IMG/VR virus record: IMGVR_UViG_3300025098_000083
Coordinates: 1 to 46,111 of that record
Direction: 5' to 3' (one strand)
Source: a virus
DNA: 46,111 bases
The notes beneath the pieces are model-generated. The model saw only the letters and a program-made list of their open reading frames with translations, had not been told where the DNA came from and made no database searches. Position 1 is the first letter of the stretch. Every line of letters begins with the position of its first letter. Shown piece after piece: positions 1-46,111 of this stretch. The translations under genes were made by a program, and so were the position numbers.

Positions 1-1
1 G

Positions 2-64
2 ATTGAACATTACATTAAAAAATTAAAACTTTCCGAAGGTCCAGTTGTTGTAAAAACCTTTTAA
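2..64 (+). CDS. 3' end of a possible upstream gene, cut by the window edge
   Basis: An open frame runs from the window edge to a TAA at 62-64 and would encode the last 20 residues of a protein, ending SEGPVVVKTF. No start codon lies inside the window. The family cannot be recognised from so short a tail. If the sequence is a circular molecule opened here, the codon spanning the junction (bases 46110, 46111 and 1) would read TAG, so the frame would then have no ATG and would not be a gene. It is only credible if the sequence continues leftward. Confidence 0.3.
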   Translation: MEHYIKKLKLSEGPVVVKTF

Positions 65-95
65 ATAAAATACTTAAATTAAATTTAATTAAATC

Positions 96-1649
96 ATGTC
101 AGACGCAATTGTCAAAAATCTAAGCTTTGGTAAAGAAGCTAAGGATAAACTATTTGAAGGTATAAACAAACTCACAAAAGCCGTTAGTTCTACACTTGGA
201 GCTAGCGGTAAACGTGTGATATTAGAAGATGGTGCAGGAAAACCTGTTATTACTAAAGATGGAGTAACTGTAGCTGATTCAATTATATTATTAGACCCTA
301 TTGAAAATATGGGTGCTACGCTTTTAAAGGAAGCTGCTAGGAAAACTGTTAAAGAAGCTGGCGACGGAACGACAACGGCTACAGTGCTAGCGCACTCAAT
401 TTTAAATGAAGCATATCCTAAATTAAAAGAATTAGGGGCTAGAAGCTTAAAAGAGGGTATTGATAGTGCTGTGCAAAAAGTTGTACAATATTTAGAAAAA
501 AATTCAGTAAAAGTTACTGGTAAAATGATTGATCAAGTAGCTATTATATCCACTAATAATGATGAAAAGTTAGGAAAAATTATAGCTGAAGCTTTTAGAT
601 CAGTAGATGAAACAGGTATTGTTATGATGGAGCAGACTGAATTATCTGAAACTACTGCGGAATTAATAGATGGTATTCAATATAATCAGGGACTAACTAA
701 TCCTAATTTCATTACTAAAAAAGATAATAATACTGCGGAATTAGAAAAAGCGCATGTACTGCTTATAGAATCTCCCGTAGAAAACATAAGAAAAATACAA
801 AGTATTTTAGAATACGTTATTAAAAATAATAAGCCATTATTAATAGTTGCTGATATGGATCCAACAGTGATTTCTGCTTTAGCAATGAATAAAATTAAAG
901 GAAATATAAAAGTAAATGTAGTTAATGCTCCTACGTATGGAGTTAATAGAAAAGATATGTTTTCTGATTTAGCTATGTTAACTGGCTCTACGGTAATAAA
1001 CGAAGATTTAGGGGATGATATGGATTTAATTCAACCCGAACATTTAGGGTTTTGTGAAAAATCAATTACTGATAATAATGAAACTATTATTAAAGTTTCT
1101 AATATTCCTGATGAAGTAAAAAATATAATAAAAAAACTTCAAGAAGAATTAAAAAGCACTACTGTTCCTCCTGAAATTCAAAGAATAGAAAAAAGAATAG
1201 CAAGATTATCCGCTAAAATTGCTAGTGTTAAAATAGGAGCGGATTCAAGTATTGAATTAAAAGAAAAATCAGATAGAGTGGAAGATGCTATTTGTGCCAC
1301 TAAAGCTGCCATTAAAGAGGGTATTGTTGCCGGCGGTGGAGTTGCCTTATTAAACGCATCAACATTAATTAAAAGTAAAAGTAAAGCTGAAGACATATTA
1401 TTAAAAGCTATTCAAGCCCCTTATACAACAATATTAGAAAATGCAAATCTTAATATTTTAGAATCTAATAAAAAAGGATGGGGTGTGGATGCTATTTCTG
1501 GTAAAGAAAAAAATATGATTAAATCAGGAATAATTGATCCTTTACTGGTAACCAAAACAGCATTAAAAAATGCAGCTTCAGTTGCAACTACAATATTGTC
1601 TACAGATTGTATAATTAATAATTTAAGAATTAATGAAAGCAATAGGTAG
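96..1649 (+). CDS. groEL: Phage-encoded chaperonin GroEL (Hsp60)
   Basis: This 517-residue protein is a group I chaperonin subunit, expected to form a 7-fold ring chamber that folds proteins with ATP. Visible signatures are ITKDGVTVA (D55), AGDGTTTATVLA (D90, nucleotide site) and RVEDAICATKAA (D397, equivalent to the hydrolysis Asp398 of E. coli), followed by EGIVAGGGVAL. All three domains are present, so it is near full length (E. coli 548). The Gly-Met-rich C-terminal tail of cellular GroEL is missing; the protein ends NNLRINESNR. By hand alignment, apical substrate-binding positions are changed: Tyr203 becomes Asn204, Leu234 becomes Gln235, Val263 becomes Ala263. The start at 96 follows an AT-rich leader. 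The 3' end overlaps groES by 17 bases, suggesting coupled translation. Order groEL-groES is the reverse of the usual cellular operon. It probably folds capsid or other virion proteins, which is inference. Confidence 0.96.
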   Translation: MSDAIVKNLSFGKEAKDKLFEGINKLTKAVSSTLGASGKRVILEDGAGKPVITKDGVTVADSIILLDPIENMGATLLKEAARKTVKEAGDGTTTATVLAHSILNEAYPKLKELGARSLKEGIDSAVQKVVQYLEKNSVKVTGKMIDQVAIISTNNDEKLGKIIAEAFRSVDETGIVMMEQTELSETTAELIDGIQYNQGLTNPNFITKKDNNTAELEKAHVLLIESPVENIRKIQSILEYVIKNNKPLLIVADMDPTVISALAMNKIKGNIKVNVVNAPTYGVNRKDMFSDLAMLTGSTVINEDLGDDMDLIQPEHLGFCEKSITDNNETIIKVSNIPDEVKNIIKKLQEELKSTTVPPEIQRIEKRIARLSAKIASVKIGADSSIELKEKSDRVEDAICATKAAIKEGIVAGGGVALLNASTLIKSKSKAEDILLKAIQAPYTTILENANLNILESNKKGWGVDAISGKEKNMIKSGIIDPLLVTKTALKNAASVATTILSTDCIINNLRINESNR

Positions 1650-1893
1650 AAATTTAATAATAGAAAAAGAAAAGCAGGGATCTTCTAAAACAAAAGGCGG
1701 TTTAATATTATCTGAAACACAAAGAGAAGATTTAAGATATAATAAAGCTAAAGTTATATCAATAGGAAATCATATAGAAGGTATTAAAGAAAATGACTCT
1801 ATATATTATGATAGGCATGCTGGCCATAATATTGAAATAAATAAAACAATATATCAAGTTATAAAAGAACAAGATGTAGTTATTGTTTTATGA
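1633..1893 (+). CDS. groES: Co-chaperonin GroES (cpn10)
   Basis: An 86-residue cpn10 protein, the expected lid of the GroEL chamber. It begins MKAIGRNLIIEKEK (first beta strand), has a mobile-loop region SSKTKGGLILSETQ in which GGLIL matches the GroEL-contact GGIVL of cellular GroES, then AKVISIGN and a C-terminal half with IKENDSIYYDRHAGHNI and VIKEQDVVIVL, which align with the GDIVIFNDGYG and ESDILAIVE segments. Slightly shorter than E. coli GroES (97). It overlaps the end of groEL by 17 bases and its stop overlaps the next start as ATGA, so the three genes are probably translated together. Unlike T4 gp31, it retains a recognisable cellular GroES pattern. Confidence 0.92.
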   Translation: MKAIGRNLIIEKEKQGSSKTKGGLILSETQREDLRYNKAKVISIGNHIEGIKENDSIYYDRHAGHNIEINKTIYQVIKEQDVVIVL

Positions 1894-2336
1894 AAAGATT
1901 TGAAGCTAAAGATCTTAAAGAGCATAATTTACTAAAGCATTATAGAATTATACGTAAATGGGCCGCAAGAAATAATGATTTAACAGAGTCTGATTTAGAG
2001 CTTTTAATATATTTAGATTGTATAGATTTATTTAGTAAAATAGATTTTAAAATGGGTGCATACTCATATAGCTGGGACAATAGAAGATGGAATAGATTAT
2101 TAAAAAGCGGTTGGATAGTTGTTTGGCGCAAGAGAAATCATACTACGCAAAAATACAATTTATATAAAATTTCTTTTAAAGGCAAACATCTTATAAATAA
2201 AATTTACAAAATAATGCTCGGCGAAGAAGATGTTCCTACTAGCGATAGAAGAAACAAAATAATGAAAGGTGAAACTTATACAGATAAAGTTTTAAAAGTT
2301 TCAATTAATAATATTAATAAAGATAAACATAGATAA
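1890..2336 (+). CDS. Winged-helix DNA-binding-like protein
   Basis: A 148-residue basic protein. The segment from about residue 15 to 110 looks like a MarR-type winged helix: helical LIYLDCIDLFSKIDF, then SWDNRRWNRLLKSGWIVVWRKR as a recognition helix and wing, and KYNLYKISFKGKHLINKIY as the following strand and helix. Similar proteins recur in marine Bacteroidota-type phages, from my memory of the family. It begins with the ATGA overlap from groES, which places it in the chaperonin transcript. Role is unproven: it could be a transcriptional regulator of the late block or a DNA-binding packaging accessory. No catalytic residues are visible. Confidence 0.7.
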   Translation: MKRFEAKDLKEHNLLKHYRIIRKWAARNNDLTESDLELLIYLDCIDLFSKIDFKMGAYSYSWDNRRWNRLLKSGWIVVWRKRNHTTQKYNLYKISFKGKHLINKIYKIMLGEEDVPTSDRRNKIMKGETYTDKVLKVSINNINKDKHR

Positions 2337-2338
2337 TT

Positions 2339-2542
2339 ATGAAAATCAAAGATCCAAAAATTCAAACTATTGAAAAAGCTGGTGTGGTCGGCGCAAATGC
2401 TGTATGGGATGGCCCTTTAGACACAGATGGCTTTCCTATGGGTAATGGTTCTAGTTCTGGTATTAATGGAATGGAAGTAAAAAAATTTCCAACTAATTAT
2501 TCCGCAGGTCCTATTACTCAAAGAGCTAAAGGCATTAGGTAA
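2339..2542 (+). CDS. Small conserved-looking protein, unknown function
   Basis: A 67-residue protein beginning MKIKDPKIQTIEKAGVVG, then a Gly/Asn/Ser-rich middle (GFPMGNGSSSGINGM) and a basic end (RAKGIR). It has no membrane segment, no signal peptide and no recognised domain. It starts two bases after the winged-helix gene and its stop is followed at once by another small gene, so it sits in a tightly packed run of small proteins leading to the packaging genes. A minor virion component is possible; nothing in the sequence proves it. Confidence 0.65.
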   Translation: MKIKDPKIQTIEKAGVVGANAVWDGPLDTDGFPMGNGSSSGINGMEVKKFPTNYSAGPITQRAKGIR

Positions 2543-2543
2543 A

Positions 2544-2690
2544 ATGGAATTTTCTGATTTTAAAATGTATGGCATAAATACACTTGCATTAGGTGTAACT
2601 ATGCTTGATATTGAAATTCCGTTAAAAATAATTCTTTTAACCGTTACTATTGGCTATACTATTGATAAATGGATGAAATTAAAAAAATAA
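2544..2690 (+). CDS. Tiny single-span membrane protein
   Basis: A 48-residue frame between two called genes, starting at ATG 2544 one base after the previous stop and ending one base before the next start. The protein has an N-terminal MEFSDFKMYGINTLALG, then a hydrophobic stretch IPLKIILLTVTIGYTI (about residues 26-40) suitable for one transmembrane helix, and a basic end DKWMKLKK. Similar tiny proteins occur beside structural genes in marine phages as I recall. It may be a holin-like or virion membrane protein. The exact fit of start and stop between neighbours supports a real gene. Confidence 0.7.
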   Translation: MEFSDFKMYGINTLALGVTMLDIEIPLKIILLTVTIGYTIDKWMKLKK

Positions 2691-2691
2691 T

Positions 2692-3009
2692 ATGGCATAT
2701 ACTCAGTTAAACTCTCCGCTGTTAAAAAAAGGTGATGCACCTTCTCGTAAAAAATCCAAAGGTTATTATGCTAAAGTAAAATCTGGGAGCGGCACAGGTT
2801 CTAAGGCTGGTGGAGGAATGACGGCAAAAGGTGTAGCTAAATATAGAAAAGATAATCCTGGTTCTAAACTAAAAACAGCGGTAACCACGCCGCCTTCAAA
2901 ACTTAAGAGGGGAAGTAAAGCTTGGAAACGTAGAAAAGCTTTTTGCGCTAGATCAAAAAGTTGGAAGTCAGAGCGTGGCAAAGCAGCGCGCCGCAAATGG
3001 AACTGTTAA
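2692..3009 (+). CDS. Small Lys/Arg-rich protein with MTAKGVAKYRKDNPGSKL motif
   Basis: A 105-residue, strongly basic protein. It starts MAYTQLNSPLLKKGDAP, continues through a Gly/Ser/Lys linker and then MTAKGVAKYRKDNPGSKL, KTAVTTPPSKL, SKAWKRRKAFCARSKSW and a final RKWNC. This arrangement recurs in small proteins of many marine phages and some algal viruses, as I know the family. The charge suggests nucleic-acid binding, for example a virion DNA-condensing protein, but that is inference. The N-terminus resembles that of the basic protein at 31833 (YTQxNSP), linking the two. The cysteines at the end could be structural. Confidence 0.75.
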   Translation: MAYTQLNSPLLKKGDAPSRKKSKGYYAKVKSGSGTGSKAGGGMTAKGVAKYRKDNPGSKLKTAVTTPPSKLKRGSKAWKRRKAFCARSKSWKSERGKAARRKWNC

Positions 3010-3034
3010 GCAAATAATAATTAAAAATAATAAA

Positions 3035-3397
3035 ATGGGAAAAGCTGAAAAGTATAATTTAAAAGAGGCATATAATAAAAATCTTAATGATAAAGCAAGA
3101 TTACATTATTTAGAAAATTACGAGCACGATTCTCACAGTAGAAAAGGTGGTTCAGGATCTTATACTGGAAATCACCCTAAATTTACTTCTCCTGTAGGTA
3201 TGGCTGGGCAATTAACAGGGCAAATGCCTACACAAACAGGAGTTGCTCAACCACAAACTATTGTTGATCCTACGCAAATAGGAACAATTCCGGCTCAAAA
3301 CATTATAAATGCTAACGCTGCAAATACTCAACCGCAATATTCTGCACAAGAACAAATTGCTATGGCTAATACAAGAGGATTAGTAAATGGAATCTAA
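3035..3397 (+). CDS. Small Gln/Pro/Asn-rich protein with SPVGM motif
   Basis: A 120-residue protein if started at ATG 3035, which lies behind the A-rich leader typical of this window (AATAATAAAATGG). An upstream in-frame ATG at 2975 would overlap the previous gene by 35 bases and add an unconvincing basic extension, so it was not chosen. The first 45 residues are charged and helical (KAEKYNLKEAYNKNLNDKAR). The rest is low-complexity, rich in Gln, Thr, Pro and Asn, with TSPVGMAGQLTGQMPTQTG. The SPVGMxG motif recurs in the protein at 3866. Probably a minor virion or assembly protein; unrecognised family. Confidence 0.65.
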   Translation: MGKAEKYNLKEAYNKNLNDKARLHYLENYEHDSHSRKGGSGSYTGNHPKFTSPVGMAGQLTGQMPTQTGVAQPQTIVDPTQIGTIPAQNIINANAANTQPQYSAQEQIAMANTRGLVNGI

Positions 3398-3539
3398 AGG
3401 ATTAGGCGATACTATAGAAAAAATTACTAAAGTTACAAGAATTAAATCTGTGGTAGATAGAGTAGCAGAAGGTTTAAATATTCCGTGTGGTTGTAATAAG
3501 CGAAAAGAAAAATTAAACAAAATATTTCCTTATAAATAA
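3387..3539 (+). CDS. Tiny protein with CGC motif (GLGDTIEKITK family)
   Basis: A 50-residue frame starting inside the end of the previous gene (11-base overlap) and ending in TAATG shared with the next start. The protein has SKGLGDTIEKITKVTRIKS, a helical middle, then NIPCGCNKRKEKLNKIFPYK. The combination of GLGDT(I/V)xKITK with a Cys-Gly-Cys and a FPYK end is one I have seen repeatedly in small proteins of Bacteroidota-type phages. The two cysteines could bind a metal or form a crosslink. Function unknown. Confidence 0.7.
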   Translation: MESKGLGDTIEKITKVTRIKSVVDRVAEGLNIPCGCNKRKEKLNKIFPYK

Positions 3540-3850
3540 TGGCTTTTAAAATAAACCCACCTTATTCTTTAGACAATACACCAATTTATACGGTAGATTT
3601 AGATAATAATGTGTTAGGTAAGGCCAATAACAATGGAACTATTATTGTAAATAAAAATTTAGATCCTAATGATTTAAAAAAAGTAATAGATCACGAAATG
3701 GTGCATGTAGACCAATTTAAAAGAGGTGATTTAGATTATGATGATAAAAATGTATATTGGAAAGGTAAAACTTATTCAAGATCTAAAATGAATGAAGGAT
3801 CCCCAACCTTAGCCTGGGAAAAAGAAGCTTATAACAAAACCAATAAATAA
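3539..3850 (+). CDS. Small zinc-metallopeptidase-like protein (HEMVH)
   Basis: A 103-residue protein with a clear HExxH zinc signature, HEMVHVDQFKRGDLDYD, at about residues 52-68. The upstream TVDLDNNVLGKANNNGTIIVN is consistent with the beta strands that precede the active-site helix in minimal gluzincin-type peptidases, and SPTLAWEKEAYNK near the C-terminus offers glutamates (E91, E94) that could serve as the third ligand. It shares TAATG with the upstream gene. It may process a virion or scaffold protein, or help with envelope penetration; both are inferences. The domain is very small, so it could also be an inactive relative. Confidence 0.7.
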   Translation: MAFKINPPYSLDNTPIYTVDLDNNVLGKANNNGTIIVNKNLDPNDLKKVIDHEMVHVDQFKRGDLDYDDKNVYWKGKTYSRSKMNEGSPTLAWEKEAYNKTNK

Positions 3851-3865
3851 CTTAAAATTAATATT

Positions 3866-4501
3866 ATGCCTAAAGGATTTGGATATGGCGGTGAGTCCGC
3901 TAATCAAGAAAAGAAAAATTTAAATAAAGACATGCCGGTGGTTAGCCGCGCTTCAGGTAATTCTTGGATGAATAAACATTCAGTTGCTGCTGGGTCACCT
4001 GTAGGAATGGGTGGATCTTACAAAGGCTCTGCTATAAAATTGCATGAACCTGGACATAAGCCCGACCCAAAGAGTGGCCAGTTTAAAACAGGTCCTTCTG
4101 GAAGACCAGTAGCCGTTAGGGAAACTAGTCTAAGCGGTGGGTTTATACAACCATCTGCTAAAGTCATACAATCTGCACAAAGTGGCACTGGTATTTTTGA
4201 TCCAAAGACAACCAATATTGCCGACTATAAAGGGTATTATTTAGAATCCGGAAGTGGAAAACAAACTCAAGATCCTAGTAAGGCTTATGGGTTTGTATCG
4301 CATTCAGGTAAATTTACTAGATTTGGAAGCACGGACAATTCAAGTCGTAGAGAAGCAATTAAAGAAGCTGAAAGAAAAAAGAAATTATATATGCAAGAGC
4401 AGTCTAGATTAAGAACAATGCGACAGGACCGCATTGATTATGCAGAAGCAGGTGGCGTAATTAAGCCGGCTAAGAAAAAAGACCCCAAATCAGGAGCATA
4501 A
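3866..4501 (+). CDS. Unknown virion-region protein, Gly/Ser/Lys-rich
   Basis: A 211-residue protein without a recognised domain. The first half is Gly/Ser-rich and flexible, with KHSVAAGSPVGMGGSYKGS, which repeats the SPVGMxG motif of the protein at 3035. The second half holds a basic helix REAIKEAERKKKLYMQEQSR (about residues 161-180) and ends KKKDPKSGA. There is no signal peptide or membrane segment. Position between small virion-type genes and the holin suggests a minor structural or assembly role. Confidence 0.65.
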   Translation: MPKGFGYGGESANQEKKNLNKDMPVVSRASGNSWMNKHSVAAGSPVGMGGSYKGSAIKLHEPGHKPDPKSGQFKTGPSGRPVAVRETSLSGGFIQPSAKVIQSAQSGTGIFDPKTTNIADYKGYYLESGSGKQTQDPSKAYGFVSHSGKFTRFGSTDNSSRREAIKEAERKKKLYMQEQSRLRTMRQDRIDYAEAGGVIKPAKKKDPKSGA

Positions 4502-4502
4502 A

Positions 4503-4883
4503 ATGTGGAAATTGCTTGTTGGATTACTAAAAGGCGGTGATAATAGAAAATCCGTTGCTGGTAATTTAGCCTGGGAAATACGAGAAGCCATAAAAGGCAA
4601 AGAGTTAGATCCTAATGAATTAATTTCTATACAAACAAAAATAAATGAAATAGAAGCTGGCCATCGAACTGTATTTGTTGCTGGCTGGCGCCCATTTATT
4701 GGCTGGGTTTGTGGTGTAGCTTTAGCATATAATTTTGTAATAAGAGATTTGTTTATATGGGCATTACAACCGCAAGATGTACCTCCAGCATTACAGATGG
4801 AACATTTAATGACCGTTTTGTTAGGTATGTTAGGATTAGGTGGCTTGCGAACATATGAAAAGATAAAAGATAAAGTAAAGTAA
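4503..4883 (+). CDS. Holin-like membrane protein (GTA_holin_3TM type)
   Basis: A 126-residue protein. After a charged N-terminal helix it has AGHRTVFVAGWRPFIGWVCG, the characteristic sequence of the 3-TM gene-transfer-agent/phage holin family. The segments FVAGWRPFIGWVCGVALAY, FVIRDLFIWAL and LMTVLLGMLGLGGL form two or three membrane spans. Holins collect in the inner membrane and open it so that an endolysin reaches the cell wall. The only endolysin-type gene seen is 27 kb away (32105), so lysis genes are separated here. The start at 4503 lies one base after the previous stop. Confidence 0.85.
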   Translation: MWKLLVGLLKGGDNRKSVAGNLAWEIREAIKGKELDPNELISIQTKINEIEAGHRTVFVAGWRPFIGWVCGVALAYNFVIRDLFIWALQPQDVPPALQMEHLMTVLLGMLGLGGLRTYEKIKDKVK

Positions 4884-4908
4884 TAATAATCAATTTAAAT
4901 TTAATCAA

Positions 4909-5157
4909 ATGGAAAAAGTAGAAAAAAAAGTAACTGAAGAGCAATTAGCTAAAATTAAAGAGAATCAAACTGCAATGAATAACAAGCTTAGGGATTTAGG
5001 TTTTTTAGAAAATCAAAAGCATATCTTATTGCATGAATTTGCCGGATTAACGCAAGATAGTGATGATCATAAAAAAGAGCTTGAAAAAGAATATGGAGCG
5101 GTTAGCATCGATTTAGAAACGGGGATTTATACTGAAATAGAAGAATCTAATAAATAA
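4909..5157 (+). CDS. Small helical (coiled-coil-like) protein
   Basis: An 82-residue acidic, charged protein, MEKVEKKVTEEQLAKIKENQ followed by AMNNKLRDLGFLENQKH, with heptad-like spacing of Leu/Ile over about residues 10-55. It ends in an acidic tail (EIEESNK). Such small helical proteins are common beside structural genes in phages of this kind, but the function is not known. Its leader (ATCAATTTAAATTTAATCAA) resembles the AT-rich leader of groEL, suggesting a new transcript or a strong translation start after the holin gene. Confidence 0.65.
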   Translation: MEKVEKKVTEEQLAKIKENQTAMNNKLRDLGFLENQKHILLHEFAGLTQDSDDHKKELEKEYGAVSIDLETGIYTEIEESNK

Positions 5158-5162
5158 TATAA

Positions 5163-5393
5163 ATGTCACGTGTTATAAGAAAAATCAGCATTGGATCTGA
5201 TTATAAAAATGATGCTATGCATTATTCCCTTGAACAAGAAGTTTACGGAGGTCACAAAATAGCTTATATCATATTTGAAGATACTGATAATTCTTATAAT
5301 ATACATATAAAAAAGAATAATGAGGTGGTGCCATGGAAAAAATTTAATTCTAATATGGCAATTTCAGTAGAGTATGATTTAAAATATGAATAG
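5163..5393 (+). CDS. Small beta-rich protein, unknown function
   Basis: A 76-residue protein starting MSRVIRKISIGSDYKNDAMH and ending FNSNMAISVEYDLKYE. Alternating hydrophobic residues (KIAYIIFED, SYNIHIKKN) indicate beta strands. I recall similar short proteins with the SRxxRKxSxGxDYKxxAMHY start in marine phages, always next to structural genes and unassigned. The last eight bases overlap the next gene, so the two are probably co-translated. Confidence 0.7.
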   Translation: MSRVIRKISIGSDYKNDAMHYSLEQEVYGGHKIAYIIFEDTDNSYNIHIKKNNEVVPWKKFNSNMAISVEYDLKYE

Positions 5394-5991
5394 TCTTTAT
5401 AATTTTATAGTAGAGCCTATAGGTGAAAGATATAATAATTCAATTAATATAGGTGAAAATAAATTAGTATTAAATTCTAGCATAGAATCTTTTAAGTTTA
5501 TAAATAAACTAGCAAAAGTAATTAGTACACCTTTAGCTTTCAAAACTGTTATAAAACCGGGTGATGAAATAATAATACATCATAATGTTTTTAGAAGGTA
5601 TTATGATATAAGAGGTAAAGAAAAAAATAGTAGTAAATACTTTAAAAACAATCTTTACTTTTGCCAACCGGATCAAGTGTATCTTTATAAAAAAAGTAAT
5701 AAATGGCATTCGTTTATGGATAGATGCTTTGTAAAACCGGTTATTAATAAAGATTATTTAAAGCAAGAAAAAACTAAAAGCCTTGTTGGTATACTAAAAT
5801 ACGGAAATAGCTCGTTAGAAGCTCTTGAAATAAGCCCAGGAGACACCGTTGGGTTTACGCCAAATGGCGAATGGGAGTTTATAGTAGATAATGAGCTTTT
5901 ATATTGTATGAAATCAAATGATATTGTTATTAAATATGGACATCAAAAAAACGAAACTGAATATAATCCAAGCTGGGCAAAGAGCAGTTGA
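5386..5991 (+). CDS. Protein with two GroES-like (cpn10-fold) halves
   Basis: A 201-residue protein read here as two co-chaperonin-like domains. Half 1 (about 1-105): NFIVEPIGERYNNSINIGE, then LAKVISTP, KTVIKPGDEIIIHHNVFRR and CQPDQVYLYKK. This follows the cpn10 order of N-terminal strand, loop, (G/A)KVISxG, PGDxVxF and xxDIxAxx. Half 2 (about 130-190): SLVGILKYGN, ISPGDTVGFTPNGEWEFIVD, LLYCMKSNDIVIKYG, which aligns well with the C-terminal half of GroES. It lacks a clear GGIVL mobile loop, so it may not cap GroEL in the ordinary way. It sits just before the terminase genes, away from groEL/groES. It may be a specialised assembly chaperone; the domain reading is by eye. Confidence 0.6.
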   Translation: MNSLYNFIVEPIGERYNNSINIGENKLVLNSSIESFKFINKLAKVISTPLAFKTVIKPGDEIIIHHNVFRRYYDIRGKEKNSSKYFKNNLYFCQPDQVYLYKKSNKWHSFMDRCFVKPVINKDYLKQEKTKSLVGILKYGNSSLEALEISPGDTVGFTPNGEWEFIVDNELLYCMKSNDIVIKYGHQKNETEYNPSWAKSS

Positions 5992-6202
5992 AGAATTAAT
6001 TAAAGTAGCAAAAGAAGATATTGTAGATTCTGATGATGACATATCTGCTGATAGATTAAAAAACGCTGCTGCAACTAAAAAATTAGCAATATTTGACGCT
6101 TTTGAAATATTAAACAGAATAGATCAAGAAGAAAAATTATTGCAAGAAATTCCAGAATCTAAAAAACAATTTGGTGGATTTGCGGAAAAAAGATCTAAAT
6201 AA
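5936..6202 (+). CDS. Helical protein before terminase; candidate small terminase subunit
   Basis: An 88-residue protein if started at ATG 5936; a start at 5918 would add a hydrophobic MILLLN that looks accidental. The sequence NIIQAGQRAVEELIKVAKED, then DRLKNAAATKKLAIFDAFE and RIDQEEKLLQEI is almost entirely helical. It overlaps the previous gene by 56 bases and shares TAATG with the large terminase start. Position and helical make-up fit a small terminase or a packaging accessory, but I see no DNA-binding HTH, so the assignment rests mainly on context. Confidence 0.6.
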   Translation: MDIKKTKLNIIQAGQRAVEELIKVAKEDIVDSDDDISADRLKNAAATKKLAIFDAFEILNRIDQEEKLLQEIPESKKQFGGFAEKRSK

Positions 6203-8421
6203 TGTACCAACAGAATCTATATTTTATAGCTAAAGACTATATAAAACCTAAAATTATAAATAGAAATAATAGGTATAAAAAATGGGAATATGGCTATAAT
6301 AAAGAATATGATATTATAATAATAAGTAAAACAGGTAAAATAGGTGAAATATATAATATACAAGGTTTATATATTGCTTTACCATTAATTGAACAATGTT
6401 ATAAAAAATCAAATAAAAAAGAAGATCAATACTGGCAAAAATTTGAATATCCTAAAGTATTAAAAAAAATAAAATCAGTTTTTGATTGGGAACAATACCC
6501 TGATAATTTTAAAGAAAACTGGTACGATTTTATAGATAATGAATTTAAATATAGAGAAGAAGGTTTTTCGTTCTATAATAATGGTATCAAAACTTATATT
6601 ACTGGGACTCATTACATGTACTTGCAGTGGACTAAAATTGACGTTGGGGCCGCTGAGTTTAGGGAATCAAACAGATTATTCTATATTTTTTGGGAAGCGT
6701 GCAAAGCAGATACCAGATGTTATGGAATATGCTATCTTAAAAACAGACGGTCTGGGTTTAGCTTCATGGCATCGAACGAAACTGTTAACCAAGCAACCAT
6801 GTCAAGCGACTCGAGATTTGGAATTTTATCGAAAACTGGGGCTGATGCCAAAAAAATGTTTACAGATAAAGTCGTTCCAATATCAACCAATTATCCTTTC
6901 TTCTTTAAACCAGTTCAAGATGGAATGGATAGACCAAAAACAGAACTTGCTTATAGAGTACCCGCTTCCAAATTAACTAGACGTAAAATAGAAGTAGGAG
7001 AGCAATTAAAAGATATTGACGGTCTTGATACTACAATTGATTGGAAAAATACAGGTGACAATAGTTATGACGGTGAAAAATTAAAACTTTTAGTTCATGA
7101 TGAATCCGGGAAATGGGAAAGGCCTGATAATATAATAAACAACTGGCGAGTAACAAAAACAACTTTAAGATTAGGAAGTCGTATTGTGGGAAAATGCATG
7201 ATGGGATCAACATCAAATGCATTAGATAAAGGCGGAGAAAATTTTAAAAAAGTATATGAAGGATCAGATGTTACAAAAAGAAATAATAATGGTCAGACTA
7301 GTTCAGGACTATATTCTTTGTTCATACCTATGGAATGGAACTACGAAGGCTTCATTAATATGTATGGAATACCTGTATTCGACACTCCAAAAACCCCAGT
7401 TAAAAGTATTGATGGAACCGAAATAGAAATAGGTGTAATAGATTATTGGAATAATGAGGTAGAGGGTTTGAAGCAAGATCAAGATGCTTTAAATGAATTT
7501 TATAGACAATTTCCTCGTACAATTCAACATGCTTTTAGAGATGAAACTAAACAATCTTTATTTAATCTAACTAAAATTTATGAACAAATAGATTATGTTG
7601 ATGATATTAAATATAGTAGTTTAGTTACTCAAGGAAATTTTCAGTGGGAAAATGGCGTAAAAGATACAAGAGTAATTTTTATGCCAAATAATCAAGGAAG
7701 ATTTTTTGTTTCTTGGGTACCACCTTATCATTTGCAAAATAAAATAATAATAAAAAATAATATAAAGCATCCTGGTAATGAAGATTTAGGAGCATTTGGA
7801 TGCGATAGTTACGATATTTCAGGCACAGTAGATGGCCGAGGTTCTAAAGGTTCTTTACATGGGCTAACAAAGTTTACTATGGAAGACGCTCCCCCTAATC
7901 AATTTTTTTTAGAATACATATCTAGACCCGATAATGCAGAAATATTTTTTGAAGATGTATTAATGGCATTAATATTTTATGGAATGCCAATACTAGCGGA
8001 AAATAACAAACCTAGACTTTTATATTATATAAAGCGTAGGGGATATAGAGGATATTCAATGAATAGACCTGATAAAATTTACAATAAGCTTTCAGTAACA
8101 GAAAGAGAAATAGGAGGAGTACCAAATTCCAGTGAAGATATGAAGCAAGCTCATGCAGCAGCTATTGAAACATATATAGATACTCATATAGGCTTTAATG
8201 GAACAGATTACGGTAATATGTACTTTATAAGAACTTTAAATGATTGGTCTAAATTTAATTTAAATAATAGAACAAAACACGATGCTTCTATTAGTTCAGG
8301 ATTAGCTATTATGGCTTGTAATAAAAATAAATATGCACCTGTATCTAAAAAAGTATTTATGCCTTTGAATTTAAAAATGAGAAAATACAACAACGATGGA
8401 ATTACGTCAAAAATAATTTAA
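6202..8421 (+). CDS. terL: Terminase large subunit (DNA-packaging motor)
   Basis: A 739-residue terminase. ATPase half: Walker A-like YLKNRRSGFSF at 178-188, Walker B LKLLVHDE at 294-301 with the catalytic Glu301, and coupling motif MMGSTSN at 333-339. Nuclease half, RNase H fold: GCDSYD (D535), ILAENNKP (E600) and TKHDASIS (D694) are good candidates for the metal-binding acids. It cuts concatemeric DNA and pumps it into the prohead through the portal encoded next door. Odd point: the Walker A-like loop has Phe (GFS) where the classical loop has Lys (GKS); in terminases the arginine/lysine before the loop can compensate. Portal starts five bases after this stop. Confidence 0.9.
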   Translation: MYQQNLYFIAKDYIKPKIINRNNRYKKWEYGYNKEYDIIIISKTGKIGEIYNIQGLYIALPLIEQCYKKSNKKEDQYWQKFEYPKVLKKIKSVFDWEQYPDNFKENWYDFIDNEFKYREEGFSFYNNGIKTYITGTHYMYLQWTKIDVGAAEFRESNRLFYIFWEACKADTRCYGICYLKNRRSGFSFMASNETVNQATMSSDSRFGILSKTGADAKKMFTDKVVPISTNYPFFFKPVQDGMDRPKTELAYRVPASKLTRRKIEVGEQLKDIDGLDTTIDWKNTGDNSYDGEKLKLLVHDESGKWERPDNIINNWRVTKTTLRLGSRIVGKCMMGSTSNALDKGGENFKKVYEGSDVTKRNNNGQTSSGLYSLFIPMEWNYEGFINMYGIPVFDTPKTPVKSIDGTEIEIGVIDYWNNEVEGLKQDQDALNEFYRQFPRTIQHAFRDETKQSLFNLTKIYEQIDYVDDIKYSSLVTQGNFQWENGVKDTRVIFMPNNQGRFFVSWVPPYHLQNKIIIKNNIKHPGNEDLGAFGCDSYDISGTVDGRGSKGSLHGLTKFTMEDAPPNQFFLEYISRPDNAEIFFEDVLMALIFYGMPILAENNKPRLLYYIKRRGYRGYSMNRPDKIYNKLSVTEREIGGVPNSSEDMKQAHAAAIETYIDTHIGFNGTDYGNMYFIRTLNDWSKFNLNNRTKHDASISSGLAIMACNKNKYAPVSKKVFMPLNLKMRKYNNDGITSKII

Positions 8422-8425
8422 ATAG

Positions 8426-10840
8426 ATGGTTTATACAAATTACAATAGTTCATTTCCAGACCAAGTAGTATCTGATGAAATAAAAAACAGCTACGATTAT
8501 GGCGTACAAGTTGGACAAGCTATTGAAAATGAATGGTTTAGACAAGACACCGGAGGAGATAGGTATTTACAAAATTTTCAAAATTATCATAATTTAAGAT
8601 TATATGCTAGAGGTGAGCAATCAGTTCAAAAATATAAAGATGAATTATCTATAAATGGGGATTTATCCTATTTAAATTTAGATTGGAAAATTGTACCAAT
8701 TATTCCTAAGTTTGTTGATATTATAGTAAATGGCATGACAGATAAAGGCTACGAGATACAAGCTTACGCCTCTGATCCTTTTGCTTTAGAAGAAAGAACA
8801 CAGTTTGCATTTAATGCTTTAAGGGATATTCAAAATAAAGAATATATAGAAGAATTAAATAAAGCTACAGGGCAAAACTTTTTTTCTAGTTCTCAACCTG
8901 AAAAACTACCAGCTTCAAGAGAAGAATTAGATGTTATGTTGCAATTAGACTATAAACAAAGCATTGAAATTGCAGAAGAAGAAGCTATAACAAATGTTTT
9001 TGATTATAATAAGTATAATGAAATAAAAAGAAGAATTGCATATGATTTAGCGGTTTTAGGGATTGGAGCTTCAAAAACAAATTTTAATTTATCAGAGGGA
9101 GTTAAAGTAGAGTATGTTGATCCCGCTTCTCTTGTGTACTCATATACAGAAGATCCTAACTTTGATGACATATATTATGTAGGTGAAGTTAAAAATTTAA
9201 GCTTATCAGAAGTTAAAAGACAATTTCCTTATTTAACAGATGCTGATTTAGAAGAAATACAAAAATATAAGGGGCCTAGTAATTATAGCAATTATGTTAG
9301 AAATTACAATGGAAACACAGATGATAATTTAGTTTCTATTTTATTTTTTGAGTATAAAACTTATAATAATCAAGTTTTTAAATTAAAGTATACAGACCAA
9401 GGATTAGAAAAAATATTAGAAAAGCCTGATACATTTAATCCACCAGAAAGTGATAACTTTGAAAGAATAAGTAGAAGTATTGAAGTATTATACACCGGAG
9501 CAAAAGTTTTAGGAATGCCTAAAGTATTAGAATGGAAAATGTCAGAAAATATGACACGACCATACGGAGATATTACTAAAGTAAATATGAATTATTCTCT
9601 TTGTGCTCCTAGAATGTACAAAGGAAGAATTAGTTCGGTTGTTGAAAAAATTACAACATTTGCTGATATGATACAACTTACTCATTTAAAATTACAACAG
9701 GTTTTATCTAGAGTAGTTCCAGATGGGGTTTATCTTGATATGGATGGATTATCTGAAGTAGATTTAGGAAATGGTACTAATTATAATCCAGCAGAAGCAC
9801 TAAATATGTATTTCCAAACAGGAAGTATAGTTGGTAGATCTTTAACCCAGGAGGGTGATTTAAATCGTGGTAAAGTGCCTATTCAAGAATTGCAGACATC
9901 CAACGGTATGGCTAAAATACAATCCTTAATAACTACATACCAATATTATTTACAAATGATCCGCGATGCTACAGGACTAAATGAAGCTGTTGATGCTAGC
10001 ACTCCTGATAAAAATGCATTGGTTGGATTACAAAAAATTGCAGCTGCTAATTCTAATACTGCTACAAGACATATATTAAAAGCTTTAATGTATATTACTA
10101 TAAAAACTGCAGAAAAAGTAGGATTAAGAATTAATGACGCATTACAATTTCCTTTAACTAAAAAAGCATTGCTGAGTAGCATTAATACATTTAACGTTAG
10201 CACTTTAGAAGAAATACAAAAATTAGATATACATAATTTTGGAATATTTTTAGAATTAGAGCCAGACGCCGAAGAGAAAGCGCTATTAGAACAAAATATA
10301 CAAGTTTCTTTACAGCAAAATGCTTTGAATCTTGAAGATGCTATTGATATTCGTGAAATACGAAATATGAAATTAGCTAATCAAGTATTAAAATTAAGAA
10401 GAATACAAAGACAAGAGCAACAACAAGCTGCTCAATTAGCTAATATACAAGCACAAGCTCAAGCAAATGCTAAAACAGCTGAATCTGCAGCATTGTCAGA
10501 AGTACAGAAGCAACAAGCTTTAGCTGATACCAAAGTACAAATTGAAAAAGCTAAATCTGATTTTGAAATAAATAAAATGGAACAAGAAGCCTTCATTAAA
10601 AAACAGTTAATGGCAGAAGAGTTTCAATATAAAATGAAATTAGCTCAAATACAAGCAGATGCTTTAGCTAATAAAGAAAAGCAAATAGAAGATAGAAAAG
10701 ACGAAAGAGTAAGAATACAGGGAACACAACAATCTGAACTTATTGATCAAAGAAAAAACGACTTATTACCTAAAGATTTTGAGTCAGCAGGTAATGATAG
10801 CTTAGGCGGCTTTGGATTAGAGCAATTTGAGCCTAGGTAA
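8426..10840 (+). CDS. Portal protein
   Basis: An 804-residue protein directly downstream of the terminase. The N-terminal part (YDYGVQVGQAIENEW to about residue 110, IVPIIPKFVDIIVNGMTDKG) and the core with LQQVLSRVVPDGVYLDMDG and RDATGLNEAVDAST are typical of large podovirus portals of the T7/P22 size class. The last ~150 residues (about 650-790) are Gln/Ala/Lys-rich and strongly coiled-coil-like, consistent with a crown or barrel. The portal forms the 12-subunit ring through which DNA enters and leaves the capsid. Confidence 0.88.
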   Translation: MVYTNYNSSFPDQVVSDEIKNSYDYGVQVGQAIENEWFRQDTGGDRYLQNFQNYHNLRLYARGEQSVQKYKDELSINGDLSYLNLDWKIVPIIPKFVDIIVNGMTDKGYEIQAYASDPFALEERTQFAFNALRDIQNKEYIEELNKATGQNFFSSSQPEKLPASREELDVMLQLDYKQSIEIAEEEAITNVFDYNKYNEIKRRIAYDLAVLGIGASKTNFNLSEGVKVEYVDPASLVYSYTEDPNFDDIYYVGEVKNLSLSEVKRQFPYLTDADLEEIQKYKGPSNYSNYVRNYNGNTDDNLVSILFFEYKTYNNQVFKLKYTDQGLEKILEKPDTFNPPESDNFERISRSIEVLYTGAKVLGMPKVLEWKMSENMTRPYGDITKVNMNYSLCAPRMYKGRISSVVEKITTFADMIQLTHLKLQQVLSRVVPDGVYLDMDGLSEVDLGNGTNYNPAEALNMYFQTGSIVGRSLTQEGDLNRGKVPIQELQTSNGMAKIQSLITTYQYYLQMIRDATGLNEAVDASTPDKNALVGLQKIAAANSNTATRHILKALMYITIKTAEKVGLRINDALQFPLTKKALLSSINTFNVSTLEEIQKLDIHNFGIFLELEPDAEEKALLEQNIQVSLQQNALNLEDAIDIREIRNMKLANQVLKLRRIQRQEQQQAAQLANIQAQAQANAKTAESAALSEVQKQQALADTKVQIEKAKSDFEINKMEQEAFIKKQLMAEEFQYKMKLAQIQADALANKEKQIEDRKDERVRIQGTQQSELIDQRKNDLLPKDFESAGNDSLGGFGLEQFEPR

Positions 10841-10871
10841 TTTTTATTAATTAATTTTATATTATTATATT
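10841..10871 (+). promoter_or_regulatory. AT-only leader element, copy 1
   Basis: The gap between portal and scaffold is pure A/T: a 13-base TTTTTATTAATTA followed by ATTTTATATTATTATATT and the ATG. The identical 13-mer and a similar ATATTAT block recur in front of the gene at 13646. Both precede genes that do not overlap their upstream neighbour. It may be a promoter element or a translation enhancer of the Shine-Dalgarno-free type. In such AT-rich DNA chance similarity is possible. Confidence 0.35.
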
Positions 10872-12104
10872 ATGTCAACAGAAGTAAGACAAGAAGGAGA
10901 GTTTAAAATGAAAAAGCCCTCTAAGCCAAAAAAACTGGTAGATGAAAACAAAATTACAAAAGTTGAATTAAAAGATTCAAAACCAGTTGAACAAATTCCA
11001 GATGAAGTTACCAAAGTGGTAATACCTAACGAACCAGAAAATAAAACTAATGCCGTTCAAACACAAGAGACAGATGATAGCAATGCTGTTGTCAAAGAAC
11101 CCGAAGACGGTAAAGACAGCGAAGGAGTGGCTGAAGAAGTACGGGACACCGAAAAAGAAGTAGAGTCCCCTATTAAGCTAGTAACTGAAGATAAAGAAAA
11201 TAATTCTGAAGATGCTCAAATAGTTAAAAGCAATGAAACTTCTAATGCTACACAGCAAAAAGAAATATTACCGCAAGAAAAACCACAAGAATTACCTGAA
11301 GGTGTAAATAAACTTCTAAAATTCATGGAAGAAACCGGGGGTACTGTAGAAGATTATGCTAGGTTGAATGCGGATTATTCTAATGTAGATAATAATACAT
11401 TATTAAGAGAATATTATAAAACAAGTAGACCTCATTTAGATTCAGAAGATGTGTCTTTAATATTAGAAGACTTTACATGGGATGAAGAAATTGATGAGGA
11501 AAGAGACATACGCAAGAAAAAAATTGCGTTTAAAGAAGAGGTTGCGAAAGCTAAAAACTTTTTGGAAGAAACTAAAAGTAAATATTACGAGGAAATAAAA
11601 TTACGTCCTGGTGTTACTCAAGAACAACAAAAAGCAGTAGATTTTTTCAATCGCTATAATAAAGAACAGCAAAATAAAGAAGTTTATGTAAAACAGTTTC
11701 ATGAAACTACTGATAATTATTTTTCTAAAAATTTCGAAGGTTTCGATTTTAATGTAGGAGATAAAAAATTCAGATATGCTATAAAAGATCCTGTTTCTAC
11801 GGCTAATAACCAGAAAGATTTAACCCAATTCGTTGAGACGTTCTTAAACGATAAAGGTGAATTACAAGATCCTGGAAATTACCATAAAGCTCTTTATACC
11901 GCTAGGAATACTGACCAAGTTGCAAATCATTTTTATGAGCAAGGCCGTGCCGATGCTATTAAAGAACAAATTGCTAAATCAAAAAACATAACAACGGAAC
12001 CTAGGCAAACTGCCGCTGGAGAAGTTTTTATCAATGGTTTAAAAGTTAGGGCTATTAGTGGAGCTGATTCAAGTAAATTAAAAATAAAAAGTAAAAAATT
12101 CTAA
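10872..12104 (+). CDS. Scaffolding protein (probable)
   Basis: A 410-residue acidic protein between portal and capsid genes, the normal place for a scaffold. The first ~140 residues are low-complexity, dominated by Glu, Lys, Asp, Val, Asn and Thr. The centre (about 195-280) is charged and helical (DEEIDEERDIRKKKIAFKEE), and the C-terminus ends in a basic helix KLKIKSKKF, as capsid-binding tails of scaffolds often do. A second in-frame ATG at residue 13 (MKKPSKPKK) could be an alternative start. No enzymatic motif is visible. Confidence 0.75.
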   Translation: MSTEVRQEGEFKMKKPSKPKKLVDENKITKVELKDSKPVEQIPDEVTKVVIPNEPENKTNAVQTQETDDSNAVVKEPEDGKDSEGVAEEVRDTEKEVESPIKLVTEDKENNSEDAQIVKSNETSNATQQKEILPQEKPQELPEGVNKLLKFMEETGGTVEDYARLNADYSNVDNNTLLREYYKTSRPHLDSEDVSLILEDFTWDEEIDEERDIRKKKIAFKEEVAKAKNFLEETKSKYYEEIKLRPGVTQEQQKAVDFFNRYNKEQQNKEVYVKQFHETTDNYFSKNFEGFDFNVGDKKFRYAIKDPVSTANNQKDLTQFVETFLNDKGELQDPGNYHKALYTARNTDQVANHFYEQGRADAIKEQIAKSKNITTEPRQTAAGEVFINGLKVRAISGADSSKLKIKSKKF

Positions 12105-12125
12105 CTAATTTAAAAAAATTAAAAA

Positions 12126-13565
12126 ATGGCAAATGTTGCACCCGCTTTTGGCTCGATTAAACCAAGCCAGAAGCAACAAGTACTTATTGACAATTACCTA
12201 AGTTTTACGGATGGTACTAATGACTTCGCTCAACAGTATCTACCTGAAATTTACGAACAAGAAGTAGAAAGATATGGAAATAGAACTCTTTCTGGTTTCT
12301 TGAGAATGGTTGGCGCTGAAATGCCAATGACTTCCGACCAAGTTGTATGGTCTGAACAAAATAGACTACATGTAGCTTATGACAATGTAACTGTTGCAAC
12401 AGGTACTACTTTAACATTCGTATTGGATGCTACTGCTGGAGCCGGTTTTGTTGCAAACGTTATTTCTGCAAATGACACTATTGTCCTTATGGATCCTGCT
12501 ACAGGAAAAGAACTAAAGTGTTTTGTAGAAACTAGTGTTGATACTTCGGCTACTTTGGCTACCCTAACTGTTAAGCCTTATACTCAAGGAGATCTAGTTG
12601 CTACTGGTGGTGGTTCTGAAGTTGATTTTACAGGATTAACAACTGGTAAGATTTTCGTTTATGGTTCTGAATTTAAAAAAGGAACCGCTGACGGTCGTGA
12701 GCGTTCTATCACACCTTCTTTTACTCAATACAACAATTCACCTATCATCATTAAAGACAAATTTGCTGTTAACGGTTCTGACGCTGCTCAAATTGGGTGG
12801 GTTGAAGTTGCAACTGAAGATGGTACTTCTGGATATTTATGGTATTTAAAAGCTGAGTCTGAAACAAGACTACGTTTTGAAGACTACTTAGAAATGGCTG
12901 TTGTTGAAGGTGAATTAGTAAGCGGAACTTCTACGTTGACTGTAAAAGGTACTGAAGGACTTTTTGCTTCTATTCAATCAAGAGGTAATGTTCTTAACAA
13001 CTTTAGTGGCGGCACTGGTGGACTTACTGAATTTGATAGTGTTCTAAAAAATCTAGATACTCAAGGCGCTATTGAAGAAAATATGCTTTTTGTAAATAGA
13101 AGCCTAGCACTTGATATTGACGGAATGCTAGCTACTGTTTCTGACGGCGCTCAAGGTGGTACTGCTTATGGATTGTTTGAAAATTCTGAAGAGATGGCTT
13201 TGAATCTTGGATTCAGTGGTTTCCGCAGAGGATCTTACGATTTTTATAAGACAGATTGGAAATATCTAAATGATGCTTCCACAAGAGGTGCAGTAGCAGT
13301 TTCTGGTATTGAAGGAGTTTTGATTCCTGCAGGTACTTCAACTGTTTATGACCAAATTTTGGGAACTAACATCCGTAGACCTTTCTTGCACGTAAGGTAT
13401 AGAGCTTCTCAGGCTGATGATCGAAGAATGAAATCTTGGATTACTGGTTCTGTTGGAGGTGCTTATACTTCAGCGCTTGATGCTATGGAGGTACACTTCC
13501 TATCTGAAAGATGTCTTGTTACTCAAGGTGCTAACAATTTCGTATTGTTTACAGCTTCTGCATAG
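12126..13565 (+). CDS. Major capsid protein
   Basis: A 479-residue protein in the standard position after the scaffold. It starts MANVAPAFGSIKPSQKQQ, has a helical N-terminal segment with QQYLPEIYEQEVERYGNRT and GFLRMVGAEMPMTSDQVVW, and then long beta-rich stretches with many Gly, Thr and Val. It lacks repeats or membrane segments. Codons look more C-rich than in neighbours (for example many ATC, AAC, GAC codons), as expected of a highly expressed gene. A good hairpin terminator follows. Fold presumed HK97-like from gene order; I do not see a diagnostic motif. Confidence 0.88.
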   Translation: MANVAPAFGSIKPSQKQQVLIDNYLSFTDGTNDFAQQYLPEIYEQEVERYGNRTLSGFLRMVGAEMPMTSDQVVWSEQNRLHVAYDNVTVATGTTLTFVLDATAGAGFVANVISANDTIVLMDPATGKELKCFVETSVDTSATLATLTVKPYTQGDLVATGGGSEVDFTGLTTGKIFVYGSEFKKGTADGRERSITPSFTQYNNSPIIIKDKFAVNGSDAAQIGWVEVATEDGTSGYLWYLKAESETRLRFEDYLEMAVVEGELVSGTSTLTVKGTEGLFASIQSRGNVLNNFSGGTGGLTEFDSVLKNLDTQGAIEENMLFVNRSLALDIDGMLATVSDGAQGGTAYGLFENSEEMALNLGFSGFRRGSYDFYKTDWKYLNDASTRGAVAVSGIEGVLIPAGTSTVYDQILGTNIRRPFLHVRYRASQADDRRMKSWITGSVGGAYTSALDAMEVHFLSERCLVTQGANNFVLFTASA

Positions 13566-13581
13566 ACTATTATTGTAAGGA

Positions 13582-13620
13582 TAAGGGGTATCATAGTGGT
13601 GCCCCTTACTTTACATTTTT
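13582..13620 (+). terminator. Rho-independent terminator after the capsid gene
   Basis: The hairpin TAAGGGGTATCA-TAG-TGGTGCCCCTTA (13582-13608) has a 7-bp perfect outer stem and a 5-bp inner stem with two G-U pairs. It is followed by ACTTTACATTTTT, whose T-run ends at 13620. The position, 16 bases after the capsid stop, and the GC-rich stem in AT-rich surroundings make a terminator or transcript-end stabiliser likely. Confidence 0.75.
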
Positions 13621-13645
13621 ATTAATTATTTAATTATATTATATC
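13616..13645 (+). promoter_or_regulatory. AT-only leader element, copy 2
   Basis: Begins with TTTTTATTAATTA, identical to 13 bases at 10841-10853, then TTTAATTATATTATATC and the ATG at 13646. Its first five T residues are also the T-run of the capsid terminator. It may restart transcription or translation after that terminator. Similarity to copy 1 is direct observation; function is inference. Confidence 0.35.
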
Positions 13646-14482
13646 ATGGCTAAAAAAGCTAACTCCGCAGTAGAAAATATTGAGGTTGCACCTCAAGTAG
13701 TAAAAGAAAAAGCTGTTGCTAAAGCACCAGTAAAGCCTTCAAAACCAAAGTGGGAAATTAAAGATAAAACCTATTTGTTAAAAGGGGCCCACCAACCTAT
13801 AACATTTACAATTCAATCCCGTCACTCACAAAGATGGCCATTGTTATGGTTTAATGAAAGTACAGGAGAGCAACAAGAACTTAGATATGCTACTAATCAA
13901 AATTCACCTTTAGTATCAGAACAAAAGGGTGAAGCAACACTAGGGCACATAATGTTTGAAAATGGTGTATTGTTTGTTCCTAAGGAAAAACAAAATTTAC
14001 AAAAATTACTTTCTTTATACCATCCTAAAAAAGGTGTGTTATATTATGAATATGATCAAGTAGAAGTAGCTTCTGATGATCTTGAAGAATTAGAATTAGA
14101 AATAGATGCGTTAAATCTAGCAAGAAATATGGATATTGATCATATGGAGGCTATTTTGCGCGTTGAAGCTGGATCTAAAGTGTCTGACATGGCTTCTAAA
14201 GAAATTAAAAGAGATTTACTAATATTTGCTAAAAACAATCCTAGTTTGTTCTTAAACTTGGCTAATGACGAAAATGTAGAATTAAGAAATTTTGCAATAA
14301 AAGCTTCCGAAGCTGGAATTATTAATTTATCACCTGATCAACAAAGTATTCATTGGTCATCGAATAATAAAAAATTAATGGTTGTTCCTTTTGAAGAAAA
14401 TCCATTTTCTGCATTTGCGTCTTATTTAAAAACAGACGAAGGCGTTGAAGTATATAAATCTATAGAGAAAAAACTATATTAA
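13646..14482 (+). CDS. Structural-region protein, unknown function
   Basis: A 278-residue protein with an Ala/Lys/Val-rich N-terminus (APQVVKEKAVAKAPVKPSKP) leading to a folded region: DKTYLLKGAHQPITFTIQSR, LLWFNESTGEQQELRYATNQ, HIMFENGVLFVPKEKQN and LLSLYHPKKGVLYYEYDQVE. I recall relatives of this pattern after the capsid gene in Bacteroidota phages, including crAss-like ones, where they are uncharacterised virion proteins. The C-terminal half is helical and acidic. A capsid decoration, vertex or head-completion role is plausible. It is flanked by hairpins on both sides, so it may be its own transcription unit. Confidence 0.7.
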   Translation: MAKKANSAVENIEVAPQVVKEKAVAKAPVKPSKPKWEIKDKTYLLKGAHQPITFTIQSRHSQRWPLLWFNESTGEQQELRYATNQNSPLVSEQKGEATLGHIMFENGVLFVPKEKQNLQKLLSLYHPKKGVLYYEYDQVEVASDDLEELELEIDALNLARNMDIDHMEAILRVEAGSKVSDMASKEIKRDLLIFAKNNPSLFLNLANDENVELRNFAIKASEAGIINLSPDQQSIHWSSNNKKLMVVPFEENPFSAFASYLKTDEGVEVYKSIEKKLY

Positions 14483-14499
14483 CGCGTAATATTAATATT

Positions 14500-14532
14500 A
14501 AGAACGCTGGGTGTAAAAGCTCAGCGTATCTT
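14500..14532 (+). terminator. Hairpin after the 278-residue protein gene
   Basis: The segment AAGAACGCTGGG-TGTAAAAG-CTCAGCGT-A-TCTT forms a stem in which ACGCTG pairs with CAGCGT, with weaker extensions on both sides (one bulged A). A short T/A stretch (ATATTATAAAA) follows but there is no strong T-run. It may be a weak terminator or a 5' stabilising hairpin of the next mRNA, whose start is at 14554. Confidence 0.5.
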
Positions 14533-14553
14533 ATATTATAAAAAAAACAACAA

Positions 14554-15285
14554 ATGGCAGTAAACGTAAACACTGTATATCAAACAGTTTTATATATATT
14601 AAACAAAGAGCAGCGCGGATATATTCCACCAGCTGAGTTTAATAGTTTAGGAACACAGGTACAACTTGAGATATTTGAAAAGTATTTTGATGATTTAAAT
14701 CAGCAAATACGCGTTCCTCAAACTGATGACACGTATGCTAGCCGAGTAGAGAATATAGATGAAAAAATATCTATATTTAAAACTTTTGGAGATGCAGTTT
14801 ATGATGATCAGTCTGTTCCTGGTTTACCATTTTTTAAGTTACCCGCTTCTGATATTTATGGAAATTCTGTTAATTTTTATAGATTAGGTGAGGTAATATA
14901 TAATGATACCGTACAAGTTCAAAGATTGCAAAGAAGTGATTTTTACAATATTCAAAAATCAAAACTAACAAAAGCTTCCAAAACGTTTCCTGTTTATCTT
15001 TACGAAAATAATTTTTTATTAATTGAACCAGCCACTATAACGAACAACGTAGTGGTTGATTACGTTAAAAAGCCTAATGATATTAGTTGGGCATTTACGA
15101 CAGGCACCTTAGGGCAATATATATATGATCCTGAAAATTCTATTCAGTTTGAGTTGCATGAATCAGAGCAAACCGAAATTATTTTAAAAATATTGCAGTA
15201 TTCTGGAATAATAATAAGAGATCCTCAAATAGTGCAGGCAGCTTCTCAACAAATACAAAAAGAAGAAATAAACCAAAAAAGCTAA
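14554..15285 (+). CDS. Neck/head-tail connector protein (probable)
   Basis: A 243-residue protein. It starts MAVNVNTVYQTVLYILNKEQRG, with YIPPAEFNSLGTQVQLEIFE and FEKYFDDLNQQ in the N-terminal helices, then a beta region (FPVYLYENNFLLIEPATI, NNVVVDYVKKPNDISW) and a C-terminal helix with HESEQTEIILKILQYSGIII. The pattern, helices around a small beta domain with a final ESEQ helix, and the position between head and tail genes match adaptor/connector proteins of podoviruses. No motif decides it. Confidence 0.65.
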   Translation: MAVNVNTVYQTVLYILNKEQRGYIPPAEFNSLGTQVQLEIFEKYFDDLNQQIRVPQTDDTYASRVENIDEKISIFKTFGDAVYDDQSVPGLPFFKLPASDIYGNSVNFYRLGEVIYNDTVQVQRLQRSDFYNIQKSKLTKASKTFPVYLYENNFLLIEPATITNNVVVDYVKKPNDISWAFTTGTLGQYIYDPENSIQFELHESEQTEIILKILQYSGIIIRDPQIVQAASQQIQKEEINQKS

Positions 15286-15291
15286 TAAATT

Positions 15292-16509
15292 ATGGCATCA
15301 CCTAATGGAGGTTTAATACAAGAAACAAATAGACAGTACTACGCTGGAGCTCAAGGTTTTATAACGGCTAATAATCAAAAAACATTTACTACAACGTTTA
15401 ATACAGATTTAGTATTCGGATCTGCCAATACATTATCTCCTGATTATGCATTAAACAATTTTAAAATATACACAAGTACTACAGGAGAAGGTAGTACCTA
15501 TATAGAATACACTTCTGATTTTACGGTTTCTGAAAATACTATAACACTTCCTGTATCTTTAGCTAATGGAACTTTTGTTGTAGTACAATTAAAAAGACTC
15601 AACGGTGGACATTATGGTAATGAAGATGCGTATGGTAATATTGTTGAAAATAATTATGGAAGCTATGCTTATACGAAAGTTTCTGACTTAGTAAATAATT
15701 TTCAAGTTGCTTATGTAGGAGCGGGAAAACTTATTCCTAGTGTTAAACGAACAGATATTATTTTTCATACAAAAAGAGCATTACAAGAATTAAGCTATGA
15801 TACTTTAAATGCAATAAAATCACAAGAAGTCCAAATACCTCCAAACCTTTCAATTCCCCTTCCTCAAGATTACGTAAATTACGTAAGTATTTCCTGGGTA
15901 GATCAATTAGGCGTTAAACACCCTATATATCCTACAAGGTTGACTTCAAATCCAACAGAAATATTACCACAAGATTATACTGGCCAACCTTTGCAAGATA
16001 ATTTTGATGAGAACATTACGGCTACTTCTATTATTGAACAAAGATGGGATAAGGCTAATGATCGATTAATTAGTGGAGCGTTTGAAGGAACAGAAAGAGA
16101 TGAGTCTATTTATTATGATTATCAATTTCCAGATGCTTTATTAGGCAGGCGCTATGGTTTAGATCCTGAAATTTCTCAATCAAATGGATGGTTTACTATT
16201 AATCAAAGAGAAAATAGTATTTCTTTTTCAAGCAATTTGAATGCTGCATTGATAATATTCGAATATATTTCAGATGGAGTTGCTTATGAGCAAGATATGA
16301 AAGTACCTAAAATGGCAGAGCAGGCCATCTATTCATATTTAAATCACGCAATACTTGCTTCAAAAATAAATACACCTGAATATATTGTAAATAGATATAA
16401 AAAAGAAAAATTTGCTGCAATAAGAAATGCTAAGATAAGATTATCTAATATAAAACCAGAAGAGTTTGTGCAAGTGATGCGAAACAAATCTAAATGGCTT
16501 AAAAATTAA
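15292..16509 (+). CDS. Neck/tail structural protein
   Basis: A 405-residue protein beginning MASPNGGLIQETNRQYYAG. Residues about 30-110 look like a beta-rich domain of the T7 gp17/receptor-fibre N-terminal type (FTTTFNTDLVF, FKIYTSTTG, ITLPVSLANGTFVVVQLKR). The rest, VGAGKLIPSVKRTDIIFHTK, LQELSYDTLNAIKSQEV and IPLPQDYVNYVSISWVDQLG, is a segment I associate with conserved adaptor-type proteins of marine podoviruses. It probably joins the connector to the nozzle or anchors fibres. The next gene starts five bases on. Confidence 0.7.
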   Translation: MASPNGGLIQETNRQYYAGAQGFITANNQKTFTTTFNTDLVFGSANTLSPDYALNNFKIYTSTTGEGSTYIEYTSDFTVSENTITLPVSLANGTFVVVQLKRLNGGHYGNEDAYGNIVENNYGSYAYTKVSDLVNNFQVAYVGAGKLIPSVKRTDIIFHTKRALQELSYDTLNAIKSQEVQIPPNLSIPLPQDYVNYVSISWVDQLGVKHPIYPTRLTSNPTEILPQDYTGQPLQDNFDENITATSIIEQRWDKANDRLISGAFEGTERDESIYYDYQFPDALLGRRYGLDPEISQSNGWFTINQRENSISFSSNLNAALIIFEYISDGVAYEQDMKVPKMAEQAIYSYLNHAILASKINTPEYIVNRYKKEKFAAIRNAKIRLSNIKPEEFVQVMRNKSKWLKN

Positions 16510-16513
16510 ATAA

Positions 16514-19500
16514 ATGGCAGAAGTTAAAAATGCTTTTATAAAGTCTAAAATGAATCAAGACCTTGATGATAGATTAATACCATCAGGTGAATATCGGGAA
16601 GGCTTTAATATACAAGTAAGTAAATCTCAAGGTGAAGATGTAGGTGCTTTAGAAAACGTTTTAGGTAATCAAGATTTAATTGATTTTGAAGCTTTAACGA
16701 CTACAGGCATACAAGTTATTGGGCAATTTACAAATCCATCAAAAAATACAATATACTTTTTTTTAACTAATTATACAGATTTAAATTACATAACAAATCC
16801 TACCTACGATCCTACTAAATTTAATTATATTTACGAATATAATGTATTAAATGGGGATAGTGTAAGGTTAGCGGAAGGAGCATTTTTAAATTTTTCAACA
16901 ACAAATCCTATTTATGGTGTTAATATGGTTGAAAATATATTATTTTTTACAGATAATAGAAACCAACCAAGAAGAATTGATATAACGCGAAGAAATGCAA
17001 GTGGCGGAGTATTTTATACAAATGAAGATTCTGTAAGCGTAGCCCAATATAATCCCTTTGATCCTATTTTAGTTTATAAAGATAGTACTACTCAAGGAGC
17101 TGCGGCTGCTCCAGAAACCACTATGTACGATGTTGTTAGTGAATTTCTACCTGACAATTCTACTGAAAACCCTTATTATAACGCAAGCTACGCTGGAGAT
17201 CCTGATTATTTAGAAAATAAATTTGTAAGATTTAGTTATAGGTTTAGGTTTAATAGCGGAGAATATTCTTTACTTGCCCCATTTACACAAGCTTTATTTA
17301 TACCTCAACAAGATGGATACTTTCTTGAAGGAGATGAGGAAAGTGCTTATCGAAGTACAATTGTAAAGTTTATGCAAAATAAAGTAAATAGGATATTATT
17401 ACAAATTCCAATACCATCTGCCGACGGGGCTACATTTGTAGAAAATTTTAATATTGATGAAATAGATGTAGTATTTAAAGAATCTGATGGTCAGGCTTTA
17501 TATGTTGTAGACACTATTCCCGGATCAACAATATCAATGACAACTGGTAATTATGTAGAATATGATTACCAAGCAAAAAAACCATTTAAAACTTTACCAG
17601 ATTCTACATTAATTAGAGTATATGACAAAGTTCCAGTAAAAGCTTTATCACAAGAAATAATAGGCAATAGAGTTGTGTATGGTAATTATCAAGATAAACA
17701 TACACCTCCTAAGTCTTTGGTTTATGATGTGGGTATTTCAAGTAAATCTAATTTTAATGATGATGATGATCCTAATATAGGTAGAGTAGAAAATACAACA
17801 AGCATTGTAGAATACCCTAATCATAATTTAAAACAAAATAGAAATTATCAAGTTGGTGTTGTATTATCAGATAGATATGGTAGAACATCAACAGTTATAT
17901 TGTCTACTACAACAGAAGGACAAGATGTTAATGCAGTATTATTTGGCGCTTCAACCGTGTATAATCCTTATAGATTAGGTTTATTAGGTGAAACTACTGT
18001 TTACGCTGCGTCTGTAAAAGATTGGCCGGGTGATTCTTTAAAAATAAGATTTGATCAAGCAATTCAATCAACAAAAAGTATTGTAACTGGTGCTCCTGGA
18101 TTATATAACGGTGATCCTTCTAGTGCTAACTATAATCCTTTAGGGTGGTATTCTTATAAAATAGTTGTAAAGCAATTAGAACAAGAATATTATAATGTTT
18201 ATTTAGGAGGAATACTAAATGGGTATCCTTCGGCTCCAGCTTCTCCTCCGGATCCTCAAAACAGTACTGCATTTATAACTTTAATAAATGACAATATAAA
18301 CAAAGTGCCAAGAGATTTAAATGAAGTTGGCCCAGACCAAAAACAATATAGAAGCAGTGTGCAATTATTTGGTAGAGTAACACCGGATAGAAGCACTTCT
18401 CCAACTTATAATCAACAATTTTACCCGGGACAAATAGATAGTGTAACTACGCCTGCTGTTGAATCTATAACAATTTTACCTTCTTCGGATACTGTAAACA
18501 CAATAGCTGAAGAAGAAAATATAGTCACAAGTGGCGCTACTATTGTTGATCTTTATCAAACAGATTCTAATCCATATATAGCCAGAATAACTCAAGGTAA
18601 TGAGCAAAATCCAATTGGTTCTTTACCGGTAGCTTCAGGAAGTTATAATTTTTTATTAGGAGTTTATGAAACTGAACCTGTTACTTCAAGATTAGAAATA
18701 TTTTGGGAAACATCTACAACTGGTTTAATATCAGATTTAAATGAAGCAATACGCACCGGTACAAACGAAACAGTAGGTTTAGTATACTTTGAATGGGATT
18801 TAGATGAAGCAACCGAAATAGGTACTTCAATTGCAGGTAGATTTGCACCAATTGACGAAGAAGGTAATAATCAACTTCCTAAAGAACCCCTAGAAGAAAG
18901 TGATTTGTCTATGAGCGTTACTGATATAGATGGAAATGATATTACCAAATTTTCTTTAAGAAAAATACCAAAAACTGCTCAATCAGTTTATGATCCGCTA
19001 GACAAGGATACATTTGATACATATGAAATTGATACTACAGAAGAATTTTATTATGGACCTGATGCAGCTGTAAATCAAGTATTTTATTTTACTTTTACTG
19101 ACGATACAACAGGAGAAAATGTTGCCGATGTAGTAGAAAGTTTATCTAATGTAGCTCCTACTATAACTAATGGAACCACAGTTTCTTTTGATGCAGATGA
19201 TACAGGAGTAATATTTACTTATGAAGCAATTAACGGAACAGTTGACACTACGCGGAATGCTTTAAATTTAACATGGAGCATGGAAGGAAACCCTCCTGAA
19301 CTTACTTTAGATGCAAATACAGGCGAATTAAGTGTTAGCGATTCACTTGCAGGAAAAATTACATTAACAATAACTGTTCAAGATGCTGGGGGTTTAACTG
19401 ATACTATAACAAGTGAATTAGTAGCGGGAGAAATACCTGTTAATGAAGGATTTGGTTCAGGTAGCGCACTTATGTCAGGGGGAAGCGGATGGTCTGGAGC

Positions 19501-20836
19501 CCATTACTGGTCATCTGGAGATAATAACTCTACAGCATCAACTCCATTGCCAGGCGAATCTACGGGTACGGTTGATATACGAACACCTTATTCGGGGCTT
19601 TCATTAACATCTACAAAAGAAAATAGCGGATTTGTAACGGCACCTGATTGTGATGGATATACTTTTTATAATGAAAATCATAAATCATTAGGAACTGACA
19701 ATCCATCATCTGGTTTAAGTGGAGGCTTAACACAAGGGACAGGTTTTATAGCTCTTGATGTTTTAGGAGAGCAATATGATTTTAGCGTTAATAATTCATT
19801 AACAACATATCCCTTTATTTTATATCCTACATATTTACAATATAGAAATCCAACTGGAGCAGGGTATCCAAATAATTGGGAAATAGCAAAAGATATAGAG
19901 GGCAAAGAAATTAAATTTGGAGGAACTCAAAACAATTGGGATTCTATATCTGTTGATCCTTATGGTGCTATTCAGGCTACTGGTGTTATAACCAATGACG
20001 ATTCCGCAAGAGACTATGATAATAGAGAAATAAATGAATTTCCTATAACTGATACTAATATTGATTCAGAAGATTGTATGCAGGCATCATTACAACCTCC
20101 TGTAACTGGGACATCAAATAGGTTTAGAGTAGCAGCAAGAAGAGTTTTTGTAATTGGCAAAAGCCAGCAGGAAGCATATACTAATGCGCCTGAGTACTAT
20201 GGGGACTATAGATTGGTAGTACGCTACCCATGGGGACTTTCTGTTGCTGATGGGCCTAGTGGATATGGAGAAGATATTGTAGTAGGTTATGGAACAGACT
20301 CATGCCCAGTAGATGCCCAATATAAAAATGCACAAATGAATTGGCGATCAGTATTAAGATATGGCGATTTATACTACCCACCTTATAGCCGCTCTACACC
20401 TAGGTCTTATAGCTATCAAGTTTCTACTTCAACTGGAGCCGATGGTATAATTGCAACAGGCTTAGCTACTAGTAAAAATTTATTTGCTAGAGAATGGGCA
20501 ATGAGATATGTAAGTAGATTTTATGAAGATGCTGAACTTACAATACCATGGGAATCTGGTTCATCAGGTTTTCAAGGTGCAGGATGGTATGGATTTAGAT
20601 CTGTAGGGGCAAATTTTGATGTTAATGTTAAATATGGAACAGATAATTCATTTCCTAAATTTGGAACAACATCTGCTACGGGTAGTCAAAGCATTGATTT
20701 TAGACAAACTGACCAAGACAGAAAATGGGCCGTGTATTTAGATAATAATGGTATAAAAGTTTTAACAGACGTTGAAAGCCAAACAACTGTTCAGCCTGGT
20801 GTTGCTCCAAACTCCCCTCAATTCCCTCCGGGTTAA
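16514..20836 (+). CDS. Large tail nozzle/stabilisation protein with Ig-like insert
   Basis: A 1440-residue protein. The start, KNAFIKSKMNQDLDDRLIPS then GEYREGFNIQVSKSQGEDVG, ALENVLGN, is the signature I know from P22 gp10-like stabilisation/nozzle proteins of marine podoviruses. Beta-propeller-like repeats fill about residues 30-640. From about 880 to 972 lies a cadherin/dystroglycan-type domain (VAPTITNGTTVSFDADD, LTWSMEGNPPELTLDANTG, ITLTITVQDAGGLTDTI). Residues about 975-1440 are Gly/Ser/Tyr/Asp-rich and beta-predicted, suggesting surface exposure and perhaps receptor contact. It may work with the 491-residue product downstream as one nozzle. Confidence 0.78.
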   Translation: MAEVKNAFIKSKMNQDLDDRLIPSGEYREGFNIQVSKSQGEDVGALENVLGNQDLIDFEALTTTGIQVIGQFTNPSKNTIYFFLTNYTDLNYITNPTYDPTKFNYIYEYNVLNGDSVRLAEGAFLNFSTTNPIYGVNMVENILFFTDNRNQPRRIDITRRNASGGVFYTNEDSVSVAQYNPFDPILVYKDSTTQGAAAAPETTMYDVVSEFLPDNSTENPYYNASYAGDPDYLENKFVRFSYRFRFNSGEYSLLAPFTQALFIPQQDGYFLEGDEESAYRSTIVKFMQNKVNRILLQIPIPSADGATFVENFNIDEIDVVFKESDGQALYVVDTIPGSTISMTTGNYVEYDYQAKKPFKTLPDSTLIRVYDKVPVKALSQEIIGNRVVYGNYQDKHTPPKSLVYDVGISSKSNFNDDDDPNIGRVENTTSIVEYPNHNLKQNRNYQVGVVLSDRYGRTSTVILSTTTEGQDVNAVLFGASTVYNPYRLGLLGETTVYAASVKDWPGDSLKIRFDQAIQSTKSIVTGAPGLYNGDPSSANYNPLGWYSYKIVVKQLEQEYYNVYLGGILNGYPSAPASPPDPQNSTAFITLINDNINKVPRDLNEVGPDQKQYRSSVQLFGRVTPDRSTSPTYNQQFYPGQIDSVTTPAVESITILPSSDTVNTIAEEENIVTSGATIVDLYQTDSNPYIARITQGNEQNPIGSLPVASGSYNFLLGVYETEPVTSRLEIFWETSTTGLISDLNEAIRTGTNETVGLVYFEWDLDEATEIGTSIAGRFAPIDEEGNNQLPKEPLEESDLSMSVTDIDGNDITKFSLRKIPKTAQSVYDPLDKDTFDTYEIDTTEEFYYGPDAAVNQVFYFTFTDDTTGENVADVVESLSNVAPTITNGTTVSFDADDTGVIFTYEAINGTVDTTRNALNLTWSMEGNPPELTLDANTGELSVSDSLAGKITLTITVQDAGGLTDTITSELVAGEIPVNEGFGSGSALMSGGSGWSGAHYWSSGDNNSTASTPLPGESTGTVDIRTPYSGLSLTSTKENSGFVTAPDCDGYTFYNENHKSLGTDNPSSGLSGGLTQGTGFIALDVLGEQYDFSVNNSLTTYPFILYPTYLQYRNPTGAGYPNNWEIAKDIEGKEIKFGGTQNNWDSISVDPYGAIQATGVITNDDSARDYDNREINEFPITDTNIDSEDCMQASLQPPVTGTSNRFRVAARRVFVIGKSQQEAYTNAPEYYGDYRLVVRYPWGLSVADGPSGYGEDIVVGYGTDSCPVDAQYKNAQMNWRSVLRYGDLYYPPYSRSTPRSYSYQVSTSTGADGIIATGLATSKNLFAREWAMRYVSRFYEDAELTIPWESGSSGFQGAGWYGFRSVGANFDVNVKYGTDNSFPKFGTTSATGSQSIDFRQTDQDRKWAVYLDNNGIKVLTDVESQTTVQPGVAPNSPQFPPG

Positions 20837-20873
20837 GTGTAACTTAAATAAGAAATAAGTAATAATAAAAGAT

Positions 20874-22349
20874 ATGCCAGCAATAATAGAAGTTAAATAT
20901 TTTAATAGTTTTATCTTAAGAAAAACTCTAAATAATAGCGATGAACCGGTATGGAATGGCTCCAGAGGTATTCCTCAAGCTATTGGCGGATTTGATCAAG
21001 GTAATGTATCTTCTAATTCTGCTCAAATTACAAAAAATTGGGTTATAGAAGAAGCGCGTATTAGAGGTGGTTATAATAATACTTCTGCCGGGTATGGGGC
21101 TAAAGCTTATTTAGTAGAAGACGAACCTAATTCTTCCTTAAGATTTAATTCATTAATATATTCAGGTATATTTAATTCAACAACAGGAACAAATAATACA
21201 AATGTTTTTTCTATTGGAGCAGATATAACTAGAAGTTTAGATCCTGCACAAGGGTCAATTCAAAAGTTATATGCAGAAGACACTAATTTAATAATATTTC
21301 AAGAAAATAAAGTTAGTAATGCTTTAATTGACAAAGACGCTATATATACTGCAGAAGGAACAGGCTTAACTACAACGGGTAAAGTTGTTATTGGCCCTGT
21401 AAGAGCATACGGAGGTAATTTTGGAATAAGTAGAAATCCTGAAAGCTTTGCTGTTTATGGTTATAGAAAATATTTTACAGATAAAGATAGAAATGCTGTA
21501 TTAAGATTATCAGCTGATGGAATAACGGAAATTTCTAATTACGGTATGATTGATTTTTTTAGAGATCAATTCGCATCTTTAGATAGTTATCAAGTCGGGC
21601 CTGGTAAAGCTGTTGGTATGTGGGATATATATACAAAACAATATGTTGTATCATTGCAGCCTGCTAACTCTAATGATTATAAAACGCTTTCTTTTGATGA
21701 AACCATAAATGGATGGACTAGTTTTTATAATTATAAACCAGCTGCAGGAACAAGTTTAAAAAATCAATTTTATACAATAGACAACGGAAATTCTACAGAT
21801 AAAAATGCTGCTTTATATAGACATTATAGTCAAAATGTTAATAGAGCACAATTTTATGGAACTACTTATAATTCATCTATAAAATTTGTATTAAATCCTT
21901 CGGTTAGCATGTCTAAAGTATTTAAAACAATTAATTATGAAGGAAGCAATGGTTGGCAAGTAGATTCATATGCTTCAGATTTTACAGGTGTTAGCTCAGT
22001 CAACACAGGAGGCGAATTTACAGAATTTAGCAATACTAATACACAAGATGAAACTTCTTTAATATACAGCTACAATCAAGGGGCATATGATAACTTTGGT
22101 AATCAATACCCATCAACATTAACGCCTCCTATAAATAGAGCTGGCTTTGACAGAAAAGAAAATAAATATTTTGCAAATTTAATTAATAACTCAGGGCCTG
22201 CTCCAGGTGAAATTATTTTTGGCAATCAAATAAGTGGTATAAAAGGACACTTTGTGACTGTTTCTATGTCAACTGATACTGTAACTAATTTTGGAAAAGC
22301 AAAAGAGTTGTTTGCTGTATCATCAGAATATGTAGAGTCCAGTTACTAA
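20874..22349 (+). CDS. Tail nozzle/propeller protein, second gene
   Basis: A 491-residue beta-rich protein, 37 bases after the large nozzle gene. It contains YFNSFILRKTLNN, WVIEEARIRGGYNNTSAGYG, SIQKLYAEDTNLIIFQENKV, SFAVYGYRKYFTDKDRNAVL and FKTINYEGSNGWQVDSYASD, which match the C-terminal propeller part of long nozzle proteins in related phages, as far as I can judge by eye. In those phages the two parts are often one polypeptide, so this may be a split or a genuinely separate ring. No catalytic motif is seen. Confidence 0.7.
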   Translation: MPAIIEVKYFNSFILRKTLNNSDEPVWNGSRGIPQAIGGFDQGNVSSNSAQITKNWVIEEARIRGGYNNTSAGYGAKAYLVEDEPNSSLRFNSLIYSGIFNSTTGTNNTNVFSIGADITRSLDPAQGSIQKLYAEDTNLIIFQENKVSNALIDKDAIYTAEGTGLTTTGKVVIGPVRAYGGNFGISRNPESFAVYGYRKYFTDKDRNAVLRLSADGITEISNYGMIDFFRDQFASLDSYQVGPGKAVGMWDIYTKQYVVSLQPANSNDYKTLSFDETINGWTSFYNYKPAAGTSLKNQFYTIDNGNSTDKNAALYRHYSQNVNRAQFYGTTYNSSIKFVLNPSVSMSKVFKTINYEGSNGWQVDSYASDFTGVSSVNTGGEFTEFSNTNTQDETSLIYSYNQGAYDNFGNQYPSTLTPPINRAGFDRKENKYFANLINNSGPAPGEIIFGNQISGIKGHFVTVSMSTDTVTNFGKAKELFAVSSEYVESSY

Positions 22350-22385
22350 AAATTTTAGTATCTTTATATAATTAAATTTTATTTT

Positions 22386-22805
22386 ATGAATGAGTTAAAA
22401 GTTAGAGTTTTAACTGAAAATGATTGGGAAACACTATGCAGTTGGTGGTTAGAATGGCCGGATTGGAAAGTGCATCCTACTAAGGAAATGTTACCCTTAA
22501 ATGGTATAGGTGGGTTTATGGTGGAAAATGATAATAAACCAATTGTAGCAGGCTTTTTATATCTTACAAATTCTAACATAGCATGGCTAGAATGGATAAT
22601 TTCAGATCCTAATTACAAAGAAATAAACAAAAGGCAAGCAATTGAACTTTTAATAACATCTGCAGAAAGTGCGGCTAGAAATCAAGGTAAAGAAGTAATT
22701 TTTAGCGTTAGCAGAAATAAAGCTTTATTAAAAATGCATAAAAAATTAGGATATACGGTAGATAAAGATCCTTCTTATGAAATAACTAAAAATATAAAAA
22801 ATTAA
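22386..22805 (+). CDS. GNAT-family acetyltransferase-like protein
   Basis: A 139-residue protein with the GNAT layout: VRVLTENDWETLCSWW (first strand and helix), GIGGFMVENDNKPIVAGFLY (central strands), WLEWIISDPNYKEINKRQAI (strand 4 and the acetyl-CoA-binding helix region), EVIFSVSRNKALLKMHKKLG and YTV (final strands). The usual R/Q-x-x-G-x-G/A acetyl-CoA loop is not obvious; NKRQAI occupies the place, so activity is uncertain. It lies between the tail and ejection-protein genes with its own AT-rich leader. Similar proteins occur at this place in some podoviruses and are presumed virion-linked. The target is unknown. Confidence 0.72.
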   Translation: MNELKVRVLTENDWETLCSWWLEWPDWKVHPTKEMLPLNGIGGFMVENDNKPIVAGFLYLTNSNIAWLEWIISDPNYKEINKRQAIELLITSAESAARNQGKEVIFSVSRNKALLKMHKKLGYTVDKDPSYEITKNIKN

Positions 22806-22811
22806 TATAAT

Positions 22812-23552
22812 ATGGCAGCAGCAACACTAATAGCCGCGGGTATTGGAGCAGCAGGTTCAATAGCTGGATCAGCAATAGGAGCAAGCTCAGCAAGAAAAGC
22901 TAGAAAAAGTGCCGCTAAAAAAGAAGGTGCTTTAAAAAAAGAAATGGACGCAGCGGAAAGAAATAGAACCCCTGTAATAAATCCATATGAGGGTGTTAAA
23001 GATCTTTCATCTCAAATAGAAGATTTAAGTGGTAATTTAAGTAATCCTTATGATAATTTAGGTGTTGCAACTAAAGCTGCTGAAATACAGATGGAACAGA
23101 GCGATATTGCTCTTGCTAATACTTTAGATACATTAGCTGCTACAGGGGCTAGTGCTGGCGGAGCGACTGCTTTAGCTCAAGCTGCTTTGGCTAGTAAAAA
23201 AGGGGTTGCTGCTACAATAGAATCTCAAGAAGCTAACAATGAAAAGCTAAGAGCTCAAGGAGAGGCTAGCTTACAAAGCGCTAAAATGGCAGAGGCTCAA
23301 AGAGTTCAAACCGCTCAATACGCTGAAGCTGGAAGATTACAACAAGCTGATGTTGCAGGAAGACAATATGAATTTGAACAACAAGATAGACGCGAAGAGC
23401 AACAGTTAAATAGACTACAAGCGCAAATAACTGGTCAACAACAACAGCAAGCAGCAGCAAGGCAACAAAGTGCTAATGCAATTGCAGGAGGAGTTTCAGG
23501 AATAACTGGAATAGCTGCAAGCGCAGCGGGAAATTCTGAATTTGGGGTATGA
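22812..23552 (+). CDS. Internal virion/ejection protein (gp14-like)
   Basis: A 246-residue Ala/Gln-rich protein. The first ~28 residues are a small-residue hydrophobic helix (TLIAAGIGAAGSIAGSAIGA), and a second such segment closes the protein (AIAGGVSGITGIAASAAG). Between them is a long amphipathic helix rich in Gln, Ala and Glu (for example QAQITGQQQQQAAARQQS). This pattern is typical of T7 gp14-type ejection proteins, which leave the virion and insert in the outer membrane to form part of the DNA channel. The two genes that follow complete the expected trio. Confidence 0.75.
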   Translation: MAAATLIAAGIGAAGSIAGSAIGASSARKARKSAAKKEGALKKEMDAAERNRTPVINPYEGVKDLSSQIEDLSGNLSNPYDNLGVATKAAEIQMEQSDIALANTLDTLAATGASAGGATALAQAALASKKGVAATIESQEANNEKLRAQGEASLQSAKMAEAQRVQTAQYAEAGRLQQADVAGRQYEFEQQDRREEQQLNRLQAQITGQQQQQAAARQQSANAIAGGVSGITGIAASAAGNSEFGV

Positions 23553-23581
23553 TAATAATATTATTAAAATAAACAAAAAAA

Positions 23582-24994
23582 ATGGGTGCATACGAAAATC
23601 CGCAAACAGTCATAGTTGATACTTCTTCTGCTTGGACAAATATGTCTAAGTCGATTGCTAATACTACTGTAAAATTTTTAGAAAAACAAACAGAGGTACA
23701 AAATGAAAAGTTAAAAAAGCAGCAAAAAGAAGATTTAGCGTACAGCCAAAGACTTGTAAAAAATTTAAATACTCAACAATCAAAATTATATGGTTTAGAT
23801 ATTGAAAAGCAAACTAATGATTTGTTTAATCAAACCATATCTGATAAGACTACATTAGAGTTAAATCTTGAAAAAGCTACTACTCCAGAAGAAAGAAGTA
23901 TGTATGCTGCTCAATTAGGGGACTACAATAATAGACTTAATCAAATATTAGATTTTGCTAAAAATAAAGATACGTTTAAAGAAAATTTTTTAGATAAAAA
24001 TGACCCTACTTCAAGAAATGGAGAAGGGCAATGGTCTATACAAGGTGTTGAAGATTATTCTGATTGGATTAATTATGGGCAAAACTACGCTGCTTCTACC
24101 ACTAATAGTTTCTTAAGTTTTGATGAATTAGGTGAATTAAAAATAAATATAGCTAATCCTGAAAATCAAGAAGAATTTAAGTCTTGGGGCACAACTGATT
24201 TCTTTTCTAAACAACCTCCTATAACGCCTATGGTTTCTAAAGGTTTGAGTGAAAGACTTTTAGATAGAGGTATATTAAATTCTAAAACACCTGGTAAATT
24301 AGCAGATGAATATAACACAATGAAAAGAAATGTTATGGATGCGATGGTTATTTCAGATGTTATTGAACCTTACGCAGAAAGTATTTTAACAGATCCCGAT
24401 GCTGCTCAATCAGTTTGGATTAATGTTTTAAAACAACCTGGTTTACTTGAAATGGCTACTGAAGAAGAGGGCAGATTTCCTATAGAAGGAAGCCCTTTTT
24501 CAAAAGAAAGCGCTGAAAAATTTATTGAGGCATTTAATAATTTTGCTAAAAGCAAACTACCTAAAAATCACCCCGTAGCTGTAAAAGCTGTAAAAGATAG
24601 AATAGAAACAGCAGAAGAAATTGTTGAAGAAAAATTTAATAATTATATAAAAGAATTAGATACTTCTTGGACTGATGTTACAGGAGAAACAGCATCATTT
24701 GATCCTAAAACAAATATGCTTACCGTAACAGTAGAAATGGAAAATGAAGATGGCGATATAATTACAGAACCAGAATTATATGATTTAAGCCAACCGGGTC
24801 AATTTACTAATTATATTAGGTTATTATTAGATAAATCACCTGACTTGGGTAATGATATTAAAAGCAGGGAAATAAAAAGAAGTATATTAGAAAAAGCTAA
24901 AGTTAAAGAAAAAGAATACCTTGCTAAATCAAATGGAGCTGATGATTACAAGGGGTTTGAAGATTATCTAACTGGTCAAATTAAAAAAGACTAA
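23582..24994 (+). CDS. Internal virion/ejection protein (gp15-like)
   Basis: A 470-residue mainly helical protein between a gp14-like and a gp16-like gene. It starts MGAYENPQTVIVDTSSAWTN, has a charged coiled helix (FLEKQTEVQNEKLKKQQKED, residues about 32-51) and further helices with no membrane segment. I recognise no enzymatic motif. Position and size fit the middle ejection protein, which assembles a periplasmic tube with its partners. Start is preceded by an A-rich leader. Confidence 0.65.
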   Translation: MGAYENPQTVIVDTSSAWTNMSKSIANTTVKFLEKQTEVQNEKLKKQQKEDLAYSQRLVKNLNTQQSKLYGLDIEKQTNDLFNQTISDKTTLELNLEKATTPEERSMYAAQLGDYNNRLNQILDFAKNKDTFKENFLDKNDPTSRNGEGQWSIQGVEDYSDWINYGQNYAASTTNSFLSFDELGELKINIANPENQEEFKSWGTTDFFSKQPPITPMVSKGLSERLLDRGILNSKTPGKLADEYNTMKRNVMDAMVISDVIEPYAESILTDPDAAQSVWINVLKQPGLLEMATEEEGRFPIEGSPFSKESAEKFIEAFNNFAKSKLPKNHPVAVKAVKDRIETAEEIVEEKFNNYIKELDTSWTDVTGETASFDPKTNMLTVTVEMENEDGDIITEPELYDLSQPGQFTNYIRLLLDKSPDLGNDIKSREIKRSILEKAKVKEKEYLAKSNGADDYKGFEDYLTGQIKKD

Positions 24995-24997
24995 AAC

Positions 24998-27900
24998 ATG
25001 TTTAAAACATTAAATCATAATGGCAATAGTTTTGAATTTCCTGATAATGAAAAAGGAAAAAATGATTATGAAGCTTTTATTGCTAAATTTCCTGATGCTA
25101 CAGAGGTAGCAATTACCCCCGATCCCGACGAAGAGGGAAAGGAAACCCCTTCACAGGAGACAGTGGATGCAACTGTGGAGGTAAGCGATACGGCATCCAA
25201 CTTGGAAAATGGTTCTTCGGAATCACAAAAAATAGATAACAGCCCCGAAGCTATATTTAAAAGAAAAAAACAAAACGCATTAGATCAAGCAAAAGTTTAT
25301 AGCCAGCCTATTGAGCTAGAAGAAGTTGTAGTAACTTTTGATCCTTCGGAAAGAACAACCGAAGATTTAATAGACGATATTACAAAAGTTGATGATAGAA
25401 TAAAACTTATAGCGGGAGACGATATGCAAATAGATGCGTTGGATTCTCCTAAAAGAATAAAAGAATATGCAACTCTTGCGAACAGAAGAAAAGAAATAAA
25501 TGATAATTTAAGAAGTAAACTTAAAGAAGAAGGCAGCGCAAAGTCTTTATTAAGATCATTAAAAAAAGGTGATAAAGCTTTAGGCGAATATTTGCTATCA
25601 GTGCCTTCTTTTATTTATGAAATAGGATCCTTAGTGAGTGATCCTGTTAATAGAGCTTTAGGATTACCTAAAACAGATTTAACAAAATTTGAAGAATCTA
25701 TAGGAACTCGGTCTTTATTAGATTCTTTAATAGATGAACAAGAAAAGTTAGGTAAAATACAAGAAGAATATAAAGACTTAAATAATATAAAAGGAGGTAT
25801 TGGGGAAAATTTTTCTAAAGGTAATATCAGTGAAGGCTTTTATTTGCTAGGAGAAACATTAGCAGAATCTGCACCTGTAAGCTTATCTTTAATGTTTGGA
25901 GGCGCTGCTGGTTTGTCGAGAACTGCTTTAACATTAGGAGGCGGTATTCCTTTAGCTGCCGGAGAAGTGAGAACTCAAAAAGAAGAATACCCTGATCAAG
26001 AAAAAGCAGAAATGCTTTTAAAATCAACTTTAATTGGTTTATCAGAAGGATTTTTTGAAGGAGTATTTGGCAGCGGTGCTATAGGTAAAACATACAAAAA
26101 TATTATTGCTAAAGAAGGCGTTGAACAAGGAACTAAAACTTTTAAAGATGGAATTATTTCAATGTACGAAGGGGCCTTGCAAAAATTTGGTGTTCCTATT
26201 GCGGCTGTTTCTGGAGGATTAGAAGAAGTAGGAACTCAAATAACCCAAAATTTAGTTAATGGTAAGCCTTTTAATGAAGGCGTTACAGACGCGTTTTTAG
26301 CTGGTGTTGGCGGTGGAGGATTATATGGGGCGCCAGTTAATTTAGCTAAAGGAGTTGAATTAGGCCGTAATCTAATACAGGAAATAAAAGTAAATGCTGA
26401 AATAAAACCAACCGAGTATACAAATATCTCTTATGCATTTGATCCTATAGAAAAAACTACTGAAACACAAATAAAATTATCTCAATTAAAAAATTCAGAT
26501 AAGGTATTACAAAGAAGTGTAGATTCTGAAATTAAAAAAGGAAATATTACACAAGAACAAGGTGATGCTATAAAATTAAACTTTAGAGAAACTCAAGGTG
26601 CTACAAATCAAATAAAGTCTTTAAAATTAAATGAACAAGATCAGGCTACTACTGTTCAGTTAATGAAAGAAAAAAAGCAATTAAAAAATCAAATTGAGCA
26701 AGTAGGTGAGCCAAATTTAACTACTGAACAATCCGATAGAATAAAGCAGATTGATGAAGACTTAAAAGGTATTAGCTCAAAAGCTGTAACTCAACAAGTT
26801 GAAAAAGTAAGAGAGGCAGCTAAAGATATTACAGATTTAGATATTCAAGAGTTTGCTACTACAGCAGAAACAGAGGCTTTTTTAAGTGAGCAAGATCAAA
26901 ATGTTAAAGCATCCGCTAACCAAGGGTTTATAATTCAAAATAAAGATGGGAAGCAAACCATTGTAATAAATAGAGAAGTTGCAGATAAAGAAATAGCGGT
27001 TGCCGCTCCTGCTCATGAGTTTTTACATGCTATTTTATATAAAACCGTTAAAGATTCTCCTAATACAGCTTTACAATTAGGTAACTCCTTAATGGAATAT
27101 ATTAGTAAGATTGATATAAATCAAGTTAAAGATAGTAATTTTGCACAAAGACTTCAACAGTATCAAGATCAGCCCGCTGCAGTTCAAGCTGAAGAAGCTA
27201 TTACTTTATTTTCTGATGCTATTTTAACAGGAGATATAAAATTTAAAGAAAATATATTTACTAAACTTCGAGATGTAATTTCTAAAATATTACAGGTTGG
27301 CGGAGTTAAAGCTAGATTTGATACAGGAAGAGATGTATATAATTTTATTAGAGATTATAATAAAAATATACAAGAAGGTAAATTAACTAGCCAGCAAATA
27401 AAAACAGCTGAAGAAGGGGTTAAATTAGATATTCAAGAACAAGCCGTTAAAAAAGCAGAAACAGTAGTTAGAGAATCAAGGTCTGAAGAGGCATCTAATA
27501 AAGTTCAAGAGCTATATGAACAAAAAGGTGTTAATGCAGCTGTAGAAATAATAGAGCAATTTAAACCTATAACTAATAAGATAGTAGAGCAACGTAAAAA
27601 TGCTCCAGGCTTTGATAGACAATTACTTACTGATGAAATTGAAACAGGTGCTGGTGGCATACTTGACTTAATACAAGCATATGATCCTGCATCTAACGTT
27701 CCTTTAGCGGCTTATATTAATAAATTTTTGCCCGTAAGAGCCATCACAGCATCTCGTAGAGTGTTAGATGAAGAGTTTGTAGGTGATATTACAGAAGCAC
27801 CGCAGGTAGCTACTGAAGCTGCACCAGAAACAGAGGTTGAGGTTCCGCCCACTAAAACTAAAAAGCAAGTTAAAAAAGAAACACTTAGTGAAGAAAATCA

Positions 27901-30900
27901 ACAAGCTCTTAAAGATGTTGTTACAGATTTAAAATTAACAGAAGATCAGCTTACTTTTAAAACATTACCTAATGCTGCTATAGAGGTATTTGCTAAGCAA
28001 ATTGATATACCTGCTAAAAAGTTTGCTGGAAAGTCTAATTTTAGACAAGCAGAGCTTGATAAAGTAATAAACTTTATTGAAGAAAACATAGATATTATTA
28101 GACAAGCATTACCCGAAGCAGCTGTGTTAGAAGGCGCTTCTGTTAGCGAGGGTCTTATAGGCACCGCAACTGGTGTACCTAATAATTTACTAAAAGATTC
28201 TAATTTATATACACGTAAAGAAAGAACTACAAAAAGAGCGGGTATAGTTCCTTTTGAAAAAAATAAAGGTATTGATAATAGCTCAATCTTAAAAGCTATA
28301 GGTATTATTGAAGGCAAAAGAACTGCCGGGCCCAGAGATAAACAAGCTCAAACAGCTAAAGGATTAATTAATGTGCTCGCCAAGTTTGCTACAAATCAAG
28401 AAGTACGACAGCAAAAAGATTTAACTCCACAACAAAAAACTGATATTGAAACTGGTAAAGGAAGTAGATTATTATTTAGCAGATCATTAAGCGAAGTTTT
28501 TGGACTATCCGCTAATGAAGCCTTTAGCTTTAGCAATATATCTGATATTAATTCTGGTAGAATTGAATTAAAGGATTTATCGTCTGCTATGATTAAAGAT
28601 GTTGGTATTCAAGAATGGATAGATATTATAGATCCTGTTATAAGTAGGCAATACAAAGTTGGTGATAAACAACTATTAGATAATAAAATTGGCTTTGAAG
28701 CACTTGAATTAACAGAAAAAGAATTTAATGAAAATAAAAATATATTATTAGAGCGTTCTACTATTGATGGTAAAAAAAGATATAATCAATTTTTAACTCG
28801 TGGTAGAAAAGATTATTATGAAAATATATTATCTAGCGCTATAAATAAAGAAGTAAAATGGATTCCAAGAGAAGGTGTGGAAATTGATGGAACCATATAT
28901 AAAACTCCTATAGTTCCTAAACAAACCCCTGAAGGATTTGTAAATAAAAAAGCATGGAATGCTTCTTTACCGGAACGAATAAAATTTGCAGAAAATCAAC
29001 AGAAAGGATTTAAAAAAATAATACAAAAGCTTACCAATACATATCAGAATTCTAATAAAAGCAAAAAAGATAAAGCAAAAGTTGGTATGGTATTAAATAC
29101 TTTTAATTCTAATATTAATGGTTTAATTAGAACAGCAGCCACCCCAGGATTAGAGTTTAGAGTAGAAAAATTAAATAAAGATTCTGATTATAGATACGAG
29201 CATACTCAACCTGCTTCGGAAACATTAAGACAATTAGCAAAAATAATTATTGGAGATAAAAATGCTCAAACATATGAAGAAATAATGGAAAACTTTAGGG
29301 TTGCTATTATTCCAAAAATATATGATGATATTATAAATAAAGTAAGATTTAATGGAAAATTATTAAGATCAACATCTCCTTTAGACGAAAATAAAAACTT
29401 ACAAAAACCAGTTGAATCAACTAAACCAACTCGCTATGAAGCCGCGGCAAAAGCTATAGCAAATGCAGGATTAGCCCCATTAATATTAACCGATGCTATA
29501 GTACCCACAGATAAAGCTCAAGTAAAATTAAGCAAATCAAAATCTAAAGCTGCAGTAAAAAACAATTTAGAATTACCTAAATCTCAACGCTTACCTAAAG
29601 GCAGCACTAATGAACAGGTATTAGCTAAAATGCAAGAGCTTGATAATGAAGCTAATGAAGCTAGAATTAAATACAGCAAATCACAAAACTTAGATGAAGC
29701 ATTCAATGATATTATAGAAGCTAAAACTGGCATTGAAACATATAAAAGATTTTCGCCGGCTAAAGCAGCTGTAAGAGGAGCAAGTAAAGGTAAATTTAAT
29801 TTCTTTATCCCACCTAGTGCTGAAGACTTTACAGGGTTATTATATAAAACATTAGCTAAAGGTAAATTGGGGGATAGACAAATGCAATGGTATAAAGATA
29901 ATTTATTAGATCCTTATGCTAGAGCAATGAATGATATATCCGCTGCCCGTGTAGCTATGTTTGAAGATTATAAATCACTTAAAAGTGATTTAGAAATTAT
30001 TCCTAAAGATCTTAAAAAGAAAAGTGTTGATGAATATACAAGAGAACAAGCTGTAAGAGTTTATATATGGAATGATCAAGGTGATAATGTACCTGGTTTA
30101 TTTAAAACAGATCAAAAGGATTTAGTTAATTATGTAAATAATGATACTGAGCTTAAGCTGTTTGCAGAGCAACTTATAGCTATTCAAAAAAACGATGAAT
30201 ATTCTGCTCCTAAAGAAGGATGGCTTGCGGGCAGTATTACAACAGATTTATTAGAAGGCGTTAATTCTATTAAAAGAAAAAAATATTTAGAGCAGTGGCA
30301 AAATAATGCAGATGAAATATTTTCTGATGTTAATATGAACAAATTAGAGGCAGCATTTGGAAAGCCTTATAGAAAAGCTTTAGAAAATATTCTTACAAGA
30401 ATGAAAACGGGTAGAAATAAACCGTTTACAAGCGATTCACTTGCAGGTAGAGTTACCGACTGGTTAAATAATTCTGTTGGAGCGATCATGTTTTTTAATA
30501 CACGATCTTCTGTATTACAAACAATATCGTCAATTAACTTTGTTAACTGGAGTGATAATAATATTTATCAAGCTGGTAAAGCTTTTGCTAATCAACCACA
30601 ATATTGGAAAGACTTTAAATTTTTATTTAATTCTGACTTTTTAAAAGAAAGGCGCGGAGGTTTAAGATTTAATGTAAGTGAATCTGAAATAGCTGATGCA
30701 GCTAAAAAAGGTGGTGCAAGGGGTGTTATAAGTAAAATACTTCAGGCTGGATTCCTACCTACGCAAATGGCGGACAGTTTTGCAATTGCATCAGGTGGAG
30801 CTACATTTTATAGAAATAGAGTTAAATCTTATATTAAAGAAGGATTAACAGAAACTGAAGCACAAGAAAAAGCATTTTTAGATTTTAGAGAAATAGCTGA

Positions 30901-31690
30901 AGAATCACAGCAGTCATCAAGACCCGATAGAATTAGTGCACAACAAGCAGGGCCATTAGGGCGCACCATATTAGCTTTTGCAAACACACCGGCGCAATAT
31001 GCTAGATTAACTAAAAAAGCCGCTAGTGATCTTATAAATGGCCGTGGTGATGCTAAAACAAATATATCTAAGCTACTTTATTACGGTGTAGTGCAAAATT
31101 TAATATTTAACACTTTACAGCAAGCGGCATTTGCAATTGCATTTGGTGATGATGATGAAGATGAAAAGAAAAAAGAAGAAAAATACATAAGTGTAGCTAA
31201 TGGAATGGCAGACGGTTTACTCAGAGGTATTGGTGTTGGCGGTGCCGTAATCTCTACATTAAAGAATACTTTAATTAAAATTATTAAAGAATCAGAAAAG
31301 AAACGGCCCGATTATGCTGAAACTGCTGTAATACAATTATTAGGTATATCTCCACCTATTCAATCAAAAGCTCAAAAAATAAGGAGTGCTTTAAAATCTT
31401 ATGAGTGGAATAAAGACGAAATGAAAGAAAAAGGATTTAGCTTAGATAATCCCGCTTATTTAGCAGGAGCTAATGTTATATCTGCAGCAACAAATATACC
31501 TCTTGATAGAGTTGTAAAAAAAGTAAACAACGTTAGAGCAGCCACAAGAGATGATATATCTAAACCGGAAAGAATGATGTTATTAGCAGGCTGGTCGGAT
31601 TGGCAATTAGGTATACAAAAAGAAAAGGAAGTTAAACCTAAAAAGAAAAAAAAGCGTAAGCTTAAAAGAGTAACAAAAGGACAAAGATAA
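24998..31690 (+). CDS. Giant internal virion/ejection protein with HExxH peptidase-like domain (gp16-like)
   Basis: A 2230-residue protein, the longest gene here. Regions seen: acidic low-complexity N-terminus (about 25-85); Gly-rich hydrophobic segments near 280-330 and 400-455 that could enter membranes; an HExxH site HEFLHAILYKTV at 673-684 with a downstream AVQAEEAITLF that offers a third ligand, suggesting a gluzincin peptidase; a short segment LIQAYDPASNVPLAAYINKF near 890 resembling sigma-70 region 2; GKFNFFIPPSAEDFTGLLYK near 1598, a module I know from giant proteins of marine podoviruses; and a very basic end (KPKKKKKRKLKRVTKGQR). It is probably ejected with the DNA and may open the cell wall or process proteins on entry. 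The start follows the previous stop by three bases. Confidence 0.78.
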   Translation: MFKTLNHNGNSFEFPDNEKGKNDYEAFIAKFPDATEVAITPDPDEEGKETPSQETVDATVEVSDTASNLENGSSESQKIDNSPEAIFKRKKQNALDQAKVYSQPIELEEVVVTFDPSERTTEDLIDDITKVDDRIKLIAGDDMQIDALDSPKRIKEYATLANRRKEINDNLRSKLKEEGSAKSLLRSLKKGDKALGEYLLSVPSFIYEIGSLVSDPVNRALGLPKTDLTKFEESIGTRSLLDSLIDEQEKLGKIQEEYKDLNNIKGGIGENFSKGNISEGFYLLGETLAESAPVSLSLMFGGAAGLSRTALTLGGGIPLAAGEVRTQKEEYPDQEKAEMLLKSTLIGLSEGFFEGVFGSGAIGKTYKNIIAKEGVEQGTKTFKDGIISMYEGALQKFGVPIAAVSGGLEEVGTQITQNLVNGKPFNEGVTDAFLAGVGGGGLYGAPVNLAKGVELGRNLIQEIKVNAEIKPTEYTNISYAFDPIEKTTETQIKLSQLKNSDKVLQRSVDSEIKKGNITQEQGDAIKLNFRETQGATNQIKSLKLNEQDQATTVQLMKEKKQLKNQIEQVGEPNLTTEQSDRIKQIDEDLKGISSKAVTQQVEKVREAAKDITDLDIQEFATTAETEAFLSEQDQNVKASANQGFIIQNKDGKQTIVINREVADKEIAVAAPAHEFLHAILYKTVKDSPNTALQLGNSLMEYISKIDINQVKDSNFAQRLQQYQDQPAAVQAEEAITLFSDAILTGDIKFKENIFTKLRDVISKILQVGGVKARFDTGRDVYNFIRDYNKNIQEGKLTSQQIKTAEEGVKLDIQEQAVKKAETVVRESRSEEASNKVQELYEQKGVNAAVEIIEQFKPITNKIVEQRKNAPGFDRQLLTDEIETGAGGILDLIQAYDPASNVPLAAYINKFLPVRAITASRRVLDEEFVGDITEAPQVATEAAPETEVEVPPTKTKKQVKKETLSEENQQALKDVVTDLKLTEDQLTFKTLPNAAIEVFAKQIDIPAKKFAGKSNFRQAELDKVINFIEENIDIIRQALPEAAVLEGASVSEGLIGTATGVPNNLLKDSNLYTRKERTTKRAGIVPFEKNKGIDNSSILKAIGIIEGKRTAGPRDKQAQTAKGLINVLAKFATNQEVRQQKDLTPQQKTDIETGKGSRLLFSRSLSEVFGLSANEAFSFSNISDINSGRIELKDLSSAMIKDVGIQEWIDIIDPVISRQYKVGDKQLLDNKIGFEALELTEKEFNENKNILLERSTIDGKKRYNQFLTRGRKDYYENILSSAINKEVKWIPREGVEIDGTIYKTPIVPKQTPEGFVNKKAWNASLPERIKFAENQQKGFKKIIQKLTNTYQNSNKSKKDKAKVGMVLNTFNSNINGLIRTAATPGLEFRVEKLNKDSDYRYEHTQPASETLRQLAKIIIGDKNAQTYEEIMENFRVAIIPKIYDDIINKVRFNGKLLRSTSPLDENKNLQKPVESTKPTRYEAAAKAIANAGLAPLILTDAIVPTDKAQVKLSKSKSKAAVKNNLELPKSQRLPKGSTNEQVLAKMQELDNEANEARIKYSKSQNLDEAFNDIIEAKTGIETYKRFSPAKAAVRGASKGKFNFFIPPSAEDFTGLLYKTLAKGKLGDRQMQWYKDNLLDPYARAMNDISAARVAMFEDYKSLKSDLEIIPKDLKKKSVDEYTREQAVRVYIWNDQGDNVPGLFKTDQKDLVNYVNNDTELKLFAEQLIAIQKNDEYSAPKEGWLAGSITTDLLEGVNSIKRKKYLEQWQNNADEIFSDVNMNKLEAAFGKPYRKALENILTRMKTGRNKPFTSDSLAGRVTDWLNNSVGAIMFFNTRSSVLQTISSINFVNWSDNNIYQAGKAFANQPQYWKDFKFLFNSDFLKERRGGLRFNVSESEIADAAKKGGARGVISKILQAGFLPTQMADSFAIASGGATFYRNRVKSYIKEGLTETEAQEKAFLDFREIAEESQQSSRPDRISAQQAGPLGRTILAFANTPAQYARLTKKAASDLINGRGDAKTNISKLLYYGVVQNLIFNTLQQAAFAIAFGDDDEDEKKKEEKYISVANGMADGLLRGIGVGGAVISTLKNTLIKIIKESEKKRPDYAETAVIQLLGISPPIQSKAQKIRSALKSYEWNKDEMKEKGFSLDNPAYLAGANVISAATNIPLDRVVKKVNNVRAATRDDISKPERMMLLAGWSDWQLGIQKEKEVKPKKKKKRKLKRVTKGQR

Positions 31691-31695
31691 TCATT

Positions 31696-31833
31696 ATGGG
31701 AAAAATAAGTGGACCTTGCAAAGCTGCAGCAAAAAGAAAGTTTAAAGTATGGCCATCCGCATATGCTTCGGGATGGGGTGTGAGATGCACTCGAGCAGGT
31801 GGACCATTTAAAATGGGTAAAAAGAAAAAATAA
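31696..31833 (+). CDS. Tiny basic protein with VWPSAYASG motif
   Basis: A 45-residue frame right after the giant ejection gene and sharing TAATG with the next start. The protein reads ISGPCKAAAKRKFKVWPSAY, then ASGWGVRCTRAGG and a basic KMGKKKK tail. The VWPSAYASG motif with flanking cysteines recurs in tiny proteins or domains of marine phages and algal viruses, from memory. The two cysteines and strong positive charge suggest a small nucleic-acid- or metal-binding element. It is too short for routine calling but well placed. Confidence 0.75.
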   Translation: MGKISGPCKAAAKRKFKVWPSAYASGWGVRCTRAGGPFKMGKKKK

Positions 31834-32108
31834 TGTACACACAGAATTCTCCTATTGCTAAAAAAATAAAAGGTGGAGGAACCACCAAAGCTTGTTTACC
31901 TCTTGCCAAAATACGTAGTATGAGCAAAGCCGAGCGTGATAAAGTTATTAGAGCTAAAAGAAAAGCCGGTAAAGCTGGTAAATACAAAAGAGATTCTAAA
32001 ACAAACGTAAAAGGTGCTAGCAAAAAGGGTAATACGTTACGGGATTGGTTTGAAAAAGAAGATTGGAGACAAGTAGCTAATCCAAGCAAAAAATGCGGTG
32101 AAAAATGA
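31833..32108 (+). CDS. Small basic protein with ACLP and LRDWFEKEDW motifs (DUF5872-like)
   Basis: A 91-residue basic protein. It begins MYTQNSPIAKKIKGGGTTKA and CLPLAKIRSMSKAERDKVIR, continues through a Lys/Gly-rich part (KYKRDSKTNVKGASKKG), and ends TLRDWFEKEDWRQVANPSKK and CGEK. The final segment resembles the (L)xxWFxxEKWVxxxxxKxCG pattern that I associate with DUF5872-type small proteins of phages and algal viruses; the assignment is from memory. Its start YTQNSP echoes the basic protein at 2692. It overlaps the endolysin gene by ATGA. A DNA-binding virion role is possible. Confidence 0.72.
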   Translation: MYTQNSPIAKKIKGGGTTKACLPLAKIRSMSKAERDKVIRAKRKAGKAGKYKRDSKTNVKGASKKGNTLRDWFEKEDWRQVANPSKKCGEK

Positions 32109-32455
32109 AATATTTTAAGAATAAAGAAGACTTTAGAGGGAACATGGACAAAATGGATCCTAAACTATTAACCATGCTTGATGAGCTTCGCGAAGAATAT
32201 GGTCAACCTATTATTCTTAATTCCTCATATAGACCCGCTTCTCACCCTATAGAAGTTGTAAAAAGCAAACCAGGAGAGCACACATATGGTGCCGCGGTAG
32301 ATATTAAATGTATTGGCGGTGAAAATACATTTAATTTAGTAAGTGCAGCTATTAAAGTTGGATTTAGACGCATAGGTATATCGCGTAAAAGTAATTTTGT
32401 ACACGTTGGAATTGGTTATCCTAGTGCGCCTAAAACAACTATTTGGACATATTAA
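32105..32455 (+). CDS. M15-family peptidase, endolysin-like
   Basis: A 116-residue protein of the peptidase M15A type, which cuts peptidoglycan cross-bridges. Motifs: ILNSSYRPASHPIE (substrate-binding strand and Arg43), GEHTYGAAVDIKC (zinc ligands H59 and D66) and SNFVHVGIGYP (H100). Length suits a single catalytic domain without a wall-binding module or signal peptide, so it needs the holin at 4503 to reach its substrate. It may instead be a virion-associated enzyme used at entry. The stop codon overlaps the stop of the opposing nrdA gene. Confidence 0.85.
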   Translation: MKYFKNKEDFRGNMDKMDPKLLTMLDELREEYGQPIILNSSYRPASHPIEVVKSKPGEHTYGAAVDIKCIGGENTFNLVSAAIKVGFRRIGISRKSNFVHVGIGYPSAPKTTIWTY

Positions 32456-34200
32456 CCATCACAACTTAAACATTCAGGATCCATAGCCGCTGCTGCTATA
32501 TCACCTCTTAGTACTGATTCTGTTCTAGTATAATATAAAGTTTTTATTCCGCGTTTCCAAGCTTCTATATGAACTTGATTCATCCATTTGGGCGTTGCTT
32601 CAGAAGGAAATGCTAAGTTTAAACTTACAGATTGATCTATATAGTCTTGTCTTATACCAGCTTGTCTAATCAATTCTAATTGATTTATTTCTTTAAATGT
32701 TTTAAATACATTTTTTACAGATTCTCCTTCTCCTTCTTTAGTAAGTCTTCCTCCGTGATCGTAAACCCATCCATCAAATTGTTTAATTCCTTGAATGGAT
32801 CCACCATCTTCCAAAATTTTGTCCCAAGTTTCTTTATTGTCGATTCCAATTTTTCTTAATACTTTTTTAAGTTCTTTATTTTTACGTATAAATGTTCCTT
32901 TAGCAGATTGTTCTGTAAATACATTTGCGGCCCAGGGTTCAATACCTGGTGATACATTTCCTGATAATTTACTATTAGAAACTGTAGGCGCTACCGCTCT
33001 TAAATGCGTATTACGAAATCCTGTCCCTACACACCATAAAGGTTCACCATAAGTTTCCGCTAATGCTCTTGAAGCTCTTTCAGTTTCAATTTTTATTTTT
33101 GAAAAAATTTCTCGCGTTTTGAATTGCGCTAATAAACTTTCGAAAGCGATTCCGTTTTTTTGTAGTAGGCTGTGCCATCCAAGGACACCAAGCCCAAGTG
33201 CCCTTCCTTTTTCCGCACTGCGTACAGAGTTCTCGAATCCCTTCATATTCTTTGCCTTCTGGATAAATTCTTCTAGCACACCGTCCAGGAACCATGTTGC
33301 GTCGTATATCAGATTGGTATTCTTCCATTCATCATATTTATCTAAATTAACCGATGATAAGCAGCAAACAAAACTATGACTTTCATCTGTATGTAACACT
33401 ATTTCGCTACAAATATTAGTCATATGTACTTTTAAACTATTTTTTTTGTATGCTGTTGGGTTATTTTTGTTTGCATTTCCCTTAAAAAGAATATAAGGTT
33501 CTCCAGTAGCTTTGCGCTTTTGGAGGAGTTTGGACCATTTCCCCCGTGCATCCTTATCTCCCGCTTCAAGTCTTCGCATAAACTTGTCACCGACCACAGC
33601 ACACTGGTGTAAGTTAAGGGATTGTCTATTGACATCTCCTTTAGGTTCTCTAATTTCAATCCATTCATCAAAGTCGGAATGTTCAATATTGATATTAACT
33701 GAAGCAGCTCCTCGTCTGACAGATCCTTGATTAGTGGCAAGTATTGTTGAATCGTATATTTTGCAAAACGGCACCACTCCATCACTTGTTCCATTACCTG
33801 TTATTTTAGCTCCAGCGGGACGAATCATATTAATTCCGATACCAACACCCCCGCCGTGTTTTGCTAGTAACATCATTTCTAAATTTTTAGTACCAATATC
33901 ATGCACACTATCTGCAACATCTATTCCAAAACAGCTAATTGGTAATCCTCTATCTGCACCTGTGTTAGATAATACTGGTGAAGCTAAACATAACCATCCT
34001 TTCCATATATAATCAAAAAACTTTTCGGCTAATTCAGGTTTATATAATCTTTTAGCTACAGCATTGCTTACTCTCCAATATGCATCTTTAGGAGATTCTC
34101 CATTAACTAAATAACCTCCCGCAATAGTTTTTTTGTAAACATCAGTATCACCCCAGCTGGGATAATCTTCTCCTTTTACCCAATTATCATTCCAACCCAT
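32452..34200 (-). CDS. nrdA: Class I ribonucleotide reductase, large (alpha) subunit
   Basis: A 582-residue catalytic subunit that reduces ribonucleoside diphosphates to deoxy forms with NrdB. Visible: PISCFG (C90, redox Cys), TNICSEI (N262, C264, E266, active site), FVCCLSS (C279, the partner Cys), KTLYYTRTE (double tyrosine of the radical path) and C-terminal CLSCDG (C577, C580, thiol shuttle). It lacks the N-terminal ATP-cone of E. coli NrdA, so overall activity may not be switched off by dATP. Start overlaps the end of the upstream small gene as TAATG. The three genes between nrdB and nrdA are not RNR genes. Confidence 0.95.
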   Translation of the reverse strand: MGWNDNWVKGEDYPSWGDTDVYKKTIAGGYLVNGESPKDAYWRVSNAVAKRLYKPELAEKFFDYIWKGWLCLASPVLSNTGADRGLPISCFGIDVADSVHDIGTKNLEMMLLAKHGGGVGIGINMIRPAGAKITGNGTSDGVVPFCKIYDSTILATNQGSVRRGAASVNINIEHSDFDEWIEIREPKGDVNRQSLNLHQCAVVGDKFMRRLEAGDKDARGKWSKLLQKRKATGEPYILFKGNANKNNPTAYKKNSLKVHMTNICSEIVLHTDESHSFVCCLSSVNLDKYDEWKNTNLIYDATWFLDGVLEEFIQKAKNMKGFENSVRSAEKGRALGLGVLGWHSLLQKNGIAFESLLAQFKTREIFSKIKIETERASRALAETYGEPLWCVGTGFRNTHLRAVAPTVSNSKLSGNVSPGIEPWAANVFTEQSAKGTFIRKNKELKKVLRKIGIDNKETWDKILEDGGSIQGIKQFDGWVYDHGGRLTKEGEGESVKNVFKTFKEINQLELIRQAGIRQDYIDQSVSLNLAFPSEATPKWMNQVHIEAWKRGIKTLYYTRTESVLRGDIAAAAMDPECLSCDG

Positions 34201-34544
34201 TAATATAATTTTACATATTCAATAGTTCCATTCCAATCACCTTTTATTTCTGCGCTTAATGAATCTTTATTTATTAATTTATAAACCACAAAGATCTTAT
34301 GATCAATAGCAGGATTTACGCAAATAGTTTTTATACTATCATTATTGAATAGTAAAGTTTTTTCAATAAGTCTATCATCTTGTTCAAAACTATAAGTTAA
34401 TATATTTACTTCATTATAACTATCATTAACTATAATGTTTGTTAAATAATCTGTTTCAACACTAGCCCATATTCCTTCAAAATCTTGTATTTGTCCGTAA
34501 GTAATGTTAAAAATTAAAGTTAAAAGTATTGCTAATTTTTTCAT
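34200..34544 (-). CDS. Small secreted, lipocalin-like protein
   Basis: A 114-residue protein with a clear signal peptide: MKKLAILLTLIFNITYG, likely cut before QIQDFEGIW. The mature part, FEGIWASVETDYLTNIIVND, YNEVNILTYSFEQDDRLIEK and GDWNGTIEYVKLY, is a string of beta strands resembling small lipocalin-type or META-like periplasmic proteins. It lacks a lipobox Cys. In the middle of a nucleotide-metabolism transcript such an exported protein is unexpected. It could alter the infected cell's envelope or block superinfection; function is not shown by the sequence. The signal peptide looks like those of Bacteroidota. Confidence 0.75.
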   Translation of the reverse strand: MKKLAILLTLIFNITYGQIQDFEGIWASVETDYLTNIIVNDSYNEVNILTYSFEQDDRLIEKTLLFNNDSIKTICVNPAIDHKIFVVYKLINKDSLSAEIKGDWNGTIEYVKLY

Positions 34545-34548
34545 AATA

Positions 34549-34767
34549 TTAAATTTCTAATTGTTTTTCGTTTTTTGTTTCAGTTGCTTTTTCTTTAAGT
34601 TTTTTAATTGCTTCATCATGACCAGGCATTAATTTAATAGTTTCATGAGTACCAAAAGTCATAGTTCTTAAATTTTCATTTTCGGTAATAAGTTGTTGCA
34701 GCACATTTGTAATAGCTGCAATGCGTTGCTCTACGCTGTCTAATCTACTTTGTTTTTTTGTTTTCAT
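34549..34767 (-). CDS. Small coiled-coil protein, unknown
   Basis: A 72-residue charged helical protein. Residues about 8-35 (SRLDSVEQRIAAITNVLQQL) have heptad-spaced Leu/Ile/Val and probably form a coiled coil; the C-terminal part is Lys/Glu-rich (AIKKLKEKATETKNEKQLEI). No other motif is present. It lies between the secreted protein and a small membrane protein in the RNR transcript. Confidence 0.65.
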   Translation of the reverse strand: MKTKKQSRLDSVEQRIAAITNVLQQLITENENLRTMTFGTHETIKLMPGHDEAIKKLKEKATETKNEKQLEI

Positions 34768-34800
34768 ATTATTTGATTTTATAAAACATTACTAATACTA

Positions 34801-35055
34801 TTAAAAATTGTATAAATAAATTAAATATCCTAATGTTACATTTAAATTTACTACTACTAAATTCCATTGTTTTGCTACAAATACCTGCGGCAACGATAGT
34901 ATACCTCCTGCTACATATGTAATAGCACCTACTGCATCAGGCAATAAATAAGGTGAAATCATTATAAAGCCTGCACCCATATACCCTAACCTATTAGATA
35001 ATCTTTCTAATGGGGTTAGCTTTCTTTCTTTTACAAGATTTTTTAAATTTACCAT
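34801..35055 (-). CDS. Small integral membrane protein
   Basis: An 84-residue protein with a basic N-terminus (KNLVKERKLTPLERLSNRLG) and two or three membrane spans: YMGAGFIMISPYLLPDAVGA, ITYVAGGILSLPQVFVA and LVVVNLNVTLGYLIYLY. The LSNRLGYMGAG and KQWNLVVVNLN patterns occur in similar proteins of other marine phages as I recall; their role is unassigned. A transporter-like or membrane-remodelling function is possible, and a second holin cannot be excluded. Its start overlaps the end of nrdB by seven bases. Confidence 0.72.
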   Translation of the reverse strand: MVNLKNLVKERKLTPLERLSNRLGYMGAGFIMISPYLLPDAVGAITYVAGGILSLPQVFVAKQWNLVVVNLNVTLGYLIYLYNF

Positions 35056-36017
35056 ATATCTTCAAAATCCTCCCCTTCGTTTGCTTTAGAATAATCAGTC
35101 GGGCGAACAGCAAAAAAATCAGTATGAGTATGCCCCCCGGTAAGATGATAGAACCAGTCAAGATTGCCTGCTGCTTTTTTATTAAATTCAAAGTTGAACC
35201 CACTGTTCCCGTATCCAAGTTCTTGTAATTTTTCATTAAGACGTTTTCTGATAAATTGTTTAAGATCATAGGCTTTGAGGTTTTCAATGTCCCCCAATTC
35301 AAACATTTTATCAATGTATCGTTCCTCTGCGTTGAGTATTGTTTTAGCCGCTTCAAATATTTGTTCTTTACATTCATTTATTAAATTTGGCTCTTCTTCA
35401 CACATATGCCTAAACAATTGACAACCCATTTTACTGTGAAGTGATTCGTCGCGTACAGACCACTTCATTTGTTGTCCAATACCTTTTAGTAAATTTCTTA
35501 ATTGAAAAGAATATAATACAGCAAAAGCAGAATATAAACTAACTCCTTCAGCAAAAGCAGAAAATATAGCCAAAGATTTTGCAATACCAATTTTTTCAGA
35601 TCCTTTATAAGCAACAAGGTTGTCAAACCTTTCCATAGTTGCTTCATCTTGTAGAAAAGCTTCAAAGTTTTCAAGTCCTAATGTTTCATTTAAATAACTA
35701 TAGGCTACTGCATGAATTGTTTCTTGATTACCAAACATCATAGCCATCTGTTGAATTTCATGCTTAGGAAACCACGCAACTACCTTTTGTGTCCAATAAT
35801 CGGACACTGCACATTCAGTTTGCGCAAAACCTAACAATATATTACCTACTAAATTTTTTTCTTCTTTGGTTAGTTTTTCATTCCAATCCTTTACGTCACC
35901 AGACATAGGTATTTCTGTGTGTAACCAAAATGCCTGTGCTTGTTTTAACCATCCTTCAGTATAATATTCTGGATAATCAAAAGGTTTATATGCTACTCTT
36001 AAATCAAATAGTCCCAT
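35049..36017 (-). CDS. nrdB: Class I ribonucleotide reductase, small (beta) subunit
   Basis: A 322-residue radical-generating subunit, partner of NrdA. Metal-site residues by spacing: E68 (in FAQTECAVS), E99 and H102 (NQETIHAVAY), the acid in FSAFAEGVSLY, and the pair in SVRDESLHSKM. Y106 is at the position of the E. coli radical tyrosine. The first ligand, Asp84 in E. coli, is Glu68 here; the 31-residue spacing to E99 is exact. Glu at this place is known from Chlamydia class Ic and other non-standard metal subclasses, so the cofactor may not be the usual di-iron tyrosyl site. The C-terminus GEDFEDIW is a typical NrdA-docking tail. Confidence 0.95.
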   Translation of the reverse strand: MGLFDLRVAYKPFDYPEYYTEGWLKQAQAFWLHTEIPMSGDVKDWNEKLTKEEKNLVGNILLGFAQTECAVSDYWTQKVVAWFPKHEIQQMAMMFGNQETIHAVAYSYLNETLGLENFEAFLQDEATMERFDNLVAYKGSEKIGIAKSLAIFSAFAEGVSLYSAFAVLYSFQLRNLLKGIGQQMKWSVRDESLHSKMGCQLFRHMCEEEPNLINECKEQIFEAAKTILNAEERYIDKMFELGDIENLKAYDLKQFIRKRLNEKLQELGYGNSGFNFEFNKKAAGNLDWFYHLTGGHTHTDFFAVRPTDYSKANEGEDFEDIW

Positions 36018-36020
36018 TTA

Positions 36021-36182
36021 TTATTTATCTATTATTAAACAAAAATCTATGAAAGGTAAATATACAACATGCTCATTATAATCTTTATTAATATAAGATC
36101 TTATTCCTAACAATATACCCGGATACAACCCAATACTAAGTTCCCATCCTTTAGCGTCCTTGCCCTCTGTATTTTTTAACAT
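36021..36182 (-). CDS. Small protein with GWELSIGLYPGILLGIRSY motif
   Basis: A 53-residue protein if started at ATG 36182. A longer frame from 36230 is possible but its extra residues overlap, in another frame, a better small gene (36151-36285), so the shorter start is preferred. The sequence KGWELSIGLYPGILLGIRSY then HVVYLPFIDFCLIIDK is beta-rich and recalls a small protein of unknown function found near RNR genes in marine phages. It ends three bases before nrdB. Confidence 0.65.
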   Translation of the reverse strand: MLKNTEGKDAKGWELSIGLYPGILLGIRSYINKDYNEHVVYLPFIDFCLIIDK

Positions 36183-36285
36183 AGTTTTTACTTTTTTTAA
36201 GTTGTGAAGTTTTGCTTTTTGCGTGCACATTAGGACGCTTTACTTTATTTTTTGTTTTGTAATTATTTAATATTATTTTTGCCAT
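36151..36285 (-). CDS. Tiny basic protein with VHAKSKTSQLKKSKNY motif
   Basis: A 44-residue frame, not obvious because two other frames overlap it. The protein is MAKIILNNYKTKNKVKRPN, then VHAKSKTSQLKKSKNYVKKY and RGQGR. The pattern KRPxVHAKxKTSxLKxSKNYxKxYRGQGR is one I have seen in tiny proteins of many phages, which argues strongly for this frame. The extreme basicity suggests RNA or DNA binding. It overlaps the next gene by 32 bases and the previous one by 23. Confidence 0.8.
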   Translation of the reverse strand: MAKIILNNYKTKNKVKRPNVHAKSKTSQLKKSKNYVKKYRGQGR

Positions 36286-36451
36286 AACATTTTATATTGT
36301 GCATTTCATGTAATTCAACAAGCTCTTTATACAAAAGTCTTCCTCTTGTTTCTATACTCCATTTAATAAATTTATCAATTTGTCTATCCGCATATTTAAT
36401 GCGAGCTATTTTTTTGCCTTTTCTAGGATCAATTCTACCGTTCTGTCGCAT
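36263..36451 (-). CDS. Small basic protein, uncertain
   Basis: A 62-residue frame that overlaps the endonuclease gene by 46 bases and the tiny basic gene by 23. It reads MRQNGRIDPRKGKKIARIKY, ADRQIDKFIKWSIETRGRLL and a helical remainder with YKELVELHEMHNIKCYG. The middle part looks like a genuine helical protein, but the overlap with the endonuclease is long, so the true start may lie further in and the first residues may be wrong. No family recognised. Confidence 0.45.
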   Translation of the reverse strand: MRQNGRIDPRKGKKIARIKYADRQIDKFIKWSIETRGRLLYKELVELHEMHNIKCYGKNNIK

Positions 36452-36867
36452 TCTTTTTGATTCTGTGGTTTGTATAGTGTATAATTTGGGAACTGATTCA
36501 TCACAAGTTGTTTAAATAGCTTCCAGCGCATTGGAAATGATTCATTAGCCCTTCCTTTTGTTTCAATTATAAAAGTATCTCCTATAAAGTCGGGTGTATA
36601 TTTAATAGGCAATATTCTTTTGCAGCCTCTATTCTTATAATCACCTTTGCCATTTGATTGTCTTTCATATACTTCGTTTTCAAAATGAAAACCATTTAAC
36701 AAAACAAAAGTTTCTCCTTCATACTTTGTCCGTATTTTAGCTTTTTTTAAAGCCATATACATATACCTTTCTAAGCCTGAAGCAAAATTAATACCATCAT
36801 ATGACACTTTTTTTGAAACAACCGGTCCACGTTTTCTTTTTTTATATGGTCGCCGTTTAATCATCAT
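36406..36867 (-). CDS. T7 endonuclease I-like Holliday-junction resolvase
   Basis: A 153-residue nuclease with the PD-(D/E)xK core of T7 endonuclease I: SGLERYMYMALKKA (E33), KYTPDFIGD (D93) and FIIETKGRA (E102, K104). A basic N-terminal arm (IKRRPYKKRKRG) suits DNA junction binding, though it may extend past the fold. T7 gp3 is 149 residues, so length fits. It resolves branched recombination intermediates before packaging and can degrade host DNA. The tail overlaps the small gene at 36263 and the start overlaps the MazG-like gene by 11 bases. Confidence 0.82.
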   Translation of the reverse strand: MMIKRRPYKKRKRGPVVSKKVSYDGINFASGLERYMYMALKKAKIRTKYEGETFVLLNGFHFENEVYERQSNGKGDYKNRGCKRILPIKYTPDFIGDTFIIETKGRANESFPMRWKLFKQLVMNQFPNYTLYKPQNQKECDRTVELILEKAKK

Positions 36868-37117
36868 TAAATGTTTTATTTATGTTTTTTAGCATTACTT
36901 CCTGAAGCTCTTCTGTAGTATTTTCTTTAAGTTTTTGAAGATATAATACTGCATCCATTAATTCTTCTTGTAAATGATTCATCCAAATAAACATATTAGA
37001 AGGATCTTGGTCAAGAGTTATTTTATATTTTTCATAACCTACATCAGATCGCTCTACAAACTTATCTACTACACGTTCAACTACTGGATCCCTAAATTTA
37101 ATTTTTTTCTTATTCAT
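36857..37117 (-). CDS. Small MazG-like all-alpha NTP-pyrophosphohydrolase-type protein
   Basis: An 86-residue helical protein with VVDKFVERSDVGYEKYKITL and WMNHLQEELMDAVLYLQKLK. The EELMDA segment resembles the EExxD/E metal motif of all-alpha NTP pyrophosphohydrolases (MazG/DUF550 relatives), and I know similar small phage proteins of this pattern. It sits beside a full MazG domain, so the two may form a nucleotide-sanitation pair. A second acidic motif is not obvious, so activity is not certain. Confidence 0.6.
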   Translation of the reverse strand: MNKKKIKFRDPVVERVVDKFVERSDVGYEKYKITLDQDPSNMFIWMNHLQEELMDAVLYLQKLKENTTEELQEVMLKNINKTFNDD

Positions 37118-37886
37118 CTTTCACAAATGTTCCGTTAATCATTCTACCAGTTCTATTAGATATTTCATCATAAGCAGACTGAATGCAAGTTTCAATATCG
37201 GTACCGACAAGATGGGCAAGATTAGTAAGAACAACAACGCTATCACCAATAGCATCAATAATATCTTCTTTATTATTTTTAAGTAAGGCTTGGGATAGTT
37301 CTCCAGATTCTTCATATAATTTAATTATTTGTGTTTTAGTATCACCCTTTTCATATAATCCTCTTTCTTCTGCCCAATTGCGTATATTATTAAATATATC
37401 TATTAATTCAACAGGTGGTATTAAATTGTTTTCAGGGTTTAAAAAAGCTTCATAATAAGCTTTGTTATAAATGTAACTGCGTTTTTCGTTGTACATAGAT
37501 TTTTTGCAGTTAAGTAATATCCAATTAATTGTTTCAACATTAAGCTCAAAATCACCATGTGATGTTTCCCACGATAAGTCCATGTTATCCCTTAACCAAT
37601 TGTTAAGTTGTAATTTAGGCACAGGAAATGTTGTAGTTTGTTCGGTAACGTTTATTTTCATTTTATTTAATTTTTGATTACATAAATTTTTATATTTTTG
37701 TCTGTCAACTTTATAGCCATAAGATTTTTGAAGTTCTATTTCCCGGTCAGATATATAATTTATATCATCACTAGAATCAAGAACTTCATATTCATCTAAC
37801 TTATACCCTTGTACAGTCGTTACGCGTTTATTAAGATTACGTGTAACTCCTATTTTTTTACCCGGTATGTGATAAATAAAGTACAT
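37110..37886 (-). CDS. Fusion of GIY-YIG-like domain and MazG NTP pyrophosphohydrolase
   Basis: A 258-residue protein. Residues about 1-68 (YFIYHIPGKKIGVTRNLNKR, GYKLDEYEVL, DREIELQKSYGYKVD) look like a GIY-YIG nuclease fold. Residues about 165-258 are a clear MazG domain: KLYEESGELSQALLK (E192, E193, E196) and DAIGDSVVVL (D211, D215), which bind the metal for NTP hydrolysis to NMP and pyrophosphate. The middle (about 75-160) is unassigned. MazG enzymes of phages are thought to purge modified nucleotides or alter (p)ppGpp; which applies here is unknown. It lies next to thymidylate synthase. Low-numbered ATG M76 is a possible internal start. Confidence 0.75.
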   Translation of the reverse strand: MYFIYHIPGKKIGVTRNLNKRVTTVQGYKLDEYEVLDSSDDINYISDREIELQKSYGYKVDRQKYKNLCNQKLNKMKINVTEQTTTFPVPKLQLNNWLRDNMDLSWETSHGDFELNVETINWILLNCKKSMYNEKRSYIYNKAYYEAFLNPENNLIPPVELIDIFNNIRNWAEERGLYEKGDTKTQIIKLYEESGELSQALLKNNKEDIIDAIGDSVVVLTNLAHLVGTDIETCIQSAYDEISNRTGRMINGTFVKDE

Positions 37887-37889
37887 AGT

Positions 37890-38702
37890 TTATGTTGCTA
37901 ATGGTGCTTTAATTAAAGTAGCAGGATTATAATTAATTAAAGTTATATCCTCATGAGTTGGTATATCTACTTCATGTGTTAAAGATAGCCCTTTTTTTAA
38001 TATTACTGTAGGTAATTTACCATCAGCCCTGTTTAAATATTTTAATGATTGTTCTAAATGATTATTATATAAGTGACAATCTCCCATAAAACAAATTAAT
38101 TCGCCAGGTTTATATCCAAAACCTTTAGCTAACATAAGTAGTAACAAACCATACATAGCTATATCATATGGTAAACCTAAAAAAACATCAACTGATCTTT
38201 GTGACCATGACAAGCTTAATTTACCATCATTTATATAAACTTGAAAACCATAATGACAAGGAGGCAATGCCATATCATCCAATTCATGGGGATTCCATAA
38301 GCTTGCCATAATGCGCCGTGAGCTTGGTTCCTGTTTAATTTGCTTGAGAACTTGTTCAAGCTGATCAATACCATTAAAGTTACGAAGCTGCTTACCATAA
38401 ACAGGACCAAGTGTATTATCGGTTCTTCCGGATTTTTCATAATTCTCATTCCAGTAAGTAACACCGTGATGCTGCAAGTAATCCATGTCATTGCGACCTT
38501 GTAATATCCATAGTAATTCCGTAATTGCATGATTAAAATATATTTTTTTAGCGGTTAATAATGGAAATCCGAGTTCCATATTATGTCTAAGAACTCTTCC
38601 GAAGACAGATCTCGTCCCAGTGCCAGTTCTATCTTTCTTTTCCTTTCCTCCATTGAGTATTCCTGATAATAATCCTCTGTATTCATCTTGTACGTTTATC
38701 AT
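37890..38702 (-). CDS. thyA: Thymidylate synthase
   Basis: A 270-residue ThyA, which methylates dUMP to dTMP with methylene-tetrahydrofolate. Motifs: KKDRTGTGTRSVFG (phosphate loop), SSRRIM (R129, R130 from the partner subunit), MALPPCHYGFQVY (C149 nucleophile), SQRSVDVFLGLPYDIA and DCHLYNNHLEQ (folate and dUMP contacts), and the C-terminal IKAPLAT. Full length. It pairs with RNR and MazG to supply dTTP. Its first 20 bases overlap the end of the preceding small gene. Confidence 0.96.
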   Translation of the reverse strand: MINVQDEYRGLLSGILNGGKEKKDRTGTGTRSVFGRVLRHNMELGFPLLTAKKIYFNHAITELLWILQGRNDMDYLQHHGVTYWNENYEKSGRTDNTLGPVYGKQLRNFNGIDQLEQVLKQIKQEPSSRRIMASLWNPHELDDMALPPCHYGFQVYINDGKLSLSWSQRSVDVFLGLPYDIAMYGLLLLMLAKGFGYKPGELICFMGDCHLYNNHLEQSLKYLNRADGKLPTVILKKGLSLTHEVDIPTHEDITLINYNPATLIKAPLAT

Positions 38703-38976
38703 AATAATATTTCATTGTTTTTTTTATTGCTGGCCATATATCTTTATCATTGTACGATAGAGGAGATATATGTGCCTTTTCATTTTTTTTATATGGTCCT
38801 AGTCTTATTTCTATAAACCAAGCTTCAGGAAATAATCCTTTTGTAGTAGGTTTAGGAGATATACGATAATTATTATTAATGCAATAATTAAAATGTAATT
38901 GTTCTTCCTTTGTTAATGTTGTAGCATATTTTGATAAACCTTTATAAGATTTTTTTTTAACTAAACCGCTTCCCAT
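38683..38976 (-). CDS. Small protein, unknown function
   Basis: A 97-residue basic protein, MGSGLVKKKSYKGLSKYATT, with YRISPKPTTKGLFPEAWFIE and LSYNDKDIWPAIKKTMKYYY. No membrane segment or catalytic motif is evident; the centre appears beta-rich with a C-terminal helix. It overlaps the primase-helicase end by 16 bases and thyA by 20, indicating a compact transcript. Family unrecognised. Confidence 0.6.
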   Translation of the reverse strand: MGSGLVKKKSYKGLSKYATTLTKEEQLHFNYCINNNYRISPKPTTKGLFPEAWFIEIRLGPYKKNEKAHISPLSYNDKDIWPAIKKTMKYYYDKRTR

Positions 38977-40685
38977 GGCATTGCTTCATTTATAACTGTT
39001 TCAGGGTATATGGGTATAAAACAACCTGATTTATATTCCCATTTAAAATGGGCTTCCGCACCATTTTCACCTAAGTTTTGAAATTTAACCTTAAGCACCT
39101 TGGCTTTAACAGTTTTATTATCATAATCGCGGTGAACCAATAAACCGTGATAAGACGCATCATACCATTCACCACCGCCTTTAATATTATACATAGTTGG
39201 TTCTTCAATTTTTCCATCATTATTTTTATACATTTTTGTTGGGTGAGCTACAACTATAACTAAAACATCATATTTTTTTGCAAATGTTTCAATTTTAGTT
39301 AAATATTCCATTGTATATCTATTAACATCTTCTGTTTTGCAATTTACATCTCTAATTTTATTAAATGGGTCAATAACTAAGCATTTAATACCTTTTCTTT
39401 TAACAAGTTCAGCACCTTTCTTTAAAACTGATTCTAAAGTATAGCGCTCCATGTCTATAAAAAAGAAATTGTCATTAACATGCCCAGCTATTGATTTCCA
39501 TTTTGCTCCACCAATGTCGGACTTGTGTGGCATATCTTGCCATACTTTTCGCATTAGCTTATGAGCGTGTAAAAAAGTAGGTGCATTTTCGGGTGATGCA
39601 AAGGCTGTTTTCCATTGATAATTTTGATTATAACCTACAACCATTTGATCCACAAAATCAGACTTACCACTGCTTGGTATACCAGTAACAGTAATAAACT
39701 GACCAGTATAAGTACTGAAAATATCGTCGAAATTGCTAAGCCCAATTTGGTAACCTTTTTTAAAACCATTTTCAACAAAATCTGTAATTTCACCTTCAAT
39801 GTCTTTGAATGTTGTAACGTTTTCAAGCGGGACCGCTTTCGCTTGTTGTACAAGTTTTGATAATCCTTTAGTTCCATGCTTTAATAAATATTCGTTTGCA
39901 TCTTTGCAATCATTGAAGTCTATAATAAAACAAACCTCTGCACCAAGACGTCTAATTAATTCTTGTTGCAAGGCTTGTCCTGCTTCATCTTTATCAACTG
40001 CTAAAATTATCTTTTCTTTATTTTCAAGATAGTCTATACAGTTATCTAAGTAATCTAAGTTATTACTATTTAAAGTTGCCCCGTTAGGGACAGAGATAGT
40101 ATTAAATACACCAGCTTCATGGAAAGATAATACATCCATTTCGCCTTCCACAATAATACAACTAGTGTGATTAGCAACGCTATTGATATTATAAAATACT
40201 TTTTCGGCTCCTTTAAATAGTTTAAAGTTTTTTCTAGCATCTCTATATTTTATATTAATTAATTCATTACCTATAAAATAATTAAACTTAATTGTATTTT
40301 CAAGTTTATTAGTTTGTGGCATCCATTCTTGGCCTTCTGAAACTTTTAAAGCTTTAAGGGTTTTAACAGATATACCTCTTGAATCAAACCACTTTTCAAC
40401 CTTAGTGCTTTCTATGGGTGCTACACTTTGCCCAACTGGTCGCGTGTATTCCTTTAAGCTATTACCTTTTCTTTGGTAAGTATGTAACTGAAAAGTAGTA
40501 TCACAATTATGACAAGTACCTAAACCGGTTTGCCAATCATAAGAAGCACATTTTAATTTTTGCTTTTGTGACTTCCTATCAGATGAACACAGGGGACAAA
40601 TCCCCTGCGCTTTTCCTTCTTCAAGATCATATTGGTTAAAATCTTCAATTTTATAACCATTTATTTCCTGAGTATTAATTTGCAT
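38961..40685 (-). CDS. Primase-helicase (T7 gp4-like)
   Basis: A 574-residue bifunctional replication enzyme. Zinc finger: C30, C33 and C58, C61 (with C46 nearby). Toprim primase core: CIIVEGEMDVLSFHEAG (E180) and ILAVDKDEAGQ (D231, D233). DnaB-type helicase: Walker A GIPSSGKS at 335-342, Walker B KCLVIDPFNKI (D439), and VVAHPTKM (H481). It unwinds the fork and lays down RNA primers. The zinc finger and toprim order equals T7 gp4. Start follows the stop of the tiny gene at 40686 directly. Confidence 0.93.
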   Translation of the reverse strand: MQINTQEINGYKIEDFNQYDLEEGKAQGICPLCSSDRKSQKQKLKCASYDWQTGLGTCHNCDTTFQLHTYQRKGNSLKEYTRPVGQSVAPIESTKVEKWFDSRGISVKTLKALKVSEGQEWMPQTNKLENTIKFNYFIGNELINIKYRDARKNFKLFKGAEKVFYNINSVANHTSCIIVEGEMDVLSFHEAGVFNTISVPNGATLNSNNLDYLDNCIDYLENKEKIILAVDKDEAGQALQQELIRRLGAEVCFIIDFNDCKDANEYLLKHGTKGLSKLVQQAKAVPLENVTTFKDIEGEITDFVENGFKKGYQIGLSNFDDIFSTYTGQFITVTGIPSSGKSDFVDQMVVGYNQNYQWKTAFASPENAPTFLHAHKLMRKVWQDMPHKSDIGGAKWKSIAGHVNDNFFFIDMERYTLESVLKKGAELVKRKGIKCLVIDPFNKIRDVNCKTEDVNRYTMEYLTKIETFAKKYDVLVIVVAHPTKMYKNNDGKIEEPTMYNIKGGGEWYDASYHGLLVHRDYDNKTVKAKVLKVKFQNLGENGAEAHFKWEYKSGCFIPIYPETVINEAMPWEAV

Positions 40686-40787
40686 TTAATTTTCGTTTTT
40701 TAGTACTGGTTCGTTGTTTTCATCGTAATGAACATAAATCCATTTTTCATCAATCACATCGTAATATTTATTAAAACGGTAAATCAT
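40686..40787 (-). CDS. Tiny possible protein between SSB and primase-helicase
   Basis: A 33-residue frame, MIYRFNKYYDVIDEKWIYVH followed by YDENNEPVLKNEN. It begins inside the last codons of the SSB gene and its stop abuts the ATG of the primase-helicase, so it would exactly fill an otherwise empty gap. The composition (aromatic strands, acidic end) is protein-like. No family recognised; a chance frame cannot be excluded. Confidence 0.45.
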   Translation of the reverse strand: MIYRFNKYYDVIDEKWIYVHYDENNEPVLKNEN

Positions 40788-41085
40788 CTGCTACGGGTTG
40801 AGGTTTGGGGGCCGCAGGCGCTGAAGAAATATTATCTCTTGGCGCTGGCTCTACGTTTTGGCCATTCGTCCAAACAACATTAACATTGCCTAAATAAACC
40901 TTAGGCTCTTTGCTTTCACGTTGTTCTTTTGATTGACGTACAGTTAATGATCCTTGTTGACCAAACTGGTCTATTTCATCATTAATTGTAATTGTTACAG
41001 GTAAATACTTACCTTTTTTTCCATCAATAATTTCGTTCTTTGGAACTTTTGATAGATTAATACTTGTGTTTAAGATAGTTGCCAT
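40771..41085 (-). CDS. ssb: Single-stranded DNA-binding protein
   Basis: A 104-residue protein: an N-terminal beta domain (INLSKVPKNEIIDGKKGKYL, PVTITINDEIDQFGQQGSLT, VRQSKEQRESKE, VYLGNVNVVW) with an OB-fold-like strand pattern, a Pro/Ala linker (NISSAPAAPKPQP) and the acidic tip ADDLPF. That DDLPF end is the hallmark by which bacterial SSB recruits partners. It is followed by replication genes and preceded by recombination genes, which fits an SSB. Confidence 0.8.
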   Translation of the reverse strand: MATILNTSINLSKVPKNEIIDGKKGKYLPVTITINDEIDQFGQQGSLTVRQSKEQRESKEPKVYLGNVNVVWTNGQNVEPAPRDNISSAPAAPKPQPVADDLPF

Positions 41086-41097
41086 ATAAAATAAAAT

Positions 41098-41829
41098 TTA
41101 AAGTGTTTCATTAATAAAATATTGTTGAGGGTCAAAGTTAGGTGTATTATAATGTAAATCAAACATTTCACACGCTTTAATTACTTTATCTTCACCTTTT
41201 TGTAAAAACTTTTCAGAACAATCACATAGTTTAATTTTATGTGTATTTTTATCCATTACAATAAAAACCATTTCAAATCCAAATAGTTTATTATAAATAT
41301 AAGATTGACTGTCATAATTAAACTTATTTGCACTGAAGCGAAAATTATCAAGATTTGTTGTAGTTTTTAAATCAATAACTAAACGTTCATCATAATTAAT
41401 AATATCAGCCTTAGCTTTCCAATTAAAATCAAAGATTTTACCTACAGCAGGTTCTTCATAAATTATATTAGATCCTGTAATTAAGCTTTCAATAAACTTA
41501 TTTTTAAGTAATTTGTCCGTCATAGCTTCTACCATATCAGCTTCCTGTTGAAGTAAACACATTTCACCATCAGATATTTCTTTATAGTGTTTAGTGTTTC
41601 TACTTGAGCTTTCTATAATTTTAAAAGATTTAACTTTTTCAGGTTCTAATATAATAGTATGAAAATATCCACCAATAAGCATAGCAGCTGTTTTTTCAAC
41701 TGTATCATATAACTTTTCAGGTTCACTAAGTAAAGTTCTAATGTTTGAATTGCTTAAATATTGCTGTCCAAACTTACCATAGTAATGTTCATCTTCTCTT
41801 AGCTTATCTACTATTTCCTTGCTATTCAT
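41098..41829 (-). CDS. RecE-like PD-(D/E)xK exonuclease
   Basis: A 243-residue nuclease of the exodeoxyribonuclease VIII/PDDEXK type. Motifs: GGYFHTIILEPE (H57), KAKADIINYDERLVIDLKTT (D142, D153, K155) and NYDSQSYIYNKLFG (Q175). It probably degrades one strand of duplex ends to give single strands for the annealase encoded directly upstream; gene stop and start abut. Together they form a typical phage exonuclease/annealase recombination pair. Confidence 0.85.
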   Translation of the reverse strand: MNSKEIVDKLREDEHYYGKFGQQYLSNSNIRTLLSEPEKLYDTVEKTAAMLIGGYFHTIILEPEKVKSFKIIESSSRNTKHYKEISDGEMCLLQQEADMVEAMTDKLLKNKFIESLITGSNIIYEEPAVGKIFDFNWKAKADIINYDERLVIDLKTTTNLDNFRFSANKFNYDSQSYIYNKLFGFEMVFIVMDKNTHKIKLCDCSEKFLQKGEDKVIKACEMFDLHYNTPNFDPQQYFINETL

Positions 41830-42330
41830 TTAAAGTGTGCTTAATTCTTTTTCTAATTCAGGTGTAAGTTTATATTTATTTTTAATCTTTTCAAGTGATC
41901 CACCTTTTTTCAAATATTCTTTAGCCTCTGGGACCCAGTTGTTATTTGAAGCTGTAGTTGCATCAGCATCTGCGGTATCATCAATTAAAAATAGATTACC
42001 TAAAGCATACTTTTTAGCATAAGAACTAGCTGTGCCATATCTTTGAGGCATTGCTTGGCCTTTAAACATAACATCAACTCCTACGACTGCAGTTGCTGAA
42101 AGCTCATTTAGATTATCTCTAATGGTTGCTGTTGATTGAATTACCGAAGGATCGTTAGATATAAGTTCTTCAGTTGTAGTAACGGTTACATCAAGCTCTA
42201 GTAAGAATGGTTTTAAAGCTTCTAAGATGTCTTCGGCTGATCTATAGTAATAGTTTCCGAATTTGTTAAAGCGACTTTTTTTTGCTTTTAACTTGGTTTG
42301 AATGGTTGCTAATTTTTGTGTCAATTCCAT
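41830..42330 (-). CDS. ERF-family single-strand annealing protein
   Basis: A 166-residue protein if started at ATG 42330 (MELTQKLATIQTKLKAKKS). An upstream in-frame ATG at 42363 would add a hydrophobic MIILLTNLIFF that does not fit the family, so it was not used. The ERF signature GTASSYAKKYALGNLFLIDD, followed by TADADATT, is clear. ERF proteins anneal complementary single strands during recombination and genome circularisation. It precedes the exonuclease gene with no gap. Confidence 0.88.
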   Translation of the reverse strand: MELTQKLATIQTKLKAKKSRFNKFGNYYYRSAEDILEALKPFLLELDVTVTTTEELISNDPSVIQSTATIRDNLNELSATAVVGVDVMFKGQAMPQRYGTASSYAKKYALGNLFLIDDTADADATTASNNNWVPEAKEYLKKGGSLEKIKNKYKLTPELEKELSTL

Positions 42331-42402
42331 AAAAAAAATTAGATTGGTTAATAATATAATCACGCATCTCGTGTATTATTTACACGGAATCTCCTATTTA
42401 AC
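42331..42402 (-). promoter_or_regulatory. Gap before the annealase gene with a perfect inverted repeat
   Basis: This 72-base gap is the largest in the leftward block apart from its start. It holds the perfect inverted repeat CGTGTA-TTATT-TACACG at 42370-42386. There is no T-run on either strand, so an operator or mRNA hairpin is more likely than a terminator. The minus-strand AATAATACACGAG beside it resembles AATATATAACGAG in front of the HTH gene (43785-43797), which may be a shared promoter element. Confidence 0.4.
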
Positions 42403-43155
42403 TTACAGATAATCAAGCACTTGCGAACTATCTACGTTGTCAATTAGTTTTTGTATTGCTGCTTTTTTAATTTCGGATACTCTTACGTAAGAACTAGGTC
42501 CTTCAATACCTATAATCTTTGCGATGTCATTAGCAGAATGCTTATCGCAATCCAATCCGTAAGATAAGCGTAATACTTCATATTCTTTTGGATTTAAGTT
42601 CTTTTTTAGTATACTTTTTAAATATATATTAAGCATACCTAAATTATATGGTTCAGATCTGTCTGGCACTTGATCAAAATAACTTTCTTCGTTATCAATT
42701 TGTTCGTCTATACTTAAAAATATACTATTAAAAAATATTTCAACTATTTTTTTATCCTCAGGATTTTGGCGCATTTCGTTTAATCTATGTTCTGGTATAC
42801 GTATATGTCCTCTAGTTATATCTATTGATCTGCGTATTGCACCTTTAATTCTTTTAGATAGAAAAGATTTAATTGTTTTTTCAGGATCTTCTGATTCAAC
42901 TATCTTACTCATTTCTATTTTATCAACTGCAGCAACTAATCCTTTACTTCCTTCTTGTATAAGGTCAGTTATATCTAATATACCTGATGCTTGTTGTGAT
43001 GTTGCAAATTTATGTGCCATGTTTTCTACTAATGGTAAGAATCTTATGATTAGCTCATCTCTAGTGTAAAGATCATACGTTTGTTTATCTTCTGGCATAC
43101 TGTTTTGTAAATCAGTTTTATACCGAATGTAGTTCTTTACATTATATTTTTTCAT
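42403..43155 (-). CDS. RNA polymerase sigma-70-family factor
   Basis: A 250-residue sigma-like factor. Region 2: LPLVENMAHKFATSQQASG, ILDITDLIQEGSKGLVAAVD, FLSKRIKGAIRRSID, which are the core-binding and -10 recognition helices. Region 3-like IRIPEHRLNEMRQ follows. Region 4: LNPKEYEVLRLSYGLDCDKH, SANDIAKIIGIEG, SYVRVSEIKKAAIQKLI, the -35-binding HTH. It is complete but short, like other phage sigma factors (for example T4 gp55). It may direct host RNA polymerase to late promoters; which ones is inference. The HTH gene lies four bases upstream. Confidence 0.9.
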   Translation of the reverse strand: MKKYNVKNYIRYKTDLQNSMPEDKQTYDLYTRDELIIRFLPLVENMAHKFATSQQASGILDITDLIQEGSKGLVAAVDKIEMSKIVESEDPEKTIKSFLSKRIKGAIRRSIDITRGHIRIPEHRLNEMRQNPEDKKIVEIFFNSIFLSIDEQIDNEESYFDQVPDRSEPYNLGMLNIYLKSILKKNLNPKEYEVLRLSYGLDCDKHSANDIAKIIGIEGPSSYVRVSEIKKAAIQKLIDNVDSSQVLDYL

Positions 43156-43159
43156 GTGC

Positions 43160-43774
43160 TTAAATCATAGAGTTCAATAAATTTTTTTCGGTTTTTAATT
43201 GGTTATCAAGGTTTCTGTACACGGTTCGGGTTGAACAGCCAAGCATCCGTGCGATGGTTTGAACTGTTATGCATTCATGCATATCGTGTATAGCATTCAT
43301 GCATTCATATATATTTTCTTTTGTTGCAATCTTAGATCGACCAATTAGTTTGCCTACAATACTTAACTTTTCTGATCGGGTTAACCCAGTAATATCATTG
43401 AATATTATTTTACGCGATTTATTTTTTGGTGGTCGTTCCAAATCTAATTTATAAATGTCATTAATAATACTCATCAATATATCCTCAGATATTTCAAAGG
43501 TAATAAAATTATTTGGTTTATATGCAATATGTTTGCATAAACTTTTAAATCCTTGCTCTGATAGGTTAGGATTTAAATATGTTAACACAAGTAAATGCCA
43601 TTTCAAAGATCTATATGTATTGATCTTAGCTTTGCTTCTGAATAGTTCGTAACATTCATGCGTGCCGTCTTTATAAAACTTTCCCCATTCAAATACATTA
43701 GAAGGTTTATCTGTAACTGGATCTCTCCGATATATTATTCTATTATTATTTAAATATTCCATCCTGCGTGACAT
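43160..43774 (-). CDS. Helix-turn-helix DNA-binding protein
   Basis: A 204-residue protein. The C-terminal part ITVQTIARMLGCSTRTVYRN (about residues 168-187) is a clear HTH of the sigma-4/resolvase type. The N-terminal two thirds are a helical domain (INTYRSLKWHLLVLTYLNPN, GFKSLCKHIAYKPNNFITFE) with no recognised family. Next to a sigma factor it may be a regulator of the early-to-late switch or a replication factor. A segment just before the start (43775-43814) could hold its promoter. Confidence 0.7.
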   Translation of the reverse strand: MSRRMEYLNNNRIIYRRDPVTDKPSNVFEWGKFYKDGTHECYELFRSKAKINTYRSLKWHLLVLTYLNPNLSEQGFKSLCKHIAYKPNNFITFEISEDILMSIINDIYKLDLERPPKNKSRKIIFNDITGLTRSEKLSIVGKLIGRSKIATKENIYECMNAIHDMHECITVQTIARMLGCSTRTVYRNLDNQLKTEKNLLNSMI

Positions 43775-43814
43775 TAGCCTGCTACTCGTTATATATTAAT
43801 TAGCTTACGTCGCA

Positions 43815-44033
43815 TCACATTTCAAGAAGTTTTAGCCTTTGGCTATACTTTTTAATAAGGTCTGCTTTATGTTTTAATATTTTTACTGGTATAATACCGC
43901 TGTGATTATAAGACAGAACGTCTTCAATTATTTCTTGCCTTAATAAGTATATATTATTCCATATATAATCTTTATGATCTTTAGTTCTGTTTACCCAGAT
44001 TACAATTTGTTTATTACCTATTTTAATTTTCAT
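43815..44033 (-). CDS. Small basic protein, unknown
   Basis: A 72-residue protein, MKIKIGNKQIVIWVNRTKDH, with a C-terminal helix HKADLIKKYSQRLKLLEM. It overlaps the upstream gene by four bases, the usual coupling in this early run. No recognised family. It is separated from the HTH gene by 40 bases. Confidence 0.6.
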   Translation of the reverse strand: MKIKIGNKQIVIWVNRTKDHKDYIWNNIYLLRQEIIEDVLSYNHSGIIPVKILKHKADLIKKYSQRLKLLEM

Positions 44034-44248
44034 AATATATTATCAATTTTTCTTTGTATATGTTCAAGCCTTCGTTTAATTATACTTGCTCTTTCATATT
44101 GTTCAGACTCTTCACACTGTTCTAACAATTCGCTTAAGCGGCTATGTTCGTCTAGCAATATTAAGAAATTATTTCCTTCGCCGGTAATTTTTTTATATAA
44201 TTTATCTGCAATCATTTCAGCAATTACTTTAGCTTCCTTTTCAGTCAT
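44030..44248 (-). CDS. Small helical protein with UVR-like motif
   Basis: A 72-residue acidic helical protein. The segment LLEQCEESEQYERASIIKRR followed by LEHIQRKIDNIL resembles a UVR motif (a helical hairpin with xxxYExAAxLRDxI pattern used by UvrB, UvrC and ClpC adaptors for protein contacts). The N-terminus KEAKVIAEMIADKLYKKITG is also helical. It could be an adaptor or inhibitor of a host machine; the similarity is weak. Confidence 0.55.
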   Translation of the reverse strand: MTEKEAKVIAEMIADKLYKKITGEGNNFLILLDEHSRLSELLEQCEESEQYERASIIKRRLEHIQRKIDNIL

Positions 44249-44450
44249 CAGTTGTTTCTATTAATTTATAGATATAATTTAACACCTTAAGTTCTGTCTG
44301 AGCACCTTCAATAAGGCTATTCATTTCTTCACGTGTAATATTACCTTTAAACACACCGCTTTTAAGTTCACGACGTAAATCGTTTAAGTGTATATTGGCG
44401 TGTATTACTTTAGCATAGATTTTATTGTTTGCTCTTTCTTTAGTTGTCAT
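44241..44450 (-). CDS. Small helical protein, unknown
   Basis: A 69-residue protein if started at ATG 44450 (MTTKERANNKIYAKVIHANI). A further in-frame ATG at 44471 gives 76 residues but a longer overlap with the upstream gene. The rest, HLNDLRRELKSGVFKGNITR, EEMNSLIEGAQTELKVLNYI and YKLIETTDD, is helical. No recognised family. It overlaps the next gene by eight bases. Confidence 0.6.
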   Translation of the reverse strand: MTTKERANNKIYAKVIHANIHLNDLRRELKSGVFKGNITREEMNSLIEGAQTELKVLNYIYKLIETTDD

Positions 44451-44922
44451 GTTTAAATTGTTTATCATCAATTATATTATCAAGTTGACTACGTAAAACA
44501 TCTGTAAATTTATGCCCCATTGATTCCATTTTAATTAAACAATTACGGGTAAAGGTATACATTTCTTTATTTTGTAATAATTTAATTCTATATTTATCAC
44601 GGTAGAATCTATTAGGATCAATGCTTTTAACTTGCAATCGCATTTTATTATCCAACTGTTCTTTTAGTTTTAAATATTTATTGTGATAATTTTTTTCCCA
44701 TAAAGGATTAATTACATTTTCAAATAATTTAAGACCGTGAATAACGGTTGCGTGATCTTTGCTTACTGTTCTTCCAATAGAAGTTAATGATTCTCCTGAA
44801 TAATCTTGAGCTAATTTATAATAAATTGCTCTGGGATACACTACATCACGTCGGCGTGTAGTTTCTTGTATTCTTTTATTAAATGCGTTGTTTACTGCGT
44901 TTCTAATAGCTATCGAGTTCAT
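44440..44922 (-). CDS. Stand-alone DnaA domain IV-like DNA-binding protein
   Basis: A 160-residue protein whose residues about 22-70 match the DnaA-box-binding domain of bacterial initiator DnaA: RRRDVVYPRAIYYKLAQDYS, then ESLTSIGRTVSKDHATVIHG (D56, H57, T59, V60, H62, the DHxTVxH signature). It lacks the AAA+ ATPase and other DnaA domains; the rest is a basic helical tail (RFYRDKYRIKLLQNKEMY). It probably binds DnaA-box-like DNA and may start phage replication, recruit the host machinery, or block host initiation. It sits early in the leftward transcript. Confidence 0.85.
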   Translation of the reverse strand: MNSIAIRNAVNNAFNKRIQETTRRRDVVYPRAIYYKLAQDYSGESLTSIGRTVSKDHATVIHGLKLFENVINPLWEKNYHNKYLKLKEQLDNKMRLQVKSIDPNRFYRDKYRIKLLQNKEMYTFTRNCLIKMESMGHKFTDVLRSQLDNIIDDKQFKHDN

Positions 44923-45037
44923 GTGGTTTTGTTTTTGCGTGTGGGTTAATAGTTGGTTGTTTCCATTTATATCCTAATATGGGATGTATTTTGTAATCGT
45001 GTACATCCGAAAACATTAATTCTTTTTCTTTTTTCAT
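44903..45037 (-). CDS. Tiny protein between the DUF8033-like and DnaA-like genes
   Basis: A 44-residue frame: MKKEKELMFSDVHDYKIHPI, LGYKWKQPTINPHAKTKPHE and LDSY. Its ATG overlaps the stop of the upstream gene in TAATG and its own TAG overlaps the DnaA-like start by 20 bases, so it fits the packing of this block exactly. No known family; the Lys/His/Pro-rich tail has no motif. Confidence 0.6.
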   Translation of the reverse strand: MKKEKELMFSDVHDYKIHPILGYKWKQPTINPHAKTKPHELDSY

Positions 45038-45243
45038 TATACTATTTCTAAATTAAGTTCATGTGCTACGTAATTAATGTGTCTGCTTGTTGTAGGACTG
45101 CTTGCGCCTACGCCATCTACCCACCAAGGCATTTTCTTTAGTGTGTTACCGTAGATTGTTGCAACGTGTGTATCATATGAAATAATTGCGTCGCCACATC
45201 TTTTAAGGTTTTGTTTGTATCTGTCAAATCTTACTGGTCTCAT
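45037..45243 (-). CDS. Small conserved phage protein (DUF8033-like)
   Basis: A 68-residue protein: MRPVRFDRYKQNLKRCGDAI, ISYDTHVATIYGNTLKKMPW and SSPTTSRHINYVAHELNLEI. The GDxIxSYxTxVAxI ... TTxHINYxAxEL pattern is one I associate with a small phage domain of unknown function (DUF8033). The family is common near early genes of marine phages. Start overlaps the preceding gene by four bases. Confidence 0.7.
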   Translation of the reverse strand: MRPVRFDRYKQNLKRCGDAIISYDTHVATIYGNTLKKMPWWVDGVGASSPTTSRHINYVAHELNLEIV

Positions 45244-45461
45244 AGTTTTATAAATGTTAATGGTTTAATATATTTGTTAATGAATTTGCCAATTGATTCA
45301 GCATTGCGCATGCCTTCAAACATAAAGGGTTCAACGCTTTTGTAAAGGTATTCTCGGTTGTTTACAAATGTAAGCGTAAGCTCACTGGTTTCGTAGTTGT
45401 ACTCCGCAAGTTTAATTGCTGCAGAGTTTACATTGATTCTTTCTTTAATTAGTTTTTTCAT
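45240..45461 (-). CDS. KTSC-domain protein
   Basis: A 73-residue protein nearly all of which is a KTSC domain: INVNSAAIKLAEYNYETSEL, TLTFVNNREYLYKSVEPFMF and EGMRNAESIGKFINKYIKPL. KTSC domains are small beta-alpha domains found in phage and bacterial proteins and are of uncertain biochemical role, possibly nucleic-acid binding (they occur fused to lysyl-tRNA synthetase-like proteins). Overlaps the upstream gene by 17 bases. Confidence 0.75.
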   Translation of the reverse strand: MKKLIKERINVNSAAIKLAEYNYETSELTLTFVNNREYLYKSVEPFMFEGMRNAESIGKFINKYIKPLTFIKL

Positions 45462-45669
45462 GGTTATTTAATTTTATTATATTATCAAGGGTCTTGCGTG
45501 TTAATTCTGCAGATGGTATTCCGTCTACAATATCTGTTGTTATATCTTTGGGGTAATGTTTAAATATGTTTTCAATTACCCCGTCAAGTACATGGTCGTC
45601 CAGCTCGTTGTTGAGTGTGTAGTGATCGGTCTTGTTCTTATATGTAATTGATAGCTTACTCAGTCCCAT
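45445..45669 (-). CDS. Small early protein, unknown
   Basis: A 74-residue protein: MGLSKLSITYKNKTDHYTLN, NELDDHVLDGVIENIFKHYP and KDITTDIVDGIPSAELTRKT, with no recognised family. The first part is a beta hairpin-like segment and the rest helical. It overlaps the upstream gene by 14 bases and the KTSC gene by 17, so all three are coupled. Confidence 0.6.
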   Translation of the reverse strand: MGLSKLSITYKNKTDHYTLNNELDDHVLDGVIENIFKHYPKDITTDIVDGIPSAELTRKTLDNIIKLNNHEKTN

Positions 45670-45985
45670 TGTCGTCTATGTTTTCGCTTAGCCATCTTTC
45701 AATCTCGTACTCGTCCATATATTCATCTACATCATCCATAAGAATTTTAGCTCCAGGAATATTTTCAGCAACTTGTACTATGCGCTCCATGATGGTATTA
45801 AAATCAGGTTGGTAATAGTATACATCATTTTCCCAGTTAAGACAGCCAGGGTCTTCAGTTAAAATATAAACATTGTATCCGTCTGCTGTCATGTACTCAG
45901 TTAATTGTAATTCATTATCGCAATAGTTGTCAAAGTTTGTGATAGTTACTTCTAAGTGTTGTTCTAGTCTTTCTAATGGTGTCAT
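45656..45985 (-). CDS. Acidic early protein, unknown
   Basis: A 109-residue strongly acidic protein, first gene of the leftward block: MTPLERLEQHLEVTITNFDN, MTADGYNVYILTEDPGCLNW, ILMDDVDEYMDEYEIERWLS and a DNGTE tail. Such charge is common in DNA mimics or host-takeover proteins of phages, but no family is recognised. The preceding 126 bases are non-coding and hold the probable promoter. Confidence 0.65.
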   Translation of the reverse strand: MTPLERLEQHLEVTITNFDNYCDNELQLTEYMTADGYNVYILTEDPGCLNWENDVYYYQPDFNTIMERIVQVAENIPGAKILMDDVDEYMDEYEIERWLSENIDDNGTE

Positions 45986-46111
45986 AATTTTTGGTTTTAA
46001 GGTTTATAATATTGTACGGAGGAGGAGGAACATTACCCTTACTTCATCTCGAGATTTTATTTGCCCGTCGGCAATCCCCCGTAGTTGATTACACATATAT
46101 GTATGTGTATA
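45986..46111 (-). promoter_or_regulatory. Non-coding leader/promoter region of the leftward block
   Basis: No credible gene lies here. The minus strand has an AT-rich part near the start codon (CAATATTATAAACC), a purine-rich CGGAGGAGGAGGA on the plus strand at about 46016-46029, and a GC-rich patch (GCCCGTCGGCAATCCCCCG, about 46060-46080) that stands out from AT-rich surroundings. The promoter of the leftward block must lie here or beyond the window, but I cannot pick a single -35/-10 pair with confidence. Confidence 0.5.
46090..46109. repeat. Inverted repeat at the right window edge
   Basis: TACACATA-TATG-TATGTGTA is a perfect 8-bp inverted repeat with a 4-base spacer, two bases from the end of the window. 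There is no T-run after it on the visible side. It could be an operator, a hairpin of a transcript that continues beyond the edge, or a genome-terminus feature. Confidence 0.5.

Follow-up and report, generated by a model that had tools for sequence, protein, structure and literature searches.

Gene organization of the locus

The window, as the whole analysed stretch of 46,111 nucleotides is called here (IMG/VR record IMGVR_UViG_3300025098_000083), comes from a marine virus of bacteria and was identified as phage DNA by its genes for a large terminase (6202-8421) and a portal protein (8426-10840). It is a fragment: a sister record of 59,032 bases is 99.8 % identical and circularly permuted relative to it, and a second relative of 60,934 bases has a 77-base direct repeat at its end, so that both of these look close to complete. 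The 12.8 kb of the sister that are not in the window consist mostly of long repetitive tail-fibre-like open reading frames (ORFs) and small ORFs. The nearest relatives of the portal protein belong to podoviruses of Flavobacteriia, and the host is therefore probably a flavobacterium, judging from sequence similarity. The gene of interest is found in a block on the minus strand together with genes for replication, recombination and nucleotide supply, as follows.

44440-44922, minus strand: gene of a stand-alone DnaA domain IV protein, an ORF with an ATG start coding for 160 amino acids (Pfam match, structure model, fold)
43160-43774, minus strand: protein of 204 amino acids with a weak helix-turn-helix (HTH) match, every match below the cut-off
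42403-43155, minus strand: sigma-70-type factor (phrog_351, E 5.5e-24; Pfam sigma matches below the cut-off)
41830-42363, minus strand: ERF single-strand annealing protein (PF04404, E 5.9e-28)
41098-41829, minus strand: RecE/exonuclease VIII-type nuclease, DUF3799 (profile matches)
38961-40685, minus strand: primase-helicase (profile matches)
32452-38702, minus strand: four nucleotide-supply genes (profile matches), namely thymidylate synthase (37890-38702), a MazG-like protein (37110-37886) and the small (35049-36017) and large (32452-34200) ribonucleotide reductase

A KTSC-domain protein is encoded a few genes before the DnaA domain gene (45240-45461, minus strand). At the other end of the window there is a GroEL-type chaperonin (96-1649, plus strand; Pfam Cpn60_TCP1, 201 bits); an annotated groeL is also present in phage MW202828.

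Domain structure of the protein

The original prediction, made from the DNA letters and their translations, was that 44440-44922 codes for DnaA domain IV with a DHATVIH signature and without the AAA+ domain, and the profile searches agreed with it. Pfam Bac_DnaA_C (PF08299) matched residues 16-65 with 43.4 bits (E 3.5e-11, cut-off 31.5 bits), and the window and two sister genomes each contained a single match to this family, all three above the cut-off. The AAA+ family Bac_DnaA (PF00308) matched none of the three records, nor the ORF itself. The protein begins at helix 1 of domain IV, DnaA domain I and the linker not being present. Its parts are the following.

44707-44922, minus strand: DnaA domain IV part, residues 1-72 (secondary structure of the model; alignment with 1j1v and 3pvp)
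44854-44856, minus strand: Arg23, matching the minor-groove arginine Arg399 of E. coli (alignment with E. coli domain IV)
44737-44757, minus strand: DHATVIH signature of the recognition helix, residues 56-62, corresponding to D433-H439 of E. coli (ORF, residue alignment)
44470-44694, minus strand: C-terminal helical extension outside DnaA domain IV, residues 77-151 (model helices 77-101, 103-134 and 140-151)
44590-44607, minus strand: conserved tail motif FYRDKY, residues 106-111 (loose-motif count)

A profile built from 41 relatives matched six DnaA sequences of the PDB, best of all 1j1v, in which domain IV of DnaA is bound to a DnaA box (E 1e-14, the alignment running through domain IV from helix 1 onwards to the end); the seventh match at E ≤ 0.01, and the only one outside DnaA, was a designed coiled coil (E 0.0078). 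The AlphaFold2 model of the 160 residue protein had a mean pLDDT of 90.6, with four helices in the domain IV part (residues 3-14, 25-41, 46-52 and 57-70). In the structure comparison the model aligned with 3pvp at Z 15.4 and with 1j1v at Z 14.8 (rmsd 1.5 over 90 residues), and unrelated, non-DnaA structures scored Z 5.8 and below; in a Foldseek search of the model against the PDB every E-value was above 0.001. The structure prediction that had been suggested as a check thus recovered the domain IV fold, at Z of about 15 to DnaA structures bound to the DnaA box.

The residues that contact DNA were compared in 81 phage proteins and in 72 of 77 cellular proteins, five under 300 amino acids having been left out. 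Arginine was found at the position of E. coli Arg399, to which PMC5742627 gives a role in minor-groove contact, in 79 of the 81 phage proteins and at the Arg407 position in all of them; both positions lie outside the DH..H pattern used in the searches. D433, H434 and H439 were also kept in 81 of 81, a conservation that is biased since the search patterns demanded DH and H. The Gln408 position was occupied by alanine in 63 of the 81 phage proteins, against glutamine in 70 of the 72 cellular ones. One residue of the HTH turn was missing from 80 of 81 phage proteins and also from 21 of 72 cellular DnaA proteins, and the short turn was therefore rejected as a hallmark of phages only; two cellular loci with the short turn (Oscillospiraceae) still have clusters of boxes beside dnaA. 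Beyond domain IV, the tail adds about 75 helical residues in the model, and a motif resembling FYxxKYxxLL, searched for with a loose pattern, was present in 35 of the 81 proteins compared with 2.6 expected with shuffled tails.

Occurrence in other phages and in cellular genomes

A scan of IMG/VR with an alignment of six members gave at least 326 relatives among the 600 pattern matches listed, 80 of which were kept for later counts. The ORFs of all 80 code for 109-230 amino acids, and in most of them the DH motif lies at about residue 56. Among annotated phages 41 records matched at E ≤ 1, mostly phages of Flavobacterium, Pelagibacter, Olleya and Cellulophaga and faecal phage contigs, and a search of viral structure models gave 35 matches at E ≤ 0.001, several of them named DnaA C-terminal. 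In several isolates the annotation of the protein reads 'DnaA' or HTH. The protein kind is thus already annotated in phages, and the protein of the window adds another member: a 'replication initiation protein DnaA' is annotated in Polaribacter phages P12002L and P12002S (PMC4615864), and 'DnaA' is named among the common proteins of HTVC010P-like phages (PMC6811365). Since the AAA+ domain was not found in any of 22 further domain-bearing records tested, such labels, which are frequent in phage records, overstate what the proteins contain. The word 'orphan' in the original prediction holds for the architecture, which has no AAA+ domain, but the family is widespread in phages and not peculiar to this one. 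In the open-licence literature no study on the function of a phage-encoded DnaA domain IV was found, subscription journals lying mostly outside that search.

In the genome collection 77 matches were obtained, of which only five were short (L104, L105, L106, L145 and L156); the others, of at least 358 amino acids, resemble DnaA rather than stand-alone domains. The plasmid search gave two records at E ≤ 0.1, labelled dnaA in one case and DnaA/Hda family in the other. One of 12 Polaribacter-group genomes (L281 / L106) has, besides dnaA, a second and short Bac_DnaA_C frame of 149-164 amino acids, which is perhaps part of a prophage.

A tree of the domain with 153 unique sequences placed all 73 phage sequences on one side of an edge with support 0.815, where they were joined by no more than two pelagiphages and one MAG contig; no long cellular DnaA fell on that side. 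The tree is weak, the domain having about 80 residues and the edge having been picked as the best-splitting one; it was made from forward frames with the exact motif and does not contain the MW202828 protein or eight of the 11 flavobacterial DnaA proteins. It suggests, weakly, that the phage proteins group apart from the cellular DnaA proteins sampled.

Replication genes and linkage to a RecE-type exonuclease

The original prediction had also supposed that the phage lacks a polymerase of its own, and no polymerase was detectable. The Pfam profiles of polymerases A, B and C matched none of the three records (the window and two sisters), and the nine large ORFs of the window gave no polymerase match against PHROGs. 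As a control served the related phage Panino, whose polymerase was matched by PHROGs with 398 bits and missed by both PF00476 and PF00136, so that the conclusion rests on the PHROG result. Without its own polymerase the phage has to rely on the replisome of its host.

The exonuclease was encoded within the six ORFs preceding the domain gene in 47 of the 80 relatives, and in 39 the three ORFs after the domain gene included terS or TerL (four of the 80 loci were not placeable). In many loci a terS-like gene, assigned by position and length rather than by a match to a named family, lies between the domain gene and TerL. Additionally, a set of loci was defined by TerL: the TerL of nine of the 80 relatives' loci were used as queries and returned 80 loci, of which 51 had an upstream part of 2.5 kb or more and were counted, and 29 shorter ones were dropped. 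Both domain and exonuclease were present in 41 of these, the domain alone in three and neither in seven; the exonuclease was thus found in 41 of 44 loci with the domain and in none of seven without it, in a set of interrelated loci that were sought with TerLs from beside the domain and come partly from the same contigs as the first set, so that a small number of events may underlie the linkage. Among these TerL-defined relatives the domain has been gained and lost together with the RecE-type exonuclease.

Six of the seven loci without the domain code instead, just before terS, for a related protein of 143-164 amino acids that resembles NinB, and one of the six was named NinB/Orf recombination mediator by PHROG (phrog_72, E 1e-13). 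The seventh (L260:2725-3210, plus strand) codes for a protein resembling a strongly diverged form of the domain, with NHATL replacing DHATV.

Similar company was seen in annotated phages: pelagiphage HTVC204P has a nuclease and a single-strand annealing protein with its 'DnaA', Harreka has RecE and ERF with the domain protein, and phi19:3 has RecT. By tblastn no domain like that of the window was found in the first 45 kb of Panino, which is related by its portal protein and has its own polymerase; this is one phage only.

DnaA boxes and other DNA sites

An origin marked by ordinary DnaA boxes, one of the roles first proposed for the protein, was not supported by the motif search of this genome, in which neither enrichment nor a cluster of boxes was found. 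The strict box TTATCCACA was absent from the window and from its near-identical sister. The looser TTWTNCACA occurred three times in the window, four times in the sister and four times in the second relative, compared with about 7-10 expected. Over the loci of the 80 relatives it was counted 60 times, against 70 to 110 expected depending on the order of the composition model (70-87 at orders 5 to 3). DnaA-box enrichment was thus found neither in the near-complete sister genomes nor, for the TTWTNCACA class, in the 80 loci. Panino, used as the single comparison, contained nine TTWTNCACA in its first 45 kb, where no such domain was found, with about seven expected. The strict box was found once each in Flavobacterium phage tooticki and in Harreka, where about 0.5 was expected, which is chance level. 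In the second relative the only TTATCCACA lies inside the DnaA domain gene itself (L011:17581-17589, G2 37581).

A depletion of boxes through avoidance was considered and rejected: the ratio of observed to expected was 0.55 at order 2, yet 3.8 % of the 1500 permutations of the motif gave values no higher than this, and the deficit shrinks under higher-order models. Only the absence of enrichment is claimed.

No iteron array was found beyond repeats that look like promoters. In the sister genome TTTCTGTAA repeats, considered as possible origin iterons, occur before early genes and resemble promoters. Five to six copies of TTTCTG(T/C)AA, most of them within a longer CGTnnTnTTTCTG(T/C)AA element, were present at L008:14330-15275, outside the window, before small early genes and in a divergent intergenic region; fewer were present in the second relative. 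They are probably tandem early promoters.

In a subset of loci a recurrent TTATTGTATAATT element with AT-rich repeats after it was seen just before terS or TerL (L026, L027, L028, L032, L033, L036, L048, L049, L052, L060 and L063). A covarying hairpin before terS was rejected as not significant, with 23 of 40 upstream regions compared with 16.5 in shuffled sequences (shuffle maximum 25).

On the host side, upstream regions were fetched for eight of the 11 flavobacterial dnaA genes found (L282-L289), in related and thus not independent genomes, and each of the eight Polaribacter-group regions contained a single TTATTCACA near dnaA, which makes this class of box meaningful in the group. TTATTCACA is a candidate autoregulatory box of flavobacterial DnaA. 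A search for tandem boxes did not locate oriC in five cellular and 12 Polaribacter-group genomes: tandem TTATCCACA was found in none of the five, and tandem TTATNCACA in three of the 12, compared with two of 12 for the reversed-pattern control.

Possible function

The reading that we prefer, with a probability of about 40 %, is that the protein binds DNA at specific sites as a partner of the phage's recombination-replication module. The protein, DnaA domain IV with a helical tail, would be a sequence-specific binder of double-stranded DNA working within the exonuclease/annealase module. It would mark sites in phage DNA other than the ordinary DnaA box, and the tail may bring to these sites the recombination or priming proteins of the phage, or else the replisome of the host, in phages that would copy their own genome with the host polymerase. 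Such a protein would be a minimal initiator or a recombination guide without an ATPase.

The computed fold, the retention of R399 and R407 and the conserved tail count for this reading, as does the block on the minus strand shared with ERF, DUF3799, the sigma factor and the primase-helicase. The exchange of domain and exonuclease, as one unit, with NinB/Orf points to recombination and replication rather than to late transcription. Counting against it, the missing enrichment of boxes leaves no cognate site in phage DNA, and near a likely control region the one repeated element seen resembles early promoters. A changed target site would also need explaining, as the contact residues are the same as in cellular DnaA.

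The same identity of contact residues would suit a decoy of host DnaA, which we consider rather improbable. The protein would sit on the DnaA boxes of oriC or of the dnaA promoter and would block or mis-time the initiation of chromosome replication, acting as a dominant negative for lack of the AAA+ domain and freeing host polymerase and nucleotides for the phage. The phage genomes have no box arrays that would titrate the protein, the TTATTCACA before dnaA in eight of eight regions offers a concrete candidate target in the host, and the phage has no polymerase yet has its own nucleotide genes. Tight linkage to an exonuclease is not predicted by a decoy, however, and active avoidance of boxes is not established, as the low counts shrink under higher-order models. 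The HTH turn, one residue short in nearly all of the phage proteins, keeps that residue in the flavobacterial DnaA sampled. If host boxes were bound, the protein would be a ready-made phage tool for switching off chromosome initiation.

A regulator of phage transcription, acting for example as an early-to-late switch at the terS promoter, seems unlikely. DnaA also acts as a transcription factor. The gene lies just before terS or TerL in about half of the relatives, a position that suits a regulator equally, and in some loci the recurrent TTATTGTATAATT directly precedes terS, although the element fits an ordinary promoter too. In the window, however, the large terminase gene is on the other strand and far from the domain gene, and Harreka, HTVC204P and tooticki are also without terS/TerL adjacency. 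Where the domain is missing, its slot is filled by NinB/Orf, a recombination mediator and not a regulator. A factor for packaging or for recognition of a pac site with terS and TerL, as a small HTH protein encoded before these genes in many relatives might be, is very improbable, since a separate terS-like gene lies between the domain gene and TerL in many loci and the gene of the window lies in a replication block.

More broadly, and proposed here tentatively, truncated initiators that mimic the grip of host DnaA on DNA may form an old family common to Pelagibacter phages and to phages of Bacteroidota from the sea and the gut. They would be swapped with the RecE-type exonuclease as a unit against NinB/Orf, and may serve either as sequence-specific loader or guide in phage replication that depends on recombination or as dominant-negative decoy of host DnaA. 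A protein of 160 amino acids with cultivable relatives (Flavobacterium muminviruses, Olleya Harreka) makes either reading testable.

Comparison with known systems

The protein has the same fold as domain IV of bacterial DnaA (PF08299; 1j1v, 3pvp), with equivalents of R399 and R407 and a DH(A/T)T recognition helix. It differs from bacterial DnaA in having no AAA+ domain and in the extra helical tail, and most of the phage proteins have a shorter HTH turn and alanine at the Gln408 position.

A further comparison is with the annotated DnaA or Bac_DnaA_C proteins of the Flavobacterium muminviruses, Olleya phage Harreka_1, Cellulophaga phage phi19:3 and Pelagibacter phages HTVC204P and Greip, which, like the protein of the window, are short, have the same domain and are encoded near recombination genes. 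The four that were aligned are only 25-33 % identical to it, and the HTVC204P protein, unlike that of the window, has an N-terminal extension. NinB/Orf (phrog_72), which holds the slot before terS where domain and exonuclease are missing, belongs to a different protein family and may be functionally equivalent.

Outside phages, the rickettsial plasmid 'DnaA-like' protein is likewise a mobile-element protein with part of DnaA; according to PMC3328469 it resembles domain I and not domain IV, and it was dropped as a precedent. The RAYT-like transposases (PMC6006769) are another case of a C-terminal Bac_DnaA_C outside DnaA; there the domain is fused to a HuH transposase, to which the ORF of the window has no match.
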